Below are positions 1 through 64,000 of a DNA stretch of 64,000 nt, one piece after another. A program made the position numbers and the translations under genes. The notes below the pieces were generated by a model. That model was not told the origin of the DNA. It saw nothing but the letters and a program-made list of their open reading frames with translations, and did no database searches. How positions within the stretch are numbered: the first letter of the stretch is position 1; the number at the start of each line of letters is the position of its first letter. Origin of the DNA: Pseudomonadota bacterium (GTDB taxonomy: Bacteria > Pseudomonadota > Gammaproteobacteria > CALCKW01); contig JBCCUP010000001.1 in assembly GCA_039196715.1 (NCBI GenBank), positions 124,001 through 188,000 on the forward strand, written 5' to 3'.

Positions 1-85
1 CGTGTGACGCGACCGGCGCGAATCCAGGTGCGCACGGTGCTCCGGCTGTCACCGGTTGAACCGCACAGATACCGGTCGAGGCGCA

Positions 86-712
86 TCAATCGAGCTCGAC
101 TCGCCCCTGATCGGTGCGGATTCGAGCGACAAGGCCCTGTGGTCCGTCCACAACCGTCACGGGTTCACCGGTCAGCAGCGCGGCGATCGGCGCGAGCCGG
201 CCGCGCTCCGGCGTGTTCAGCCACAGCGCGTCGAGCGCGAGACCGAGCGGCGGCAGGACGTCGGTCGGGTGCGGCGGTTGCCACCAGATCAGGTGGGGAA
301 CCGCACCGCCGTCGCACAGCCCGCTGTCCTCTGCGATGGCAAGGCGCCAGTGAAAATCCCCGCGCTGGACGGCAACGGGCTCCGCCAGGCCAGGACAGGC
401 CGCCCAAACCCGCGCGACGTCATCGCCCGGGTCGACACGGGCAACCCAGGTCAGCAGACGGGGGCGCTCTGCGAGCCGGGCCTGCACGGCCGACTGCGAC
501 AAGCCGAAGGGCGGGGTCTGAGCTGCACTCGCGCCCGGTTTGCATGCGATCAACTCAAGGTAACGGTGGCCATCGAGACGCCAGAGGCGGTTGTGCGTGC
601 CGTACTGCAGGTGTTCACCGCCGCCCGAGGCCGCGACACCCAGTCGTTCAGCGAGCCAGGCTTCGCCCTGCACCAAGTCGGTGCACCCAACGACGAGGTG
701 GTCAAGCCGCAT
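86..712 (-). CDS. VOC (glyoxalase-like) family protein
   Basis: A 208-residue protein whose N-terminus (RLDHLVVGCTDL, residues 2-13) has the opening beta strand and metal-ligand-type His of glyoxalase-like VOC domains. The length fits the Glyoxalase_3 type of two tandem beta-alpha-beta-beta-beta modules. The ATG abuts the stop codon of the deacetylase gene upstream, with no spacer, so it is the last visible gene of the suf transcript. The substrate is unknown; VOC proteins include dioxygenases, isomerases and resistance proteins. Family assignment is good, function open. The 85 bases beyond its stop hold no gene I can support. Confidence 0.8.
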   Translation of the reverse strand: MRLDHLVVGCTDLVQGEAWLAERLGVAASGGGEHLQYGTHNRLWRLDGHRYLELIACKPGASAAQTPPFGLSQSAVQARLAERPRLLTWVARVDPGDDVARVWAACPGLAEPVAVQRGDFHWRLAIAEDSGLCDGGAVPHLIWWQPPHPTDVLPPLGLALDALWLNTPERGRLAPIAALLTGEPVTVVDGPQGLVARIRTDQGRVELD

Positions 713-1636
713 TCAACGCTCCAGCAGCGTCTTGACGTGCGCGCTGGCAGAACGCCCCAACGCGGCGAGGTCGTACCCGCCCTCGAGCATCGACACGACC
801 CGGCCACCTGCGTGTGCGTCGGCGAGGTCGAGCACCTGCCGCGTGATCCACGCGAAATCGTCTTCAACGAGATTCAGCGAGGCGAGCGGGTCGGCCCGGT
901 GCGCGTCGAATCCGGCCGACACGATAATCAGTTCTGGCCGCTGCGCCTGAAGGACCGGCAACCAGTGTGCGCGCACCGCCTCGCGAAAAGCCGCACCGTC
1001 GCTGCCTGCGGCCAGCGGTGTGTTGACCCGCTGGCCGTCGATATTGTCGCGGTAATACCCCGGGTAGTGCGGATACTGAAAACTCGAGCAGAAGAGGATA
1101 CGCGGGTCGTGCTCGACCAGGTCTTCCGTGCCGTTGCCGTGGTGTACATCGAAGTCCACGATCGCCACCCGCTTCAGGCCGTGGACGTCGAGCGCGCGCT
1201 TGGCTGCAATGGCCACAGAGCCGAACAGGCAGAAGCCCATCGCCCGGGTGCGTTCAGCGTGGTGGCCGGGCGGGCGCACCGCGCAAAAGGCGGCATCAAC
1301 GTCGCCTGCGACCACCGCGTCAACCGCGTCGACGGCCGCACCGGCGGCGTGGCGCGCCGCGGTCAGCGAGTGGGCGTTGATCGTCGTGTCGGCGTCGAGC
1401 GCAACCCGGCCGCTGCGTGGCGAGGCTGCTTCGACCTGGTCGACGTAGTCGGCCGGGTGCGCGCGCTCGATGTCGGCACGCGCCGCCAGCGAGGGGGTGC
1501 GCACGTCGAGCTGTGCGTAGTGACCATCGCGCTTCAGGGCGTCGAGCACTGCAGCCAGGCGCGCCGGTTGCTCGGGATGGCCGGCACCCTGGTCGTGCTG
1601 CACACAGGCGTCGTGGTAGTAGAGCGCCGTGCTCAT
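713..1636 (-). CDS. Histone deacetylase family (class II-like) amidohydrolase
   Basis: A 307-residue zinc amidohydrolase of the bacterial HDAC/acetoin-utilisation/acetylpolyamine family. Visible motifs: RPPGHHAE (121-128) with the paired catalytic His, DFDVHHGNGT (161-170) carrying Asp and His zinc ligands, SAGFDAHRADPL (240-251) with the third ligand, and EGGYDL (285-290) with the transition-state Tyr. All catalytic residues are present. I chose the ATG at 1636 because it overlaps the stop of sufE upstream (ATGA). Bacterial relatives deacetylate polyamines or protein lysines; which applies here cannot be told. Its place within a suf operon, followed directly by a VOC protein, is unusual. Confidence 0.92.
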   Translation of the reverse strand: MSTALYYHDACVQHDQGAGHPEQPARLAAVLDALKRDGHYAQLDVRTPSLAARADIERAHPADYVDQVEAASPRSGRVALDADTTINAHSLTAARHAAGAAVDAVDAVVAGDVDAAFCAVRPPGHHAERTRAMGFCLFGSVAIAAKRALDVHGLKRVAIVDFDVHHGNGTEDLVEHDPRILFCSSFQYPHYPGYYRDNIDGQRVNTPLAAGSDGAAFREAVRAHWLPVLQAQRPELIIVSAGFDAHRADPLASLNLVEDDFAWITRQVLDLADAHAGGRVVSMLEGGYDLAALGRSASAHVKTLLER

Positions 1637-2085
1637 GCGGGTGTCTCCGCCGCGGCCACCATCCGCGCGACCATCGCACGCAAGCCGTTGCCGCGCGTCG
1701 GGCTCAGGTGATTGACCAGGTCCAGGGTCTCGAACCACGCCTCGATGTCGAAGTCAGCGATCTCCTCGGGCGTGCGGCCGTTGTAGGCACTGAGCACAAT
1801 GGCCGCCAGACCGCGCACGATGTGCGCGTCGGAATCGATCAGGTACCACACCCGGTTGTCGGCGTGCTGTGCCATCAACCAGACCTGGCTCTGGCACCCC
1901 CTGACCAGCCGGTCCTCGGTGCGGTCGGCCTCAGGCAACGGCACAAGCTGTTGACCGAGCTCGATCACGTAGCGGTAGCGGTCTTCCCAGTCATCGAGGA
2001 AGCCGAGTGTGTCGGCCACATCGTCGCGCGACACGGACTGGCCGAAGGGGTTGGATTGAAACAGCGCTGCACTCTCAGGCGTCAT
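1633..2085 (-). CDS. sufE: SufE-type sulfur acceptor (paralogue 1)
   Basis: A 150-residue SufE. SufE accepts persulfide sulfur from SufS and hands it to the SufBCD scaffold in the cytosol. The acceptor motif is VRGCQSQVWL, with the Cys in the usual place, and the later AIVLSAYNG and NGLRAMV blocks are typical of the family. The ATG at 2085 lies inside the end of the upstream sufE-like gene (11-base overlap) and the stop overlaps the deacetylase ATG, so expression is translationally coupled on both sides. This copy matches the family consensus (GCQSQVW) better than its neighbour and is the likelier SufS partner. Confidence 0.93.
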   Translation of the reverse strand: MTPESAALFQSNPFGQSVSRDDVADTLGFLDDWEDRYRYVIELGQQLVPLPEADRTEDRLVRGCQSQVWLMAQHADNRVWYLIDSDAHIVRGLAAIVLSAYNGRTPEEIADFDIEAWFETLDLVNHLSPTRGNGLRAMVARMVAAAETPA

Positions 2086-2581
2086 GGTGTTGTCCAGGTG
2101 ATGGCCGACGCGCCACCCCGTAGCGGTGCGCCAGCATGCGGGCACGGCCAATGAAGGCCAGCAAACCGTTGTTGCGCTCGCTTGCCATGTGCCCCGCGAG
2201 CTCCAGGTCGGCGACCAGTGCCTTCGCGTCGAAAGCCGAAGCGACCTCGGGGGTTTGTGCATTGTATCCGTTGAGCAGGCAGGCCAGCAGACCGGCGACC
2301 ACTCGGGTCTCGGTCGCGCAGCTCAGGTAGAGTCGCTGCGTGCGCACATCGAAGGCGTGGTCAACCCAGACCACGGCCTGGCAACCGTGCAAACGGTTGA
2401 TGTCGATGCGCACGGCATCCGGCAACGCCGGCAACAGGTCCCCCAGCGCAATCAGGGCACGGTATCGCGCCTCCCAGTCGAGGTTCGGGTCCAGTCGATC
2501 ACGCACGTCTGCCGGCGTGATGGACACGCCGAGCGGGTTGTCGTGCAACCAGGCTGGCACTGTGTCGGGTGTCCGGCTCAC
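2075..2581 (-). CDS. SufE-type sulfur acceptor (paralogue 2)
   Basis: A 168-residue SufE-fold protein reading from a GTG at 2581 preceded by a GGAAG ribosome site. The acceptor-like motif is LHGCQAVVWV: the Cys is kept, but the usual Ser/Gln after it is changed. It also has GLLACLLNGYNAQTP and NNGLLAFI, the family's C-terminal blocks. It sits tandem to a second sufE and is clearly divergent from it, so it is an old paralogue rather than a recent duplication. It could serve another desulfurase (CsdA/CsdE style), for example the one at 39688-40911. That pairing is inference. Confidence 0.88.
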   Translation of the reverse strand: MSRTPDTVPAWLHDNPLGVSITPADVRDRLDPNLDWEARYRALIALGDLLPALPDAVRIDINRLHGCQAVVWVDHAFDVRTQRLYLSCATETRVVAGLLACLLNGYNAQTPEVASAFDAKALVADLELAGHMASERNNGLLAFIGRARMLAHRYGVARRPSPGQHHDA

Positions 2582-2647
2582 CGCTGCGCTTCCGAGAGCG
2601 TGTGTGTCCAGAGGGTCACGGTCAGGTCGCGTTGCACACCGCAGCAG

Positions 2648-3196
2648 TCAGTAGAAGAGGCCCAGCTCGAGCTTGGCGGCTTCCGACATCATGTCGTGCG
2701 ACCAGGGCGGATCGAAGACCAACTCCACCGTGACATCGTTGACGTTCGGGACTTTCAGCAGGCGCAGCCGGCACTCCTCGATCAAGACCGGCCCCATACC
2801 GCAGCCGGGTGCAGTGAGTGTCATTGCGACGTGCACCCGGTTACCGGCCTCGAGCGTCTCGACGTCAACCATGTAGATCAACCCGAGTTCGACGATGCTA
2901 ACCGGGATCTCCGGGTCGTAGATGGTGCCAAGCGTGCGCCAGAGGTCGTCGGAGTTGACCGAGCCATCCGCGGGCGTGTCGTACTCCATGACCTCGGCTT
3001 CCATGCCCAGCGCGTCGGCGTTGCTGCCGTCGACGCGCAGCATGTTGCCGTTCACGATCAAGGTGAACGCACCGCCAAGCGACTGCACGAGGTGCACATA
3101 CGAGCCTTCGGCCAGCCGGACTTCAGTGCCGTGCGGCACGAGCAGCGCGTCCACGTCACGGCTCAGGGTGATGAGCTGTGCGTTGTGGCCCATCAT
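2648..3196 (-). CDS. sufT: Fe-S assembly protein SufT (MIP18/DUF59 family)
   Basis: About 182 residues with a C-terminal MIP18/DUF59 domain: YDPEIPVSIVELGLIY followed by TAPGCGMGPVL, containing the conserved Cys used in Fe-S protein maturation, and FDPPWSHDMM near the end. The N-terminal 80 residues are the SufT-specific extension. SufT acts as an auxiliary maturation factor beside SufBCDSE. The start is ATGATG at 3196/3193, overlapping the sufA stop, so the two are coupled. A 66-base gap separates it from the sufE pair downstream. Identity is firm from motif and neighbours; the exact choice between the two adjacent Met codons is open. Confidence 0.93.
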   Translation of the reverse strand: MMGHNAQLITLSRDVDALLVPHGTEVRLAEGSYVHLVQSLGGAFTLIVNGNMLRVDGSNADALGMEAEVMEYDTPADGSVNSDDLWRTLGTIYDPEIPVSIVELGLIYMVDVETLEAGNRVHVAMTLTAPGCGMGPVLIEECRLRLLKVPNVNDVTVELVFDPPWSHDMMSEAAKLELGLFY

Positions 3197-3558
3197 GAGA
3201 CGGAGAAGCTCTCGCCGCAGCCACAGGTGTCTTGGGCATGCGGGTTGTTGAACCGCATCACACGGGAGATGCCGTCCTGCACGTAGTCGATCGTGGTGCC
3301 ACCGACAAGTTTCAGGCTGTCGGCATCGACGAACACGCGCACGTCGTCCGTTTCGAACACCGTGTCCTCGGCGTCTGGCTGCTCGACAAAATCCAGCTGG
3401 TACATGAAACCGGAGCACCCGCTCTTGCGCGTGCCGAGCCGAATACCGACGGCGCTGGGTTGTTGTGCAATCTGGTTGCGCACGTGCGCCACCGCGGCCG
3501 GCGTCAACCGCACCGGCTCGGGCTGTGCGTCATCGGGGTGCCAGGTGTCCACTGTCAT
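3193..3558 (-). CDS. sufA: A-type Fe-S carrier protein
   Basis: A 121-residue HesB/IscA/SufA protein. The three cluster-binding cysteines are in the expected places: one in KSGCSGFMY and two in the C-terminal CGCGESFS. A-type carriers accept clusters from the SufBCD scaffold and pass them to apoproteins. I prefer the ATG at 3558 over the GTG two codons upstream because of the AAGTGAG stretch before it. It lies 12 bases after sufS and overlaps sufT. The genomic context decides SufA over IscA or ErpA. Confidence 0.94.
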   Translation of the reverse strand: MTVDTWHPDDAQPEPVRLTPAAVAHVRNQIAQQPSAVGIRLGTRKSGCSGFMYQLDFVEQPDAEDTVFETDDVRVFVDADSLKLVGGTTIDYVQDGISRVMRFNNPHAQDTCGCGESFSVS

Positions 3559-3570
3559 GCTCACTTACCA

Positions 3571-4815
3571 TCACAGGAAGGTTTTGACCTTTTCCAGGCC
3601 GGCGAACAACGCATCCACGTCGTCCCGCGTGTTATACACCGCAAAGGATGCGCGTACCGTGCCGGGAATACCCAGCCGGGCCATCAACGGCTGCGCGCAG
3701 TGGTGTCCGGTGCGCACCGCAACACCCTGTCGGTCAAGCAAGGTGCCAACGTCGGCCGGGTGCCCACCGTCGAGCAGAAACGACACTGCTCCGGCCCGCT
3801 CCGCCGCGTCGCCAATGAGCTGCAGGCCAGGACATTGACGGGCCCGATCAACGCAGTAGCGCAGCACGTCGTGTTCGTGTAACGCCGCCGCTTCGGCGTC
3901 CAGCGACGCGACGAACTCGAGCGCCGCGCCAAGTGCGATGACGCCGCTGATGTCAGGCGTGCCAGCTTCGAACCGGAACGGCGGCGCGTTGTACGTGGTG
4001 CCCTCGAAGCTGACCTGCTCGATCATCTCGCCACCGCCCTGCCAGGGCGGCATCGCATCGAGCAACGCGTAGCGGCCCCAGAGGGCGCCGAGGCCGGTTG
4101 GCCCGAAGAGCTTGTGCGAGGACAGCGCATAGAAATCGCAGCCGATCGCCTGGACATCCACCGGCACGTGCGCCACCGCTTGTGCGCCGTCGACCAGCGT
4201 CACCGCGCCCGCGTCGCGCGCCATGCGCACCATCTCGGCGACCGGGTTGACGGTGCCAAGCGCGTTGGAGACGTGGGCGACAGCGACGAGCTTCACCGGA
4301 CCGCGCAACAGCGCCTGGTAGGCCTCGAGGTCGATTTCTCCGGCGTCGGAGATGGGAATCACCGACAACACCGCGCCGCGTTCTTCGCAGAGCATCTGCC
4401 AGGGTACGATGTTGGCGTGGTGCTCGAGTGCACTGATCACGATGTGGTCGCCCGCACCGATGTTGCGCCGACCCCAACTCTGCGCCACCAGGTTGATGCT
4501 CTCGGTGGTCCCGCGCGTCCAGATCACCTCTTCCTTTCGCTCGGCGTTGAGAAAGGCAGCAAGCTGCTCGCGGGTGCGCTCGAAGGCCCGGGTCGCGAGG
4601 TCGGCGAGGTAGTGCGCACCCCGGTGCACGTTGCTGTTCTCGGCACGGTAGTAGTGGTCTAGCGCGTCGAGCACGGCTTGCGGTTTCTGCGTGGTCGCCG
4701 CGTTGTCGAGGTAGACCAACGGTCGCCCGTGCGCCTCGGTGTGCAGAATCGGGAACGCCGCACGCAGGGCGTCGACGTCGAACGCCCTGCTGCCACTGTG
4801 CCGTGCCGTGCTCAT
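3571..4815 (-). CDS. sufS: Cysteine desulfurase SufS
   Basis: A 414-residue PLP enzyme that converts cysteine to alanine and transfers the sulfur as persulfide to SufE. It shows the family pattern: YLDNAATTQKP near the N-terminus, SNVHRGAHYL, TRGTTESINLVA, ALEHHANIVPWQ, the PLP-lysine motif SSHKLFGPTG and the persulfide Cys in RTGHHCAQPLM. Length matches SufS. It follows sufD by 3 bases. A second, more divergent cysteine desulfurase is encoded at 39688-40911. No key residue is missing. Confidence 0.96.
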   Translation of the reverse strand: MSTARHSGSRAFDVDALRAAFPILHTEAHGRPLVYLDNAATTQKPQAVLDALDHYYRAENSNVHRGAHYLADLATRAFERTREQLAAFLNAERKEEVIWTRGTTESINLVAQSWGRRNIGAGDHIVISALEHHANIVPWQMLCEERGAVLSVIPISDAGEIDLEAYQALLRGPVKLVAVAHVSNALGTVNPVAEMVRMARDAGAVTLVDGAQAVAHVPVDVQAIGCDFYALSSHKLFGPTGLGALWGRYALLDAMPPWQGGGEMIEQVSFEGTTYNAPPFRFEAGTPDISGVIALGAALEFVASLDAEAAALHEHDVLRYCVDRARQCPGLQLIGDAAERAGAVSFLLDGGHPADVGTLLDRQGVAVRTGHHCAQPLMARLGIPGTVRASFAVYNTRDDVDALFAGLEKVKTFL

Positions 4816-4818
4816 GGC

Positions 4819-6099
4819 CTAGGCGTCCGTCAGACCCGCAAAAAACGCATCGACCCGCGGCGTCACCAGGGCCGAAATCGTCTCGTCGGGCATTGCCAGC
4901 AGCACCTCGTTGATGAAGCCGTAAGACAGCAACGAGCGCGCGGAGGCGAGCGGCGTGCCACGCGAGCGCAGGTAGAACAGCGCTTCTGGGTCGAGCTGGC
5001 CGACGGTCGCACCGTGCGCGCACTTGACGTCGTCGGCGTAGATTTCCAGCTCAGGTTTGGTGTTGATTTCGGCGTGGCGGGACAACAACAGGTTGCGATT
5101 TGACAGTTCGGCGTTGGTCTTCTGCGCATCCGGGTGGATGTGAATGCGCCCGTTGAAGACCGCCTTGCCACGTTGAGCAGCGACCCCGCGGAAGACCTCC
5201 TGGCTGTCGCAGTGCGGCAACGCGTGGTCGACGGCCAGGTGGATGTCGGTGTGTTCCGATGCCCGGCACATGTAGAGACCGAACAGCTGGCTGTCGCAGT
5301 TCTGTCCCTGAATATCCAGGCCGAAGTCCAGCCGGTTGAAGTCACCGCCGATGACCGCCAGGTAGGCGCGGTAGCGGCTGTCGCGTGCCTGTCGCGTGGC
5401 GACGCGGCCGATGTGGCGGCTGCCCGCTTCGCCGAACGCGAAGCGGTAGTGGTGCACAGCGCTGTTTGCGCCAATTCGCACTTCGGTCACAGGCACATCG
5501 AAGGTGTCGAGGCCAGGTGCGTAACGGTAGTGTTCGGCGAGGTTCAGCCTGGCGTTGTCGCCGACGTTGACCAACACGCGCGGGGCCGTGGTGCCGGCTT
5601 GCGTGCGCAGTTTGACGATGTGCAGCACCGGATCCAGTGCGGCGCCATCGGCCACATCGACCCAGACGCCGTCTTCTGAGAGCGCCTCGCTCATCAGCAC
5701 GAACGCCTGGCCCTGGGCGCGCGCCTGCGCGCCGAGGGTCTCGCGAATACGGACTTCCTGGGCGGGGTCGGCTGCCGAGAACGGCGCCACCGCAACACCC
5801 TCGGGCAGGCGCGACAACTCGGCGCAGAAGCGGCCGTCGAGCAGCACCACGACCGGGGCATCGAGCGCCAACACGTCCGCCGCCAGCGACTGCGCCACGG
5901 CCAGGTCGCCGGGTGCGGTCAGCGCGACCGACAGCCCGTAGACCGAGGACAGGTTGTTGTACTTCCAGCTCTCGGCAGAGCGATCGGGCAGATCGACCGT
6001 GGCCAGAGCGTCACGCGCGGCATCGCGCGATGCCATCCACGGCACCGCGGGCACACGCGCCGCCGCCTCGAGGGCGGAGCTCTTGAACGAGTCGTGCAT
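4819..6099 (-). CDS. sufD: Fe-S cluster assembly scaffold subunit SufD
   Basis: A 426-residue SufD, the partner of SufB in the SufBC2D scaffold. The C-terminal beta-helix core is recognisable: GGDFNRLDFGLDIQGQ, DIHLAVDHALPHCDS, GKAVFNGRIHIHPDAQKT, and DDVKCAHGATVGQLD with the conserved Cys-X-His that faces the nascent cluster. SAESWKYNNLS lies near the N-terminus. I chose the ATG at 6099, one base after the sufC stop, over an in-frame TTG at 6108. Order B-C-D-S is the standard one. Confidence 0.95.
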   Translation of the reverse strand: MHDSFKSSALEAAARVPAVPWMASRDAARDALATVDLPDRSAESWKYNNLSSVYGLSVALTAPGDLAVAQSLAADVLALDAPVVVLLDGRFCAELSRLPEGVAVAPFSAADPAQEVRIRETLGAQARAQGQAFVLMSEALSEDGVWVDVADGAALDPVLHIVKLRTQAGTTAPRVLVNVGDNARLNLAEHYRYAPGLDTFDVPVTEVRIGANSAVHHYRFAFGEAGSRHIGRVATRQARDSRYRAYLAVIGGDFNRLDFGLDIQGQNCDSQLFGLYMCRASEHTDIHLAVDHALPHCDSQEVFRGVAAQRGKAVFNGRIHIHPDAQKTNAELSNRNLLLSRHAEINTKPELEIYADDVKCAHGATVGQLDPEALFYLRSRGTPLASARSLLSYGFINEVLLAMPDETISALVTPRVDAFFAGLTDA

Positions 6100-6100
6100 G

Positions 6101-6850
6101 TCAGGCAACTTCCTGCTCGATCCAGCCGTAACCGTTCTTCTCGAGCTCGAGTGCCAGCTCGCTGCCCCCGGACTTGATGATTCGGCCGTCGGACAGCACG
6201 TGCACGAAGTCCGGCACGATGTAGTCGAGCAGGCGCTGGTAGTGGGTGATCACGACAAAACTGCGGTCCGGCCCGCGCAGCGAGTTCACGCCGTCGGCGA
6301 CCACCTGCAGGGCGTCGATGTCGAGGCCCGAATCGGTCTCGTCCAACACGCAGAGCTTCGGCTGCAGCATGATCATCTGCAGGATCTCGTTGCGCTTGCG
6401 CTCTCCGCCGGAGAACCCCTCATTCACACCGCGTTTGAGGAACGCGGGATCGAGGTTGACCTGGGCGCAGGCGTCGCGCGCCATTTTCAGGAACGCCGGT
6501 GTCTTGGGCGCCTCGGTGCCGCGGTGCTCGCAATTGGCTTCCACTGCGGCTTTGAGAAACTCCATGTTGGAGACGCCCGGCAATTCGACCGGGTACTGAA
6601 ACGCCAGGAACAGGCCTGCGTACGCGCGCTCCTCGGGCTCGAGTTCGAGCAGGTCGACACCATCCAGTGTGACCGCTCCACCCGTGGCCTCGTAGCCGGG
6701 TCGGCCGCCCATGACGTTCGAGAGCGTGCTCTTGCCAGCGCCGTTCGGGCCCATGATGGCGTGCACTTCGCCGGGGCCGACGCGCAGGTCCAACCCCTTG
6801 AGGATGGCCTTGTCTTCAACAGAGGCCCGCAGATTGTCGATGGTGAGCAT
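6101..6850 (-). CDS. sufC: Fe-S assembly ATPase SufC
   Basis: A 249-residue ABC-type ATPase of the SufBCD scaffold. Walker A is GPNGAGKST, the signature motif FSGGERKRNEI, Walker B CVLDETDSGLD and the switch His ITHYQRLL. The SufC-specific ELPGVSN block is present. The ATG at 6850 is chosen over a codon ten residues earlier because the SufC alignment begins at MLTIDNL. It follows sufB by 26 bases and sufD begins one base after its stop. Confidence 0.96.
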   Translation of the reverse strand: MLTIDNLRASVEDKAILKGLDLRVGPGEVHAIMGPNGAGKSTLSNVMGGRPGYEATGGAVTLDGVDLLELEPEERAYAGLFLAFQYPVELPGVSNMEFLKAAVEANCEHRGTEAPKTPAFLKMARDACAQVNLDPAFLKRGVNEGFSGGERKRNEILQMIMLQPKLCVLDETDSGLDIDALQVVADGVNSLRGPDRSFVVITHYQRLLDYIVPDFVHVLSDGRIIKSGGSELALELEKNGYGWIEQEVA

Positions 6851-6876
6851 GTGATCGTGTTCTCGTGGTGAAGAGG

Positions 6877-8328
<1,452 letters not shown>

Positions 8329-8440
8329 GGTCGATTCCTGCAGCCCAAAAGTGTGTGCGTGGAGGGGCAATCCCGGGGCACGGTCGGCGCAGCCTGCTGC
8401 CGAGCGCGCGCGTGGGGCCGGCGGCCCAAGCCTGCCCATA

Positions 8441-8465
8441 ATATCAGACTAAATCAGTCGGGAAT
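8441..8465 (-). promoter_or_regulatory. IscR-type (type 1) operator upstream of sufB
   Basis: The core GACTAAATCAGTC (8447-8459) is a perfect fit to the inner part of the known type 1 IscR motif (GACT-R-W-W-W-Y-AGTC), with partial matches in the flanks (ATA before, GG after). It sits in the 200-base gap between the flippase gene and sufB, within an AT-rich patch. On the minus strand TTGACG (8472-8477) and TATTAT lie on either side, so the site overlaps the likely promoter. IscR or another Rrf2 regulator with a bound Fe-S cluster would repress suf when clusters are plentiful. The match is seen; the regulator is inferred, since no iscR gene lies in the window. Confidence 0.72.
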
Positions 8466-8528
8466 TAGTTTCGTCAAACGGGGGAAATCGGCGACGTTGC
8501 CGGCTGACGCCGACGTCCGGGTGCGGCG

Positions 8529-10085
8529 TCAAAAGCCGAAGCGGCGGGTGTAGCGCTCGGTGAACGGTCGCATCGGGCGCCAGAGGAAAGGGGTGACGAC
8601 CGCTATCAGGCCGACGCCCACCAGCGCGCACCAGCCCAACATGCCGAGCCAGCTGCCGCCAGGTGCCGAGAGGGGGCCCCGCAGCAGGACGTAGCCGGCG
8701 ATGATGAGCACCGGGTACCACAGGGTCTGCACCGCCACACTGACTGAGCTGCGATCGAGCGCGAACTGTCGCCCGACGAGCACGAAGCCGGCCGGTAGAG
8801 ACACGAAGAGCATGAAAATCGCCGCGCCGGCGAAGATGCCGACTACCCCGAAGTTGTAGCCGCCGAGCACGGCGAACAGCAGCACACCGACACCCTCAAA
8901 CAGGCACAACTGGCCACGCAGGCGCATGTCGCCGCGGATGTACAAGAGGTTTTGCAGCGAGGAGTTCAACATCCACGCGGCCAACATCGCACACAGCGCG
9001 AGATTGGCATCCGTCCCTGCCCAATAGGTCTCCCCAACCCAGAGTGCGATGAAGGCCTGGTTCGTAACGCCACCCGCGACAAACGCAATTGCAGACAGGC
9101 AGGCCATGAGTTTGAGGTAGGTACTGACGGTAGGCCACAAATCGTCGCCGAGCTCGCCTGCATGGTACTTGGCCGCGAGGGTCGGCCGCACGACATATCC
9201 AATCCATGTCAACAACTGAACGACGAGGTAGGGCATCACGAAAAGAAGTGCAACAGCGTTGGCGGTCTCAAGGCCCATACCCGGCAACAGACCAGCGATC
9301 ATTCGGAAGCTTTGGAGCACCATCGCCCCGCCAAGAGTCGATGCCAGCATCCAGCCGCTCATGCCGAGCACCTGCTTGAGCACCGCGAGCCGTGGCAACA
9401 GCGGCGGCAGTGGCATCTTGAAGCCAAGCCGAGCGGCGAAATGCCGGCGCAGCATATAGAACACCAACACACCCACCACGGCGGCGGCGCCGAGCCCACC
9501 GAGCCGAAACCCTAACCACACCAACAGAACCGACACCACCGACGTGGTGAGCTGCATGACAATGAAGCAGAGTTGGTGGTTGCGGTGATTCTGCAAGCCG
9601 ACCAGGAGTGATGAGTGGTGTGCACCCAGCAAGGTGAGACCAATGACGACCGCGCATGCCACGGTGAACCAAATGGCGCTGAGCGCCTCCTCTGGCGTCA
9701 ACTCGTCGGTGAGCGCTTCGAGGTGAAAGGCGATCCACACCGCCGCGACAAAGGCCACAAGGGCAATCGCGGACTGCAGCCAGCGGCCGACCGCGAGCGT
9801 CTCGCGCGTCGCATCATCTGCGCGGCCATCCCGCACGTTCTTCTCGATCACCGCTTGCATGGATTGCGCGGTGCCCGGGTTTGCAGACTGGAGGTAGCCG
9901 ACGAGCTCAAGCACGGCAGCCCGCAGGCCCATTAACTGCGGGCCCAACGCGCTCAGAAAGAAGGGGATAGTGAGCAAGCGCACGGCGCCGTCCAGGGCAA
10001 ACTGAATGTACCCAAACAGTACGCCGTCGATTACCCGCTTCTGGTTCGAGCCACTCACCGAACTACCACGCTGCGCTTTGATCAA
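8529..10085 (-). CDS. Polysaccharide-type membrane flippase (Wzx/MATE-like)
   Basis: About 518 residues with roughly 12-14 hydrophobic segments spread along the protein and the pattern of oligosaccharide flippases: an early amphipathic helix (GYIQFALDGAVRLLTIPFFLSALG), a GLQNHR loop in mid-protein and paired hairpins to the C-terminus. Such proteins move lipid-linked oligosaccharides across the inner membrane. The first codon is TTG at 10085 with GGTGA just before it; a GTG at 10058 is the alternative. The GT2 transferase and galE diverging nearby support a role in surface glycan or lipid-sugar export. Substrate unknown. Confidence 0.78.
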   Translation of the reverse strand: MIKAQRGSSVSGSNQKRVIDGVLFGYIQFALDGAVRLLTIPFFLSALGPQLMGLRAAVLELVGYLQSANPGTAQSMQAVIEKNVRDGRADDATRETLAVGRWLQSAIALVAFVAAVWIAFHLEALTDELTPEEALSAIWFTVACAVVIGLTLLGAHHSSLLVGLQNHRNHQLCFIVMQLTTSVVSVLLVWLGFRLGGLGAAAVVGVLVFYMLRRHFAARLGFKMPLPPLLPRLAVLKQVLGMSGWMLASTLGGAMVLQSFRMIAGLLPGMGLETANAVALLFVMPYLVVQLLTWIGYVVRPTLAAKYHAGELGDDLWPTVSTYLKLMACLSAIAFVAGGVTNQAFIALWVGETYWAGTDANLALCAMLAAWMLNSSLQNLLYIRGDMRLRGQLCLFEGVGVLLFAVLGGYNFGVVGIFAGAAIFMLFVSLPAGFVLVGRQFALDRSSVSVAVQTLWYPVLIIAGYVLLRGPLSAPGGSWLGMLGWCALVGVGLIAVVTPFLWRPMRPFTERYTRRFGF

Positions 10086-10147
10086 TCGTCACCGTGCTAA
10101 GTGTAACGGTCGATACGCAGAACGCAGGGGCATACACGCTCGCCGTG

Positions 10148-10534
10148 TCAGCGTGCGGTGCCCTCCGAGCGGGCGAAAGGCAGCACATCCGCGCTCTGCG
10201 TGCTGGGTTTGAGCGAGGCAAGTTCCTCCTCGGACAGGGCCTCCGGCCGGACCACGGCGTTCAGCTGCACTCTCAGTTCATCGAAGGATTTCCACATCCG
10301 ACCACTGGCGTCCAGGCACGCCGCGAGCGGCGACGGTGATGTCTGGCGCTGCGCGTCGAGCTCGAACACGAGGCCTCGCAGGCGGCGGTGCATGCGCGGC
10401 GGTGCACACTGCACACACTGCTCGAGCAACTCCGCGCGCAGCGCCTCGAACGCCTCCGGGTTGTCCCGCGCCAAGGTCGCCAGCTCGTCGAAATCGGGCA
10501 TCGCCACGGGGGGCGGAAGGTCAGTGGTGGTCAC
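10148..10534 (-). CDS. DUF3135 family protein
   Basis: A 128-residue soluble protein matching the DUF3135 pattern: MPDFDELATLARDNPEAFE, then RMHRRLRGLVFELDAQR, then RMWKSFDELRVQLN. I chose the GTG at 10534 because AGAGGA stands eight bases ahead; the ATG at 10501 would start right at the domain. The family is restricted to proteobacteria and has no known function. It lies 62 bases before the flippase gene on the same strand and may be co-transcribed. Confidence 0.82.
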   Translation of the reverse strand: MTTTDLPPPVAMPDFDELATLARDNPEAFEALRAELLEQCVQCAPPRMHRRLRGLVFELDAQRQTSPSPLAACLDASGRMWKSFDELRVQLNAVVRPEALSEEELASLKPSTQSADVLPFARSEGTAR

Positions 10535-10941
10535 AATTGCGGTCCTCTTGCTACAGCGTTGCGTCATGCCGAAGCGCAGTGTCAGATTTCTGATGCACCT
10601 GCTCAAGCACGGCGACGCCAAACTGCGAACCGCCTCACAGGAAACGCCCTGGCAGGCCCGCGGATCGCCACCGGCACGGTGATCGGCCTCGCCGCGCCTC
10701 GCCGGCGGCTGTTCAACCGTACAGAATCCGCGCGCGCCGTCGATAGCACTCAAAGCGGTTGCTGCACGTGTTACGCGACGGCGTCGGCACCGCCCGCCGC
10801 ACCGGGTCGGTCACGCCGCCCAATGCGGCCGAATTCACGGTCAGCTTCCGGCGTCAACCCCGTAACAATATGGACATCACCGGTACGGCGGAATCTGCCA
10901 AAATGAAAAGCGTGCCTGTACGGTCACGCGAGGACCACGCG
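10535..10941. other. Intergenic region between divergent genes
   Basis: About 400 bases between the DUF3135 gene and the glycosyltransferase gene. It must contain promoters for both directions. I see no convincing -10/-35 pair, no strong palindrome and no supportable ORF; reading frames through it are arginine-, alanine- and proline-rich noise. Confidence 0.6.
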
Positions 10942-11760
10942 ATGTCGCTCCCCGCTACACCAGTATTCGATTCATCCACCCTCGCAGAGCACACCGATCA
11001 AGAGCTCGCTCGCCACGTGTACCGCCCGTTTACGATTTTCATTCCGGCGTACAACGCCGCCAAGACGCTGCCCGAGGTGCTCGAGCGTATCCCTAAACAC
11101 CTCTGGGACGATTGCGTCGCGTGCTTCGTGATCAGCAAGGCGAGCCGCGACAACACCCTCGAGGTGGCCGAATCGCTGCAGGCGACCTACCCCAAATTGC
11201 GCTGGGTCGGCGGTGACACCAACCTCGGCTACGGCGACTCGGTTCGCACCGGCTTGACGGCCTGCCTGAGCGTCGAGTCGGACACCGTCGTCTGCCTCCA
11301 CGGCGACGGTCAGTATCCACCCGAAGAGTTGCCGACGATGCTCACCGAAATCCAGTCACGTGGTCTGGACATCCTGCAGGGCTCGCGGCACAAACTGAAC
11401 ACAGCGCGCGCCGGCGGTATGCCACTGTACAAGGTGATTGGCGGCAAGGTGCTGACCTGGATGGAAAACCGGGTCTTCGGCATGGCGATGACGGACTACC
11501 ACTCGGGGTACATGCTCTACAGTCGGCACGCCCTCGAGACCTTGCCGATCGACCACCTGAGCTACTACTTCGACTTTGACATCGAGGCCATCGCCGCCGC
11601 GCGTGCGATGGGCTTGAAGATCGACGAAGTCGGCATCCCGACGCACTACGGCGACGAGGAGTCGTACTTGAACCCGTGGCTGTACGGCCTGCGTTGCCTG
11701 CGCGTCATGGGCTTGTACATCGCCGGCAAGTACCACCGCTTGGCACGTGCCCGAAACTGA
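10942..11760 (+). CDS. Glycosyltransferase family 2 (dolichyl-phosphate-mannose-synthase-like)
   Basis: A 272-residue GT-A-fold transferase. FTIFIPAYNAAKTLPEVLERI opens the nucleotide-binding fold, followed by NLGYGDSVRTGL and the DXD-like metal site in LHGDGQYPPEEL, the arrangement of DPM1/bactoprenol glucosyltransferases. No C-terminal membrane segments are present, so it is the soluble type. The ATG at 10942 has GAGGA at a suitable distance; in-frame ATGs at 10870 and 10903 lack a good ribosome site. It precedes galE by 13 bases, so it may use a UDP-sugar supplied by GalE to glycosylate a lipid carrier. Confidence 0.87.
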   Translation: MSLPATPVFDSSTLAEHTDQELARHVYRPFTIFIPAYNAAKTLPEVLERIPKHLWDDCVACFVISKASRDNTLEVAESLQATYPKLRWVGGDTNLGYGDSVRTGLTACLSVESDTVVCLHGDGQYPPEELPTMLTEIQSRGLDILQGSRHKLNTARAGGMPLYKVIGGKVLTWMENRVFGMAMTDYHSGYMLYSRHALETLPIDHLSYYFDFDIEAIAAARAMGLKIDEVGIPTHYGDEESYLNPWLYGLRCLRVMGLYIAGKYHRLARARN

Positions 11761-11773
11761 CAGGAGCGAAGAC

Positions 11774-12772
11774 ATGGCTTGCATTCTGGTGACAGGTGGC
11801 GCGGGTTACATCGGTAGCCACACCGTCAAACTGCTCGGTCGCGACCACGAGAACGTGGTTGTGCTGGACAACTTGTACACCGGCTTCGCCGAATCAATCA
11901 CCCACGGCACCTTCGTCCAGGGCGACACCGGCGACCGCGTACTGCTCGACAAGGTGCTGGAGGAGCACGACATCGAAACCGTGCTGCACTTCGCGGCGCA
12001 CACCATTGTGCCGGAGTCGGTCGAGAACCCCCTGAAGTACTATGGCAACAACACGGCCAACACCCGTACGCTGCTCGAAGCCTGCAATGATCATGGCGTG
12101 AAACACTTCGTGTTTTCCTCAACGGCAGCGACCTACGGCGAGCCCGCCTCCGGTCGATGCAACGAGCAGACACCGACGGCGCCGATCAACCCGTACGGCA
12201 TGTCAAAGCTCATGAGTGAGACCATGCTGCGCGACCTCGACGCCGTCTCCGACATGAACCACGTGATCCTGCGCTACTTCAACGTCGCGGGTTCGGACCC
12301 GGACGGCGCGATCGGCCAGTCCACCGAGAAGGCCACCCTGCTGATCAAGGTCGCGGCCGAACACGCGGTCGGCAAGCGCGATGCCGTGTACATCTTTGGC
12401 ACCGACTACGCCACCGCAGACGGCACGGGCATCCGAGACTACATCCACGTGACCGACCTCGCCGAAGCCCACGTCAGCGCGTTGCGCTACCTGCGCGACG
12501 GCGGTCCGAGTGTGACCCTGAACTGCGGCTACGGCAGCGGTTTCAGTGTGCGGGATGTCCTCAACACCGTGCAGTCCCAGGTGAACCACGAGCTCAACAT
12601 CATCGAAAAACCGCGTCGTGCTGGCGACCCGCCCGAATTGGTCGCCGACGTTGATCGCATCCATGCCACACTCGACTGGACGCCGCGCCACAACGACCTG
12701 GATACGATCGTGCGCACCTCGATCGCCTGGGAACGCCGCCTGCTTCAGGATGACTTCCGCCGCCGCGCCTGA
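11774..12772 (+). CDS. galE: UDP-glucose 4-epimerase
   Basis: A 332-residue extended short-chain dehydrogenase that interconverts UDP-glucose and UDP-galactose (or the N-acetyl forms). The NAD motif is VTGGAGYIGSH (6-16), the catalytic SST lies near 115-117 and the Tyr-X3-Lys is YGMSK (141-145). The GIRDYIHVTDLAEAH block is also typical of GalE. AGGAG precedes the ATG at 11774. It forms a two-gene unit with the GT2 gene and ends 12 bases from the convergent kinase gene. Confidence 0.94.
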   Translation: MACILVTGGAGYIGSHTVKLLGRDHENVVVLDNLYTGFAESITHGTFVQGDTGDRVLLDKVLEEHDIETVLHFAAHTIVPESVENPLKYYGNNTANTRTLLEACNDHGVKHFVFSSTAATYGEPASGRCNEQTPTAPINPYGMSKLMSETMLRDLDAVSDMNHVILRYFNVAGSDPDGAIGQSTEKATLLIKVAAEHAVGKRDAVYIFGTDYATADGTGIRDYIHVTDLAEAHVSALRYLRDGGPSVTLNCGYGSGFSVRDVLNTVQSQVNHELNIIEKPRRAGDPPELVADVDRIHATLDWTPRHNDLDTIVRTSIAWERRLLQDDFRRRA

Positions 12773-12784
12773 CCGGGTGCAGCG

Positions 12785-14173
12785 CTAGAGCGGGATGTCG
12801 GGCTCGAGCGCGTCGAGGCGCGAAAGTCGGTCGCTCAACCGCCGCGCGAAGGCCCGGTACATGCCGACCTGAACCGACGGCGGCGCAGTGTAGAAGAAAT
12901 CGGCGCGCAACCGGTAGGCAAACACCTCGGTCAGGGCGACGATCGCCTCCGGGCTTGGCGTATCGGACACGAAGCCGTGCTCCCCGACGCTGTCGCCCTG
13001 CCCCAGCAAGGCCACGGGCGTGTCGTCACGCTCCACCTGTGCGAGCCCGTCAGCGATCAGGTAGAGCACACGCTCCGAACTGCCCTGGGCGACGAGCACG
13101 TCGTCTCGACCGAACTTCACCGGTTTGCTGCCTCGCAGCAACTCCGCCAGATCGAACTCGCTGAAGCTGCCAAAGACCGAATGGCGGCGCAGCAAACGCT
13201 GCATGTCCGCCAACTCCCGTCGGCCACCGTGGACCAATTCCTCGATCACCGCACGCAGCGCTGACGCCATGTCAGCGCCCGTCTGGAAACGCCGTTCGGG
13301 CCGTTTCTGCAACGCGCGATGCATCACCTGGGCGAGGCTCTCGGGCAGGTGCGGCGCGGCGACCTTGAGGTGCGGTGGCGGTTCCCGCAGCACCTGGGCA
13401 AAGAGGTCCTTGACCTTCTTGGCCGCGTACACACGCTGGCCGGTCAGCATTTCGTACATGACCGTGCCGAGCGAGTAGAAGTCAGTCGGCGGCCCGAGCC
13501 GGTCCCCCCGGATCTGTTCGGGAGACATGTAGTTGGGTGTACCCAGCGAGGCCTTGCGGCCCTCGGCAACGCTCTGGTCCCGTGACAGCGCAATGCCGAA
13601 ATCCAGCAGCTTTGCCTCGCCGTTGATGTCGAGCATGATGTTCGACGGCTTGATGTCGCGGTGCAGAAAGCCCTGGCTGTGCAGGTAGTCCAGCGATTCG
13701 CAACACTGGACCATGATCTCCAACACCCGTCGCGGCGGCAGCAACACCTGGCCCTTGCCGTGCACCTTGAGCGTGACGCCCTCGACGAGCTCCATGACGA
13801 GGTAATTGTGGCGTTCGGTCGCACCGACATCGTAGAGCGCGACAATGCCCGGGTGGGACAGCCGCGAGGCCGCGGCCGCTTCGGTGAGGAACGCGCGGTA
13901 GTGTGCGGGCTTGCGCGCGGGGTTGGGTTCCGTCGCCCCGGTGATGTCGAGGTTTTCGCGTTCGGCACCCTGGTCGCGCGAGGACAGTTTCACCGCGACG
14001 TCGCGCCCGAGCTTCTCGTCGAAGGCGCGGTAGACCGTGCCACAGGTGCCGCGACCCAACACATCCGAGAGGCGGTAGTGGTCGATGCGTGTGGGCACGG
14101 AATCGTCAGGTTTTGGGGCGCCGGATGCCACCGCGTCCGCCTCGCATGCAGAGCGTTGATTGTCTGGATTCAC
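12785..14173 (-). CDS. Ser/Thr protein kinase with C-terminal cyclic-nucleotide-binding-like domain
   Basis: About 462 residues. An N-terminal Hanks-type kinase domain (about 30-300) has the Gly-rich loop GRGTCGTVY, VAVK lysine, HRDIKPSN catalytic loop, DFG and a SPE in place of APE; all catalytic residues are present. A C-terminal domain (about 335-460) resembles a cNMP-binding domain (VLVAQGSSERVLYLIADG and GEHGFVSD), but the phosphate-binding cassette lacks the usual Arg. No transmembrane segment is visible, so it is cytosolic. The start is taken as GTG at 14173, since no in-frame ATG fits. It follows mpl by 29 bases. Target and ligand are unknown. Confidence 0.88.
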   Translation of the reverse strand: MNPDNQRSACEADAVASGAPKPDDSVPTRIDHYRLSDVLGRGTCGTVYRAFDEKLGRDVAVKLSSRDQGAERENLDITGATEPNPARKPAHYRAFLTEAAAASRLSHPGIVALYDVGATERHNYLVMELVEGVTLKVHGKGQVLLPPRRVLEIMVQCCESLDYLHSQGFLHRDIKPSNIMLDINGEAKLLDFGIALSRDQSVAEGRKASLGTPNYMSPEQIRGDRLGPPTDFYSLGTVMYEMLTGQRVYAAKKVKDLFAQVLREPPPHLKVAAPHLPESLAQVMHRALQKRPERRFQTGADMASALRAVIEELVHGGRRELADMQRLLRRHSVFGSFSEFDLAELLRGSKPVKFGRDDVLVAQGSSERVLYLIADGLAQVERDDTPVALLGQGDSVGEHGFVSDTPSPEAIVALTEVFAYRLRADFFYTAPPSVQVGMYRAFARRLSDRLSRLDALEPDIPL

Positions 14174-14202
14174 TATAGCAAAGCCTTGAAAAGCTACCGG
14201 AT

Positions 14203-15528
14203 TCAGGCTCCGGTCAGTGCGTCCAAAATCTGACGCTGCACACCCTCGAAGCTTCCGTTCGACATACACACAATGCAATCGCCTTCGCGCGCCTCGCGTG
14301 TGAGTGTGTCGATCAGTTCACACCGGGATGTCACATGTGTCGCGGTGTCGCCCGCGACCCCGTCCCCGGCACGTCCGTCCGGGTCGTACAACACCACCTG
14401 TGTGGCGGCACACAGCGCCGCCGGGAGCGCGGTGGCGTGCGCCCCGGCACGCATGCTGTTGGAGCGCAGTTCCAGCGCCACCCGCAGCCGCGCCCCCGGG
14501 TGAAGGCTTTGCAGAGCCTCCAGCGTGGCGGCAATCGCGGTCGGGTGGTGGGCGAAATCGTCGTAGACGGTCACACCCCGACCCACGCCCAGGTGCTCGA
14601 GCCGTCGCTTTGGCGGTTCGAAACCCGCGAGGTGTGCGACCAACTCGCCGGGGTCGGGAACAAACGGCCTGCAGGCCGCCACCGCCGCCAGCGCGTTCAG
14701 CCGGTTGTGCCGACCGGCCGCGATCCAGCCTGCGGGTTGGCGGGGAGCGAGCCCGGGACCACACAGCGCCTGCGCGGCGTCGAGCTGCCAGTCCGCCGCA
14801 CCACCAAACCCGACACGGTGGCTCCAGCACCCGCGTTCCAGCACACGCACGACGGCCGGGTCTTCGGCGTTGTAGACCACGCTGCCCCGGCCCGGTACAC
14901 AACGCAGGAAATGGTGGAACTGGGTTTCGATCGCCGCGAGGTCGGGAAAGATGTCAGCGTGATCAAACTCGAGGTTGTTGAGCACGGCAATCTCTGGCCG
15001 GTAGTGCACGAACTTCGAACGTTTGTCGAAAAAGGCCGTGTCGTACTCGTCGGCTTCGACAACAAAACACGCCGATTGCCCGAGCCGGGCCGAGACACCG
15101 AAATTGCCAGGTACGCCCCCGATGAGGAAACCCGGCGACAACCCACTGGCCTCGAGCAAGTGCGCCACCAGGCTCGACGTGGTGGTCTTGCCGTGCGTCC
15201 CGGCAACGGCGATGACCCGTCGACCGCGCAGCACCTCGTCGGCCAACCACTGCGCACCAGACGTGTATGGCAGGCCGCGGTCAAGCACCGCCTCGACTTC
15301 GGGGTTGCCCCGAGACACGGCGTTGCCGATGACGACGAGATCGGGTGTCGGTGACAGGTTCTCGGCAGCGTACTGCGGGCACGTCGCCACGCCCAGCGCA
15401 GCAAGTTGGTCGCTCATCGGCGGGTAGAAGGCTTTGTCTGACCCCGACACCGTGTGGCCAAGCTCGGTTGCCAGACGCGCAACGCCCCCCATGAAGGTGC
15501 CGCAGACGCCGACGATGTGGATGTGCAT
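14203..15528 (-). CDS. mpl: UDP-MurNAc:L-alanyl-gamma-D-glutamyl-meso-DAP ligase
   Basis: A 441-residue Mur-ligase family enzyme that recycles murein tripeptide by joining it to UDP-MurNAc. It begins with the MurC-type Rossmann motif HIVGVCGTFMGG, carries the ATP loop AGTHGKTTTSSL, VVEADEYDTAFFD, NNLEFDHADIF and VYDDFAHHPTAI. The MGGVARL and short length separate Mpl from MurC. Mpl is confined to gamma- and beta-proteobacteria and relatives, which supports the taxonomic call. It is 12 bases downstream of a small membrane protein gene. Confidence 0.94.
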   Translation of the reverse strand: MHIHIVGVCGTFMGGVARLATELGHTVSGSDKAFYPPMSDQLAALGVATCPQYAAENLSPTPDLVVIGNAVSRGNPEVEAVLDRGLPYTSGAQWLADEVLRGRRVIAVAGTHGKTTTSSLVAHLLEASGLSPGFLIGGVPGNFGVSARLGQSACFVVEADEYDTAFFDKRSKFVHYRPEIAVLNNLEFDHADIFPDLAAIETQFHHFLRCVPGRGSVVYNAEDPAVVRVLERGCWSHRVGFGGAADWQLDAAQALCGPGLAPRQPAGWIAAGRHNRLNALAAVAACRPFVPDPGELVAHLAGFEPPKRRLEHLGVGRGVTVYDDFAHHPTAIAATLEALQSLHPGARLRVALELRSNSMRAGAHATALPAALCAATQVVLYDPDGRAGDGVAGDTATHVTSRCELIDTLTREAREGDCIVCMSNGSFEGVQRQILDALTGA

Positions 15529-15540
15529 GGTGTTCGCGCC

Positions 15541-16044
15541 TCAGAAGACCAGGTCGAAGACCGCGAAGGCCACCATGAGGTAGCCGATCGCCAGCGCAAT
15601 CGCCAGCGCGCGCGAGCACTCCAGTGTCGTGCGCAGCACGTGCGCCTGAATCGCCACGAGCCAGCCCATGAGCAGCGTCCAGGGCAGCATGAAGCCCGCA
15701 CCCGGTTCGACGCCGGCCGGGAGCTGCGACAACCGCCACATCAGCGGCGCCGCGGCGAGGTTGACCACCGCACTGCCGCCGCACAAGGCCGAGAACGCCT
15801 GCTGAAAACGCGCCGGTTTGGACAACACGCTGAGGGTGCCGAACAGCAGCGCTGCGCTGAGCGCGATGTCGACGAGGGCACGTTGAAACACCAGCGAAAA
15901 GTCGGCGTCCAGACTGCCGACGAGCACGTAGGACACCAGTGCCGTCGCAATGGCAACCGCCATCCCGGGCGTGCCGGCGGGCAGATCAGCAGGCGTTCCA
16001 CGCAGTAATGCGATCCAGAGGTACTGCTGCCAAAGTCTGATCAC
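15541..16044 (-). CDS. Hypothetical inner-membrane protein
   Basis: A 167-residue protein with about four or five hydrophobic helices (for example 28-50, 57-72, 85-98, 115-135 and 143-165) and no recognisable catalytic motif. It starts with GTG at 16044 with AGAGG about ten bases before. It is directly upstream of mpl on the same strand with a 12-base gap, so the two are probably co-transcribed. I do not recognise the family and assign no function. Confidence 0.72.
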   Translation of the reverse strand: MIRLWQQYLWIALLRGTPADLPAGTPGMAVAIATALVSYVLVGSLDADFSLVFQRALVDIALSAALLFGTLSVLSKPARFQQAFSALCGGSAVVNLAAAPLMWRLSQLPAGVEPGAGFMLPWTLLMGWLVAIQAHVLRTTLECSRALAIALAIGYLMVAFAVFDLVF

Positions 16045-16110
16045 GCGCGGAAAGCCTCTTGCAAACTAGTGGTATGATCTCGCCCCATTCGCCGGCGCCC
16101 ACCTCACACT

Positions 16111-16740
16111 ATGACAGACGCGTACCGACCGGGCGCCCCCTTCACCCTGGCCAACCGCTTCCGCGGCTTTCTCCCGGTCGTGGTGGACGTCGAAACCGGT
16201 GGGTTCGAGTCGGCCACCGACGCGTTGTTGGAAATCGCCGCGGTGGTCATCGGACTGGACGAGGCCGGCCAGCTCGCGCCCACGACCCACGTCTCGACGC
16301 ACGTCATCCCATTCGAAGGCGCGCGCCTCGACCCGGCGTCGTTGGCCGTCAACGGCATCGACCCCTGGCACCCGCTGCGCGCGGCGCGGAACGAGGTGGA
16401 CGCACTGAGCTACATCTTCAAACCGGTGCGTGAGGCGGTGAAAGCGGCCGGTTGCAACCGCGCCGTGCTGGTCGGCCACAATGCGGCGTTCGACCAGGGT
16501 TTCCTGAACGCGGCGCTCGCGCGCACTGGCATCAAGCGAAACCCCTTCCACCCGTTCAGCCACTTCGACACTGTCAGCCTTGCTGGCCTGGCGTTCGGCC
16601 AGACCGTCCTCGCACGTGCAGTGCGGGCGGCCGGACTCGAATGGGACAACGATGAAGCGCACTCGGCGCTCTACGACACGCGCAAGACCGCCGAGCTGTT
16701 CTGCCACATCGTCAACAGTTGGGAACACCGCCACCGGTGA
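16111..16740 (+). CDS. rnt: Ribonuclease T
   Basis: A 209-residue DEDDh exoribonuclease that trims the 3' ends of tRNA and other stable RNAs. The DEDDh residues are visible: D and E in [12 protein letters not shown] (23-34), D in [11 protein letters not shown], and H/D in [34 protein letters not shown] is the RNase T signature and separates it from the DnaQ epsilon subunit. It is a lone plus-strand gene, ending 9 bases from the convergent grxD gene. Its ribosome site is weak. Confidence 0.95.
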
Positions 16741-16749
16741 CAACGGGCC

Positions 16750-17073
16750 TCAGGCGGCCTTGTCGACGGCTTCCTGCACCAGCGTCTTGAGTTCACCTGA
16801 GGCGTGCATCTCCAGGGTGATGTCACACCCACCGATCAGCTCGCCGTCGATGTACACCTGCGGAAACGTCGGCCAGTCGGCGTAACGCGGCAGGTTCTCG
16901 AAGATCTCCGGGTCTGCGATCACGTTGACGTAGGCAAACTCGCGCTCGCACTGCTTGAGCGCGTCCACGGCGCGGGACGAAAAACCGCACATCGGCATGC
17001 CGGGCGTGCCCTTCATGTAGATGATCACGGGATTGCTTTCCACTTGATCCTTGATCTTGTCCAAAACGTCCAT
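16750..17073 (-). CDS. grxD: Monothiol glutaredoxin Grx4
   Basis: A 107-residue CGFS-type glutaredoxin. KGTPGMPMCGFSSRAV holds the single active Cys, with WPTFPQVYIDGELIGGCDI and its glutathione-binding TFP. These proteins bind a [2Fe-2S] cluster with glutathione and deliver it to targets, or sense iron together with BolA; here this complements the suf operon. GGAG stands eight bases before the ATG at 17073. It lies downstream of the asparagine-synthase-like gene. Confidence 0.95.
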   Translation of the reverse strand: MDVLDKIKDQVESNPVIIYMKGTPGMPMCGFSSRAVDALKQCEREFAYVNVIADPEIFENLPRYADWPTFPQVYIDGELIGGCDITLEMHASGELKTLVQEAVDKAA

Positions 17074-17150
17074 TGGCAATTCTCCGGGTGCGCGCCCGTC
17101 GGGCGCATGGTCATTGTGTGCGTGAGACGCGTGCGGCAACGGCGGTACCA

Positions 17151-18932
17151 TCACGCGCCCTCGAGCTGTTGCTGCAGCCAAAGCTCCGTCAAGGCGAGGT
17201 GCCAGAGCTTGCTGCCCTGCAAACGGGTGAAGTGCTGATCCGGCTCGGCAAGCAATATGTCGACGAAGTCCCGCTGAAACAAGCCCCGTTCGCGACACGC
17301 CTGGCTGTTGAGGATATCGCCCATGTACTCGAGCAGCGGGCCGCGCACGAACTTGAGCGCCGGCACCGGGAAATAGGCCTTGCTGCGGTCGATGACGGCG
17401 TCCGGCACGATGCCGCGCGAGATCGCCTTGAGCACGCCCTTGCCTCCCTGTGCGAGCTTGAGCCGCGCAGGCATCGACAACACGAGTTCGATGAGCTCGT
17501 GGTCGAGAAAGGGCACCCGCGCCTCGAGGCCGAAGGCCATGGTCATGTTGTCAACCCGTTTCACCGGGTCGTCGACAATCAGCGACGTGACGTCCATAGC
17601 CAGGACCCGGTTCAGGTACTCACCGTCGCCGAATTCCGCGAGCAACCGCTCGATGTGCCGGGTCGTGACGTCACTGTCCGTGTGGTACGTCGGCGCGATC
17701 ATGCGAGCCCATTCCGCGTGGTCGCGGTCGACGTAACGGCTGGTGAAGCGTGAGACGTCGGGCTCCTCTGTCGCCGCGTGCATCTCGGGGTACCAGAAGT
17801 AACCGGCAAACACCTCGTCGGCACCCTGCCCGCTCTGGACCACCTTGACCTCCTGGGCGACGCGCTCGCTCAACAGGTAGAAGGCCACCGCATCCTGCCC
17901 GACCATCGGCTCGGCCATGGCCGCTATGGCCTCTGGCAGGCGGCGCAGCAGTTGCGCGTTGGGCACGTGGAACTTGTGGTGGACGGTGCCGTAGCGCTCG
18001 GCGACAAGGTCGGAATACTCGAACTCGTCACCGCGTTCTTCGGGCTGGTCGTCGAACCCGACGGTGAAGGTTTGCAGCGACGTTGCGCCGGCCTCGGCCA
18101 GCAGCGCCACCAGCACGCTGGAGTCCAATCCGCCGGAAAGCAGCACACCCACCGGCACGTCGGCGATGTCGAGCCGGCGCTTCACCGCCAACGTCAGCGC
18201 GTCGCGGGTCAGCTCGAGCCACTCGGCGTCACTGCGTGACTCGGGCTGACCGACCTGCGGGTGCCAATAGCGTTCGAGCGTGGTGTCGCCGTTGGCGTCC
18301 CAACGCATCCAGTGGCCAGGCTGCAATTTCTGCACACCCTGAAACACGGTGTGCGGAGCCGGCACAGACGCGTGCAGCATGAACTGGTGGTGCAGCGCAA
18401 CGGGATTGAGCCGGGTGTCGGCGCCACCCGCTGCGAGGATGGCCTGCGGGTTGGACGCAAAGCGCACACGCCCCGACTGGCGCGCGTAGTACAGCGGTTT
18501 GATACCGACGCGGTCGCGCGCGAACAGCGTGCTGCCGTCCCTCGGGTCGTGGAGTGCAAAGGCGAACATGCCGGACAATCGCGCGACGACGTCGGCGCCC
18601 CATTCGAGGTAGCCGCGCAGGATGACCTCGGTGTCACCCGTGGAGCGGAAGCGGTGCCCGCGTTCGATCAGTTCAGCACGCAGCGCGGGGTAGTTGTAGA
18701 CCGCACCGTTGAACACCAGTGCCAGACCGGTGGCCGGGTCGACCATGGGCTGCGCCGCGCGGTCGCTGAGGTCGATGACGGACAAGCGTCGGTGTCCGAA
18801 ACAGGCCGGTCCCACCGCGTGCACACCACTGCCGTCGGGCCCGCGACGTGCAATCGCCGGTAGCATGCGCTCGACGGTGGCGCGATCCGCCACGCTGCCG
18901 TCAAACCGCACCTCCCCGCAAATTCCACACAT
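17151..18932 (-). CDS. Asparagine-synthase-family glutamine amidotransferase (N-acetylglutaminylglutamine amide type)
   Basis: A 593-residue protein with an N-terminal Ntn glutaminase (MCGICGE, Cys2 nucleophile; RRGPDGSG; LVFNGAVYNY) and a C-terminal AMP-forming synthetase (GVLLSGGLDSSVLVALLAE). MAEPMVGQDAVAFYLLSERVAQEVKVVQSGQGADEVF resembles the subfamily that amidates N-acetylglutaminylglutamine, an osmolyte, more than housekeeping AsnB. The usual partner, an ATP-grasp/acetyltransferase dipeptide synthetase, is not next to it. It could therefore be an ordinary asparagine synthetase or act with a synthetase elsewhere. Confidence 0.85.
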   Translation of the reverse strand: MCGICGEVRFDGSVADRATVERMLPAIARRGPDGSGVHAVGPACFGHRRLSVIDLSDRAAQPMVDPATGLALVFNGAVYNYPALRAELIERGHRFRSTGDTEVILRGYLEWGADVVARLSGMFAFALHDPRDGSTLFARDRVGIKPLYYARQSGRVRFASNPQAILAAGGADTRLNPVALHHQFMLHASVPAPHTVFQGVQKLQPGHWMRWDANGDTTLERYWHPQVGQPESRSDAEWLELTRDALTLAVKRRLDIADVPVGVLLSGGLDSSVLVALLAEAGATSLQTFTVGFDDQPEERGDEFEYSDLVAERYGTVHHKFHVPNAQLLRRLPEAIAAMAEPMVGQDAVAFYLLSERVAQEVKVVQSGQGADEVFAGYFWYPEMHAATEEPDVSRFTSRYVDRDHAEWARMIAPTYHTDSDVTTRHIERLLAEFGDGEYLNRVLAMDVTSLIVDDPVKRVDNMTMAFGLEARVPFLDHELIELVLSMPARLKLAQGGKGVLKAISRGIVPDAVIDRSKAYFPVPALKFVRGPLLEYMGDILNSQACRERGLFQRDFVDILLAEPDQHFTRLQGSKLWHLALTELWLQQQLEGA

Positions 18933-18992
18933 GGGCCTCGCCCCTAGTCTCGACAGGCAGGTCGGAGGACCCCGCCCGGATGGGTTGTCAGC

Positions 18993-19023
18993 AAAAAAAA
19001 CCGGCGCACGCGGCGCCGGTTTT
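18993..19023 (-). terminator. Rho-independent terminator of the superoxide dismutase gene
   Basis: An 11-base perfect inverted repeat, AAAACCGGCGC (18997-19007) and GCGCCGGTTTT (19013-19023), with a 5-base loop. Eight A residues (18993-19000) on the plus strand become a U tract after the hairpin in the minus-strand transcript. It lies 22 bases past the sod stop and before the amidotransferase gene. Confidence 0.9.
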
Positions 19024-19044
19024 GGCGGTCAGATCGCTCGGCAA

Positions 19045-19644
19045 TCACGCCGCCGCGAAGCGCTCTGACACCTTGGCCCAGTCAACCACGTCCCACCAGG
19101 CTTTGATGTAGTCGGGGCGCTTGTTCTGGTAGCGCAGGTAGTAGGCGTGCTCCCAGACGTCCATACCGAGCAACGGGGTACCCTGCTGTTCGGCGACGTC
19201 CATGAGTGGGTTGTCCTGGTTGGGCGTGGAGGTGACCACCAACCGGCCGTCCTGTTTGATCAGCCACGCGAAGCCGGAGCCGAAGCGGGTGATGCCCGCC
19301 TGCGTCATCTTCTCCTGCAGCGACTCCATCGAGCCGAACTCGGCGTTGATGGCCGCGCTGAGCTCACCGCTCGCGCTGCTGCCCCCGTTGCACATGGAGT
19401 TCCAGTAGATGATGTGGTTGTAGAACCCACCGCCGTTGTTGCGCACGGCCGCACCGTGCTCGCCTGCCTTGGCGAGGATTGCTTCGAGCGACTGATCGGC
19501 CAGAGGCGAATCGCTGACCGCGTTGACGAAGTTGTTGAAGTACGTCCGGTGGTGGCGATCGTAGTGGATCTCCATGGTCTGCGCGTCGATCGACTGCTCG
19601 AGCGCGGTGTAGTCGTAGGGCAGATCCGGGAATTCGAATGACAT
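19045..19644 (-). CDS. Superoxide dismutase (Fe/Mn family, Mn-like)
   Basis: A 199-residue cytosolic superoxide dismutase; no signal peptide. Metal ligands are His27, His77 (FYNHIIYW), Asp162 and His166 (DVWEHAYY). The second-sphere Gln comes from NQDN (142-145) and the position used by iron enzymes (AAQVWNH) is Gly/Phe here, so the pattern is closer to the manganese type; cambialistic activity cannot be excluded. AAGGAG lies six bases ahead of the ATG. It is monocistronic: its own terminator follows directly. Confidence 0.93.
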   Translation of the reverse strand: MSFEFPDLPYDYTALEQSIDAQTMEIHYDRHHRTYFNNFVNAVSDSPLADQSLEAILAKAGEHGAAVRNNGGGFYNHIIYWNSMCNGGSSASGELSAAINAEFGSMESLQEKMTQAGITRFGSGFAWLIKQDGRLVVTSTPNQDNPLMDVAEQQGTPLLGMDVWEHAYYLRYQNKRPDYIKAWWDVVDWAKVSERFAAA

Positions 19645-19848
19645 CGAAAGCTCCTTGCTTGAGTCGTGGGGTTGGCGGCACAGCGCACAACGAACAGGCT
19701 AACACGCCATTGTACCTCGCCACTGAGCCAATACAAACCAACCCGAGCCGCCCTGCGCCCACTCGGCAGCGCCCGATAGCGGCTTGCACGCCCACGCCAC
19801 TGGCGTACACTGAACGGTTTTCCCAACCGAATCGATGCGGAGGACATC

Positions 19849-21026
19849 ATGAGCGCCCTGATGAATATCTACGCGCGGCTGCCGATCGCCATCAGCCACG
19901 GCGAAGGGTCCTGGCTTTGGGACGATCAGGGGCGACGATTCCTCGACGGTTTCGGTGGCATTGCCGTCACCGCGCTGGGGCACGCACACCCGCGGATCGC
20001 GCGCGCCATCGCCGAGCAGGCGGGCCAGCTCATGCACACGTCGAACGCGCTGCACATCCCGCTGCAGCAGCAGGCCGGCGATGCGTTGTGCGACATCGCC
20101 GAGATGGACTCGGTGATATTTTGCAACTCCGGCGCCGAAGCGAACGAGGCCGCCTTGAAAATCGCGCGCCTGCACGCCCGCAAGCGCGGCATCGACGCGC
20201 CGCGCATTCTGGTCATGCACAACAGCTTCCACGGTCGTACCCTGGCGACCCTGAGCGCCACTGGCAGTGACAAGGTGCAGGCAGGCTTCGGCCCGCTGGT
20301 CCCGGGTTTCGTCCACGTGCCGTTCAATGACCTCGACGCGATCGACGCCGCGGCGGCGGCCCACGACGACATCGTTGCCGTGCTGGTCGAGCCCATCCAG
20401 GGCGAGGGCGGTATCTGTCCACCGACAGAAGGCTACCTGCAAGGCCTGCGCGCGCGCTGCGACGCACACGACTGGCTGCTCATGCTCGACGAGATCCAGT
20501 GCGGCATGGGCCGCACCGGCCGGTGGTTTGCGCACCAGCACGCCGGCATCCAACCCGACGTGTTGAGCGTGGCCAAGGCACTGGGAAACGGTTTCCCGGT
20601 CGGGGCGTGTCTGGCGCGCGGTGCGGCAGCGACGCTCATGCAACCGGGCAACCACGGCACCACCTACGGCGGCAATCCGCTGGCGTCGCGTGTGGTGCTG
20701 GAGGTCATCGCCGTGATGCGCGAAGACAGGCTGCTCGAGCGCGCCGCCAAGCTCGGTGCGACCCTCAGCGCCGCGCTGCGTGACCAACTCGACGGCGTCG
20801 AGTCGTTCGTCGAAGTGCGCGGGCAAGGGCTGATGATCGGTGTCGCCTTCGACCGCGACCCGACGCCAGTGCGCGACGCTGCGGTCGACGAGGGGCTGTT
20901 GCTGGTGCCCGCCGGCCAGAACACGCTGCGTCTGCTGCCCGCCTACACGCTGAGCGACGAGGACGCACGGGAGATCGCCGCGCGCCTTGGCCGCGCAGCG
21001 AAACGCGCGTGTGGAGCCGAAGCGGC

Positions 21027-21030
<4 letters not shown>
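19849..21030 (+). CDS. argD: Acetylornithine aminotransferase
   Basis: A 393-residue class III PLP aminotransferase making N-acetylornithine in arginine synthesis; relatives also act on succinyl-diaminopimelate. Motifs: FLDGFGGIAVTALGH, FCNSGAEANEAALK, NSFHGRT, LLMLDEIQCGMGRTG and the PLP lysine in VAKALGNGFP. GGAGGACATC precedes the ATG. The stop overlaps the argF start by four bases, which fixes the arginine role. Confidence 0.94.
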
Positions 21031-21929
<899 letters not shown>

Positions 21930-22001
21930 GCCGCAGGCTCGATGTCAGGCTGGAATGGGGCTTGCAGTCTGCGGGACAACGACACCGCTGACAAAGGCCC
22001 G

Positions 22002-22769
22002 ATGACCGCTTCCCGCTACACCGTTGTGGGCGCCCACCTGCTGCTCAGCGCAGCCCTGTTGGGCGGCCTGCTCGTCGTCATGCTCACACTGTGGTACCCG
22101 GCCGGCCTGTTCGGCGTGGCCGGTGGCTGGCAGGGACTGCGCATCCTCGCGCCGATCGACCTCGTCCTCGGGCCGCTGTTGACCCTGATGTTCTACCGAC
22201 CCGGCAAACGCGGCGTGGTGCGCGACCTCGCGGTGATCGGCTGTGTGCAGATTGCGGCACTGTCGTACGGGCTCTTCGCGGTCTACCAGCAACGCCCCGT
22301 GGCAATCGTCTTCGCCGAAGGCGAATTCATCGCCGTGACACCGGCTGACCGCGACGAGGCCAACGCGGCCTTGCGCGCACGCGACTACCGACCTGTTGAC
22401 CCGCGCACCTTGAGTGAGGCCACGCCACCGCTCGTGGTGGCGCGGCCAGTGCCACCCGACGAGTACGGCAGCTACATCACATCTCTTTTTAATGACATGC
22501 CCGAGCTCGCCATGCGCGCGGACCGCTACGAGCCCCTCGCGGTGCACCGGACGCTGCTCGACAAACACGCGGTCGACGGTGGGGAGGCGTCAGGCACGGA
22601 CGCGTGGTTCAGGCTGAAGACCAAATTCGGCACCGGCCGCATCCGGATTGACCTGTCACACGGGGGCGTGATCGCGTCACACCGCGACACCGCGGCGTCC
22701 GAACCGCGCGCTCAAGCCCTGCATCAGGGGTCCGACAAGCGCGACGACCATCACACTACTAACAATTAA
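22002..22769 (+). CDS. TfpX/TfpZ-type type IV pilin accessory membrane protein
   Basis: About 255 residues. Three N-terminal hydrophobic helices (about 8-30, 45-65 and 73-92) are followed by a roughly 150-residue extracytoplasmic part. WYPAGLFGVAGGWQGLRIL, DLVLGPLLTLMFY and RPVAIVFAEGEF match the TfpZ/FimB family, which helps pilin assembly. AAAGG precedes the ATG at 22002; an ATG at 21942 is possible. No pilin gene is adjacent; it follows argF by 72 bases, so it is an orphan here. Confidence 0.8.
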   Translation: MTASRYTVVGAHLLLSAALLGGLLVVMLTLWYPAGLFGVAGGWQGLRILAPIDLVLGPLLTLMFYRPGKRGVVRDLAVIGCVQIAALSYGLFAVYQQRPVAIVFAEGEFIAVTPADRDEANAALRARDYRPVDPRTLSEATPPLVVARPVPPDEYGSYITSLFNDMPELAMRADRYEPLAVHRTLLDKHAVDGGEASGTDAWFRLKTKFGTGRIRIDLSHGGVIASHRDTAASEPRAQALHQGSDKRDDHHTTNN

Positions 22770-23096
22770 TTCCAGCCGCCGGTAACAGCAACGCGTCTGG
22801 CGCGCACCAACGTGCGCCGATATTGCACTGCACCATTTCCGGTCTCCAGTGCCCAAAAACCCCCCTGAATTAGACCGCACTGTGTGATTTTGCACCGCAA
22901 ATCGCGTCCGAAACGGTGCGTGGCTGACCAAAAAGCGTGCGTCTCGACCCTGCTGTTCAGGCCGGTTCCGCCGTTTGCGAGGCGGCGCCGTTGTGTTAGC
23001 GTGTCGCCGTAACTGGCACCGTGCCAGCTGAAAAAACAGCACGGCTCACACGTGCGATCTCACCTCCCAACACTCTTATTACCAAGAGAGACACCC
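22770..23096 (+). other. Intergenic region upstream of aapJ
   Basis: About 330 bases, less GC-rich than the flanking genes. It holds a perfect 15-base palindrome at 23013-23027 and a spaced inverted repeat TGCACCG / CGGTGCG (near 22895 and 22915). A promoter for the strongly expressed binding-protein gene is expected here. No ORF is supported. Confidence 0.55.
23013..23027. promoter_or_regulatory. Palindrome upstream of aapJ, possible operator
   Basis: CTGGCACCGTGCCAG is a perfect 7-1-7 palindrome 70 bases before the aapJ ATG. It could bind a dimeric regulator. TGGCAC at its start looks like a sigma-54 -24 element, but no matching -12 GC/TTGC follows at the right distance. Confidence 0.4.
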
Positions 23097-24116
23097 ATGA
23101 AGAAAATCACCCAAGTCGCCTTGGCAGTTGCTGCGTTTGGCGTTGTCGCTGGCAACGCTCAGGCCGGCACACTGCAAGACGTCATGGCGAAAGGCCATGT
23201 CCAGTGCGGTATTTCGACCGGCGTACCCGGCTTTGCGTTCACTGATGACGCCGGCAACTGGCAAGGCTTCGACCCGGCGGTCTGCCAGGCGGTCGCAGCG
23301 GCCATCTTCGGCGACGCGAGCGCGGTCAAGTACACCACCACCACCGGCAAGACCCGCTTCACCGCACTGGCCTCTGGTGAAGTGGACATGCTCGCACGCA
23401 ACACCACCTGGACCTTCAGCCGCGATACCGATCTGCAGTTCGAGTTCACTGGCGTGAACTACTACGACGGTCAGGGCTTCATGGTCTCCAAGGACCTCGG
23501 TGTGACCAGTGCGAAGGAACTCGACGGCGCGTCTGTCTGCATCCAGACCGGTACCACCACCGAGCTGAACCTGGCTGACTTCTTCCGCACCAACGGCATG
23601 AGCTACGAAGCCGTGCCGATCGAGACCAACGACGAAGCACGCACCAACTACATCGCCGGTCGTTGCGACATCTACACCACGGACGCATCCGGTCTGGCAG
23701 CGACCCGTTCAACCCTAGACGACCCGTCTGCGCACATCATCATGCCCGAGATCATCTCGAAAGAGCCCCTCGGTCCGCTGGTTCGCCACGGCGATCACCA
23801 GTGGGGTGATGTGGTGCGCTGGGTGCTGAACGCGCTGATCACCGCTGAAGAGCTGGGCGTGACCCAGGCCAACGTCGACGAAATGGCTGCGGGCACCAAC
23901 AACCCGGAAATCAACCGCATGCTGGGCGCTGAAGGCGACCTCGGCGCGATGACCGGCCTGCCGAAAGACTTCGGCCACCAGGCGATCAAAGCGGTCGGTA
24001 ACTACGGTGAAGTGTTCGAGCGGTTCATCGGCCCGAGCACGCCGATCGGCCTCGAGCGCGGCCTGAACGCGCTGTGGACTCAGGGCGGCATCCTCTACTC
24101 TCCGCCGTTCCGTTGA
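23097..24116 (+). CDS. aapJ: General L-amino-acid ABC transporter, substrate-binding protein
   Basis: A 339-residue periplasmic protein of the AapJ/BztA family. The signal peptide is clear (KK followed by a hydrophobic run ending in GNAQAG, cleavage near 23). GHVQCGISTGVPGFAF, GFDPAVCQAVAAAIFGD and LARNTTWTFSRDT are family hallmarks. It binds a broad range of polar and acidic amino acids for uptake by AapQMP. GAGAG precedes the ATG. A strong hairpin follows it, which fits the usual excess of binding protein over permease. Confidence 0.95.
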   Translation: MKKITQVALAVAAFGVVAGNAQAGTLQDVMAKGHVQCGISTGVPGFAFTDDAGNWQGFDPAVCQAVAAAIFGDASAVKYTTTTGKTRFTALASGEVDMLARNTTWTFSRDTDLQFEFTGVNYYDGQGFMVSKDLGVTSAKELDGASVCIQTGTTTELNLADFFRTNGMSYEAVPIETNDEARTNYIAGRCDIYTTDASGLAATRSTLDDPSAHIIMPEIISKEPLGPLVRHGDHQWGDVVRWVLNALITAEELGVTQANVDEMAAGTNNPEINRMLGAEGDLGAMTGLPKDFGHQAIKAVGNYGEVFERFIGPSTPIGLERGLNALWTQGGILYSPPFR

Positions 24117-24159
24117 TCATCACCGGGTTGCGCAGATTGCGCACCTGACGTGATGCTGG

Positions 24160-24190
24160 CAGGGGCCCAGCCGGGCCCCTGTCTTGTTTC
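24160..24190 (+). terminator. Hairpin between aapJ and aapQ (partial terminator)
   Basis: CAGGGGCCC (24160-24168) and GGGCCCCTG (24173-24181) form a perfect nine-base stem with an AGCC loop, followed by the T-rich TCTTGTTTC. It lies 43 bases past the aapJ stop. It should stop or slow part of the transcripts and protect the aapJ message, setting expression of aapJ above aapQMP. Confidence 0.75.
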
Positions 24191-24225
24191 CGACTCCCGC
24201 AAACGATCCGCGAGGCCTGGATGCT

Positions 24226-25425
24226 GTGACTGATGCGACCGCACTGAGCAGACCCACCGAGTCCTTTTCGTTGTCCAAGTTGTGGTACGACAAGAAGTAC
24301 CGGAGCGTCATTCTGCAAATGATCGCCATGGCGATCCTGTTTGCCGCCATCTTCTACCTCGCAGGCAACGCCGTCAGCAACCTGGAAAAGCTCGGCAAGA
24401 CCTTCGGATTCGATTTTCTCAGCCAACCTGCTGGCTACGACATCAACCAGCGCCTGATTGAGTACGACTCGCGCAGTTCGCACCTGCGCGCCGGCGTGGT
24501 CGGCCTGCTCAACACCATTCTGGTCGCCGTCTGCGGCATCATCCTCGCGACCATACTCGGCTTCGCGCTCGGCGTGATGCGGCTGTCGCCAAACTGGCTC
24601 GTCAACAAACTGAGCTACTGCTACATCGAGTTCGTGCGCAACGTGCCCGTGCTCGTCCACATTCTCCTGATCCACGGTGTGCTGGTCACGACCCTGCCGA
24701 AAGCCAAACAGGCGCTCAACGTCGGGGATCAGTTCTTCCTGTCGAACCGCGGCTTGTACGTGCCGAAACCCATCATGGAGCCGCTGTTCTACCTTGTGAT
24801 CGCCACGTTTGTCGGCGGCATCGCCTACGCGTGGTACTACCGGCGGCAGGCGCGCATCAAACAGGAAAAGACCGGTGCGCAGTCGCCGGTATTCTGGGTG
24901 TCGGTTGGCGCCATCATCGGCGCACCGATCGCCGCCTTCCTGATCACGGGCATGCCGCTGGCTTGGGAAATCCCCGAACTCAAGGGTTTCAACTTCCGTG
25001 GCGGCCTCGCGCTGAAGCCGGAGTTCATCTCGCTGTGGCTCGCCCTGTCGCTCTACACCGCGGCCTTCATCGGCGAGATCGTACGAAGCGGCATCCAGGC
25101 CGTCAGTCACGGTCAGACCGAAGCGGCGTCAGCGCTTGGCCTGCCGCGCGGCCGCACGCTGAACCTGGTGGTGATCCCTCAGGCACTGCGGGTGATCATC
25201 CCGCCGCTGAACAGCAACTACATGAATATCACTAAGAACTCGTCGCTCGCGATCGCGATCGGGTACATGGACGTGGTGGCAACCATCGGCGGCATCTCAC
25301 TCAACCAGACGGGACGTGAGATGGAATGCATGATCATCGTGCTCGGCATCTACCTGTGCCTGTCGCTGATCATTTCGTCGATCATGAACTGGTACAACAA
25401 CCGCATCAAGCTGGTTGAACGGTAG
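24226..25425 (+). CDS. aapQ: General L-amino-acid ABC transporter permease AapQ
   Basis: A 399-residue inner-membrane permease with about eight hydrophobic segments. The C-terminal third has the ABC EAA loop (QTEAASALGLPRGRTLNLVVIPQALR), while the early YIEFVRNVPVLVHI is the start of the permease fold; the long insert between is typical of AapQ/BztB. No ATG fits; GTG at 24226 with GAGG upstream gives the family's usual 400 residues. aapM follows after 17 bases. Confidence 0.93.
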   Translation: MTDATALSRPTESFSLSKLWYDKKYRSVILQMIAMAILFAAIFYLAGNAVSNLEKLGKTFGFDFLSQPAGYDINQRLIEYDSRSSHLRAGVVGLLNTILVAVCGIILATILGFALGVMRLSPNWLVNKLSYCYIEFVRNVPVLVHILLIHGVLVTTLPKAKQALNVGDQFFLSNRGLYVPKPIMEPLFYLVIATFVGGIAYAWYYRRQARIKQEKTGAQSPVFWVSVGAIIGAPIAAFLITGMPLAWEIPELKGFNFRGGLALKPEFISLWLALSLYTAAFIGEIVRSGIQAVSHGQTEAASALGLPRGRTLNLVVIPQALRVIIPPLNSNYMNITKNSSLAIAIGYMDVVATIGGISLNQTGREMECMIIVLGIYLCLSLIISSIMNWYNNRIKLVER

Positions 25426-25442
25426 CAAGGAGCAGAGCTGCA

Positions 25443-26552
25443 ATGTCTGAACAACAGTACGCGCCTGGCACCCACCCCGATCTGAAACCACCGATCGGTC
25501 AAAGCGGCATCCTCTTCTGGTTGAAGAAGAACCTGTTCTCGTCACCGTTCAACGTCCTGCTGACCTTGGTGACGCTGTACGTCCTGTGGATCATCATCCC
25601 ACCCACGCTGAACTGGGCCTTCTTCGACGCCGTGTTCTACGCCGACTCCCGCGCCGATTGCCGCGAGCTGGGCGGTGGTGCGTGTTGGGCGTTCATTGAC
25701 AAGCGCATCGGTCAGTTCACTTACGGCTTCTACCCCGTCGAAGAACGCTGGCGCGTGATCCTCTGTTTCGTGCTGTTCCTGGTGGCAATGTTGCCGATCC
25801 TCTGGGACAAGACGCCGGCGCGGCGCAAGATGCTCTGGTTCAGCCTGGCCTTCCCGGTGATCGGGTACTGGCTGCTGGTCGGCGGCTTCGGGCTCGAGCC
25901 GGTCGAGACAACCAAATTCGGCGGCTTCATGCTGACACTGGTCATCGGTGTGACCGGCATTGCCTGTTCGATGCCGATCGGCATCGCCCTGGCGCTCGGC
26001 CGACAGTCGGACATGCCGATCATCCGCTGGCTCAGCACCTGTTTCATCGAGTTCATTCGCGGGGTGCCGTTGATCACGCTGCTGTTCGTGGCCTCGACCA
26101 TGCTGAACTATTTCCTGCCACCGGGCACGACCTTCGACCTGATCCTCCGCGTCCTGATCATGGTCACACTGTTCTCCTCGGCCTACATCGCCGAGGTCGT
26201 CCGAGGCGGCCTGCAAGCCATTCCGAAAGGCCAGGGTGAAGCTGCGGACGCACTGGGTTTGAACTACGGCAAGAGCATGCGCTTCATCATCCTGCCGCAG
26301 GCGCTGAAAATTTCGATCCCCGGTATCGTCAACACCTTCATCGGCCTGTTCAAGGACACCACACTGGTGGTCATCATCGGCTTGCTGGATCCGCTGGGCA
26401 TCGGCCGCGCTTCGTTGTCCGACATCAAATGGGCCGGACTTGCAGCCGAGGTCTACATCTTCGTCGCCCTGTTTTTCTTCATCTGTTGTTTCAGCATGTC
26501 GCGGTACTCGATCTACCTCGAAAACAAGCTGCACACCGGACACAAGCGTTAG
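25443..26552 (+). CDS. aapM: General L-amino-acid ABC transporter permease AapM
   Basis: A 369-residue permease partner of Aap[20 protein letters not shown] opens the transport domain and the EAA loop is [28 protein letters not shown]. The N-terminal half has four more hydrophobic segments, as expected for AapM/BztC. AAGGAG precedes the ATG at 25443. aapP begins 13 bases after the stop. Confidence 0.94.
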
Positions 26553-26565
26553 GACACCCGACACC

Positions 26566-27339
26566 ATGAGTGACTCTGCAGAAAACACCATGAAAGTCTC
26601 CGACGACGTGATGATCACGATCAACGAGATGCACAAGTGGTACGGCGAATTCCACGTACTGAAAAACATCAACCTCTCGGTAAACCATGGCGAGCGCATC
26701 GTCATCTGCGGGCCGTCGGGTTCGGGCAAGTCCACGCTGATCCGGTGCATCAACCGACTCGAGGAACACCAGCGCGGCGACATCGTTGTCGACGGGACGA
26801 CGCTGACAAACGACCTCAAGAACATCGAGCAGATCCGCCGCGAAGTCGGCATGGTGTTCCAGCACTTCAACCTCTTCCCGCACCTCACCGTGATGGAAAA
26901 CTGCACGCTCGCACCGATCTGGGTGCGCAAGATGCCCAAGGCCGAAGCCGAGGCCATCGCGATGAAGTACCTCGAGCGGGTCAAGATTCCGGACCAGGCA
27001 GGCAAGTACCCGGGTCAGCTGTCCGGTGGCCAGCAGCAGCGGGTGGCGATTGCGCGCTCGCTGTGCATGAGCCCGAAGATCATGCTCTTCGACGAGCCCA
27101 CGTCAGCGCTCGACCCGGAGATGATCAAGGAAGTGCTCGACGTCATGATCGAGTTGGCTCGCGAGGGCATGACGATGATCTGTGTCACCCACGAGATGGG
27201 CTTCGCGAAGACCGTGGCAAACCGCGTGATTTTCATGGACGGCGGCGAGATCATCGAGCAGAATCCGCCCGAGGAGTTCTTCGAGAACCCGCAGAACGAG
27301 CGCACAAAGCTCTTCCTGAGCCAGATCCTCGCGCACTGA
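26566..27339 (+). CDS. aapP: General L-amino-acid ABC transporter ATP-binding protein
   Basis: A 257-residue ABC ATPase of the polar amino-acid type. Walker A is [10 protein letters not shown]-loop [13 protein letters not shown], signature [15 protein letters not shown], Walker [13 protein letters not shown] and the switch His VTHEMGFA. The ATG at 26566 gives exactly the usual AapP length. It completes the J-Q-M-P order. Confidence 0.95.
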
Positions 27340-27355
27340 GGGCGTGCGTCGCGCC

Positions 27356-28072
27356 ATGTCGACGCGTGCCCTGCTCGGCGCCTGCTGCCTGCTGCTGACG
27401 GGCTGCCTGTTGCAACCCGTGGCGGTCGAGCGAGAGGCGAACACCCTCTACCTCCTGCCCTTGGGTGACTCGATCACCCAGGCCGACCGCGCCCACACCA
27501 GCTACCGCTACCCACTGTGGTCGCACCTCGTCTCGCGCGGGGTCAACGTGGACTTCGTGGGTTCCCGAAAACGCCACCACACCGGGCTCGGCCCGGCCAC
27601 GGCCGCCGTGAACGGGCAGACCTTCGACCGCGATCACGAGGGCCACTGGGGGTGGCGAGCCGACGAGGTGCTGGCGAAACTGCCAACCTGGCTGGCGCAC
27701 TATCCTGTCGATGTCGCGCTTGTGCACCTCGGCACGAACGACGTGCTGCAAGGGCAGGACACCGACGAGACCCTGCGTGAACTCACCGGTATCGTCACGG
27801 CCCTGCGTGCCCGGAACCCGAGCGTGACGGTCCTGCTCGGGCAACCCGGTCAGAGCCGGTGGGCCAACGCCACCGCACTGCCAGCCCTCGCCGAGGGTGT
27901 GGCGCGGCTGAGCCGCGAACTCGACGACCCCAGGTCGCGCGTCGTCGCGGTGCCCCTGCACACACGGCTGACGCCCGAGAAAACCTACGATGGCCTGCAC
28001 CCTGACGCGGCGGGCGAAGCCGCCCTCGCCGCCGGATGGCTGGCGGCGCTGGACGCGTTGAACCTGCTCTAG
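27356..28072 (+). CDS. SGNH/GDSL hydrolase lipoprotein
   Basis: A 238-residue predicted lipoprotein: a short hydrophobic signal ends in the lipobox LLTGC with Cys17. The mature part is an SGNH hydrolase: GDSIT (37-41) holds the catalytic Ser, GTND the oxyanion Asn, and DGLHPDAAG the Asp/His pair. These enzymes deacylate or deacetylate esters such as sugar acetyls; the substrate is not known. It begins 16 bases after aapP and may be carried on that transcript. A GTG at 27344 is an alternative start. Confidence 0.85.
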   Translation: MSTRALLGACCLLLTGCLLQPVAVEREANTLYLLPLGDSITQADRAHTSYRYPLWSHLVSRGVNVDFVGSRKRHHTGLGPATAAVNGQTFDRDHEGHWGWRADEVLAKLPTWLAHYPVDVALVHLGTNDVLQGQDTDETLRELTGIVTALRARNPSVTVLLGQPGQSRWANATALPALAEGVARLSRELDDPRSRVVAVPLHTRLTPEKTYDGLHPDAAGEAALAAGWLAALDALNLL

Positions 28073-28386
28073 CAGGACCCGGCGAACCGGGCGCCCCTTG
28101 GTTGATCAGCCCGGAGAGCCTTGGCACTCAACTTGTATTCTCAGTCTCGTCCCCGCAGCGGCTGGGCCGTCTTGCTGCGCCGATCCGGGGACACCCCGCC
28201 GGGCGGCGACCGCTGCATCGAAGGCACATTCCCACAACACTCCGGGCGTCTGCCCCTCCCTGTGGGCGCGGTACGTCTGTGACCTCATTCGACTTAGGTG
28301 TTTTGCCGTATCACCTGACTCTCGTCGGGTTCGAATAAACTGGACATTTGCTAAGCTAAGGCAGCACCCAACGCGCGCTGAATGAC
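28073..28386 (+). other. Intergenic region upstream of the Mrp operon
   Basis: About 310 bases. A GC-rich part (28085-28216) can fold into several hairpins, including CCCGG-CGAA-CCGGG just after the hydrolase gene, GGGGACACCCC (28187-28197), and GCAGCGG / CCGCTGC enclosing it. The last 100 bases are AT-richer and probably hold the mrpE promoter. No gene or known RNA family is recognised. Confidence 0.5.
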
Positions 28387-28854
28387 ATGAGAAAATTCAC
28401 CACTCTGATCGCCCTCGCCGTCTCCTGGCTCGCATGGTCAGGATACTACGACGGCCTGCTACTCACCTTCGGTGCCCTGTCCTGTTTGTTTGTTTTCTAC
28501 CTGATGCACCGGATCGGCCTGGCCGATCTCGACCCGCGCAGCGCACGCACCTTTGCCAACATGGTGAGCTACATCCCCTGGCTGCTGCTCGAAATCATCA
28601 AGAGCAACATCGAGGTCGCGAAAATCATCTGGCGCCCCGCGATGCAGCTCAACCCGGCGGTGCAAGACATTCCGTCCACCCAGGAAACCACGCTTGGGCT
28701 TGTGACATTTGCCAATTCCGTCACGCTGACCCCCGGCACCCTGACCATCAGCGCCGAGCCGGGCTCGCTGAAGGTGCACGCCCTGAACGCAGACGCCTTC
28801 GAGGGTGACGGTTTTGCCGAGATGGATCGACGCGTTTCCACCCTGGAGCAATAG
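28387..28854 (+). CDS. mrpE: Na+/H+ antiporter subunit MrpE
   Basis: A 155-residue MrpE/MnhE protein: two or three N-terminal hydrophobic helices, then YIPWLLLEIIKSNIEVAKIIWRP, the family's most conserved stretch, and LVTFANSVTLTPGTLTI leading into the cytosolic tail. MrpE is an accessory subunit of the multi-subunit Mrp cation/proton antiporter. It is the first gene of a ten-gene operon in which almost every stop overlaps the next start. Confidence 0.93.
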   Translation: MRKFTTLIALAVSWLAWSGYYDGLLLTFGALSCLFVFYLMHRIGLADLDPRSARTFANMVSYIPWLLLEIIKSNIEVAKIIWRPAMQLNPAVQDIPSTQETTLGLVTFANSVTLTPGTLTISAEPGSLKVHALNADAFEGDGFAEMDRRVSTLEQ

Positions 28855-28855
28855 C

Positions 28856-29137
28856 ATGTTCAGTGTCGCCATGCTTGCAGTTCTGGTCACGATGGCGCTC
28901 GCGATGTGCCGGGCCTTGATCGGCCCGACGGTGTACGACCGCATCCTGGCAGTGAACAGCTTCGGCACCACCGCCATCCTGTTCATCGCAGTCCTGGGCT
29001 ATCTGACAGGCCGACCCGACTTTCTCGACATTGCGCTGGTGTACGCGCTGATCAACTACATCGGCACCGTCGCGGTACTCAAATACTTCAAATTCGGAGA
29101 CCTCGGTCACGATGGCGATGTGGAGGACACACCGTGA
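28856..29137 (+). CDS. mrpF: Na+/H+ antiporter subunit MrpF
   Basis: A 93-residue membrane protein with three hydrophobic helices. CRALIGPTVYDRILAVNSFGT and LDIALVYALINYIGTVAVLKYF are the MrpF/MnhF hallmarks. The ATG is one base past the mrpE stop, with GGAG six to nine bases before it. The charged C-terminus (GHDGDVEDT) overlaps the mrpG start. Confidence 0.94.
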   Translation: MFSVAMLAVLVTMALAMCRALIGPTVYDRILAVNSFGTTAILFIAVLGYLTGRPDFLDIALVYALINYIGTVAVLKYFKFGDLGHDGDVEDTP

Positions 29138-29463
29138 TCCTCCTCGACGTCGCCAGCTGGGTGTTGATCGTCATCGGCAGTTTTGCCTGTGTCACAGCGG
29201 GCATCGGCCTGATCCGCCTGCCCGACTTCTTCTGCCGTTCGCACGCGGGCGGCATCATGGATTCACTCGGTATGGGCTGCCTGTTCCTCGGCATGGCACT
29301 GCAGACGAGCAACCCCCTGGTGTTAATCAAGCTCTTCTTCATCTACACCTTCATCCTGCTCACCGGGCCGACCGCCATTCACGCACTGGCGCGCGCGGCC
29401 CTGCACGCGGGGATCAAGCCGATCGACGGGCAGCACACCGGAGGTGACGCATCGACACGTTGA
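29134..29463 (+). CDS. mrpG: Na+/H+ antiporter subunit MrpG
   Basis: A 109-residue subunit with three hydrophobic helices and the MrpG pattern GIGLIRLPDFFCRSHAGGIMDSLGMG and LLTGPTAIHALARAA. It begins with GTG at 29134, which overlaps the mrpF stop and follows a strong GGAGGACAC site. Known MrpG proteins have the same length. Confidence 0.93.
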   Translation: MILLDVASWVLIVIGSFACVTAGIGLIRLPDFFCRSHAGGIMDSLGMGCLFLGMALQTSNPLVLIKLFFIYTFILLTGPTAIHALARAALHAGIKPIDGQHTGGDASTR

Positions 29464-30014
29464 TCAACTTCGCACTGCTGGCGATGCTGCTGTTGGTTGC
29501 CGTCGCCTTGCTGCGACTGCGAGACCTCTTCACGGCGGCGATGCTGACCGGTATTTACAGTCTCGTCAGCGCCTGCTTCTTCATGGTCCAGGACGCCGTG
29601 GACGTCGCGTTCACCGAGGCGGCTGTGGGCGCGGGCATCACCACCGTGCTGTTCCTCGCCACCTTGTCGATGGTCGGTCGCGACGAGGCACCGATCAGCC
29701 GCATCCACCTGCCGGCCCTCGCCTGCACCCTGGCCTGCGGCGCCTTGCTGGTGTACGCCTCGCAGGACATGCCGGCGTGGGGCGACCCAAACGCCCCAGT
29801 CCACCAACACGTGGCCCCCCGGTACATCGAACACTCCGCTGACGAGGTCGGCCCGCCCAACATCGTGACCTCGGTGCTGGCGAGCTACCGGAGCTACGAC
29901 ACCATGGGCGAGGTCGGGGTTGTCTTCACCGCCGCCATCGGTGTGCTGTTGCTGCTGGGCAACGGCACCAAGCGCCGCCGCACGGCGCGCCGCGAGCCGG
30001 AGGACTCCGCGTGA
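29460..30014 (+). CDS. MrpA C-terminal/MrpB-type subunit (DUF4040 domain)
   Basis: A 184-residue membrane protein. The first part (FTAAMLTGIYSLVSACFFMVQDAVDVAFTEAAVG) is the DUF4040 module normally found in the C-terminal part of MrpA or fused to MrpB; the tail has NIVTSVLASYRSYDTMGEVGVVF, an MrpB-type segment ending in two helices. It thus carries a piece of MrpA as a separate gene. No ATG is available; TTG at 29460 overlaps the mrpG stop and GGAGGTGA lies 12 bases ahead. Confidence 0.88.
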   Translation: MINFALLAMLLLVAVALLRLRDLFTAAMLTGIYSLVSACFFMVQDAVDVAFTEAAVGAGITTVLFLATLSMVGRDEAPISRIHLPALACTLACGALLVYASQDMPAWGDPNAPVHQHVAPRYIEHSADEVGPPNIVTSVLASYRSYDTMGEVGVVFTAAIGVLLLLGNGTKRRRTARREPEDSA

Positions 30015-30451
30015 TCGACAAGCCCCGTTCCATGCAATCCAACCCCATCCTGCGCGGCGTGACGTCGATCACGATGGGGCCGATCCTGCTGTTCGCCTGG
30101 TACGTGCAATGGCACGGCGACTACGGCCCGGGCGGCGGTTTCCAGGCAGGTGTCATCTTTGCGGCTGCCGTGATTGCCTACGCGCTGATTTACGGCCTTG
30201 ACCGAGCGCAGCGGTTCATTCCACCGCCTGCGGCGGAGATCGGCGTCATGGCCGGCTGGCTGCTCTACATCGGCACCGGCGTGCTCAGCATGTTCCGCGG
30301 TGCCAATTTCCTCGACTACGACGTGATCGCGCACGATCCGCTGCACGGCCAACACTACGGCATCCTCGCCGTCGAGCTGGGCGTCGGCATCACCGTGGCG
30401 GCCGTGATGATCGTGCTGTTCTACGCCTTCGCAGGGAGACGCCACCGGTGA
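30011..30451 (+). CDS. mrpB: Na+/H+ antiporter subunit MrpB
   Basis: A 146-residue MnhB-domain protein with four hydrophobic helices. The family signature GPGGGFQAGVIFAAAVIAYALIYG and the late HYGILAVELGVGITVAAVMIVLFY are clear. GTG at 30011 overlaps the stop of the preceding gene and has GGAGGACTC before it. Confidence 0.93.
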   Translation: MIDKPRSMQSNPILRGVTSITMGPILLFAWYVQWHGDYGPGGGFQAGVIFAAAVIAYALIYGLDRAQRFIPPPAAEIGVMAGWLLYIGTGVLSMFRGANFLDYDVIAHDPLHGQHYGILAVELGVGITVAAVMIVLFYAFAGRRHR

Positions 30452-30801
30452 TCAGTCTGCTCAACTACTGGTTCGTGTTTGCGCTCATGCTGCTGGGTCT
30501 CTACGTCACGATATCGGCCAGCAACCTGGTCAAGAAGGTGGTAGGGCTCAACATCTTCCAGACCTCCGTGTTCGTGTTCTTCATCTCCATGGGCAAGGTG
30601 GCCGACGGCACGGCACCGATACTCGATTCAGCCTACAACGCCTACAGCAACCCCTTGCCCCACGTCCTGATCCTCACGGCCATCGTTGTCAGCGTTGCCA
30701 CCACCGCGCTGGCGCTCGCCCTCATCGTGCGCATCCGTGAGGCCTACGGTTCGGTGGAAGAATCCTTCATTCACGACGCGGACAACGACACGGCACCATG
30801 A
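30448..30801 (+). CDS. mrpC: Na+/H+ antiporter subunit MrpC (NuoK-like)
   Basis: A 117-residue NuoK-like subunit with three helices. NLVKKVVGLNIFQTSVFVFFISMG and ADGTAPILDSAYNAYSNPLPHVLILTAIVVSVATTALALALI are the MrpC core. GTG at 30448 overlaps the mrpB stop. The acidic tail ends at the mrpD start. Confidence 0.94.
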   Translation: MISLLNYWFVFALMLLGLYVTISASNLVKKVVGLNIFQTSVFVFFISMGKVADGTAPILDSAYNAYSNPLPHVLILTAIVVSVATTALALALIVRIREAYGSVEESFIHDADNDTAP

Positions 30802-32279
30802 GCGCTCAACTGCCCATCCTGGTCATCCTGTGGCCGCTGGTCGCGGCGCCGTTGTGCACCCTGTTGCACAACCGCCAGGTTGCCTGGATGTTCTCCGCTG
30901 TCGCCACCTGGGCGAGCTTGCTCACGGCGATCGGCCTATACATTCAAACGTCCGCCGGCGGGGAACTTGTCTACGAGCTCGGCGGTTGGCCACCACCGTG
31001 GGGCATCTCCGTCAACATCGACAGCCTGAACGCCCTGGTGCTGCTGTTGATCACCGGCATGGCCTCGGTGTTGATCTTCGCGTTTCCCGCCAGTCTGACG
31101 ATTCAATGGCTGGGCAACCGGGCGCGCTTGTACTACACGGCCTACCTGCTGTGTCTCGCCTCGTTGATCGGCATCACGATCACGGGCGACGCGTTCAACG
31201 TCTTCGTTTTTCTGGAAATCTCGTCGCTGAGCACCTACGCGCTCGTTGCAATGGGCCGTGACCGGCGCGCCCAGGTGGCGGCGTTCCGTTACCTGATCAT
31301 GGGCACCGTGGGCGCGACGTTCATCCTGATCAGCGTCGGCTTGCTGTACATGGTGACGGGCACCCTGAACATGGCCGATTTGGCCGAACGCATTCCCGCC
31401 CTGCACGACAACCGCGTGGTGCGCGCGGCCTTCGGCTTTTTCATCATCGGGGCCGGCGTCAAGGTGGCCATGTTTCCGATGCATTTCTGGCTGCCCGGTG
31501 CGTACAGCTATGCGCCCTCGATCGCGAGCGCCTTTCTCGCCGCGACAGCCACGAAGGTCGCGGTGTACATCATGCTGCGCTTCGTCTTCGGTGTGTTCGG
31601 TGCCGACCTGTTCTTCGACGTGCTCGCGCTCGACCAGGTGTTCCTGTTGTTCGCCACCGTCGGCATCGTTGTCGGCTCCCTCGCGGCACTCTACAAGGAC
31701 GATATCAAGGCCGTGCTGGCCTACTCCTCGGTGGCCCAGCTTGCGTACATGGTCCTGGGTATCGCTGTCGGATCCGTGTCCGGTCTGACCGCCGCGGTGG
31801 TCCACATCTTCAACCACGGGCTGATCAAGGCGGCCCTGTTCATTGTTCTGGCCGGCATCTTCGTGCGCTTTCAGTGCACCCGTCTGTCGGAGCTGGCCGG
31901 GCTCGGCAAGTACGCACCCTGGACGGTCGGCGCTTTCGGCGTCGGCGCAATGAGCCTGATCGGGATTCCGGGCACGGCCGGCTTCATTTCCAAGTGGTAC
32001 CTGCTGTTGTCGGTGCTTGAACACCACTGGTGGTTCATGGCCCTCGTGATAATCGGTTCCTCGCTGCTGGCCCTCGCCTACATGTGGCGTGTGATCGACG
32101 CACTGTGGTTGCGTGAGCCAACGCAGCTGGTGCAGGAACGCGGTCGTGAGGCCCCGCTCAACATGCTGATTCCCGCGTGGACACTCGCTGCAGCCAACTT
32201 CTTCTTCGGCATCGACACCACCGTCACCCTGGGCGCGGCGTCGCGGGCAGTCGCCTCGCTTCTCGGAGTCAGCTCATGA
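30798..32279 (+). CDS. mrpD: Na+/H+ antiporter subunit MrpD (proton-conducting, copy 1)
   Basis: A 493-residue NuoM/N/MrpD-type protein with about 14 hydrophobic helices. The proton-path residues are kept: Glu140 in FVFLEISSLSTY, Lys222 in GVKVAMFPMHFWLP, and a Lys in KDDIKAVLAYSSVAQL. The ATG at 30798 overlaps the mrpC stop. It is closest to canonical MrpD and directly follows mrpC as usual. Confidence 0.93.
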   Translation: MSAQLPILVILWPLVAAPLCTLLHNRQVAWMFSAVATWASLLTAIGLYIQTSAGGELVYELGGWPPPWGISVNIDSLNALVLLLITGMASVLIFAFPASLTIQWLGNRARLYYTAYLLCLASLIGITITGDAFNVFVFLEISSLSTYALVAMGRDRRAQVAAFRYLIMGTVGATFILISVGLLYMVTGTLNMADLAERIPALHDNRVVRAAFGFFIIGAGVKVAMFPMHFWLPGAYSYAPSIASAFLAATATKVAVYIMLRFVFGVFGADLFFDVLALDQVFLLFATVGIVVGSLAALYKDDIKAVLAYSSVAQLAYMVLGIAVGSVSGLTAAVVHIFNHGLIKAALFIVLAGIFVRFQCTRLSELAGLGKYAPWTVGAFGVGAMSLIGIPGTAGFISKWYLLLSVLEHHWWFMALVIIGSSLLALAYMWRVIDALWLREPTQLVQERGREAPLNMLIPAWTLAAANFFFGIDTTVTLGAASRAVASLLGVSS

Positions 32280-33745
32280 GCAACCCCGTCCCCGCGCTGG
32301 CGATCTGCCTGCCCTTGCTCGGCGCACTTCTGGTCCTGGTGAACCGAGAGCGGCCAAACCTGCGCGACGGCATCAGCCTGGTCACAACGGTGTTGTTGTT
32401 TTTCCTGGTGCTGTCGCTGTACGGGCCGGTGCTGGCCGGCGAGCAGCCGACGTGGCGCTTCATCGCGCCCATACCCGGGCTGGCAATGGGGTTTCGCGTC
32501 GAGCCCCTGGGCCTGCTGTTCGCCACGGTTGCCTCCGGTCTCTGGATCGTGACCACGGTTTACGCAATCGGCTACATGCGGCGAAACAAGGAAAAACGTC
32601 ACACGATGTTTTTCTTCTGTTTTGCGATCGCGATCGCGGCGGCCATGGGTGTGGCTTTCTCGGCAGACTTGCTGACGCTGTTCGTGTTCTACGAAGCCCT
32701 GACCCTCTCGACCTACCCGCTGGTGGCGCACAAGCAGACCCCGGAGGCCCGCCGCGGCGCGAAGATCTACCTGGCGTTTCTGCTCTCCACGTCCATCGGC
32801 CTGTTGCTGGTCGCGATCATCGCCACCTACGAGATCGCCGGCACACTGCAGTTCACTGAGGGCGGCGTGCTCGACGGCCAGGTCGGACCCTTCGGGTTGA
32901 CCGTGTTGGTGTGCCTGTTCGCCTTCGGCATCTGCAAGGCCGCGCTCATGCCAGTGCACCGGTGGCTGCCGTCGGCCATGGTCGCACCGACGCCAGTCAG
33001 CGCCTTGTTACACGCCGTCGCAGTGGTCAAGGCGGGCGTGTTCACGATCGTGAAGGTGGTTGTGTACATCATCGGTATCGACAACCTCAGTGCGACCGGT
33101 GCCGGGGACATCGTCCTCTGGGTCGCCGCCATCACCCTGACACTCGCGTCGATCATCGCGCTGCGCAAGGACAACCTGAAGGCACGCCTGGCGTATTCCA
33201 CGGTCGGCCAACTCGCCTACGTGGTACTCGGCGCCATGCTGGCAAACAGCGCGGGCCTGCTCGGGGCGAGCATGCAGATTCCGATGCACGCGGTGGGCAA
33301 GATCACACTGTTCTTTTGCGCGGGCGCCATCTACGTGGCGACACACAAGACCGAAATCAGTCAACTCGACGGCCTCGGTCACCGCATGCCCTTCACCTTT
33401 GCGGCCTTCTTCATCGGCTCGCTGAGCATCATCGGGTTGCCGCCCATGGGGGGTGCCTGGAGCAAGTGGTTCCTGCTGATGGGCACGGCTGACGCTCAGC
33501 AGTGGGTTCTCATGGGCCTGCTGTTGCTGTCGTCGTTGCTGAACATCGCCTACCTCCTGCCGATCGTCGGCCGCGGCTTTTTCAGACCGTTGCCGGCCGA
33601 GGACGCCGAGCGGTTGCCACCGGGCACGCTGGAGGAGGCGCCGATGACGTGTGTCATCCCCCTCGGATTGACCGCAGCAGGGTGCGTGGTGCTGTTCCTC
33701 TACGCGGACACCTTGCACGATTTCCTGTTGCCACTTTTCAAGTAG
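32276..33745 (+). CDS. Proton-conducting membrane subunit, NuoM/MrpD-like (copy 2)
   Basis: A 489-residue second NuoM/MrpD-type subunit. Glu140 (FVFYEALTLSTYPLVA), Lys221 (GICKAALMPVHRWLP) and the Lys of KDNLKARLAYSTVGQL are all present, so it should be able to move protons. It differs too much from copy 1 to be a recent duplicate. The ATG at 32276 overlaps the copy 1 stop. It stands where canonical operons have no further large subunit. Confidence 0.92.
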   Translation: MSNPVPALAICLPLLGALLVLVNRERPNLRDGISLVTTVLLFFLVLSLYGPVLAGEQPTWRFIAPIPGLAMGFRVEPLGLLFATVASGLWIVTTVYAIGYMRRNKEKRHTMFFFCFAIAIAAAMGVAFSADLLTLFVFYEALTLSTYPLVAHKQTPEARRGAKIYLAFLLSTSIGLLLVAIIATYEIAGTLQFTEGGVLDGQVGPFGLTVLVCLFAFGICKAALMPVHRWLPSAMVAPTPVSALLHAVAVVKAGVFTIVKVVVYIIGIDNLSATGAGDIVLWVAAITLTLASIIALRKDNLKARLAYSTVGQLAYVVLGAMLANSAGLLGASMQIPMHAVGKITLFFCAGAIYVATHKTEISQLDGLGHRMPFTFAAFFIGSLSIIGLPPMGGAWSKWFLLMGTADAQQWVLMGLLLLSSLLNIAYLLPIVGRGFFRPLPAEDAERLPPGTLEEAPMTCVIPLGLTAAGCVVLFLYADTLHDFLLPLFK

Positions 33746-33754
33746 GGCAGAGCC

Positions 33755-34006
33755 ATGGACAAAAAAACCGCCGAAAACACGTGGTTCGACAAGCCGGAGA
33801 ACGTCAGGAAAATCATCTGGGCGCTCGGCATCGTCTGCGCCGCCCTGTTTCTCGCCGACTTCTTCTACCACAAGCACGCGCACTTCGCCGTGGAGAACGT
33901 GTTCGGTTTTTACGCCTTGTACGGGTTCATCATGTGCGTGTTGCTGGTCCTCGCGGCAAAGCTCATGCGCGTCTTTCTGATGCGCGACGAGGACTACTAT
34001 GATTGA
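33755..34006 (+). CDS. Small two-helix membrane protein of the Mrp-like operon
   Basis: An 83-residue protein with two hydrophobic helices (about 20-36 and 48-67), a charged N-terminus and an acidic end (RDEDYYD). The ATG follows copy 2 by nine bases and its last codons overlap the next gene's ATG by eight bases, so it is part of the complex's operon. I do not recognise a family. It may be a small structural subunit between the antiporter-like subunits. Confidence 0.75.
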   Translation: MDKKTAENTWFDKPENVRKIIWALGIVCAALFLADFFYHKHAHFAVENVFGFYALYGFIMCVLLVLAAKLMRVFLMRDEDYYD

Positions 34007-35690
34007 CGGTCTGAACCCCGCGCTGATCCTGATCTTCGGCGCGCTGCTGGTCCCGCTCTTCCCGCAACCCTGGCGCACGGCCTACGTCATCGCCTTACCG
34101 CTGGTGTCGATGCTGCAGTTGGTGTTGCACCCCTACGGCAGCTTCGCCGAAGTGCCGCTGTACGAGATGACGCTCGAGACCTTCCGTCTGGACGGTTTGA
34201 GCTTCGTGTTCGGCCTGATCTTCCACATCGCTGCGGTGCTTGGCGTGATCTACGCCCTGCACGACGACGATCCCGTGCACCCGACAGCCGGTCTGCTCTA
34301 CGCGGGCTCCGCCATCGGCGCGGCGTTTGCGGGTGACCTTGTCACACTGTTCGTCTACTGGGAGCTCACGGCCGCGTCCTCGGTATTCCTGATCTGGGCA
34401 CGGCGCACCGAATCCGCCTTCAAGGCGGGCATGCGGTACCTCATCATCCAGATCGGCTCTGGCGTCATCCTGCTCGCTGGCCTGGTGCTGCACTACAACG
34501 AGAGCGGGTCGATCACCTTTGCCGCGATGGACCTCGACACCGTCGGCGGCAAGCTGATCTTCCTCGCTTTCGGTATCAAGTGCGCCTTCCCGTTCCTGCA
34601 CAACTGGTTGCAGGACACCTACCCCGAGGCGACGGCCAGCGGCACGGTGCTGTTGTCGGCGTTCACGACCAAACTCGCGGTGTATGCTCTCGCGCGCGGC
34701 TATGCCGGCACCGACATGCTGATCTGGATCGGGGCTGCAATGACCGCCTTCCCGATCTTCTACGCGGTGATCGAGAACGACTTGCGCCGGGTGTTGGCGT
34801 ACAGCCTGAACAACCAGTTGGGCTTCATGGTCGTCGGCATCGGCATCGGCACCCAGCTCTCGATCAACGGCGCAGCCGCTCACGCGTTCTGCCACATCCT
34901 CTACAAGGCGCTGCTGTTCATGAGCATGGGCGCAGTGCTGCTGCGCGCCGGCACCTGCAAGGGCTCCGAGCTCGGTGGCCTCTACAAGTCGATGCCGTTC
35001 ACCACTGTGTGCTGCATCATCGGTGCGGCATCGATCTCGGCCTTCCCGTTGTTCAGCGGCTTCGTGTCGAAGTCCATGATTGTCTCGGCGGTCGCCTACG
35101 AGCACCTGACCGTGGTGTGGCTGATGTTGATCTTTGCATCCGCCGGCGTGTTCCACCATTCGGGTATCAAGATCCCCTACTTCGCCTTTTTCGCGCACGA
35201 CAGCGGCATCCGCTGTGAAGAGGCCCCACTGAGCATGCGCATTGCGATGGGCATCACCGCGGCGCTGTGCATCGGCATCGGGGTGTTTCCCGGCTTGCTG
35301 TACGCCATCCTGCCCTACCCGGTTGACTACGTGCCCTACACCACGGCGCACGTGATCACCCAACTCCAGCTGTTGATGTACTCGGCTCTGGCGTTCACGG
35401 TGATGATGGTGTGGAAGATCTACCCACCGGAACTCCGGTCGGTCGTACTCGACACCGATTGGTTCTACCGCAGGCTGCTCGCGCGCACGGTGCCGCCGGC
35501 GCTCGACGCCGTGTTCGACCGCGTCTACCACGCCCAGGCCTACGCGTTGACCACGACCATTGTCGCCGTCAAACGCGCCGGCAGCGCCTTTGCCAGAAGC
35601 GCCCTCGCGCGCGACAACCAGAGCACCAATATGGTCACCTGGGCCGTGCTCGCGCTCGCTGTCAGTATCGCCTGGGGCATGCGCGGCTGA
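33999..35690 (+). CDS. Proton-conducting membrane subunit, NuoL/MrpA/D-like (copy 3)
   Basis: A 563-residue third antiporter-type subunit with about 14-16 helices. It keeps Glu122 (FVYWELTAASSVFLIWARR) and Lys194 (GIKCAFPFLHNWLQDTYPEA), but the later Lys is Arg (ENDLRRVLAYSLNNQL). The C-terminus carries an extra segment ending in an amphipathic stretch and one more helix (NMVTWAVLALAVSIAW), reminiscent of the lateral-helix tail of NuoL. It closes the operon seven bases before the convergent regulator gene. Confidence 0.91.
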   Translation: MIDGLNPALILIFGALLVPLFPQPWRTAYVIALPLVSMLQLVLHPYGSFAEVPLYEMTLETFRLDGLSFVFGLIFHIAAVLGVIYALHDDDPVHPTAGLLYAGSAIGAAFAGDLVTLFVYWELTAASSVFLIWARRTESAFKAGMRYLIIQIGSGVILLAGLVLHYNESGSITFAAMDLDTVGGKLIFLAFGIKCAFPFLHNWLQDTYPEATASGTVLLSAFTTKLAVYALARGYAGTDMLIWIGAAMTAFPIFYAVIENDLRRVLAYSLNNQLGFMVVGIGIGTQLSINGAAAHAFCHILYKALLFMSMGAVLLRAGTCKGSELGGLYKSMPFTTVCCIIGAASISAFPLFSGFVSKSMIVSAVAYEHLTVVWLMLIFASAGVFHHSGIKIPYFAFFAHDSGIRCEEAPLSMRIAMGITAALCIGIGVFPGLLYAILPYPVDYVPYTTAHVITQLQLLMYSALAFTVMMVWKIYPPELRSVVLDTDWFYRRLLARTVPPALDAVFDRVYHAQAYALTTTIVAVKRAGSAFARSALARDNQSTNMVTWAVLALAVSIAWGMRG

Positions 35691-35697
35691 GCGTGGG

Positions 35698-36336
35698 TCA
35701 GCCCATACCCGAGCTGCGCGCACGCAGGATGAGCCGGGCGCGGCTGTTGACATCGAAGGCCCGCATGATGTGTGACACGTGGCTTTTCACCGTGCCCTCC
35801 GCGATGCCAAGCGCCGCCGCGATCTCCGCGTTGCTCTGACCGCCGAGCACGCAGTGGAGCACCTGGCGCCGCCGACGTGAGAGCAGGATCGGCGGGTCAG
35901 CCAGCGGGGGCTGGCCACCGTCGCCGTGTGATGACACCAGCGTCGGGAAATACCGCGCACCTGAAAGCACGGTCTCAATCGCCATCAGCAACGACGGCAC
36001 GGACGCCGATTTCGGCACGAAACCGTCGCAGCCCGCTTCGCGCGTCGCTTCCACATTCGCCGCGGATTCGTCCGCGGCAAAGTGCAACACCACCAACCGC
36101 GCGCACTGGCGCCGCATCGCATCGAGGTACATGGTCTCGCGTTGCCCGACCGGCAAATGGTCCAGCAGCAGCAGGTGATTGGCCGCCCGAGCCAACTGCA
36201 TTCGGGCCTCGGGCAATGCCGGCACGGCGACCACGTGATCGACGGCAACCAGCGACTGGACGGCGGAAGTGAGCGCATCGCGCACGATCGGATGCCGGTC
36301 GACTATCAACACCGACAAACCCACGATTTCTGTCAC
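35698..36336 (-). CDS. LuxR/NarL-type response regulator with altered receiver
   Basis: A 212-residue regulator. The receiver (about 7-120) has Asp13 and the probable acceptor Asp59 (LLLLDHLP) and a Lys in VPKSAS, but the second acidic residue is Arg (VDRHP) and the Ser/Thr switch is replaced (VLHFAAD). The C-terminal helix-turn-helix is standard (LSRRRRQVLHCVLGGQSNAEIAAALGIAEGTVKSHV). GTG at 36336 has AGAGG at eight bases. No histidine kinase is adjacent. It converges on the Mrp operon and diverges from gltA. Confidence 0.88.
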   Translation of the reverse strand: MTEIVGLSVLIVDRHPIVRDALTSAVQSLVAVDHVVAVPALPEARMQLARAANHLLLLDHLPVGQRETMYLDAMRRQCARLVVLHFAADESAANVEATREAGCDGFVPKSASVPSLLMAIETVLSGARYFPTLVSSHGDGGQPPLADPPILLSRRRRQVLHCVLGGQSNAEIAAALGIAEGTVKSHVSHIMRAFDVNSRARLILRARSSGMG

Positions 36337-36824
36337 CGCTGGGGCCTCTCGGACAGCGCACCGCTCGCCTGACGGACGCGCGCGCGCGCGGAAGTCGGCG
36401 TCGCTGTTAGCGCCTCGGAAGGGCTGAATGCTGCGGTGCACAACGACGCTGTTTGCCCCGCACGACGGCAGATCCCCACCGTCACGAAAAACCGGACCCA
36501 ACGACCGGGTCGACGCGAGATGGTGCGAGATATTGGCATTTTTGCGTGAATTCCTGAACGTTCGGCACTATAGCAATGACCAATACAGATGATTATGCGA
36601 CGTTTTCATCGACAAACCGGGAATTTCCGGCAAGAATTCTGCGAGTCATCTGAGTCACGACGCTCGCCGATCCGCCGCCACCCGGCGGTTTGCGGGCCAC
36701 CGGCAGGGTCTTTCAGCGTGACGGTTTTGCTGCGGGTGCGCAAAGCACTCACCACGACGGCTTCACGCCGCGCCGGGGCGCAGCACCCTGTCGAACCAAT
36801 CACAGCCAACGTCGAGGAATACGC
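36337..36824. other. Divergent intergenic region, regulator and gltA
   Basis: About 490 bases upstream of both the LuxR-type gene and gltA. It contains a (CG)7 tract (36377-36390), then an AT-rich stretch near 36530-36620 that is the best place for the gltA promoter (for instance TATAGC at 36570). No ORF longer than noise is supported. The gltA leader would then be some 200 bases. Confidence 0.5.
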
Positions 36825-38111
36825 ATGTCCGACAAACACGTCACGGTTACCGATCCCACATCGGGCAAGACCGCAGAGTTACCGGTCGTCGAGGGCACGG
36901 TCGGGCACAACGCAATCGATGTGCGCTCGTTGGCGAAACAGACAGGCTACTTCACGTACGACCCCGGTTTCGCTGCAACCGCATCGTGCAGCAGTGCCAT
37001 CACCTATATCGATGGCGAGCAAGGCATCCTGCTGCACCGCGGCTACCCAATCGAGCAACTGGCCGAAAAATCGAGCTACCTCGAGGTGTGCTACCTGCTG
37101 CTCAAGGGCGAGCTCCCGGACGCGACCCAATCGCAGGATTTCGAAAACATCATCAAGAACCACACGATGGTGCACGAAAACATCGGGCAATTCATGCAGG
37201 GCTTCAGGCACGACGCTCACCCGATGGCGATGTTGTCGGCCACCGTTGCCGCGCTCGCGTCCTTCTACCACGACTCGATCGACATCAACGACCCCGAGCA
37301 CCGGCAAATCACGGCGCACCGCCTGATTGCCAAAATGCCAACTCTGGCATCCTACTGTTACAAACACTTCCGTGGACAGCCGTTTGTCTACCCGCGCAAC
37401 AACCTCGGCTACTCCGAGAACTTCCTGCACCTGATGTTTGCCGTACCAGCCGAGGAATACACGCCGTCACCCGCTGCGGTGCGCGCATTGGAAACCTTGC
37501 TGATCTTGCATGCAGACCACGAGCAGAATGCCTCCACCTCAACCGTGCGACTCGCTGGCAGCTCCGGTGCAAACCCCTTCGCATCGATCGCCGCCGGCAT
37601 CGCCTGCCTCTGGGGACCGGCCCACGGGGGTGCAAACGAGGCCGTGATGAACATGCTCGACAGCATCATGGAATCGGGCGAAACCATTGAGAGCACCATC
37701 GCCCGGGCGAAAGACAAGAACGACCCATTCCGACTGATGGGCTTCGGCCACCGCGTCTACAAGAACTACGACCCCCGCGCCACGTGCATCCAGGGTGTCT
37801 GCCACGACTTGCTGGACGAGCTCGGAGGCGATCAGCCGCTGTTCCAGCTGGCCCGCGAACTCGAAGAGGCTGTGCTCGCCGACGACTACTTCAAGGAGCG
37901 CAAGTTGTTCCCGAACGTCGACTTCTACTCGGGCATCATCCTGCGTGCGCTCAACATCCCGATGAGCATGTTCACGGTGATGTTTGCGATGGCACGTACT
38001 GTGGGGTGGATCGCACACTGGCAGGAGATGCACACCGACCCGCACTTCCGGATCGGCCGTCCGCAGCAGATCTACACCGGCGCCACGCGCCGCGAGTACC
38101 CCGGGTCCTGA
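36825..38111 (+). CDS. gltA: Citrate synthase (type II)
   Basis: A 428-residue citrate synthase joining acetyl-CoA and oxaloacetate to start the citric-acid cycle. [51 protein letters not shown] (catalytic His), [14 protein letters not shown] (second His) and the Asp in PNVDFYSG are all present. GAGGAA precedes the ATG at 36825. The 428 residues and extended N-terminus fit the hexameric, NADH-sensitive gamma/alpha-proteobacterial type. Confidence 0.97.
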
Positions 38112-38148
38112 CGCCACCGGATCGCCCGGACCCGCACGTGGCATGGCG

Positions 38149-38172
38149 GCCGGTGCACCACGTTGCACCGGC
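38149..38172 (+). terminator. Hairpin downstream of gltA
   Basis: GCCGGTGCA (38149-38157) and TGCACCGGC (38164-38172) make a perfect nine-base stem with a CCACGT loop, 37 bases after the gltA stop. No T tract follows, so it is either a 3'-end stabiliser or part of a factor-dependent terminator. Confidence 0.5.
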
Positions 38173-38220
38173 ACGCGACTGGTAGAACTACGGACTTGCG
38201 CTCCGCTGAGAAAGCTCTCA

Positions 38221-38251
38221 AGGTGCAACAGAGCCTGATCTGTTGCCACCT
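38221..38251 (+). other. Hairpin in the leader of the DUF3179 gene
   Basis: AGGTGCAACAG (38221-38231) pairs with CTGTTGCCACCT (38240-38251), with one bulged base and an eight-base loop. It ends just before the ribosome site AAGGGGG of the DUF3179 gene, so it could affect translation or mRNA stability. No known riboswitch family is recognised. Confidence 0.45.
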
Positions 38252-38268
38252 CAAGGGGGTTAGCCGAC

Positions 38269-39219
38269 ATGACGCCTGTCCTACGAACCGTGTTCACGGG
38301 TGCGCTCGTGTGTCTCTCGGCACTCGCGACCGCGACGCACGGCCGCACCCTGAACGGCTTCGACCTCGACGGTGCCACGGTTCCTCCGAGCAAGATCTTC
38401 CATGGCGGCCCGCCGCGCGACGGCATTCCGTCGATCGACAACCCGGTGTTCGTCTCGGCCGAGGACGCCGACTTTCTCGCTGACGATGATCGCGTGCTCG
38501 GGCTCGACGTCGACGGCGTGCAACGCGCCTACCCCATCGCCATTCTGAACTGGCACGAGATTGTCAACGACCGAATCAACGGCAACGCGGTGGTGGTGAG
38601 CTTCTGTCCGTTGTGTGGCACCGGCGTGGTCTTCCACGGCGCGATCGACGGAGAAGACCGTCAGTTCGGTGTGTCGGGCTTGCTGTACAACAGCGATGTG
38701 CTGCTCTACGACCGCAGCCGCGAGAGCCTGTGGTCGCAGATCAAGGCCGAGGCCGTCACCGGACCCGACACCGGCACACGCCTGCAACTGATCCCGGTGA
38801 CGCACACCTCGTGGGCGGACTGGCGGCGCCGGCACCGCGACACGGTGGTGCTCAGCGACCAGACCGGCTTCGCCCGCAATTACGCGCGCGATCCCTACAC
38901 CGGCTACTACAGCAGCAGCCACGTCATGTTCCCGGTGTCGGCCGAGAGCAAGCGGTACCACCCGAAGGAAAACGTCATCGGCCTGAGCCACAACGGCAGC
39001 GAGAAGGCGTGGCCCTTTGTGGAGCTTGCCCAGAGCGGTGCCTCACCGCTCGTCGACTCGATCGGCGGCACACCGGTGCAGGTGCATTTCGACAGCGAGC
39101 ACCGCACCGCTCAGATCACCACAGGCGACGGCGAGGCCCTGCCGGGCATCGTCGGTTTCTGGTTCGCCTGGTACGCCTTTCACCCCGACACCGAGGTCTA
39201 CACGGCGCCCGACGGCTAG
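38269..39219 (+). CDS. DUF3179 domain protein, exported
   Basis: A 316-residue protein with a signal peptide (about 1-25, ending in ATATHG) and a DUF3179 domain covering the rest. The hallmarks are AYPIAILNWHEIVND, FCPLCGTGVVF with two close Cys, and GLLYNSDVLLYDR. The function of the family is unknown; the conserved His/Cys hint at metal binding or redox chemistry in the periplasm. AAGGGGG precedes the ATG. It is a single gene between gltA and the convergent SufU-like gene. Confidence 0.9.
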   Translation: MTPVLRTVFTGALVCLSALATATHGRTLNGFDLDGATVPPSKIFHGGPPRDGIPSIDNPVFVSAEDADFLADDDRVLGLDVDGVQRAYPIAILNWHEIVNDRINGNAVVVSFCPLCGTGVVFHGAIDGEDRQFGVSGLLYNSDVLLYDRSRESLWSQIKAEAVTGPDTGTRLQLIPVTHTSWADWRRRHRDTVVLSDQTGFARNYARDPYTGYYSSSHVMFPVSAESKRYHPKENVIGLSHNGSEKAWPFVELAQSGASPLVDSIGGTPVQVHFDSEHRTAQITTGDGEALPGIVGFWFAWYAFHPDTEVYTAPDG

Positions 39220-39250
39220 TCGGGGCAAACCCGCTGGCGCCGGCGACGTT

Positions 39251-39691
39251 TCAGTCGCCCGAGGGCGCCGCGTTCGTGTGTCGGTCAAGTAGCACCGCGA
39301 GCGCGCGCCAGGCGAGGAGGATGCAGGTGTGCCTCGAGGCGTGGGGCCGTGCCCCGTCGAGTGCCTCGAGTTGGCTGTGCGGTGGCTCACCGCCGGTGCG
39401 CTGTCCGACCCAATCCTCGAGTGACGTACACAGCGCCCGTGCCTCGGACACGGACAGGGCCTCACAGGTTTCGGTCAGCATCGATGCCGACGCGATGCAC
39501 ACCGAGCAGCCTCTGCCGTGGAAACGCAGGGACGCGAGGTGGCCGTCGGCGATCGACACGCCGACTTCGAGGTCGTCTCCGCAGCGCGGGTTGCTGCCCC
39601 GCTCCCGGTCCATGGCCGCGTCGAGCGCCCCCTTGTTGCGCGGCCGACGAAAATGGTCGAGTAGGTGTTCACGGTAGAGTGAGCTGCTCAT
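39251..39691 (-). CDS. sufU: SufU/IscU-like Fe-S or sulfur-transfer protein
   Basis: A 146-residue SufU-type protein: YREHLLDHFRRPRNKG, then NPRCGDD (Cys37, Asp39), GRGCSVCIASASML (Cys62) and a last Cys (Cys123) before ILLAWRAL. These are the zinc or cluster ligands of SufU/IscU. In Firmicutes SufU is the sulfur acceptor of SufS. Its ATG overlaps the stop of the adjacent cysteine desulfurase (ATGA), so the two work as a pair. Placement at the end of a molybdenum hydroxylase cluster suggests a dedicated sulfur relay (inference). Confidence 0.88.
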   Translation of the reverse strand: MSSSLYREHLLDHFRRPRNKGALDAAMDRERGSNPRCGDDLEVGVSIADGHLASLRFHGRGCSVCIASASMLTETCEALSVSEARALCTSLEDWVGQRTGGEPPHSQLEALDGARPHASRHTCILLAWRALAVLLDRHTNAAPSGD

Positions 39692-40911
39692 GGCATGGAT
39701 CCGAAGAGGTCCTTGACCGACGCCACCGCAGCGACCAGCGCGTCGACATCGGCCGTGTCGTTGTAGAGTGCGAAGCTCGCGCGCGCCGTCGCATCGACTC
39801 CGAGGGCCTGCATCAACGGTTGGCAACAGTGGTGACCGGCGCGAATGGCCACGCCCTGTTCGCCGGCGATCTGGCCGACGTCGTGCGGGTGCACGTCGTC
39901 GAGATTGAACGAAACGATGCCGTGGCCACTCGACGGCGACGCCATCCCGTACACCGTCACCCCGTCGATGGCCGACAGGGCACTGCGGGCGTGCGCGCTG
40001 AGCTGCGCGACATGCTCCGCCACGGCGTCGCGACCGGCCGACTCGAGGTAGCGCGCTGCTGCCGCCATGCCCACCGCGCCGACGAGGTTCGGCGAACCGG
40101 CCTCGAGACGGGCCGGCAGGGCCGCCCACGCCGGGGTTGCGAGCGTCGCCTGGTCGACCATGCCGCCGCCGACCAGCAGGGGTTCGATCTGCTCGAGCGC
40201 CGCGCGCCGACCGAGCAGCACGCCAACACCGGTCGGGCCCAGCATCTTGTGACCGGACGCCACGAGGAAATCGCAGCCCAAGGCGTCAAACGCCGTGGTT
40301 TGGTGCCCAACGGACTGCGCCGCGTCCACCAGCACGGCCGCGCCAACAGCGCTCGCTTGCTCGCACACGGCAGCGATGGGCGGCGCTTCACCGAGCACGT
40401 TGGAGACAGCGGTCAGCGCGATCATCTTGACGGCGGGGGTCACGGTCGGCATCGACTCGAAGTCGAAACCGCTCGCGTCGCTCAACGGCAGCACCCGAAG
40501 CGTCGCCCCGGTGCGCGCACAGGCACGCTGCCAGGGCAGGTAGTTCGCGTGGTGCTCCATCACACTGACCCAGACCTCGTCGCCGGGCGCCAACCGGGGC
40601 TCAAGCCAACCGGTGGCCACCACGTTGATCGACTCGGTGGCCGAGCGGGTGAAGATCAGCAGGTCGTCAACGCCGGCGCCGAGGAAGGCCGACACCGTGC
40701 CACGCGCGTCCTCGTAGGCGTCCGTGGCACGCTCGGCGGCCGGGTACAACCCGCGGTGGATCGGTCCGTACTCGCGGCCCATGGCGCGTGTGCAGGCCTC
40801 GAGCACGGCGTCGGGCTTCAACGCGGTCGCCGCCGAGTCGAGGTAGTGCAGGGCCGTGTCCGCGCGCAGTTGGGGAAAATCCCCGCGCCAGAGGCTGTTG
40901 ATCTCAGTCAT
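39688..40911 (-). CDS. Second cysteine desulfurase (SufS/CsdA/NifS4-like)
   Basis: A 407-residue group II cysteine desulfurase: HYLDSAATALKP, HRGLYPAAERAT, RSATESINVVA, MEHHANYLPWQ, PLP lysine in ASGHKMLGPTG and the persulfide Cys in RAGHHCCQPLM, which here is followed by another Cys. It is clearly different from SufS at 3571-4815. The ATG at 40911 overlaps the end of the XdhC-like gene by eight bases. In Rhodobacter capsulatus NifS4 sulfurates the molybdenum cofactor held by XdhC, and this gene order suggests the same here (inference). Confidence 0.9.
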   Translation of the reverse strand: MTEINSLWRGDFPQLRADTALHYLDSAATALKPDAVLEACTRAMGREYGPIHRGLYPAAERATDAYEDARGTVSAFLGAGVDDLLIFTRSATESINVVATGWLEPRLAPGDEVWVSVMEHHANYLPWQRACARTGATLRVLPLSDASGFDFESMPTVTPAVKMIALTAVSNVLGEAPPIAAVCEQASAVGAAVLVDAAQSVGHQTTAFDALGCDFLVASGHKMLGPTGVGVLLGRRAALEQIEPLLVGGGMVDQATLATPAWAALPARLEAGSPNLVGAVGMAAAARYLESAGRDAVAEHVAQLSAHARSALSAIDGVTVYGMASPSSGHGIVSFNLDDVHPHDVGQIAGEQGVAIRAGHHCCQPLMQALGVDATARASFALYNDTADVDALVAAVASVKDLFGSMP

Positions 40912-41701
40912 CGGCCGGATCGTCAAGCAACTCACGCATGCGTCGGCCGCTGCCGCCGCGCCAATGCAGGGTGATCTCACTGAGCACACTCAAGGCAATC
41001 TCGGCCGGCACGCGCGCGCCGATGTCGAGCCCGCAGGGCGCCATCACACGCGAGAGCGCCTGGTCGTCGAAGCCCTGATCGCGCAGGTAATCCATCACGA
41101 GTCCGGCACGCTTGCGGCTCGCAATCAGGGAGATCAGCCCGGCCCCCGACGCCAGCGCGCGCGTCATCGACTCGTGGTCGCCCTTGTGCTGCGTCGCGAT
41201 GACGACAAAGTCGCTTTCGTGCGGGTCGAGCTTTGCATAGTCGAGGTCGTCGGTGATGCGCTCGTGGGCATCGGGAAATTTCGCCTCGCTGGCCATCGGG
41301 TCGTTGACGATAACGCGGTGCCCGAGCGCGTGCGCAAAACGGCACAGATGCTCCGCCACCTCACCGTGCCCCATGATCCACACGCAGCGCTGTCTTTGAA
41401 CCGGTTCCACGTACACTCGCATACTCCCGCCACACGGCATGCCCACGCCGAGGACCTCGTCGTCGAGGTCGATGTCGATGATTGTCGTCTGGCCGCTGTC
41501 GAGCGCCTCAAGCGCTGCGTGGCAGGCCGTCGATTCCGCGCAGCCGCCGCCCACCCAGCCGGTCACCACCTGCCCGTCGGCGTCGATGATCGCCTTCGAG
41601 CCGGTCTTCGCCGAGGATGAGCCCTCGACGTCGACGACCGTGGCGACCGCGTACGGCCTGTTGGCATCGCGCAGCGCGCGTAATTGGTCAATGAAATCCA
41701 T
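40904..41701 (-). CDS. XdhC/CoxF-type molybdenum cofactor maturation protein
   Basis: A 265-residue XdhC-family protein: an N-terminal segment with VEGSSSAKTGSKAIID and GWVGGGCAES, a middle Cys block (GVGMPCGGSM), and a C-terminal Rossmann-like part (VWIMGHGEVAEHLCRFAHALGHRV). XdhC proteins bind molybdenum cofactor, help its sulfuration and insert it into xanthine-oxidase-family enzymes. GAGGAG lies eight bases before the ATG. It sits between the MocA-like gene (gap 4 bases) and the cysteine desulfurase. Confidence 0.92.
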   Translation of the reverse strand: MDFIDQLRALRDANRPYAVATVVDVEGSSSAKTGSKAIIDADGQVVTGWVGGGCAESTACHAALEALDSGQTTIIDIDLDDEVLGVGMPCGGSMRVYVEPVQRQRCVWIMGHGEVAEHLCRFAHALGHRVIVNDPMASEAKFPDAHERITDDLDYAKLDPHESDFVVIATQHKGDHESMTRALASGAGLISLIASRKRAGLVMDYLRDQGFDDQALSRVMAPCGLDIGARVPAEIALSVLSEITLHWRGGSGRRMRELLDDPADD

Positions 41702-41705
41702 CAGG

Positions 41706-42320
41706 TCATCTCCTCGTCTCATCGAGGTACGCCCGGTAGTCGTCGGGCGTGTCCAGGTCCTGCAGAATACCCGCGTCGTCGACGGGCACCACCGCCACCC
41801 GGTCCGGGTGGCGTTTGAACAACGTGCGTGCCGACAGCGCCGGGTCGCCGAGCAGCGCGCGACACCAAGCTGCACCGAGCACGCGCGGGTTGCCCCAGGT
41901 GCCCTTGTGCGCGGGCACCCAGGCATCGAAGCCGGGCGACGTCTGCACCGCGGCGTGCAGCGACGCGAGCGTGCTGCGCTGCAGACGCGGCAGATCGGCC
42001 AACATGACCAGCACCGCGTCGGCGTCGTGCACCACGGCACGCAAGCCGGCGCGCACCGAACTCTGCTGGCCCTCGGCGAACTGCGCATTGATCACGAACG
42101 CCATCCCCTGCTGGCTCACCACCGGTGCACTGTCCTCGATACGGTGTCCGAGGACCACCATCCGAGGGCTCAGCGGACTGTCGGCGAGCAGCGCCACGCT
42201 GCGGGCCAGCAACGCCTGCCCCGCCACGGGCAGCAGCAGTTTGTTGGTTTCACCCATGCGGCGCGATTCCCCCGCCGCCAACAGCACCCCTGCGATCCGC
42301 GTGCCCACACCCGCCCTCAT
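41706..42320 (-). CDS. MocA/MobA-like molybdopterin nucleotidyltransferase
   Basis: A 204-residue NTP transferase: GVLLAAGESRRMGETNKLLLPVAG holds the nucleotide loop and the catalytic Lys, VLVMLADLPRL the metal-binding Asp, and GNPRVLGAAW the substrate loop. It is the MocA type that attaches CMP to the cofactor for xanthine-oxidase-family enzymes; a GMP-adding MobA is the less likely alternative. The ATG overlaps the coxE stop (ATGA). Confidence 0.89.
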   Translation of the reverse strand: MRAGVGTRIAGVLLAAGESRRMGETNKLLLPVAGQALLARSVALLADSPLSPRMVVLGHRIEDSAPVVSQQGMAFVINAQFAEGQQSSVRAGLRAVVHDADAVLVMLADLPRLQRSTLASLHAAVQTSPGFDAWVPAHKGTWGNPRVLGAAWCRALLGDPALSARTLFKRHPDRVAVVPVDDAGILQDLDTPDDYRAYLDETRR

Positions 42321-43567
42321 TTCACCACAGTCAGTTCCGCGCGCCGGCGGGGAGGCATGCTGTTGCCACGCGGGCTGGCGAGCAGTGCGGCGAGTTCATC
42401 GAGGGCCGTCAGGTTGTGCACACTGCGAAAGTCACTGACGTGGGGCAGCAAGGCCCTGGCCCCCTGGGCCAGCGCCTGGTACTTGTCGTACCGTAGCAGC
42501 GGGTTGAGCCAGATCAGGCGTTGGCAGGAGCGCGACAAGCGCGCCGCCTCGACTGCGAGCAACGCACTGTCATCGCGCTCGAGACCGTCCGTGATCAGCA
42601 ACACGACGGCCCCTTGCGACATCACGCGCCGCGACCAGTCACGGTTGAACCGCAACAGGCTGTCGGCGATGCGCGTGCCACCGCTCCAATCGCACACCTG
42701 TTGCGAGACGGTGTCGAGTGCCTCGTCGACATCACGCTGCGCCAGTGCGCGTGTGATGTTGGTCAGCCGTGTGCCGAACACGAAGCTGTGCACGCGCTGC
42801 TGATCGCGGGTGAGCGCGTGTAGAAAGTGCAGCATCATCCGCGAGTATTGCGCCATCGACCCCGAGATGTCGCACAGCGCCACGATCGCCGGTTCGCGCG
42901 TGCGGCGCTGTCGGGTCACCAGTGGAATGCCGCAGTCCGGGCGCCGCGCGGCAGCGCGCACGCTCGCGCGCAAATCGATCTCACGGCCCTTGCCGCTGCG
43001 GTAGCGGCGCGTGCGCTGCGGCGGCATGCCGAGGTCCATCTGCTCGATCACCCGCCGGGCGTCGCGGGTTTCCTGCTGACTCATGGTCTCGAAGTCCATG
43101 TCCTGCAGGGTCTCCTGATCCGACCACGTCAAGGTCGACTGGTGCTCGACAATCTCCTGTTCGGGCACATCCCGACTGTCCGCTGCGTCGGCGTTCAGCG
43201 CATCGGTCAGGCGTTGGTTGAGCTTGTCGGCCTCGTCGGACTTCGGCACCCGCAGTTGCGGCAGCATCATCGACATCATGCGCTCGAGCAGCTGCGGGTT
43301 GCGCCAAAACACGTGAAACGTTTGGTCGAACAGCGGCCGGTGTTCACGGCGGCTGACAAAACACGCAGACAAGGTCCAGTAGAGGTCGCTGCGCGAGCGC
43401 AACCCGACGGCGCCAATGGCGTCGGCGGCGCGCAGCACCGCACCGGGTCCGACGGGCACGCCGACTTCGCGCAGCACACGCGCGAAATGCATCAGGTTGT
43501 CCGCCAGCTGTCCGCCGTGGGTGCCCGGCAAACGCGGCACTCGCCGCAGCTCGGACGACAACGTCAC
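42317..43567 (-). CDS. coxE: CoxE-type VWA domain maturation protein
   Basis: A 416-residue protein with a C-terminal von Willebrand A domain: the MIDAS motif is DISGSMAQYS, followed by SGGTRIADSLL and LLITDGLERDD. The N-terminal half is helical with the RTRRYRSGKGREIDLR block that precedes the VWA fold in CoxE. With CoxD it forms an AAA/VWA chaperone pair that inserts the metal site into the molybdenum hydroxylase. GTG at 43567 with GGAG ahead is taken as the start. Confidence 0.9.
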   Translation of the reverse strand: MTLSSELRRVPRLPGTHGGQLADNLMHFARVLREVGVPVGPGAVLRAADAIGAVGLRSRSDLYWTLSACFVSRREHRPLFDQTFHVFWRNPQLLERMMSMMLPQLRVPKSDEADKLNQRLTDALNADAADSRDVPEQEIVEHQSTLTWSDQETLQDMDFETMSQQETRDARRVIEQMDLGMPPQRTRRYRSGKGREIDLRASVRAAARRPDCGIPLVTRQRRTREPAIVALCDISGSMAQYSRMMLHFLHALTRDQQRVHSFVFGTRLTNITRALAQRDVDEALDTVSQQVCDWSGGTRIADSLLRFNRDWSRRVMSQGAVVLLITDGLERDDSALLAVEAARLSRSCQRLIWLNPLLRYDKYQALAQGARALLPHVSDFRSVHNLTALDELAALLASPRGNSMPPRRRAELTVVK

Positions 43568-43618
43568 CGCAGCGCGCTCCGACGTCGGCGCGCCCCTGAG
43601 GTCGATGCCTGAGACACC

Positions 43619-44533
43619 CTACTGATCACGGGACATTTCCATGCGAATCTGTTCCAGCAAGCTCGCCGCCTCGGTGCCGCGCAGCCGCGCGATGTCGTCC
43701 TGGTATTTCAACAGCGCGCCAACGGATTGGTCCACCACCTCAGGGTCGAGCGACACGACATCGAGCTGGGTCAGGGCGTGTGCCCAGTCCAGCGTCTCGG
43801 CGACGCCCGGCGACTTGAACAGATCGAGCCCGCGCAAACTCTGCACAAAGGCAACGATCTCGCGGCTCAGGTCATCTTGCAACTGCGGCACCTTGCGACG
43901 CAGAATCTCGCGTTCACGCTCGGCGCTCGGGTAGTCGACCCAGTGGTAGAAACAGCGACGCTTGATCGCGTCGTGAATCTCGCGGGTTCGGTTCGACGTG
44001 ACGACGACGATCGGTGGCTGCTGCGAACGCACCGTGCCAAGTTCCGGAATGGACATCTGGAAGTCGGAAAGGACTTCGAGCAGAAACGCCTCAAAGGGTT
44101 CATCGGCGCGGTCCAGCTCGTCGATCAGCAACACAGCCCGGTCGGCACCGTCGGGTTGGAGGGCTTGCAGCAGCGGCCTGCGCGTGAGGAAGCGCTCGCT
44201 GTAGAGCCGCTCGCGCAGCGTGTCGCTGTCGCTCTGCCCTGCCTCAGCCAGGCGGATCTCCATCATCTGTGCTGGGTAGTTCCACTCGTACGCCGCCGCC
44301 GAGACGTCCAGGCCCTCGTAGCATTGCAGGCGCACCAGGGGTGAGCCCGTGGCCGCCGCCACCACCTTGGCGATCTCGGTCTTGCCGACGCCGGCGTCCC
44401 CCTCGAGGAACAACGGTCGGCCCAATTTCAGGCTCAGGAACAGCGCTGTCGCCAGCGCGCGATCGGCCACGTACTCGTGGGCACTCAAAAGCGCCAGGGT
44501 GCCGTCGACGGTGGTCGGTAGCGAAAAAGACAT
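43619..44533 (-). CDS. coxD: CoxD-type MoxR AAA+ ATPase
   Basis: A 304-residue MoxR-class AAA+ protein: Walker A GDAGVGKTE, Walker B AVLLIDELDRAD, sensor 1 VVVTSNRTREIHD and an arginine finger region RRCFYHWVDYP. CoxD-type ATPases unfold or remodel the large subunit during assembly of the Mo/Cu site. The ATG at 44533 follows GGAAA. It lies beyond a terminator after coxM, and coxE follows after 51 bases. Confidence 0.92.
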   Translation of the reverse strand: MSFSLPTTVDGTLALLSAHEYVADRALATALFLSLKLGRPLFLEGDAGVGKTEIAKVVAAATGSPLVRLQCYEGLDVSAAAYEWNYPAQMMEIRLAEAGQSDSDTLRERLYSERFLTRRPLLQALQPDGADRAVLLIDELDRADEPFEAFLLEVLSDFQMSIPELGTVRSQQPPIVVVTSNRTREIHDAIKRRCFYHWVDYPSAEREREILRRKVPQLQDDLSREIVAFVQSLRGLDLFKSPGVAETLDWAHALTQLDVVSLDPEVVDQSVGALLKYQDDIARLRGTEAASLLEQIRMEMSRDQ

Positions 44534-44549
44534 AGGGTGTTTCCGATAC

Positions 44550-44584
44550 AAAAACGGCCCGCTACTGCACCAGTAACGGGCCGT
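44550..44584 (-). terminator. Rho-independent terminator/attenuator between coxM and coxD
   Basis: A 14-base stem with a single mismatch: ACGGCCCGCTACTG (44554-44567) and CAGTAACGGGCCGT (44571-44584), three-base loop, followed on the minus strand by TTTTT. It lies 16 bases past the coxM stop and 17 before the coxD start, so it separates the structural genes from the maturation genes. Confidence 0.87.
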
Positions 44585-44600
44585 GCAGGGTGCTGAGACC

Positions 44601-45392
44601 TCAGCAGGCTGACACAGCCCTCTTGGCCATCACGGACACCAGATTCGCCCGGTAGGCGGCACTGGCGTGGATGTCCTCATTGAGGTTGCTCGCGTCGACC
44701 GTGAGGCCGTCGAGAGCATCGGCGGCAAAATTGCCACCCAAGGCCTGCTCGAACGCGGCTTCACGGAAGACGCTGGGCCCGGCTCCGGTGACTGCAACTC
44801 GCACACCGTCTCCGGTTTGCGCCACCATAACCCCCACAACCGCGTAGCGCGAGGCCGGGTTGGGGAACTTCCGGTACGCCGCCTTGGCCGGGATCGGAAA
44901 ACTGACCGACACCACCAACTCGTCGTCAGCGAGGGCTGTCTCGAAGACGTCGACGAAGAAGTCGTCGGCAGCAATGCTGCGCGTGTTGGTGTTGACCGTG
45001 GCGTTCAGGCCCACGACGGCCGCAGGGTAGTCCGCGGCGGGGTCGGCGTTGGCGATGGACCCGCCAATGGTGCCACGGTTGCGAACCATCGGGTCGCCAA
45101 TGCCGCTTGCGAGTGCCGCCAGGGCCGGAATGGCCGACTGCACCTCGGCGCTTGCGGCGACCGAGGCGTGGGTGGTCATCGCGCCGACAACAAGCGTGTC
45201 GCCGTCACGGCTGATGCCGACAAGTCCGTCAATGCCGCCGAGGTCGACGAGTGTGTCCGGTGCCGCAAGCATCTGCTTCATGGTGGGCAACAGCGTCATG
45301 CCACCGGCCATGAACTTGCCGTCGTCGGCGCCGTTGAGCGTGGCAACAGCTTCGTCAGCAGAGCCGGGTTTGCGGTAGGTAAAAGCTTCCAT
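44601..45392 (-). CDS. coxM: Molybdenum hydroxylase FAD-binding subunit (CoxM-like)
   Basis: A 263-residue medium subunit. KFMAGGMTLLPTMKQ is the first FAD loop (AGG-T-LLP type) and RNRGTIGGSIANADPAADYPA is the second (TIGGS), both standard for CoxM. It takes electrons from the two [2Fe-2S] clusters of the small subunit and passes them on. GGAG precedes the ATG. It is the last structural gene of the S-L-M order. Confidence 0.94.
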   Translation of the reverse strand: MEAFTYRKPGSADEAVATLNGADDGKFMAGGMTLLPTMKQMLAAPDTLVDLGGIDGLVGISRDGDTLVVGAMTTHASVAASAEVQSAIPALAALASGIGDPMVRNRGTIGGSIANADPAADYPAAVVGLNATVNTNTRSIAADDFFVDVFETALADDELVVSVSFPIPAKAAYRKFPNPASRYAVVGVMVAQTGDGVRVAVTGAGPSVFREAAFEQALGGNFAADALDGLTVDASNLNEDIHASAAYRANLVSVMAKRAVSAC

Positions 45393-45402
45393 GGGGCTCT
45401 CC

Positions 45403-47778
45403 TCAGTTTCCGTTGGCGTTCATGATGGACCACACCTTGTGGGCCGTCACGGGCATGTCGATGTGTTTCACACCGTAGTCGCTGAGCGCGTTGATGACGG
45501 CGTTGACAACAGCCGGCGGGGAGCCGATCGCACCGGCCTCACCACAGCCCTTCACGCCCAACGGGTTGTGCGTGCAGGCGGTCACATGGTTGCTTACTGT
45601 GACGTTGGGCAAGTCGTCCGCACGCGGCATGCAGTAATCCATGTAGCTGCCAGTCAGGAGCTGGCCGTTGTCGTCGTAGACCGCGCCTTCCATCAGCGCC
45701 TGCCCAACCCCTTGTGCCACCCCACCGTGCACCTGACCCTCGACGATCATCGGGTTGATGATGTTGCCGAAGTCGTCTGACGCGTGGAACTCGACGATGT
45801 CGATGACGCCGGTGTCCTTGTCCACTTCGACCTCACAGACGTAGGCACCCGACGGGTAGGTGAAGTTCTTCGGGTCATAGAACGCCGTTTCCTCCAAGCC
45901 GGGCTCGAGCGTCTCGAGCGGGAAGTTGTGCGGCACATAGGCGGTCAACGCCACATCGCCGAAGCCCACCGATTTGTCGGTGCCTTCGACCGAGAACTGG
46001 CCGTCCTTGAACACCACGTCGTCGGCGCTCGCCTCCATCAGGTGCGCCGCGATCTGGCGCCCCTTCAGGACGATCTTGTCGAGCGCGTTCGACAGTGCTG
46101 CACCCCCAACCGCGATCGAACGCGACCCGTAGGTGCCCATACCGAAGGGGATCTTGCCGGTGTCACCGTGGACAATGTCGACGTTCTCGATCGGGATACC
46201 GAGGGTGTCGGACACCACTTGCGCGAAGGTCGTTTCGTGACCCTGACCGTGAGAGTGCGAGCCGGTGAGCACTGCGACCGAGCCGGTCGGGTTAACGCGC
46301 ACCGTGGCCGCCTCGTAAAGACCGGCCCGGGCACCGAGTGCACCGGCGATGTTCGACGGCGCGATACCGCAGGCTTCGATGTAGCAGGCGATGCCGCGAC
46401 CGCGCAGCTTGCCGCGTGCCGCGGACGCCGCCTTGCGGCCATCGAACCCGGCGGCGTCGGTGTTCTCCAGCGCCATATCGAGCGTGGCCTGGTAGTTTCC
46501 GATGTCATAGGTGAGTGCAACCGGTGTGTCGTAGGGAAACGCAGCGGGCTGGATGAAGTTGCGCCGCCGCAACTCGACCGGGTCGATGCCCGTTTCAATC
46601 GCCGCGAGGTCGACCACCCGCTCGAGCAGGTACGAGGCCTCGGGCCGCCCTGCGCCGCGGTAGGCATCGACTGCCACCGTATTGGTGAACACGCCCTTGA
46701 CGTTGGTGTAGATCGCCGGTGTGGTGTAGGTGCCAGCCAACAGTGTGCCGTGCAAGTAGGTCGGTACCGAGGGCGCGAAGGTCGAGAGGTACGCGCCCAT
46801 GTTGGCCAACGTGGTCGACCGCAAACCGAGGAACATGCCGTCGCCGTCCAGCGCGAGTTCAACCGTGGTCACGTGGTCGCGACCGTGCGCGTCGGAGATG
46901 AACGACTCGCTGCGATCCGCTGTCCACTTCACTGGCCGGCCGATGAGCTTGGACGCCACCGTGACGATCGCCTCCTCGGCGTAGTGGAAGATCTTCGAGC
47001 CGAAGCCGCCGCCGACGTCAGGTGCAACGACCCGCAATTTGTGCTCGGGCAGGCTCAGCACGAAGGCGCCCATCAGCAGGCGGATCACGTGCGGGTTCTG
47101 GCTGGTGGTGTAGAGCGTGTGCTCGCCGTTCGCCGAGTTGTAGTCACCGATGGCCGCGCGCGGTTCCATCGCGTTTGGCACCAGGCGGTTGTTGACCAAC
47201 TCGAGCCGGGTCACGTGGGCCGCAGCGGCGATGGCGGCGTCGGTCGCTGCAGCGTCGCCGAGTTCCCAGTCAAAACACACGTTGCTGGGCGTGTCGCTGT
47301 GCACGAGCTCGGCGCCGTCGCTGGCCGCCAACTGCAGGTCGACGACCGCGTCTCCTTCGCTGTAGTTCACATCCACCAGACCCGCCGCACGGCGTGCCTG
47401 CGCCTTGCTCTCGGCCACGACCACCGCCACCGGGTCACCGACGTGGCGCACCGCGCCCTCGGCGAGGATCGGGTGCTTGGGTTCCGTCATCGGGTCGCCG
47501 TTCTTGCTGTGCACCTGCCAACCGCAGGGCAAACCGCCAAACGCACTGAAGTCGTCCGCGGTCAGCACCGCCAACACCCCGTCCGAAGCGAGTGCGGCGG
47601 CGGTGTCGATGCCATTGATCGTCGCGCGTGCGTGCGGCGAGCGCACCATGACGGCGTAGCTCTGGCTCGGCAGGACGATGTCGTCAACGTAGTTGCCGAG
47701 GCCACGCAGGAAGCGGCTGTCCTCGACGCGGGTAACGGATTCTCCGATGCCGGTATTCAGGGGTTCTGCAGCAGCCAT
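45403..47778 (-). CDS. coxL: Molybdenum hydroxylase large subunit, form II CoxL-like
   Basis: A 791-residue molybdopterin subunit of the xanthine-oxidase family. [12 protein letters not shown] (251-262) and [14 protein letters not shown] near the C-terminus with the catalytic Glu are intact. The active-site loop reads AYRGAGR (372-378), the form II signature, not AYRCSFR of true aerobic CO dehydrogenase, so the Cu-binding Cys is absent. Its substrate is therefore uncertain; CO oxidation is not demonstrated for most form II enzymes. The ATG overlaps the coxS stop by one base. Confidence 0.94.
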
Positions 47779-48251
47779 CAGCTCGCCTCCATTTCTTTGG
47801 CACCCGCGAGGATGGAGCGCACGATGTTGGTGTACCCGGTGCAGCGGCAGAGGTTGCCCTCGAGAGCGTCGCGCACCTGTCCCTCGCTGGGCGACGCGTT
47901 TTGCTTGACGATGTCGAGTGCGCTCATGATCATGCCTGGCGTGCAGAAACCGCACTGCAGACCGTGGTTGTCCTTGAACGCCTGCTGCATCGGGTGCAGC
48001 GTCTCACCGTCGGACACGCCTTCGATGGTCGCGACCTCGCAGCCGTCGGCCTGGGCGACCAGCATGGTGCAGGATTTGACCGCGTCCCCGTTGAGGTGGA
48101 TGGTGCAGGCGCCACACTGGCTGGTGTCGCAGCCGACGTGGGTGCCCGTCAGGCGCAGGTGATCCCGCAAGAAGGTCACGAGCAGGGTCTCGTCGTCCAC
48201 TTCCGCCGAGACCGGTTTTCCATTGACCGTGATCGACACATTCACTGACAT
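47778..48251 (-). CDS. coxS: Molybdenum hydroxylase 2[2Fe-2S] subunit (CoxS-like)
   Basis: A 157-residue small subunit with the N-terminal plant-type cluster (Cys41, Cys46, Cys49, Cys61 in [11 protein letters not shown] and SCTML) and the C-terminal four-helix cluster (Cys100, Cys103, Cys135, Cys137 in QCGFCTPG and NLCRCTGY). All eight ligands are present. GAGGAGACG precedes the ATG. It follows coxG and is coupled to coxL. Confidence 0.96.
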
Positions 48252-48308
48252 TCTCGTCTCCTCAGGTTGTCTCCCCGTCGCCGGGGATGGCGCACACGAT
48301 CACCCGCT

Positions 48309-48755
48309 TCAGGCCTCGGCCTCGAGGTGGGCGTCGAGCGCATCAAAAAAACTGGCTATGAGCTTCTTGGTCGTGCTGCCAACCAGCCGCGATCCGACCT
48401 GTGCGAGCTTGCCGCCGACGGCCATGTCGGCGTTGTAGCGCAGCAGCGTGCCGTCATCGACCTCGTCCAACGTGATAGCAGCACCACCCTTGGCAAAACC
48501 CGCGATACCGCCCTGCCCCTGCCCCACCAGGCGGTAGCTCGCCGGCGGACTGAGATCTTCGAGTGTGATGTCGGCGTTGAAGGTGGCCTTGACCGGGCCA
48601 AAGCGGGCGACGACCGTGGCGTTGAGCTCGGTCTCCGAGTGCTGCTCGATCGCTTCGCACCCCATGATGCACGCCTTGAGCACCTCCGGGTCGTTCAACG
48701 CAGCCCAGACGGCCTCCCGCGGTGCCTTGACGACACGCTCCCCCACGATCTCCAT
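48309..48755 (-). CDS. coxG: CoxG-type SRPBCC protein
   Basis: A 148-residue CoxG-family (SRPBCC/Bet v1-like) protein: VVKAPREAVWAALNDPEVLKACIMGCE at the N-terminus, FNADITLEDLSPPASYRLVGQGQGG in the middle and a C-terminal helix. CoxG anchors the aerobic CO dehydrogenase to the membrane; recent work links it to quinone transport for this enzyme. It is the first gene of the minus-strand operon, directly behind the divergent promoter region. The ribosome site is weak. Confidence 0.91.
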   Translation of the reverse strand: MEIVGERVVKAPREAVWAALNDPEVLKACIMGCEAIEQHSETELNATVVARFGPVKATFNADITLEDLSPPASYRLVGQGQGGIAGFAKGGAAITLDEVDDGTLLRYNADMAVGGKLAQVGSRLVGSTTKKLIASFFDALDAHLEAEA

Positions 48756-49023
48756 GCATGCACTCACTGGTTGTGTTGGCGGTGTGCGGCACCGTGCCCT
48801 GTCGACGGCAATACCGCCCCGCCCTGCGGCAGGGAAGATCGCACCCAGGCACGACGTCGTTTTGATATCTGCACAATACCGCATATTTGAGCAAATTATA
48901 TTGTCCAATAGGTCAAGATACGATGCCAGTGCAGCGTGTCTGACGGCCGCGACGCGACAGCGTGTTTCCGACCGCGCAAGCGAGGTGGTAGGGTGCGGAG
49001 GCCTGTCCCCGGCCAACCCGACC
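48756..49023. promoter_or_regulatory. Divergent promoter region, coxG and FIST gene
   Basis: A 268-base gap with a marked AT-rich island (48860-48925) in otherwise GC-rich DNA. On the minus strand a perfect TATAAT (48895-48900) could be the coxG -10 element, with a leader of about 130 bases. TTGA and TCAA flank it (48887 and 48912) as a loose inverted repeat. This is where regulation of the molybdenum hydroxylase by the neighbouring two-component system would be expected. Confidence 0.5.
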
Positions 49024-50202
49024 ATGCCCAGCGCGCGACGAATCAACCCCAGTGGCTTGTGCACCGTGTGGTCCTTCGACGGTGACGGCGAGGGCTTCGC
49101 CCGGGACGTCGCCATGGAGTGCAGCCGCACCTCGTACAGCCTGGTGCTGGTGTTCTACTCTCAACACCGCTACCCGCCAGCGGCGTTCCTGGCTGCGCTG
49201 GCCGCCGCGCAGGACGTGCCGATCGTCGCTGGCTGTTCGACTGCCGGGGAGTTGACGCCCGAGGGGCTCCAAGAGAACAACATCGTCGCGGTGCTGTTTC
49301 CCTCGGCACATTTCGAAGCCGATGCGCTGCTGATCGAACAGGTCGCCGACCGCGGCATGGAAGACATCGCCAACCGGGTGGGCCAGTTGCGCGAACGCTT
49401 CGCCGGCGGGCGCCGCGATGGCGTGTTCGCCCTGAGTGTGATCGACGGCTTGTCGCGCTCCGAGGAGGCGGTGACCACGGCAATCAACCGCGCACTGGAC
49501 GGCATCGTGCTGCTCGGCGGGTCCTCCGGTGACGACGCGTACTTCGAGCATACCACTCAGGTGTTCGGCGCCTCCGACTACAGCGGCGCAGCGATCGTCA
49601 TCATGATGCGCACCGACTTGCGATTCGAAGCCTTCTCGACCAAGAATTTCGTCGCCACCGAGGCGAAGCTCGTTGTGACCGAGTGCGACCCCAGTGAGCG
49701 CATCGTCTACGAGTTCAACGGGGTGCGCGCTGCGGAGGAGTATGCGCGGCTGGTCAACGCCGACCCGAACACCTTGAGTGCGACGACCTTCGCGTCCCAT
49801 CCCCTGGTCGTGCGGGTCGGCGGCGAGTATTTCTGCCGCGCCATCAGCCACGTGTACAGCGACGGCTCGCTGCGGTTCTTCTGTGCCATTGACGAGGGCA
49901 TCGTGCTGACCCTGTCAGAACCGGTCGCCATGGTCGAGACCACCGCCGAAACCCTCCATGGTGTGATGCAACGGATCGGTCCACTCGACACCATTCTCGG
50001 CTTTGATTGCGCCTACCGACGCACGGATGCACGCAACCGCGGGCTCTACAACGCCATGTCGGAGCTCTACCAGACGTTCAACTTCGTCGGCTTCGCCACG
50101 TATGGCGAGCAGTTTCACGCCATGCACATCAACCAGACCTGCACAGGCATCGCCTTTGCTGCGCCAGCGGGCGACGGTACGCCTGCGGCCGACGTCCGAT
50201 GA
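49024..50202 (+). CDS. FIST-domain sensor protein (NosP-like)
   Basis: A 392-residue protein with FIST_N (about 20-215: VLVFYSQHRYPP, PIVAGCSTAGELTPEG, LGGSSGDDAYF) and FIST_C (about 220-375: GVRAAEEYARL, SHPLVVRVGG, GFDCAYRR, GLYNAMSELYQTFNFVGFATYGEQF). No membrane segment or signal. In Pseudomonas the FIST protein NosP is a haem protein sensing nitric oxide and acts on the kinase NahK; here the stop overlaps the start of a NahK-like kinase gene, so the same pairing is likely. Haem binding itself cannot be read from the sequence. Confidence 0.9.
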   Translation: MPSARRINPSGLCTVWSFDGDGEGFARDVAMECSRTSYSLVLVFYSQHRYPPAAFLAALAAAQDVPIVAGCSTAGELTPEGLQENNIVAVLFPSAHFEADALLIEQVADRGMEDIANRVGQLRERFAGGRRDGVFALSVIDGLSRSEEAVTTAINRALDGIVLLGGSSGDDAYFEHTTQVFGASDYSGAAIVIMMRTDLRFEAFSTKNFVATEAKLVVTECDPSERIVYEFNGVRAAEEYARLVNADPNTLSATTFASHPLVVRVGGEYFCRAISHVYSDGSLRFFCAIDEGIVLTLSEPVAMVETTAETLHGVMQRIGPLDTILGFDCAYRRTDARNRGLYNAMSELYQTFNFVGFATYGEQFHAMHINQTCTGIAFAAPAGDGTPAADVR

Positions 50203-51617
50203 CCGGCGGCACCGACGCACTCGATCGTCTGACGCGCGAGAACGCGCGCCTTCGCAAGATCAACCGCGCCCTGATGAACCAGGTGGAACGCTCCTACAAC
50301 CAGCAGGGCAGCGCCTTCTCGCTGTTCCAGACCGCGATCGAACTCGAGGCACAGATCAAGCAACGGACCATCGAGCTGACCACCACCCTGCGCAGTCTGG
50401 AAAACAGCAACCTCGCGCTGCAGCAGGCCAAGGAAACCGCCGAGGAGGCCAACCGATCCAAAACGCGCTACCTCGCCGCCGCGAGCCACGATGTCCTGCA
50501 ACCCCTGAACGCGGCGCAATTGCTGCTGTCCTCGCTGATGGAATCCGACGTCGACGCCCACGGCCGGCAACTCGCCGCGCAGATTCAGCGCTCGCTGACC
50601 AACATGGAGGAATTGCTGCGCACCCTGCTCGACATCTCGCGACTCGATGCGGGAGTCGTGCAACCGACGTTCGAGCCGATCGAGCTGCATCGGTTGTTCG
50701 CTGACCTGCACGGGGAGATGGCGCCCCTTGCAGCGCAACGCAATCTGGTATTGCGCTCCAGGCGCACGGACCTGCGCGTGGTTTCCGACCGCACCATCCT
50801 GCGGCGTATCCTGCAAAACATCCTCGCCAACGCACTTCAGTACACCAACACGGGCGGTGTTCTGCTGGCTGCACGCCGGGCGGACGACACCGTACGCATC
50901 GACGTGGTCGACACCGGCGTCGGCATTGAGCAAAGCGAAATCGGCACCGTGTTCGAGGAGTTTCACCGCGGTCGACACCGCGGCGAGTCGACCACCCAAT
51001 CGGAGGGGCTCGGGCTTGGCTTGTCGATCGTCAACCGGATGGTCAAAACGCTGGACCACGAGTTGGTCGTGCGCTCGCGTGTCGGTGTCGGCAGCACCTT
51101 CAGCTTGCGGGCCGAGCGCTACCACGGAGCCACACCGCTGAAGCGAGTTCAGCCCGTGCCACGCAGCGCCGCGGTGCAACAGAACCGCGGCCGACGCGTG
51201 CTGCTGATCGAAAACGACCCGGCCATCGTCGAGGCGATGTCGACGCTGTTCCAGCAGTGGGGCTACCACATCGACAGCGCGTGTTCGGCCACCACAGCGG
51301 AACAGACGGCCGCGCGCTTCCAACCGGAAATCATCGTCGCTGACCAGCACCTTGACCACAACGAACTGGGACTCGACGCCATCGTGGCGTTGCGCCAGCG
51401 CATGCAACACCACCTGCCCGCGGTCATCGTCACGGCCGACCCATCGCCGTCGCTCGCGCGCGCGGCACAGCAGGCTCACATTGAAATTATGCCCAAACCG
51501 GTGAAGCCGGCCCAGTTGCGTGCGCTGCTGAACCACCTGAGCGGGCGCGCCGCGCAGCTTCAGGTCGTTGCGTCCTCGACGCCGGACCGAACGGATTCGG
51601 GTTCAGCTCGGAGCTGA
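50199..51617 (+). CDS. NahK/ErcS'-type hybrid histidine kinase
   Basis: A 472-residue soluble hybrid kinase. A coiled coil (about 5-88) leads to HisKA with phospho-His97 (YLAAASHDVLQPLNAA), a HATPase_c domain (N box around 207-211, DTGVGI 238-243, GLGLGLSIV) and a C-terminal receiver (330-450) with Asp340, acceptor Asp382 and Lys433. No PAS or membrane part, so the input is probably the FIST protein. RYLAAASHDVLQPLNAA is typical of NahK and ErcS'. The ATG overlaps the FIST gene stop. Confidence 0.92.
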   Translation: MTGGTDALDRLTRENARLRKINRALMNQVERSYNQQGSAFSLFQTAIELEAQIKQRTIELTTTLRSLENSNLALQQAKETAEEANRSKTRYLAAASHDVLQPLNAAQLLLSSLMESDVDAHGRQLAAQIQRSLTNMEELLRTLLDISRLDAGVVQPTFEPIELHRLFADLHGEMAPLAAQRNLVLRSRRTDLRVVSDRTILRRILQNILANALQYTNTGGVLLAARRADDTVRIDVVDTGVGIEQSEIGTVFEEFHRGRHRGESTTQSEGLGLGLSIVNRMVKTLDHELVVRSRVGVGSTFSLRAERYHGATPLKRVQPVPRSAAVQQNRGRRVLLIENDPAIVEAMSTLFQQWGYHIDSACSATTAEQTAARFQPEIIVADQHLDHNELGLDAIVALRQRMQHHLPAVIVTADPSPSLARAAQQAHIEIMPKPVKPAQLRALLNHLSGRAAQLQVVASSTPDRTDSGSARS

Positions 51618-52346
51618 ATCCGGTAGGGGACCTGCCGTTGCCGGGGTGTCGGCTTCGAAGAACTCATCGCCGAGGCGGGAGACCAGAATGACCGCCTGGG
51701 TTCGGTTGTACACCTTGAGCTTGCGAAGAATTTCGGACACGTGGGCCTTCACCGTGGTCGCACCCACACCGAGCTCGTGGGCAATCTGTTTGTTCAGCAG
51801 CCCTTCACGCAGCATGTTGAGCACGCGCAGCTGCTGCGGTGTGAGGCTCGCAATGCGCTCGATGATGTTGCGCTTCTCATCGTCGATGATGCTGTCGTCC
51901 CCGACTGTGTAGCCCGCGGGGGTGTACACCTCCCCACGCAACACGCTGCAGACCGCGTCCACCAGCGCGTGTTTGCCCGCCGATTTCGGGATGTACCCTG
52001 CCGCACCAAAGGACAATGCCTCGGCGATCACCGTGTCCTGCTCAAATCCGGACACGACCAGCACCGGCAGTTTCGGGTACCGGCCGCGCAGCTCAAGCAG
52101 CGCATCGAAGTGTTGGACGCCAGGCAGGTTGAGGTCCAGCAGTGCGATGTCCACGCTGCCATCGCCAGCGACAGCGAGCTCGGCCAACCCGCTTTCGAGA
52201 CTGTGCGCTTCGCGTGTTCGCACCTGTTCAAAGGACGCCCGCAGCGCGCTGGTGAGCGCGTCGCGAAAGAGCGGATGATCATCGATGACCAGCACACTCA
52301 CGTTGCCGGTCCACGCATCCACCACGGCATCTGACGTCGTTTGCAT
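51603..52346 (-). CDS. LuxR/NarL-type response regulator
   Basis: A 247-residue regulator. Receiver residues are complete: Asp22/Asp23 (VIDDHP), acceptor Asp71 (LLDLNLPG), Ser in VVSGFE and Lys in YIPKSAG. The C-terminal DNA-binding domain is LTPQQLRVLNMLREGLLNKQIAHELGVGATTVKAHV. The ATG at 52346 is used. It is convergent with the hybrid kinase gene and the two 3' ends overlap by 15 bases, so it is the natural output of that kinase, as in AgmR/EraR-type systems. Confidence 0.9.
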   Translation of the reverse strand: MQTTSDAVVDAWTGNVSVLVIDDHPLFRDALTSALRASFEQVRTREAHSLESGLAELAVAGDGSVDIALLDLNLPGVQHFDALLELRGRYPKLPVLVVSGFEQDTVIAEALSFGAAGYIPKSAGKHALVDAVCSVLRGEVYTPAGYTVGDDSIIDDEKRNIIERIASLTPQQLRVLNMLREGLLNKQIAHELGVGATTVKAHVSEILRKLKVYNRTQAVILVSRLGDEFFEADTPATAGPLPDSAPS

Positions 52347-52946
52347 GGCTGCCCCAAAGTCACTTCCACAATCGGGCCGGACCGCGCCGGGTGCGGTGTC
52401 GACCGGCGGCCTGATCCTACCACCCGCCCAGCGCGAGGCGAAACGCGCAACAACCGGCCGACGCCGTGGCGCGCGGCTCGCGTCCGCGCTTGCGATGACT
52501 GCAGGCGACGCTGACAACCGGACCCTGACAAGGACGTGTCGCAACAGCCGATCAGATCGGCGCGACCTGCCTCCGGCAAACCGCACCATTTTTGAAACAC
52601 TGCCGTGCAAAACTGTGATGCGGAATCAGGCGCACGACGCAGCACCAGCGCCGCCGCGACCGCTGACCGGCAGGCGCGAGAACGCGGCTTCCAACCCGGT
52701 TAGCGTGCGCGTCGCGCTGTCGAGAAGCAGGCAATTTTCCCTGCACAACGACCACCTGAGGCAGCGCAGTACCAGCCCGGCCGTGTCGCCAAACCGCGTT
52801 CGCACGCCGCCCGAGATCGATTGCAAGGCACACCTCGCGCCCCGGCTCGGCACGGGCTCGCGTCGAAAAAGTGGCGCTTACGGCTAAAAAAATGGCCGTA
52901 CCGTGCATTATGATTTCAGTCCGATCACTGAAGGTTTTCGTTCGCA
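52347..52946. other. 600-base region without a supported gene
   Basis: The longest gap in the window. Its reading frames on both strands are Arg/Ala/Pro/Ser-rich noise; one minus-strand frame (52552-52908) starts with a signal-like stretch but has no other sign of being real. TACGGC / GCCGTA (52879-52900) with an A-rich loop forms a weak hairpin just before the next gene. Promoters for the regulator (minus) and the next gene (plus) must lie here. Confidence 0.5.
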
Positions 52947-53975
52947 GTGTCTGATGAGGATCTGCTCGCCGGTCTGGACAACGGCGATTTTGACACGCTC
53001 GTTCTCGAGAGCGACCAGCGCTTTGCCGCTCGCATCGATGCCGTCATCGCGGCGCTGCTGAAGCGCTCGCGTGGCTACGGGTCGCTCGAGAGTGTCATCG
53101 AAGCCGTCGATGTGCTGCGACAGCGGGTCAACCCTCAGGCCTTGCCGACAGACAGCTTGCACGCCTGGGCTGCAACCCTGCGCACCGGGTCCATGGCCGC
53201 GCAGCGCTTTCAGGACCCGCGTTGGACCGAGTGGTTCGAAGAGTCATGGCAACTCGCACTGCAGTTGGGTGACTTCGATGTGTTGCACGACCTGTGCGGC
53301 GACCTGAGCGCGTTGCAACCGAGCCAGACCGATCGGTCCGTCTCGGACCTCCGCACACGGGGCGCGATTGCCGGCTTTGCCCTCGCCAACCTCGCCGGCG
53401 ACCAGACGCGGCAACTCAAGGCACTTGCACGCAACACCGACCGCCTGTTGTGGAGCGGTGATGTGCAGGCCGCCAAGCGAACCCTGCAACACCACAACGT
53501 CAAACAACGGTTGATGGCGTCCGACATGCCGCTGTCAGACTACTGCCTCATTCTCGATTCACTCTGCGCTGTGGCGGTCGCCACCGGCGAGCTGCAAGAG
53601 GCCCTCGAACTCGCACTGGAGCTCGAGCGGCACTCGAGTGACCTGCCGATTTACCAGGCACACGCCTACTTCCACATCGGCATGATTGCGGTCAGGCGCT
53701 TCAACTTCCAGAAAGCACGCACCTGTATCGAGCGCCTGGACGACTTGTCCCTGGTGTTGGGTTCAGTCGACGCGGCGGAGCAAATGCGCTGCGAATTGCG
53801 AAACGCCTACAACACCGGTCGCACACCCGAGCCGATCAAGGCGAGCAACCCGGACGCCAGCAAATTCACACCCCAGTCCCTGGCCAAATTGGCAAGCGGC
53901 ATCGACAGCGCCGTGGCGCGTCACCAACCCGCACTGACCAAGATCCTGCCGCGGTTCTCAAAACCCACCGCCTGA
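52947..53975 (+). CDS. Hypothetical helical-repeat protein
   Basis: A 342-residue soluble protein, almost entirely alpha-helical by composition, with TPR-like pairs around 205-280 (ELQEALELALELERHSSDLPIYQAHAYFHIGMIAVRRFNFQKARTC in two or three units). No signal peptide or catalytic motif. GTG at 52947 with AAGG ahead is the start. I do not recognise the family. Upstream is the response regulator, downstream a convergent transporter operon; neither suggests a role. Confidence 0.72.
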   Translation: MSDEDLLAGLDNGDFDTLVLESDQRFAARIDAVIAALLKRSRGYGSLESVIEAVDVLRQRVNPQALPTDSLHAWAATLRTGSMAAQRFQDPRWTEWFEESWQLALQLGDFDVLHDLCGDLSALQPSQTDRSVSDLRTRGAIAGFALANLAGDQTRQLKALARNTDRLLWSGDVQAAKRTLQHHNVKQRLMASDMPLSDYCLILDSLCAVAVATGELQEALELALELERHSSDLPIYQAHAYFHIGMIAVRRFNFQKARTCIERLDDLSLVLGSVDAAEQMRCELRNAYNTGRTPEPIKASNPDASKFTPQSLAKLASGIDSAVARHQPALTKILPRFSKPTA

Positions 53976-54001
53976 CCTGTCCCCACCCCCACGGTGCGGT
54001 G

Positions 54002-54805
54002 TCACCGCGCGCCGTCGAGGTGCCGGGTCAACCGGCGAGAGACCAGGCCGAATACCCCGATCAGGATCACCGTGAACACCATGAAGTACACCGCCACGAT
54101 CGGGTAGGCAACGAAGGGGTTGAACGTCTTCTCGGCAAAATAACTCGCGTAATACAAGGCGTCGCCCTGCTGACGCCACGCGGGGAAGCTCGAGAAATAC
54201 ACCAGCGCGGTTGCGTGAAACAGGAAGATGGCCTCGTTGGTGTAGGCCGGCCACGCCAGACGCAACATGGTCGGCCACACAATGCGCCGAAAGCGCTTGA
54301 AGCCGACCAGACCAATGGCGTCGGCGGCTTCCAGGTCCCCCTTGGGCACCGCGCGCAACGCACCGTAGAAGATCTCCGCGGTGTAGCACGCGGTGTTGAG
54401 GAACAACACGATCAAGGCGCCAAGCCAGGCCCGCGTCAACCAGCGCGTCTCGACCGAGATCACCAACGAGCCGAATTCGATCGTGTAACCGAGTTTCGGC
54501 AACAAAACGAACATTTCGTAGGCGAAGAAAAACTGAATGAACAACGGTGTGCCGCGAAACACGTACACCAGGCCGCCCGCGGGCCATCGCCAGCGGCGGT
54601 GCGGGCTGTTCTTGCCCAGCGCCAGTAACACGGCAAGGCCGAAACCCAGACCCAGCGCCAGAAACGCGAAATACAGGTTCCAGATCAGTCCACTGCCGAT
54701 CAGGACGACCTGCTGACAGAGGTCGAACTCACTGCGCGGCAACACCCGGGCGCCGATGCCCAGCGCCCGCAGGGCGTAGTCGGAGACCGCGGCTTCGCAA
54801 CTCAT
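54002..54805 (-). CDS. Polar amino-acid ABC transporter permease (HisM-like)
   Basis: A 267-residue permease with about five or six helices. YVFRGTPLFIQFFFAYE opens the transport domain and the EAA loop is KGDLEAADAIGLVGFKRFRRIVWPTMLR. The ATG at 54805 overlaps the stop of its partner permease by one base. The system resembles histidine/lysine/arginine/ornithine transporters; it is the last gene of the operon. Confidence 0.92.
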   Translation of the reverse strand: MSCEAAVSDYALRALGIGARVLPRSEFDLCQQVVLIGSGLIWNLYFAFLALGLGFGLAVLLALGKNSPHRRWRWPAGGLVYVFRGTPLFIQFFFAYEMFVLLPKLGYTIEFGSLVISVETRWLTRAWLGALIVLFLNTACYTAEIFYGALRAVPKGDLEAADAIGLVGFKRFRRIVWPTMLRLAWPAYTNEAIFLFHATALVYFSSFPAWRQQGDALYYASYFAEKTFNPFVAYPIVAVYFMVFTVILIGVFGLVSRRLTRHLDGAR

Positions 54806-55677
54806 CAACGCGCCATCGCATCGGCACCCGAGATCGACTGCCCCCGGCTCAACCGCTGGTTGAGTCGCTCGAACACCCGCTGGCTGACACTGGTAACACC
54901 AAGGTAGAAGATCAGCAACGCACCGAAGTACCAGATTCGCCAGTCGCCGTGGGCGTACTGGTAGGCGCTCGTCTTGCTGCCCCCGAGTTCCCGCGCCCAG
55001 TAGACGATGTCCTCAATGCCCAGCAGAAACAGCAAGGGCGTCGCCTTGACGAGGATCTGCCAGAGGTTCGACAGGCCCGGCAGGGCGTACAACCACATTT
55101 GCGGCAAGAGCACGCGCCGCAAGACCTGTCCCGCCGTCATGCCGATCGACTCGGCGGCTTCGATCTGCCCGCGTGGCACTGCGGACAAGGCGCCATACAG
55201 GATGTTGGCCGCGAAGGCACCGAACACAATGGCGTAGGCGACGAGCGCCAGCGTGAAACCGTAGGCGTCGTGCACCCAGGCCTCGCTGCTGTTCAGCGGC
55301 AGTTTCGCCACCGCGCACACCACGAAGTCGTTACCTTGCCTGACGGGCTCGGTGACCTCGGGGCACAACACCCGATGGCGAAGGTACTCGATCCCCTGGT
55401 CGAGTGCGATCGGCACGAACAGGAAGAAGACGATGTCCGGGATGCCCCGGACCATGCTCGTGTAGCCGAGCCCGACCCAGCGGACCGGGGCAAAGCGGGC
55501 ACGCCGTGCCAGCGCGCCGCACAGGCCGAAAGCCAGGATCAAGGGAACCGCCAGCGCCAGCAAACCCATGACCGTGCCGAAGCTCTTGTAGAAGCTCATG
55601 TGCTTGGCGGTCGTCAGATAGCACGTCAACCACCGCACATCGCTCAGGACCGCAGGATCAGCACAGTACTCGAACAC
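54805..55677 (-). CDS. Polar amino-acid ABC transporter permease (HisQ-like)
   Basis: A 290-residue permease. YTSMVRGIPDIVFFLFVP begins the permease domain; the EAA loop is RGQIEAAESIGMTAGQVLRRVLLPQMW. A periplasmic insert (about 95-130) is larger than in typical HisQ. It starts with GTG at 55677 after a G-rich site and is coupled to the HisM-like gene. Confidence 0.91.
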   Translation of the reverse strand: MFEYCADPAVLSDVRWLTCYLTTAKHMSFYKSFGTVMGLLALAVPLILAFGLCGALARRARFAPVRWVGLGYTSMVRGIPDIVFFLFVPIALDQGIEYLRHRVLCPEVTEPVRQGNDFVVCAVAKLPLNSSEAWVHDAYGFTLALVAYAIVFGAFAANILYGALSAVPRGQIEAAESIGMTAGQVLRRVLLPQMWLYALPGLSNLWQILVKATPLLFLLGIEDIVYWARELGGSKTSAYQYAHGDWRIWYFGALLIFYLGVTSVSQRVFERLNQRLSRGQSISGADAMAR

Positions 55678-55758
55678 GGGCGCCCCCGGTCGTCAGCCAC
55701 ACAGGCCGGCCCGCGGGCCGGCCGTGTGTGCCATTGCTGGTGAGAACGACTCCCGCAC

Positions 55759-56490
55759 TCAGTTGTACAGGTTGGTGTCGTCGCCGAACCACTTCTTCAG
55801 CAGCGCGTTGAGGCTGCCATCGTCCTTCATCGACTGGATTGCGGCGTTCATCTTGTCGCGCAGCTTGCCGTCGCTCTCGCGAATGCCCATGCCGACGCCG
55901 CCGCCGATCTGCACTTCACCCAGCACTTCGAGTTCACCGCCGCTCTCGGCGACGATCGGCTTGAGGTATTCGCCGTCGGCCAACACCGCATCGGCCTCGC
56001 CGTTGCGCACGGCCGCAATGGTTTCATCCGGTGTGGCGAATTCGACCAGTGTTGCCCCGCTCGCGGCCACGTGACTCGCCTGGATGGTGCTGACCTGAGC
56101 CGCGACCACACCGCTCATGGCGTCTGCACCGGCACCCGCCAGCCCGACGAACATCGAGGGATCAGCCGGCACGTAGTCCTGAGTGAAATCAATGACTTCG
56201 TCCCGCTCGGCCGTGACGCTCATGCCAGCGATGATCGTGTCGTAGTTGCCGCTCACGAGGTTGGGGATGATGCTGTCCCAGTCGTTGACGACCCATTTGC
56301 AGTCGAGTTCAGCGCGGGCACACAGCTCATCGCCGAGCTCGCGTTCAAAGCCGTCGACTTCACCGTTGTCGTTGATGAAGTTGTACGGCGGGTATGCACC
56401 CTCGGTGCCCATGCGAATGGTGTGGTGATCGGCGAACGCCGCACCGCTGAACAGGGCTGCAGCCGCAGCGATTTGAACCATTTTTTTCAT
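55759..56490 (-). CDS. Periplasmic polar amino-acid-binding protein
   Basis: A 243-residue binding protein: signal peptide of about 20 residues (MKKMVQIAAAAALFSGAAFA), then IRMGTEGAYPPYNFINDNGEVDGFERELGDELC and DWDSIIPNLVSGNYDTIIAGMSVTAER, the standard ligand-pocket motifs of lysine/arginine/ornithine-type proteins. GGAG precedes the ATG. It lies between the ATPase gene and the permease genes. Confidence 0.93.
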   Translation of the reverse strand: MKKMVQIAAAAALFSGAAFADHHTIRMGTEGAYPPYNFINDNGEVDGFERELGDELCARAELDCKWVVNDWDSIIPNLVSGNYDTIIAGMSVTAERDEVIDFTQDYVPADPSMFVGLAGAGADAMSGVVAAQVSTIQASHVAASGATLVEFATPDETIAAVRNGEADAVLADGEYLKPIVAESGGELEVLGEVQIGGGVGMGIRESDGKLRDKMNAAIQSMKDDGSLNALLKKWFGDDTNLYN

Positions 56491-56521
56491 CGGAATGCTC
56501 CATTGGTTGGATATGACATGC

Positions 56522-57289
56522 TCACAGCACGCTCTCGAGGAACGCGCGGCATCGTTCGGATTGGGGGCTCGTGAACACGGCGTCGGGCGCCCCCCGCTCC
56601 TCGACGCGGCCCGCGTGGAGGAACATCACCTGGTCTGACACCTCGCGCGCAAAGCCCATTTCGTGGGTGACCACGATCATCGTCCGGCCTTCTTCCGCAA
56701 GGGCACGCATCACGCGCAGCACCTCGCCGACCAACTCCGGGTCCAGCGCTGAGGTCGGTTCATCGAACAGCAACACGCTGGGTTGCATGGTGAGGGCACG
56801 GGCGATGGCGACCCGCTGCTGCTGTCCACCGGAGAGCTGCGCCGGCCACGCGTCCGCCTTGTCGGCGATGCCCACCTTGTCCAGGGTGACCATCGCCTCG
56901 TCACGCACCTCGCGGGCCGGTCGGCCGAGGACCTGCACCGGTCCTTCCATGACGTTCTGCAGCACCGTCATGTGGGACCACAGGTTGAAGTTCTGAAAGA
57001 CCATGCCCAGACGCGACCGAAGCCGGCTGATCTGAGCGGGGTCGGCTCGGCCGGGTTGGCCTTGTCTGCCCGCACTGACGCGCACTTCCTCGCCATCCAG
57101 CACGACGCGGCCCCGGTCGGGTGTTTCAAGGAAATTGATGCATCGCAGAAAGGTGCTCTTGCCCGATCCCGAGCTGCCGATGATCGAGACCACATCGCCC
57201 TTGTTGGCAGTCAGATCGAGTCCCTTGAGCACATCGAGCTCGCCAAAACGCTTGTGGATGTTCTCGGCGATCAGAGCAGGCTGGGTCAT
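56522..57289 (-). CDS. Polar amino-acid ABC transporter ATP-binding protein (HisP-like)
   Basis: A 255-residue ABC ATPase: Walker [11 protein letters not shown]-loop [13 protein letters not shown], signature [15 protein letters not shown], Walker [13 protein letters not shown], switch His VTHEMGFA. An insert after the Walker A ([16 protein letters not shown]) is typical of HisP. The ATG at 57289 gives normal length. It is the first gene of the four-gene operon P-J-Q-M. Confidence 0.93.
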
Positions 57290-57424
57290 GCAAGGGCTGC
57301 GCGGAACGGTTGAGGCGCAATTAGGCGGCACCGGCAGCCATTTGGCAAGGCCCAGCCACGCCAATCCCCGTGCACGCCGAAGCCGGGGTTTCGCCAACGT
57401 TACACCGGCGTTCGGGGCATGCAG

Positions 57425-58429
57425 TCACAGTGTGGGCAGCGCATCGAGGTGGTTGGTCGACCACACCCGTCGCGTGGCTTCGGCGTCCACATTGCCACCC
57501 GACAGGATCACCAACACCCGCTGCGGTGTGCGTTTTCCCGCGAGCCACTGCGCCGCACCGGCCATGCCGAGCGCGGCGGTGGGCTCGAGGTGCAGTTTGA
57601 GCAGGTGTGACAGCCACTGAGTCCAGCGGCAAATGGCGTCGTCGGAGACCACCTCGATCCCTGCGAGGTTCGCGAACAGGCGGAAGTTGCGTTCGCCGAT
57701 CGACAGCGTGCGCACCCCGTCGGCGAGGGTGTCGGGCGAGTGCGGCAGACTGACCACGCGACCGGCCGCCAGCGATTGGGCGGCGTCGTCGGCACCCGCC
57801 GGCTCGACACCGATGACATCCGCGTTCGGCGCCAGCCCGCTGGCGGCGAGCAGAGCCCCCCCGACGAGCCCACCGCCACCGCAGGGCCCGGCAATCAGAT
57901 CGACCGGGCCGAGCGACTGCAAGGCCTCCAGGGTGGCGGTGCCCTGCCCCAGGATCACATCGTCGTCGTCGTAGGGGTGCACCCACAGCGTGCCGGGGTG
58001 CTCGGCCAGCGCACGGATGCGGCGCTCGCTCGCCGCCCGGTCCGCTGTGAACTCGGTCTCGGCGCCATACGCGCGCGTCGCCTGCACCTTGACCTGACTC
58101 ACGTCGGCCGGCATCACGATCGTCGCTGGCAGACCGAACAAGGCGGCTGCCCAGGCTGTCGCCTGTGCATGGTTACCGGAACTCTGCGCGACGACGCGGG
58201 CAGGTCGCTCGCCGTCGTCGAGGCGCCGACGCACGGCGTTGCACGCCCCTCGCGCCTTGAACGCGCCGACGCGTTGCAGGCATTCGGCCTTGAAGTACAC
58301 CTCGTGCCCGATCGCCGCATTCAACACGCGACTGCTGACCACGGGGGTTTCGAGCACGTGGGGACGGATGCGCGCGTGCGCGTGTTGCACGCCGTCGAAG
58401 TCGAGTGTTGTCACCGTGGTCGCGCCCAT
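57425..58429 (-). CDS. Threonine/serine dehydratase (catabolic type)
   Basis: A 334-residue fold-type II PLP enzyme deaminating threonine or serine to a keto acid. The PLP lysine is in RVGAFKARGACNA, the Asn loop SSGNHAQATAWAA, the phosphate-binding glycines PCGGGGLVGGALLAA and the ring-contacting SGGNVD. There is no C-terminal ACT domain, so it is not the isoleucine-regulated IlvA type. Serine racemase-like activity is an alternative. It diverges from the cyclo-ligase gene with only 52 bases between. Confidence 0.88.
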   Translation of the reverse strand: MGATTVTTLDFDGVQHAHARIRPHVLETPVVSSRVLNAAIGHEVYFKAECLQRVGAFKARGACNAVRRRLDDGERPARVVAQSSGNHAQATAWAAALFGLPATIVMPADVSQVKVQATRAYGAETEFTADRAASERRIRALAEHPGTLWVHPYDDDDVILGQGTATLEALQSLGPVDLIAGPCGGGGLVGGALLAASGLAPNADVIGVEPAGADDAAQSLAAGRVVSLPHSPDTLADGVRTLSIGERNFRLFANLAGIEVVSDDAICRWTQWLSHLLKLHLEPTAALGMAGAAQWLAGKRTPQRVLVILSGGNVDAEATRRVWSTNHLDALPTL

Positions 58430-58481
58430 GATTCCGTCAGAAAAGCGTGACACAATTGCCTGTCGAAAACGAGAAAACGAG

Positions 58482-59086
58482 ATGCCGGAATCGCCCGCTG
58501 CAGAGGTCAGCGCGTTGCGCTCTGCACACCGACGAGCCCGCGCGGCGCTGCCCGAATCCCGCCAGCAGCGCAACGCCGAACGGCTCGCTGACCGGTTGTC
58601 CGCGCTGCCCGCGTTTCGATCGGCGCGCACCCTTGCGGGCTACTGTGCCGTGCGTGGCGAGATATCGCTCGAACCCGTGCTGCACATCGCGGCGGAACTG
58701 GGCAAGGTGGTGCACCTGCCGATCCTGCGCGACGGCACCATGGCCTTCGCGCCGTGGACACCGGGTGCGCCGCTCGAACGCCGGGACCTCGGATTGCTTG
58801 AACCGCACCACGACCCATCGGCCCGTGTCCCACCAGCGGACATCGACCTCGTGCTCGCGCCGCTCGTGGTATTCGACGACCACTGTCAGCGCATCGGCCA
58901 GGGTGGCGGCTTCTACGACCGGAGCTTCGCGTTCCGACTCGACCCGGCCGTGCGCACACCGGTCCTGATCGGCGTTGCCCACGACATGCAACGGGAGGCC
59001 CGATTGCGCCCGATGCCCTGGGATGTCCCGCTGGACATGATCGCCACGGAGCAGCAACTCTACATTCGCGAGGACGCGTTGACCCC

Positions 59087-59090
<4 letters not shown>
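58482..59090 (+). CDS. fau: 5-formyltetrahydrofolate cyclo-ligase
   Basis: A 202-residue enzyme that converts 5-formyl-THF to 5,10-methenyl-THF using ATP. LRSAHRRARAALPES at the N-terminus, LAGYCAVRGEISLEPVL, LVLAPLVVFDDHCQRIGQGGGFYDRSFA (nucleotide and folate site) and DMIATEQQ are typical. In many gammaproteobacteria 6S RNA precedes this gene; here the gap is far too short for it. The stop overlaps the next ATG. Confidence 0.94.
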
Positions 59091-59539
<449 letters not shown>

Positions 59540-59563
59540 GCCGCTTCCGACGAGAACCCGTTC

Positions 59564-60325
59564 ATGAGAGAGCTTGAAAACACATCCGTGGTGATCACCG
59601 GCGCGAGCCGCGGGATCGGCGAATCCGCCGCGTACACTTTCGCCGAGGCCGGTGCGCGCGTGGTGTTGCTCGCGCGTGACGTCGCCGCCTGCAATCGAAC
59701 GCGCGACGCCATCGAGGCCTCGGGCGGAACCGCCTTGGCATTGGCGTGCGACGTTGCCGACTACGGCCAGGTGCAGCAGGCACTCTCCGAGGCGCACAGC
59801 CGGTGCGGCAGTCTGGATGTGCTGATCAACAATGCCGGTGTGATCGACCCGATCGCCTGCCTCGACACGGTCGATCCGGCGGCGTGGTCACACGCGGTCG
59901 ACATCAACCTCAAAGGGGTGTTCAACGGCGTGCACATCGCGCTGCCAATGATGCTGGCCCAGGGCGGCGGCCGGATCCTCAACGTCAGCTCGGGTGCCGC
60001 ACAGCACGCATTGCCCGGCTGGAGCCACTACTGCGCAGCGAAGGCCGGCAGCGCCATGCTCACCCGCTGTGTGCACGCCGAGTTCGGCGATCAGGGCATC
60101 ACCGTCATGGGCCTGAGTCCCGGTACCGTCGCCACGGACATGCAGGTCAAGATCAAGGCGTCGGGCATCAACGCGGTCAGCCAACTCGACCCGAGTGTGC
60201 ACATCGACCCCAGTTGGCCTGCAAAGGCCCTGGTCTGGATGTGCGGCGAAGACGCCTCGGCCTTCGCAGGAGAAGAGATTTCGCTGCGTGATGCGACCAT
60301 CCGGGCCAAGCTGGGCCTGAGCTGA
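59564..60325 (+). CDS. Short-chain dehydrogenase/reductase
   Basis: A 253-residue classical SDR: NAD(P) loop TGASRGIGES (13-22), NNAGV, catalytic Ser in NVSSGAAQ and Tyr-X3-Lys in YCAAKAG. The substrate is not predictable. Asp/Arg choice after the second strand (LARD) suggests NADP(H). It begins 24 bases after the EVE gene and may be part of the fau-EVE transcript. Confidence 0.9.
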   Translation: MRELENTSVVITGASRGIGESAAYTFAEAGARVVLLARDVAACNRTRDAIEASGGTALALACDVADYGQVQQALSEAHSRCGSLDVLINNAGVIDPIACLDTVDPAAWSHAVDINLKGVFNGVHIALPMMLAQGGGRILNVSSGAAQHALPGWSHYCAAKAGSAMLTRCVHAEFGDQGITVMGLSPGTVATDMQVKIKASGINAVSQLDPSVHIDPSWPAKALVWMCGEDASAFAGEEISLRDATIRAKLGLS

Positions 60326-60412
60326 GACCGACACCGCGCGCGCGACGCCGTGCGGGTTCAGTCGGCGGACTATGCTCCCGATAGCTGTCCTATCCACCGC
60401 GTCGAGCCCGCC

Positions 60413-61318
60413 ATGCCACCGTTTGCCTCCCTTTTTCTCAAAGGCCTCGCAATGGGCGCCGCCAACGTGGTGCCCGGCGTGTCCGGCGGCACCGTGGCGC
60501 TCGTCACCGGGATCTACGAACGCCTGATCAACGCGCTGCGGCGCTGTGATCTGCAGGCGCTGAAACTGCTGTTCGCCGGTGACCTCAAGCGCCTCTGGGC
60601 GCACGTCGATGGCGGCTTTCTCGCGGCGATCAGCCTCGGCGTCGCCGCGAGCATCTTCTCGCTCGCCAAACTGCTGGAGTTTCTGCTGGACCGGCACGAG
60701 ACGCTGACCATGGCCTTTTTCTTCGGCCTGATTGCGGTGTCGGTCGTCTCGGTCGGACGCACCGTGCGCCACTGGACCACCCCGAGCCGGGTGGCGTTGG
60801 CCGTCGGTGCCGCGACGGCGGTCGGCATCGCGCTGCTCGCACCGGCTGGCGAGAACACCGGTTTCGTCTACCTCGTGCTCTGCGGTGTCGTGGCCATCTG
60901 CAGCATGATCCTGCCCGGGCTGTCAGGCTCTTTCGTGCTGATCATCATGGGCAACTACGCCCTGGTGCTGGGCGCGGTAGGCCGACTGGACCTCGCCATC
61001 CTGCTGCCGGTTGCGCTCGGCTGCGTGGTTGGCCTGCTGGCGTTCTCGCACGTGCTCGGCTGGGTGTATACCCGCTTCCACGACCAGACCGTGGCACTGA
61101 TGACCGGCTTCATCGTCGGCTCGCTGGTGGTGATCTGGCCGTTCAAGACCGCCCTCACGACGTGGGTCGAGCGGGCGGGCAAACCCGCCAAGGAAGTGGT
61201 GATCGGCTACCAGTGGCACTGGCCCGACGCGTCGCTCGCAACCGGGCTCGCGGCCGGCGCTGCACTTGCAGGCGCCCTGGGGCTGGTGTGGGTTGAACGC
61301 GTGGCGACACGCCCCTGA
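60413..61318 (+). CDS. DUF368 membrane protein (PopT-type undecaprenyl-phosphate translocase)
   Basis: A 301-residue inner-membrane protein with eight or more helices. GLAMGAANVVPGVSGGTVALVTGIYE (residues 10-35) and CSMILPGLSGSFVLIIMGNY are the two glycine-rich repeats that define DUF368. Members named PopT were recently shown to return undecaprenyl phosphate across the membrane for cell-wall synthesis. ATG at 60413; the upstream in-frame codon at 60350 is unsupported. Confidence 0.9.
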   Translation: MPPFASLFLKGLAMGAANVVPGVSGGTVALVTGIYERLINALRRCDLQALKLLFAGDLKRLWAHVDGGFLAAISLGVAASIFSLAKLLEFLLDRHETLTMAFFFGLIAVSVVSVGRTVRHWTTPSRVALAVGAATAVGIALLAPAGENTGFVYLVLCGVVAICSMILPGLSGSFVLIIMGNYALVLGAVGRLDLAILLPVALGCVVGLLAFSHVLGWVYTRFHDQTVALMTGFIVGSLVVIWPFKTALTTWVERAGKPAKEVVIGYQWHWPDASLATGLAAGAALAGALGLVWVERVATRP

Positions 61319-61328
61319 GGGGCGCTTT
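61310..61328 (+). terminator. Short hairpin at the DUF368 gene stop
   Basis: CGCCCC (61310-61315) and GGGGCG (61319-61324) form a six-base stem with the stop codon TGA as loop, followed by CTTTCA. It is a weak terminator candidate between two convergent genes. Confidence 0.35.
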
Positions 61329-61334
61329 CACGCC

Positions 61335-61676
61335 TCAGTGGTTGGCGGGTGCGTGGATGCCCAGGAAAGCCGCTATGTGGACGATCTCGTCGTCGGACAG
61401 GCGGCTGGCAGGTTGCGACAGTGTGGGGTGTGATCCCAAGCCACTGCGGTAGGACCGCAGCGCGAGACGGTGGTCGTTCACGCTGCCAGACAGTGGGATC
61501 AGGGTGTCGTGCGCGGCGCTGCCGAGCGCTTCATGGCAGCCGACACAGCCCCGCACATGGTAGAGCCGCTCACCTTTGCCGACGTCCGCCGTCGACGTGC
61601 CGCCCTGACTCGCGGTCAAAGCCGCCCCGGACAGGAACAAGACCGCCCCAGTCACCTTGATCAACCGTCCAACCAT
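61335..61676 (-). CDS. Small exported c-type cytochrome without distal Met
   Basis: A 113-residue protein with a signal peptide (about 1-23) and one haem motif CVGCH (44-48). It has the length and helices of a class I cytochrome c, but no methionine occurs after residue 1, so the usual sixth ligand is missing; candidate ligands are His57, His69 and His83. It lies alone, convergent with the DUF368 gene. A partner oxidase or reductase is not nearby. Confidence 0.85.
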   Translation of the reverse strand: MVGRLIKVTGAVLFLSGAALTASQGGTSTADVGKGERLYHVRGCVGCHEALGSAAHDTLIPLSGSVNDHRLALRSYRSGLGSHPTLSQPASRLSDDEIVHIAAFLGIHAPANH

Positions 61677-61684
61677 GCGGCCTG

Positions 61685-61732
61685 AACAACTTTCCGAAAA
61701 TTAATGGCTTAACTATAGTACCGAAAGTTGTT
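61685..61732. promoter_or_regulatory. Inverted repeat in the cytochrome promoter region
   Basis: AACAACTTTC (61685-61694) and GAAAGTTGTT (61723-61732) are perfect inverted copies 28 bases apart, enclosing an AT-rich core with TACTATAG on the minus strand (a possible -10). The first copy starts nine bases before the cytochrome ATG. It may be a two-site operator. Confidence 0.45.
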
Positions 61733-61783
61733 TCCACGGTGTGTCATTTTTTTTACGCTGGGATCGAAACCCGGCCAACGCGG

Positions 61784-62446
61784 TCAGGGAAAGCGGAATT
61801 CCAAGCCGATGCGAAGGTACGGGTAGAGGCTCAATTCATCGTCGTACTCGGCCAGCAGATCGTCGATCTCCTGCTGGATGTCCGCATCTGAGATGAAGTT
61901 GCTGCCCTGCTCGACCAGCGTCACGTCCGGATCGGGCATGCTCGAGACGCCCAGCTCGCTGCGAATCGAAAACCGGCTGCCGACCGACCAGAGGTAGCCG
62001 AGGCCGAGGTAGGGTTCGACGCCATCGAAGGCCGCCGTCATTTCCAGAAAACCGAGGCTGGCCGGCGGGACCGTGACACTGCCGACCTGAATGGGTGTGG
62101 TCGGGTCAGCCGTGCCGTCGACCGAAAGGTCGGTGTCGGCGAGGCCACCGCTGACGAAGAAGCCGGAACCGGTCGGGAACCAGTCGAGTTGGACGCGTGT
62201 GAAGCTCACGTCCCCGTTGGCATCGTATTCCACGCCGTCGATCGTCTCGGTGACGCTGTCGTCCACGCCCTCAACCGAGAGGCGCACGGCGAGTTTGGAG
62301 CCAACCGCGCAACCGCCGCCGAGACCCAGTCCGCCGGAACCGGCATGCCCGCCGGCAAAGCAGGCGGGTCGGTGATCGTCTGCCAGCACCGGCGACAGCG
62401 CGGCCACAGCCACCAGCGCAAGAAGGATGATCAGTTTGTCCAACAT
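61784..62446 (-). CDS. Predicted outer-membrane beta-barrel protein
   Basis: A 220-residue exported protein: signal peptide of about 22 residues ending in SPVLA. The mature part alternates polar and hydrophobic residues in amphipathic strands (LAVRLSVEG, VSFTRVQLDWFP, SGFFVSGGLA, VEPYLGLGYLW, RFSIRSELGV) and ends in LYPYLRIGLEFRFP, with the terminal aromatic residue of outer-membrane barrels. It resembles OmpW-size barrels but I cannot name a family. GGAGG precedes the ATG. Confidence 0.8.
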   Translation of the reverse strand: MLDKLIILLALVAVAALSPVLADDHRPACFAGGHAGSGGLGLGGGCAVGSKLAVRLSVEGVDDSVTETIDGVEYDANGDVSFTRVQLDWFPTGSGFFVSGGLADTDLSVDGTADPTTPIQVGSVTVPPASLGFLEMTAAFDGVEPYLGLGYLWSVGSRFSIRSELGVSSMPDPDVTLVEQGSNFISDADIQQEIDDLLAEYDDELSLYPYLRIGLEFRFP

Positions 62447-62619
62447 GTCGGTACCTCCGATTTTACCGGGTGAAGGTCGGGAACGCTGGACAAGCCAATG
62501 CAGAGTGCATGCCGATTCGCAGCAGCAGGCGGCAAGAATTCGCCGCTGTCAGGCTCAAGCGGCAAAGTAGTCTGTCGATATTACGTTCACATCCATCCTG
62601 TACCGGGTCCGGCCAGGGC

Positions 62620-63108
62620 ATGTCGAACGCAGCAGACGACACGAATCAACCGACCAACGCGCTTACACGCGTGTTCACCGATTTCGCGATCGGCGTCCTG
62701 TTCATGGCCGTCATGGCGGTCATTCTCGCGCCACAGGTCAGCGAGGAGGAGCCGAAACGGGCCGATCACCTGCAGGAAGTGGCGGAGACCGCCGGGACGT
62801 TGCAGAGCGCAGCCTCGCTCGAGCGCGCACAACGGCTGACCCGCGGTGGCACGGTCAAACGGGATTTCGACTCGCCGCGAACCGGCGCGCTCCGGGTTAT
62901 TCCCCGGCCCATCGCCGCAGCCGATTGCGCGCAGATGTGGAACAACCTGATGCCAGATGGGCCGGAGGCGGCAACCGGCGGCGACAGCCTGTTCACGGTC
63001 GACACCACCGACACGCGCGGTCTGTGCCTGTACCGGTACACGGCAGCGCAGGATCAGGCCTACGTGATTTCCTACCGACCCGAGTCAGGACAGGTGGCGT
63101 TCAACTGA
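62620..63108 (+). CDS. Hypothetical single-pass membrane protein
   Basis: A 162-residue protein with one N-terminal membrane helix (about 19-38, TDFAIGVLFMAVMAVILAP) and a mostly polar remainder that contains two Cys (CAQMW and LCLYRY). The Cys-containing domain would be periplasmic if the helix is a signal anchor. The ATG at 62620 is chosen as it starts the only compact protein; 62470 is the first possible start. I do not recognise the family. Confidence 0.68.
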   Translation: MSNAADDTNQPTNALTRVFTDFAIGVLFMAVMAVILAPQVSEEEPKRADHLQEVAETAGTLQSAASLERAQRLTRGGTVKRDFDSPRTGALRVIPRPIAAADCAQMWNNLMPDGPEAATGGDSLFTVDTTDTRGLCLYRYTAAQDQAYVISYRPESGQVAFN

Positions 63109-63114
63109 GTCCCG

Positions 63115-64000
63115 TCAGGGCGCGATACCGAGCACGCCACACACGCGCTCGAGGCACTGACCCAGCGCCGCATCAGTCGGCGCGCTGAGGTTGACGTGGC
63201 CCATCTTGCGGCCCGCTCTGGCCTCGCGTTTGCCGTAAAGGTGCAACTCCGTCCCAACGGTGCCGACCACGCCAGCCCAATCCGGCGTGCCGCCTTCCCA
63301 ACAGTCGCCCAACAGGTTCAGCATCGCCGTGGGTTGCCGCAACTTCGGCTCGACCAGCGGCAGGCCACAGAGCGCCCGGACCTGCAATTCAAACTGGTTG
63401 ACATCGCAGCCGAGCTGACTGTAGTGACCGCTGTTGTGCGGGCGCGGCGCGATCTCGTTGGCGAGCAGCGCGCCGTCGGCGGTGACGAAGAACTCCACTG
63501 CCAACACACCTTGATAACCCAGGGTTTCGGCAATCGCCCTGGCCGTATCCGCGGCCGCGGCGGTGAGCGCCGGCGCTTGCGCAGCCGGCACGCGGGTGGT
63601 GTGCAGGATGCCGCCCCGGTGGGTGTTCTCACCAACCGGCAACACCACGGCCTGCCCGTTCTCGGCGCGCGCCACGATCGCAGAGACCTCCGCGCGCAGG
63701 TCGACACGCTGCTCGACCACACACGGCACCTCACCGAGGGCCGTGAACGCCGCACCGAGCGCCTCGCGACTCTCGCAGACCGCCTGGCCCTTGCCGTCGT
63801 AGCCGAGACGTGCCGTTTTCAGTACACACGGACCCGATGCGGTTTCCCAGGCGGTGTCGAGGTCACTCACGTCCCGGACCGAGGCCCAGCGAACCGTCGG
63901 CACACCGCATTCGGCGAAGAGGGTCTTCTCACGTGCGCGGTCCTGCGCGACCGTGAGCGCGTGCGCGTCTGGCGCCACACGACAGTAAGCGCTCAGTGCC
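63115..64000 (-). CDS. purK: 5-(carboxyamino)imidazole ribonucleotide synthase, N-terminus beyond the window
   Basis: The C-terminal 295 residues of PurK; the frame is open to the right edge, so the start is outside. VAQDRAREKTLF, PCVLKTARLGYDGKGQ (ATP-grasp), EQRVDLRAEVSAIVAR and VEFFVTADGALLANEIAPRPHNSGHYS are diagnostic. PurK makes N5-carboxy-AIR from AIR, bicarbonate and ATP in purine synthesis. purE would be expected next, to the right. Confidence 0.95.
   Translation of the reverse strand, partial: ALSAYCRVAPDAHALTVAQDRAREKTLFAECGVPTVRWASVRDVSDLDTAWETASGPCVLKTARLGYDGKGQAVCESREALGAAFTALGEVPCVVEQRVDLRAEVSAIVARAENGQAVVLPVGENTHRGGILHTTRVPAAQAPALTAAAADTARAIAETLGYQGVLAVEFFVTADGALLANEIAPRPHNSGHYSQLGCDVNQFELQVRALCGLPLVEPKLRQPTAMLNLLGDCWEGGTPDWAGVVGTVGTELHLYGKREARAGRKMGHVNLSAPTDAALGQCLERVCGVLGIAP

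Follow-up and report, generated by a model that had tools for sequence, protein, structure and literature searches.

A FIST protein, hybrid kinase and LuxR-type regulator cassette recurs beside form II cox operons and is probably dedicated to their regulation

Introduction

Several described regulatory systems resemble parts of the locus studied here. In the NosP-NahK system of Pseudomonas aeruginosa and the NosP-NosK-NosR system of Burkholderia pseudomallei, a solo FIST-FIST_C gene lies beside a gene for a soluble histidine kinase; NosK, which has no recognised sensory domain, is controlled by NosP (PMC12570481). NosP-NahK is linked to biofilm formation and swarming in a 2026 review that calls its role in the ethanol response unclear (PMC12997753); control of an oxidising enzyme by the Pseudomonas pair, as stated in the first-pass annotation of this DNA, is thus unsettled. 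The FlhRS/orf2 system of Paracoccus denitrificans and the AfdRTS and RfdRTS systems of Rhodobacter sphaeroides are encoded by operons of a regulator, a T protein and a kinase that control an oxidising enzyme (PMC4776306). The MxtR/ErdR (CrbS/CrbR) system combines a LuxR-type regulator with a hybrid kinase, and CrbS carries a fused SLC5 transporter domain and has no described FIST partner (PMC5715377). The genes for CO oxidation are regulated by CoxC, an MHYT-LytTR protein, and by RcoM and CooA (PMC11347149, PMC9670170). The form II operons, which encode CO dehydrogenase-like molybdenum hydroxylases, are defined by the gene order coxSLM and the active-site motif AYRGAGR (PMC13203968). In the literature searched, we found neither a described regulator of form II operons nor a report that connects coxL or CO dehydrogenase to FIST or NosP.

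Here we describe a variant NosP/FlhRS-type system beside a form II cox operon, a pairing unreported in the literature searched, in a 64,000-nucleotide stretch of Pseudomonadota genomic DNA (the window). The window locus shares with the NosP systems the solo FIST-FIST_C gene next to a soluble kinase gene, and with NosK the lack of a recognised sensory domain in the kinase. It differs from them in its output, a LuxR-type DNA-binding regulator, and in its neighbour, a molybdenum hydroxylase; in addition, its FIST protein scores below the NosP cut-off and its kinase lacks the PAS domains of NahK. The regulator and hybrid kinase recall MxtR/ErdR, although CrbS differs by its transporter domain and no FIST partner has been described for it. 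Unlike the FlhRS and AfdRTS systems with their regulator-T-kinase order, the window has the order FIST-kinase with a convergent regulator gene, and the neighbouring putative target is form II cox. With this cassette, a family of sensors known chiefly for controlling biofilms would gain an output that binds DNA.

Organization of the locus

The genes of the locus, with their domain matches, are as follows.

40904..42088, minus strand: XdhC/CoxI-type maturation protein (XdhC_C, XdhC_CoxI)
42317..43567, minus strand: coxE, VWA protein (VWA_CoxE, 204.9 bits)
43619..44533, minus strand: coxD, AAA ATPase (AAA_5)
44601..45392, minus strand: coxM, FAD subunit (FAD_binding_5, CO_deh_flav_C)
45406..47763, minus strand: coxL, form II molybdenum subunit (AYRGAGR motif in the translation)
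47778..48251, minus strand: coxS, 2Fe-2S subunit (Fer2/Fer2_2)
48309..48755, minus strand: coxG (PF06240 COXG, 121.2 bits)
48756..49023, no strand: divergent region separating coxG from the FIST gene, which starts at 49024
49024..50202, plus strand: FIST-FIST_C protein, candidate sensor, 392 aa (Pfam FIST N, 128.5 bits; FIST_C, 74.5 bits)
50199..51617, plus strand: NahK/ErcS-type hybrid histidine kinase without PAS domains, 472 aa (conserved N-terminal segment, HisKA, HATPase_c and Response_reg receiver)
51603..52346, minus strand: LuxR-type response regulator (Response_reg and GerE), convergent with the kinase gene; nearest named model ErdR

The translations and Pfam matches bear out the first-pass description of a FIST protein, a NahK/ErcS-like hybrid kinase and a LuxR-type regulator encoded beside coxG, and the divergent gap has exactly the 268 bp given there. 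The start of the kinase gene overlaps the stop of the FIST gene by ATGA, and the kinase boxes and phosphorylation residues appear intact in the kinase and regulator translations. Behind coxG, the operon continues as coxS-coxL-coxM-coxD-coxE plus the XdhC/CoxI gene. Its assignment to form II likewise stands by the S-L-M gene order and the AYRGAGR motif of CoxL, both of which match the described form II operons, whereas the position of coxG as the first gene is a difference from them.

Family assignment of the regulatory proteins

The three regulatory proteins were compared with NCBIfam models. The nearest curated model for the window FIST is NosP (NF041558), with a score of 353 bits against an equivalog cut-off of 450; the protein has the NosP-type FIST plus FIST_C architecture, and its gene adjoins and overlaps that of a NahK-type kinase. 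The best model for the kinase is near_NosP_CTERM, which describes the NahK/ErcS kinase domain (386.6 bits, just under the cut-off of 400). The full-length NahK/ErcS' model with PAS domains (NF041831, cut-off 1500) matched the C-terminal half only, with 301 bits, and the regulator reached 191.7 bits with the ErdR model (NF041830, cut-off 390). Thus, all three proteins are kin to curated families yet fall outside them. Six further cox-linked FISTs score 364-441 bits on the NosP model, so that none of the seven linked FISTs tested reaches 450; the cut-off is passed by two Pseudomonas-like FISTs (590 bits) and one unlinked alphaproteobacterial FIST (474 bits), where labels such as Pseudomonas-like or Rhodobacteraceae-like are our own deductions.

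The domain search detected no PAS domain in the window kinase, in the kinases of G001, G522, G542 and G464, which share its layout, or in the unlinked G389 kinase. PAS domains are present in the cox-linked f223 kinases and in the Pseudomonas-like kinase. An N-terminal segment (about residues 8-84 of the window kinase) is common to all kinases compared and represents a candidate contact site for the FIST protein. In the FIST protein itself, C71 and C329 are invariant in all 56 relatives and H368 is kept in 55 of them. Its structure model has a mean pLDDT of 61 and drops under 50 at residues 361-370, and no solved structure matching it by sequence was found.

Recurrence of the FIST-cox linkage

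A second, independent MAG, from a sister species in the genus (G001, locus L009, uncultured Granulosicoccaceae bacterium), carries the FIST and kinase genes divergent from coxG-coxS-coxL, with identities to the window of 75, 67, 80, 87 and 94% for FIST, kinase, coxG, coxS and coxL, respectively; its contig ends inside the kinase gene, before any regulator position. Since this congener has a matching core, an assembly accident is excluded for the window locus, and a unique or chimeric neighbourhood is rejected.

To place the linkage in a wider context, we surveyed 398 genomes across the phylum and found FIST homologues in 78 of them and coxL matches in 69. Both genes occur in 20 genomes from 12 genera, and they lie at most 11 kb apart in 15 of these genomes and in seven of the genera, against 0.13 linked genera expected by chance (P = 1.1e-11, treating genera as independent and positions as random). 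The distance between FIST and coxL is 1.3 kb in the window, 0.9 kb in all eight genomes of the alphaproteobacterial genus g369, about 2.1 kb in g435, g443 and g414, 4.4 kb in g413 and 10.4 kb in g362. A second sample of 385 genomes from the class of G522 yielded 12 fresh FIST loci, one of which (G1058) is cox-linked and represents an eighth linked genus. The neighbourhood is therefore not confined to one genome, the outcome that the first-pass annotation had named as fatal to its proposal, but recurs in a congener and in other genera. At the same time, FIST modules are not beside cox in 63 of the 78 surveyed genomes and at 11 of the 12 fresh loci, and a FIST gene is missing from the surroundings of many form II operons; thus, neither partner needs the other. 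The pairing is far above chance, yet it is a minority habit and not a rule for FIST modules.

Evolutionary origins of the pairing

Quick trees, with SH-aLRT supports only, were built for FIST and CoxL. The FIST tree unites the window protein with those of G001 and g369 in one cox-linked clade (support 95, and 97 in a reduced set), and the cox-linked f223 FISTs fall into a separate clade; a grouping of the window and f223 FISTs is rejected (p-AU 2.7e-4), as is a single clade of all cox-linked FISTs (p-AU 2.5e-8). The coxL tree instead places the window next to f223 (support 99), a clade of the window with g369 is rejected (p-AU 1.7e-59), the coxL lineage of g369 being different, and the FIST-linked label forces at least eight changes. 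The AU tests rule out one ancestral cox-FIST pairing, and the conflict between the two histories implies that the cassette met cox more than once. On these trees, the pairing arose repeatedly, in unrelated bacteria. The gene order varies as well: the window, and g369 where a regulator was found, have FIST-kinase with a convergent regulator gene, and the f223 cox-linked loci have regulator-FIST-kinase, which is the regulator-T-kinase order of FlhRS and AfdRTS.

These patterns bear on whether the module merely hitchhikes, that is, controls another process (biofilm, c-di-GMP or motility) and came to lie beside cox by chance or shared transfer. The prevalence of FIST modules away from cox would fit such a history, as would the action of the Pseudomonas NosP-NahK pair through HptB/RsmA on biofilm and swarming (PMC12997753). 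However, no fewer than two FIST lineages and two coxL lineages take part in the pairings, mostly in divergent orientation across a shared promoter region; the number of linked genera far exceeds the chance expectation given above; and the window regulator is a DNA-binding protein and not a c-di-GMP enzyme. We therefore regard hitchhiking as unlikely. It is instead likely that the three proteins (FIST, PAS-less hybrid kinase and LuxR-type regulator) make up one local sensory cassette that acts chiefly on the divergent form II cox operon, and the recurrent cassette is probably dedicated to form II cox regulation.

Predicted mechanism and candidate signals

The arrangement suggests that the system switches the form II cox operon on or off. 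From domain content and gene neighbourhood, we infer the following protein contacts, phosphotransfer, DNA binding and cox regulation. The FIST protein would be the sensor, since the system contains no other known sensor domain. It would bind the kinase, probably via the conserved N-terminal segment, and alter its autophosphorylation; the phosphate would pass to the LuxR-type regulator, which in turn would bind the divergent region and set transcription of coxG-S-L-M-D-E and probably also of its own sensor genes. A hybrid kinase with its own receiver often implies an Hpt relay; no Hpt gene was found beside the window kinase. As several lineages independently placed the sensor cassette beside the operon, the enzyme is presumably switched by a specific cue. 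Our first guess for this cue is a haem-based gas signal or haem, and the second is a compound that the enzyme handles, either a carbonyl or a C1 compound.

The first-pass annotation had joined nitric oxide sensing to form II expression. The tie of a NosP/NahK-like pair and a LuxR-type regulator to the form II operon held and proved recurrent; the identity of the FIST protein as an NO sensor did not, given the scores of the seven linked FISTs, and NO sensing as an established fact is rejected because the NosP cut-off is not reached. We hold with low confidence the reading that a haem-bound NosP controls the hydroxylase in response to NO through the kinase and regulator. NosP is the closest curated family, H368 is nearly invariant, and the FIST proteins of P. 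aeruginosa, Legionella pneumophila and B. pseudomallei are NO- or haem-sensing kinase partners (PMC12570481, PMC11237717, PMC8846402). Yet the cox-linked FISTs all fall short of the cut-off that Pseudomonas-like ones pass by a wide margin, other FIST relatives sense haem or belong to formaldehyde regulons, and the literature searched does not firmly assign a haem ligand. Moreover, no copper-type nitrite reductase, the one type searched for, scored over the cut-off in the window genome.

Carbonyl or C1 sensing as in FlhRS/AfdRS, with an aldehyde or C1 compound that the form II enzyme consumes or produces as the cue, is a similarly tentative alternative. The afdR-T-S and rfdR-T-S genes of R. sphaeroides and flhR-orf2-flhS of P. 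denitrificans all encode a regulator, a T protein and a kinase, and the oxidation of formaldehyde or C1 compounds is under their control (PMC4776306, PMC8879981), although the assignment of afdT, rfdT and orf2 to FIST proteins comes from gene order and the GfdT name, and adhI expression with formaldehyde was unchanged in an rfdT mutant (PMC4776306). In Sulfitobacter, a regulator-FIST-kinase module adjoins a PQQ alcohol dehydrogenase and pqq genes. No PQQ alcohol dehydrogenase scored over the cut-off in the window genome, thus the gene that such modules usually adjoin is lacking here, which favours cox as the target. The best models for the window CoxM and CoxS are glyceraldehyde dehydrogenase subunits, and the invariant C71 and C329 would also suit carbonyl sensing. 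Taken together, the conservation of C71, C329 and H368 and the missing PQQ alcohol dehydrogenase and copper nitrite reductase do not decide between haem or gas sensing and carbonyl sensing.

It is rather improbable, in our estimate, that the cox-linked FISTs form a separate haem-sensor branch detecting CO or another ligand of the enzyme, and thereby, via the kinase and LuxR-type regulator, make form II cox responsive to CO by a new kind of control that differs from CooA, RcoM and CoxC. The domain make-up of these known regulators differs from that of the window proteins: no CO-regulator-type domain (MHYT-LytTR of CoxC, RcoM/CooA) was found in the three regulatory proteins or in coxG-E. Isolates with form II only often consume no CO, and the role of the form II "CO dehydrogenase" is open (PMC13203968); finding the cue of the cassette would point to it.

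Divergent region and candidate regulatory sites

The same-genus genome G003 (99% complete) provides a natural deletion. Its coxL is 91% identical to that of the window and the neighbouring coxS and o52947 genes are kept, and the FIST, kinase, regulator and cognate coxG genes are all absent together from the locus, a joint absence that favours the cassette reading; the nearest coxG-like proteins in G003 are 48-49% identical and encoded on other contigs. In G467 (L118), a coxG copy is divergent from regulator-FIST-kinase genes and coxL is located elsewhere. From these two patterns, coxG and the regulatory genes seem to be inherited as travelling companions.

The 268-bp region (48756-49023) gave no sigma-70-type promoter match and no terminator. 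Two elements were distinguished in it.

48873..48884, plus strand: ACAATACCGCAT, identical in three congeners (window, G001 and G003)
48900..48916, plus strand: ATTGTCCAATAGGTCAA, near-palindrome with the core CCAATAGG, candidate operator

The first element lies within the coxS-o52947 gap in G003 and is absent from every other fetched locus. As it is kept in G003 without the regulatory genes, it is probably part of the cox promoter itself, independent of the regulators. The second has a G001 counterpart, ATTGCCCAATAGGCCAA, that is also a near-palindrome, and we tentatively propose it as the operator of the LuxR-type regulator.

The g369 promoters lack the pattern CCAATWGG and carry other conserved blocks, one of which, ATTGTACTTTCGGTC, was not found in the window. 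The ACTU motif of ErdR/CrbR was considered as an operator and rejected, since its published spacing (GAC-N4-GTC type) by eye misfits the g369 block TACTTTCGGTC. CCAATWGG, a pattern picked after looking at the sequences, occurs in 6 of 58 regions (300 bp upstream of the regulator operon) versus 0.55 in random stretches, and none of 500 random draws reached six. Its extended form CCTATTGGN{0,2}CAA has two copies in the 4.95-Mb genome, one of them at the window locus.

Genomic context of the cassette and cox genes

Observations were made at the following loci:
L076 (G003, a congener of the window's genome), 10733-11478: cox locus free of the cassette
L118 (G467), 4514-9538: coxG copy with the regulator-FIST-kinase (RR-FIST-HK) genes divergent from it
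L158 (Sulfitobacter sp. S223 plasmid), 6165-15321: RR-FIST-HK module and flanking genes
Window, 52947-53975, + strand: o52947, encoding a 342-aa protein and adjoining the regulator gene

CoxL of G003 is 91% identical to that of the window, and coxG, FIST, kinase and regulator genes are all missing at L076, where the probable promoter element ACAATACCGCAT is retained between coxS and the o52947 ortholog. The product of o52947, which has no match in Pfam or NCBIfam, is only 52% identical to this ortholog, in contrast to coxL of the same genome pair. In G467, coxSLM is located separately from the coxG/RR-FIST-HK pair, and no coxG was seen at the coxSLM locus. On the Sulfitobacter plasmid, RR-FIST-HK is flanked on one side by a PQQ-dependent alcohol dehydrogenase gene and on the other by pqqEDCBA.

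Conserved FIST residues and additional family members

Among 56 FIST relatives, C71 and C329 (window protein numbering) are invariant and H368 is nearly invariant; all three are candidate ligand or metal contact residues. The window's genome encodes a second, distant FIST-domain protein (L002, contig C43:16945-17499). A further regulator, without linkage to the FIST-kinase-regulator system, was also observed:
Window, 35698-36501, - strand: additional LuxR-type regulator with a weak, below-cut-off receiver domain

The same genome encodes a second CoxL-like molybdenum subunit (L067, contig C75:8835-11099), 44% identical to the window CoxL.
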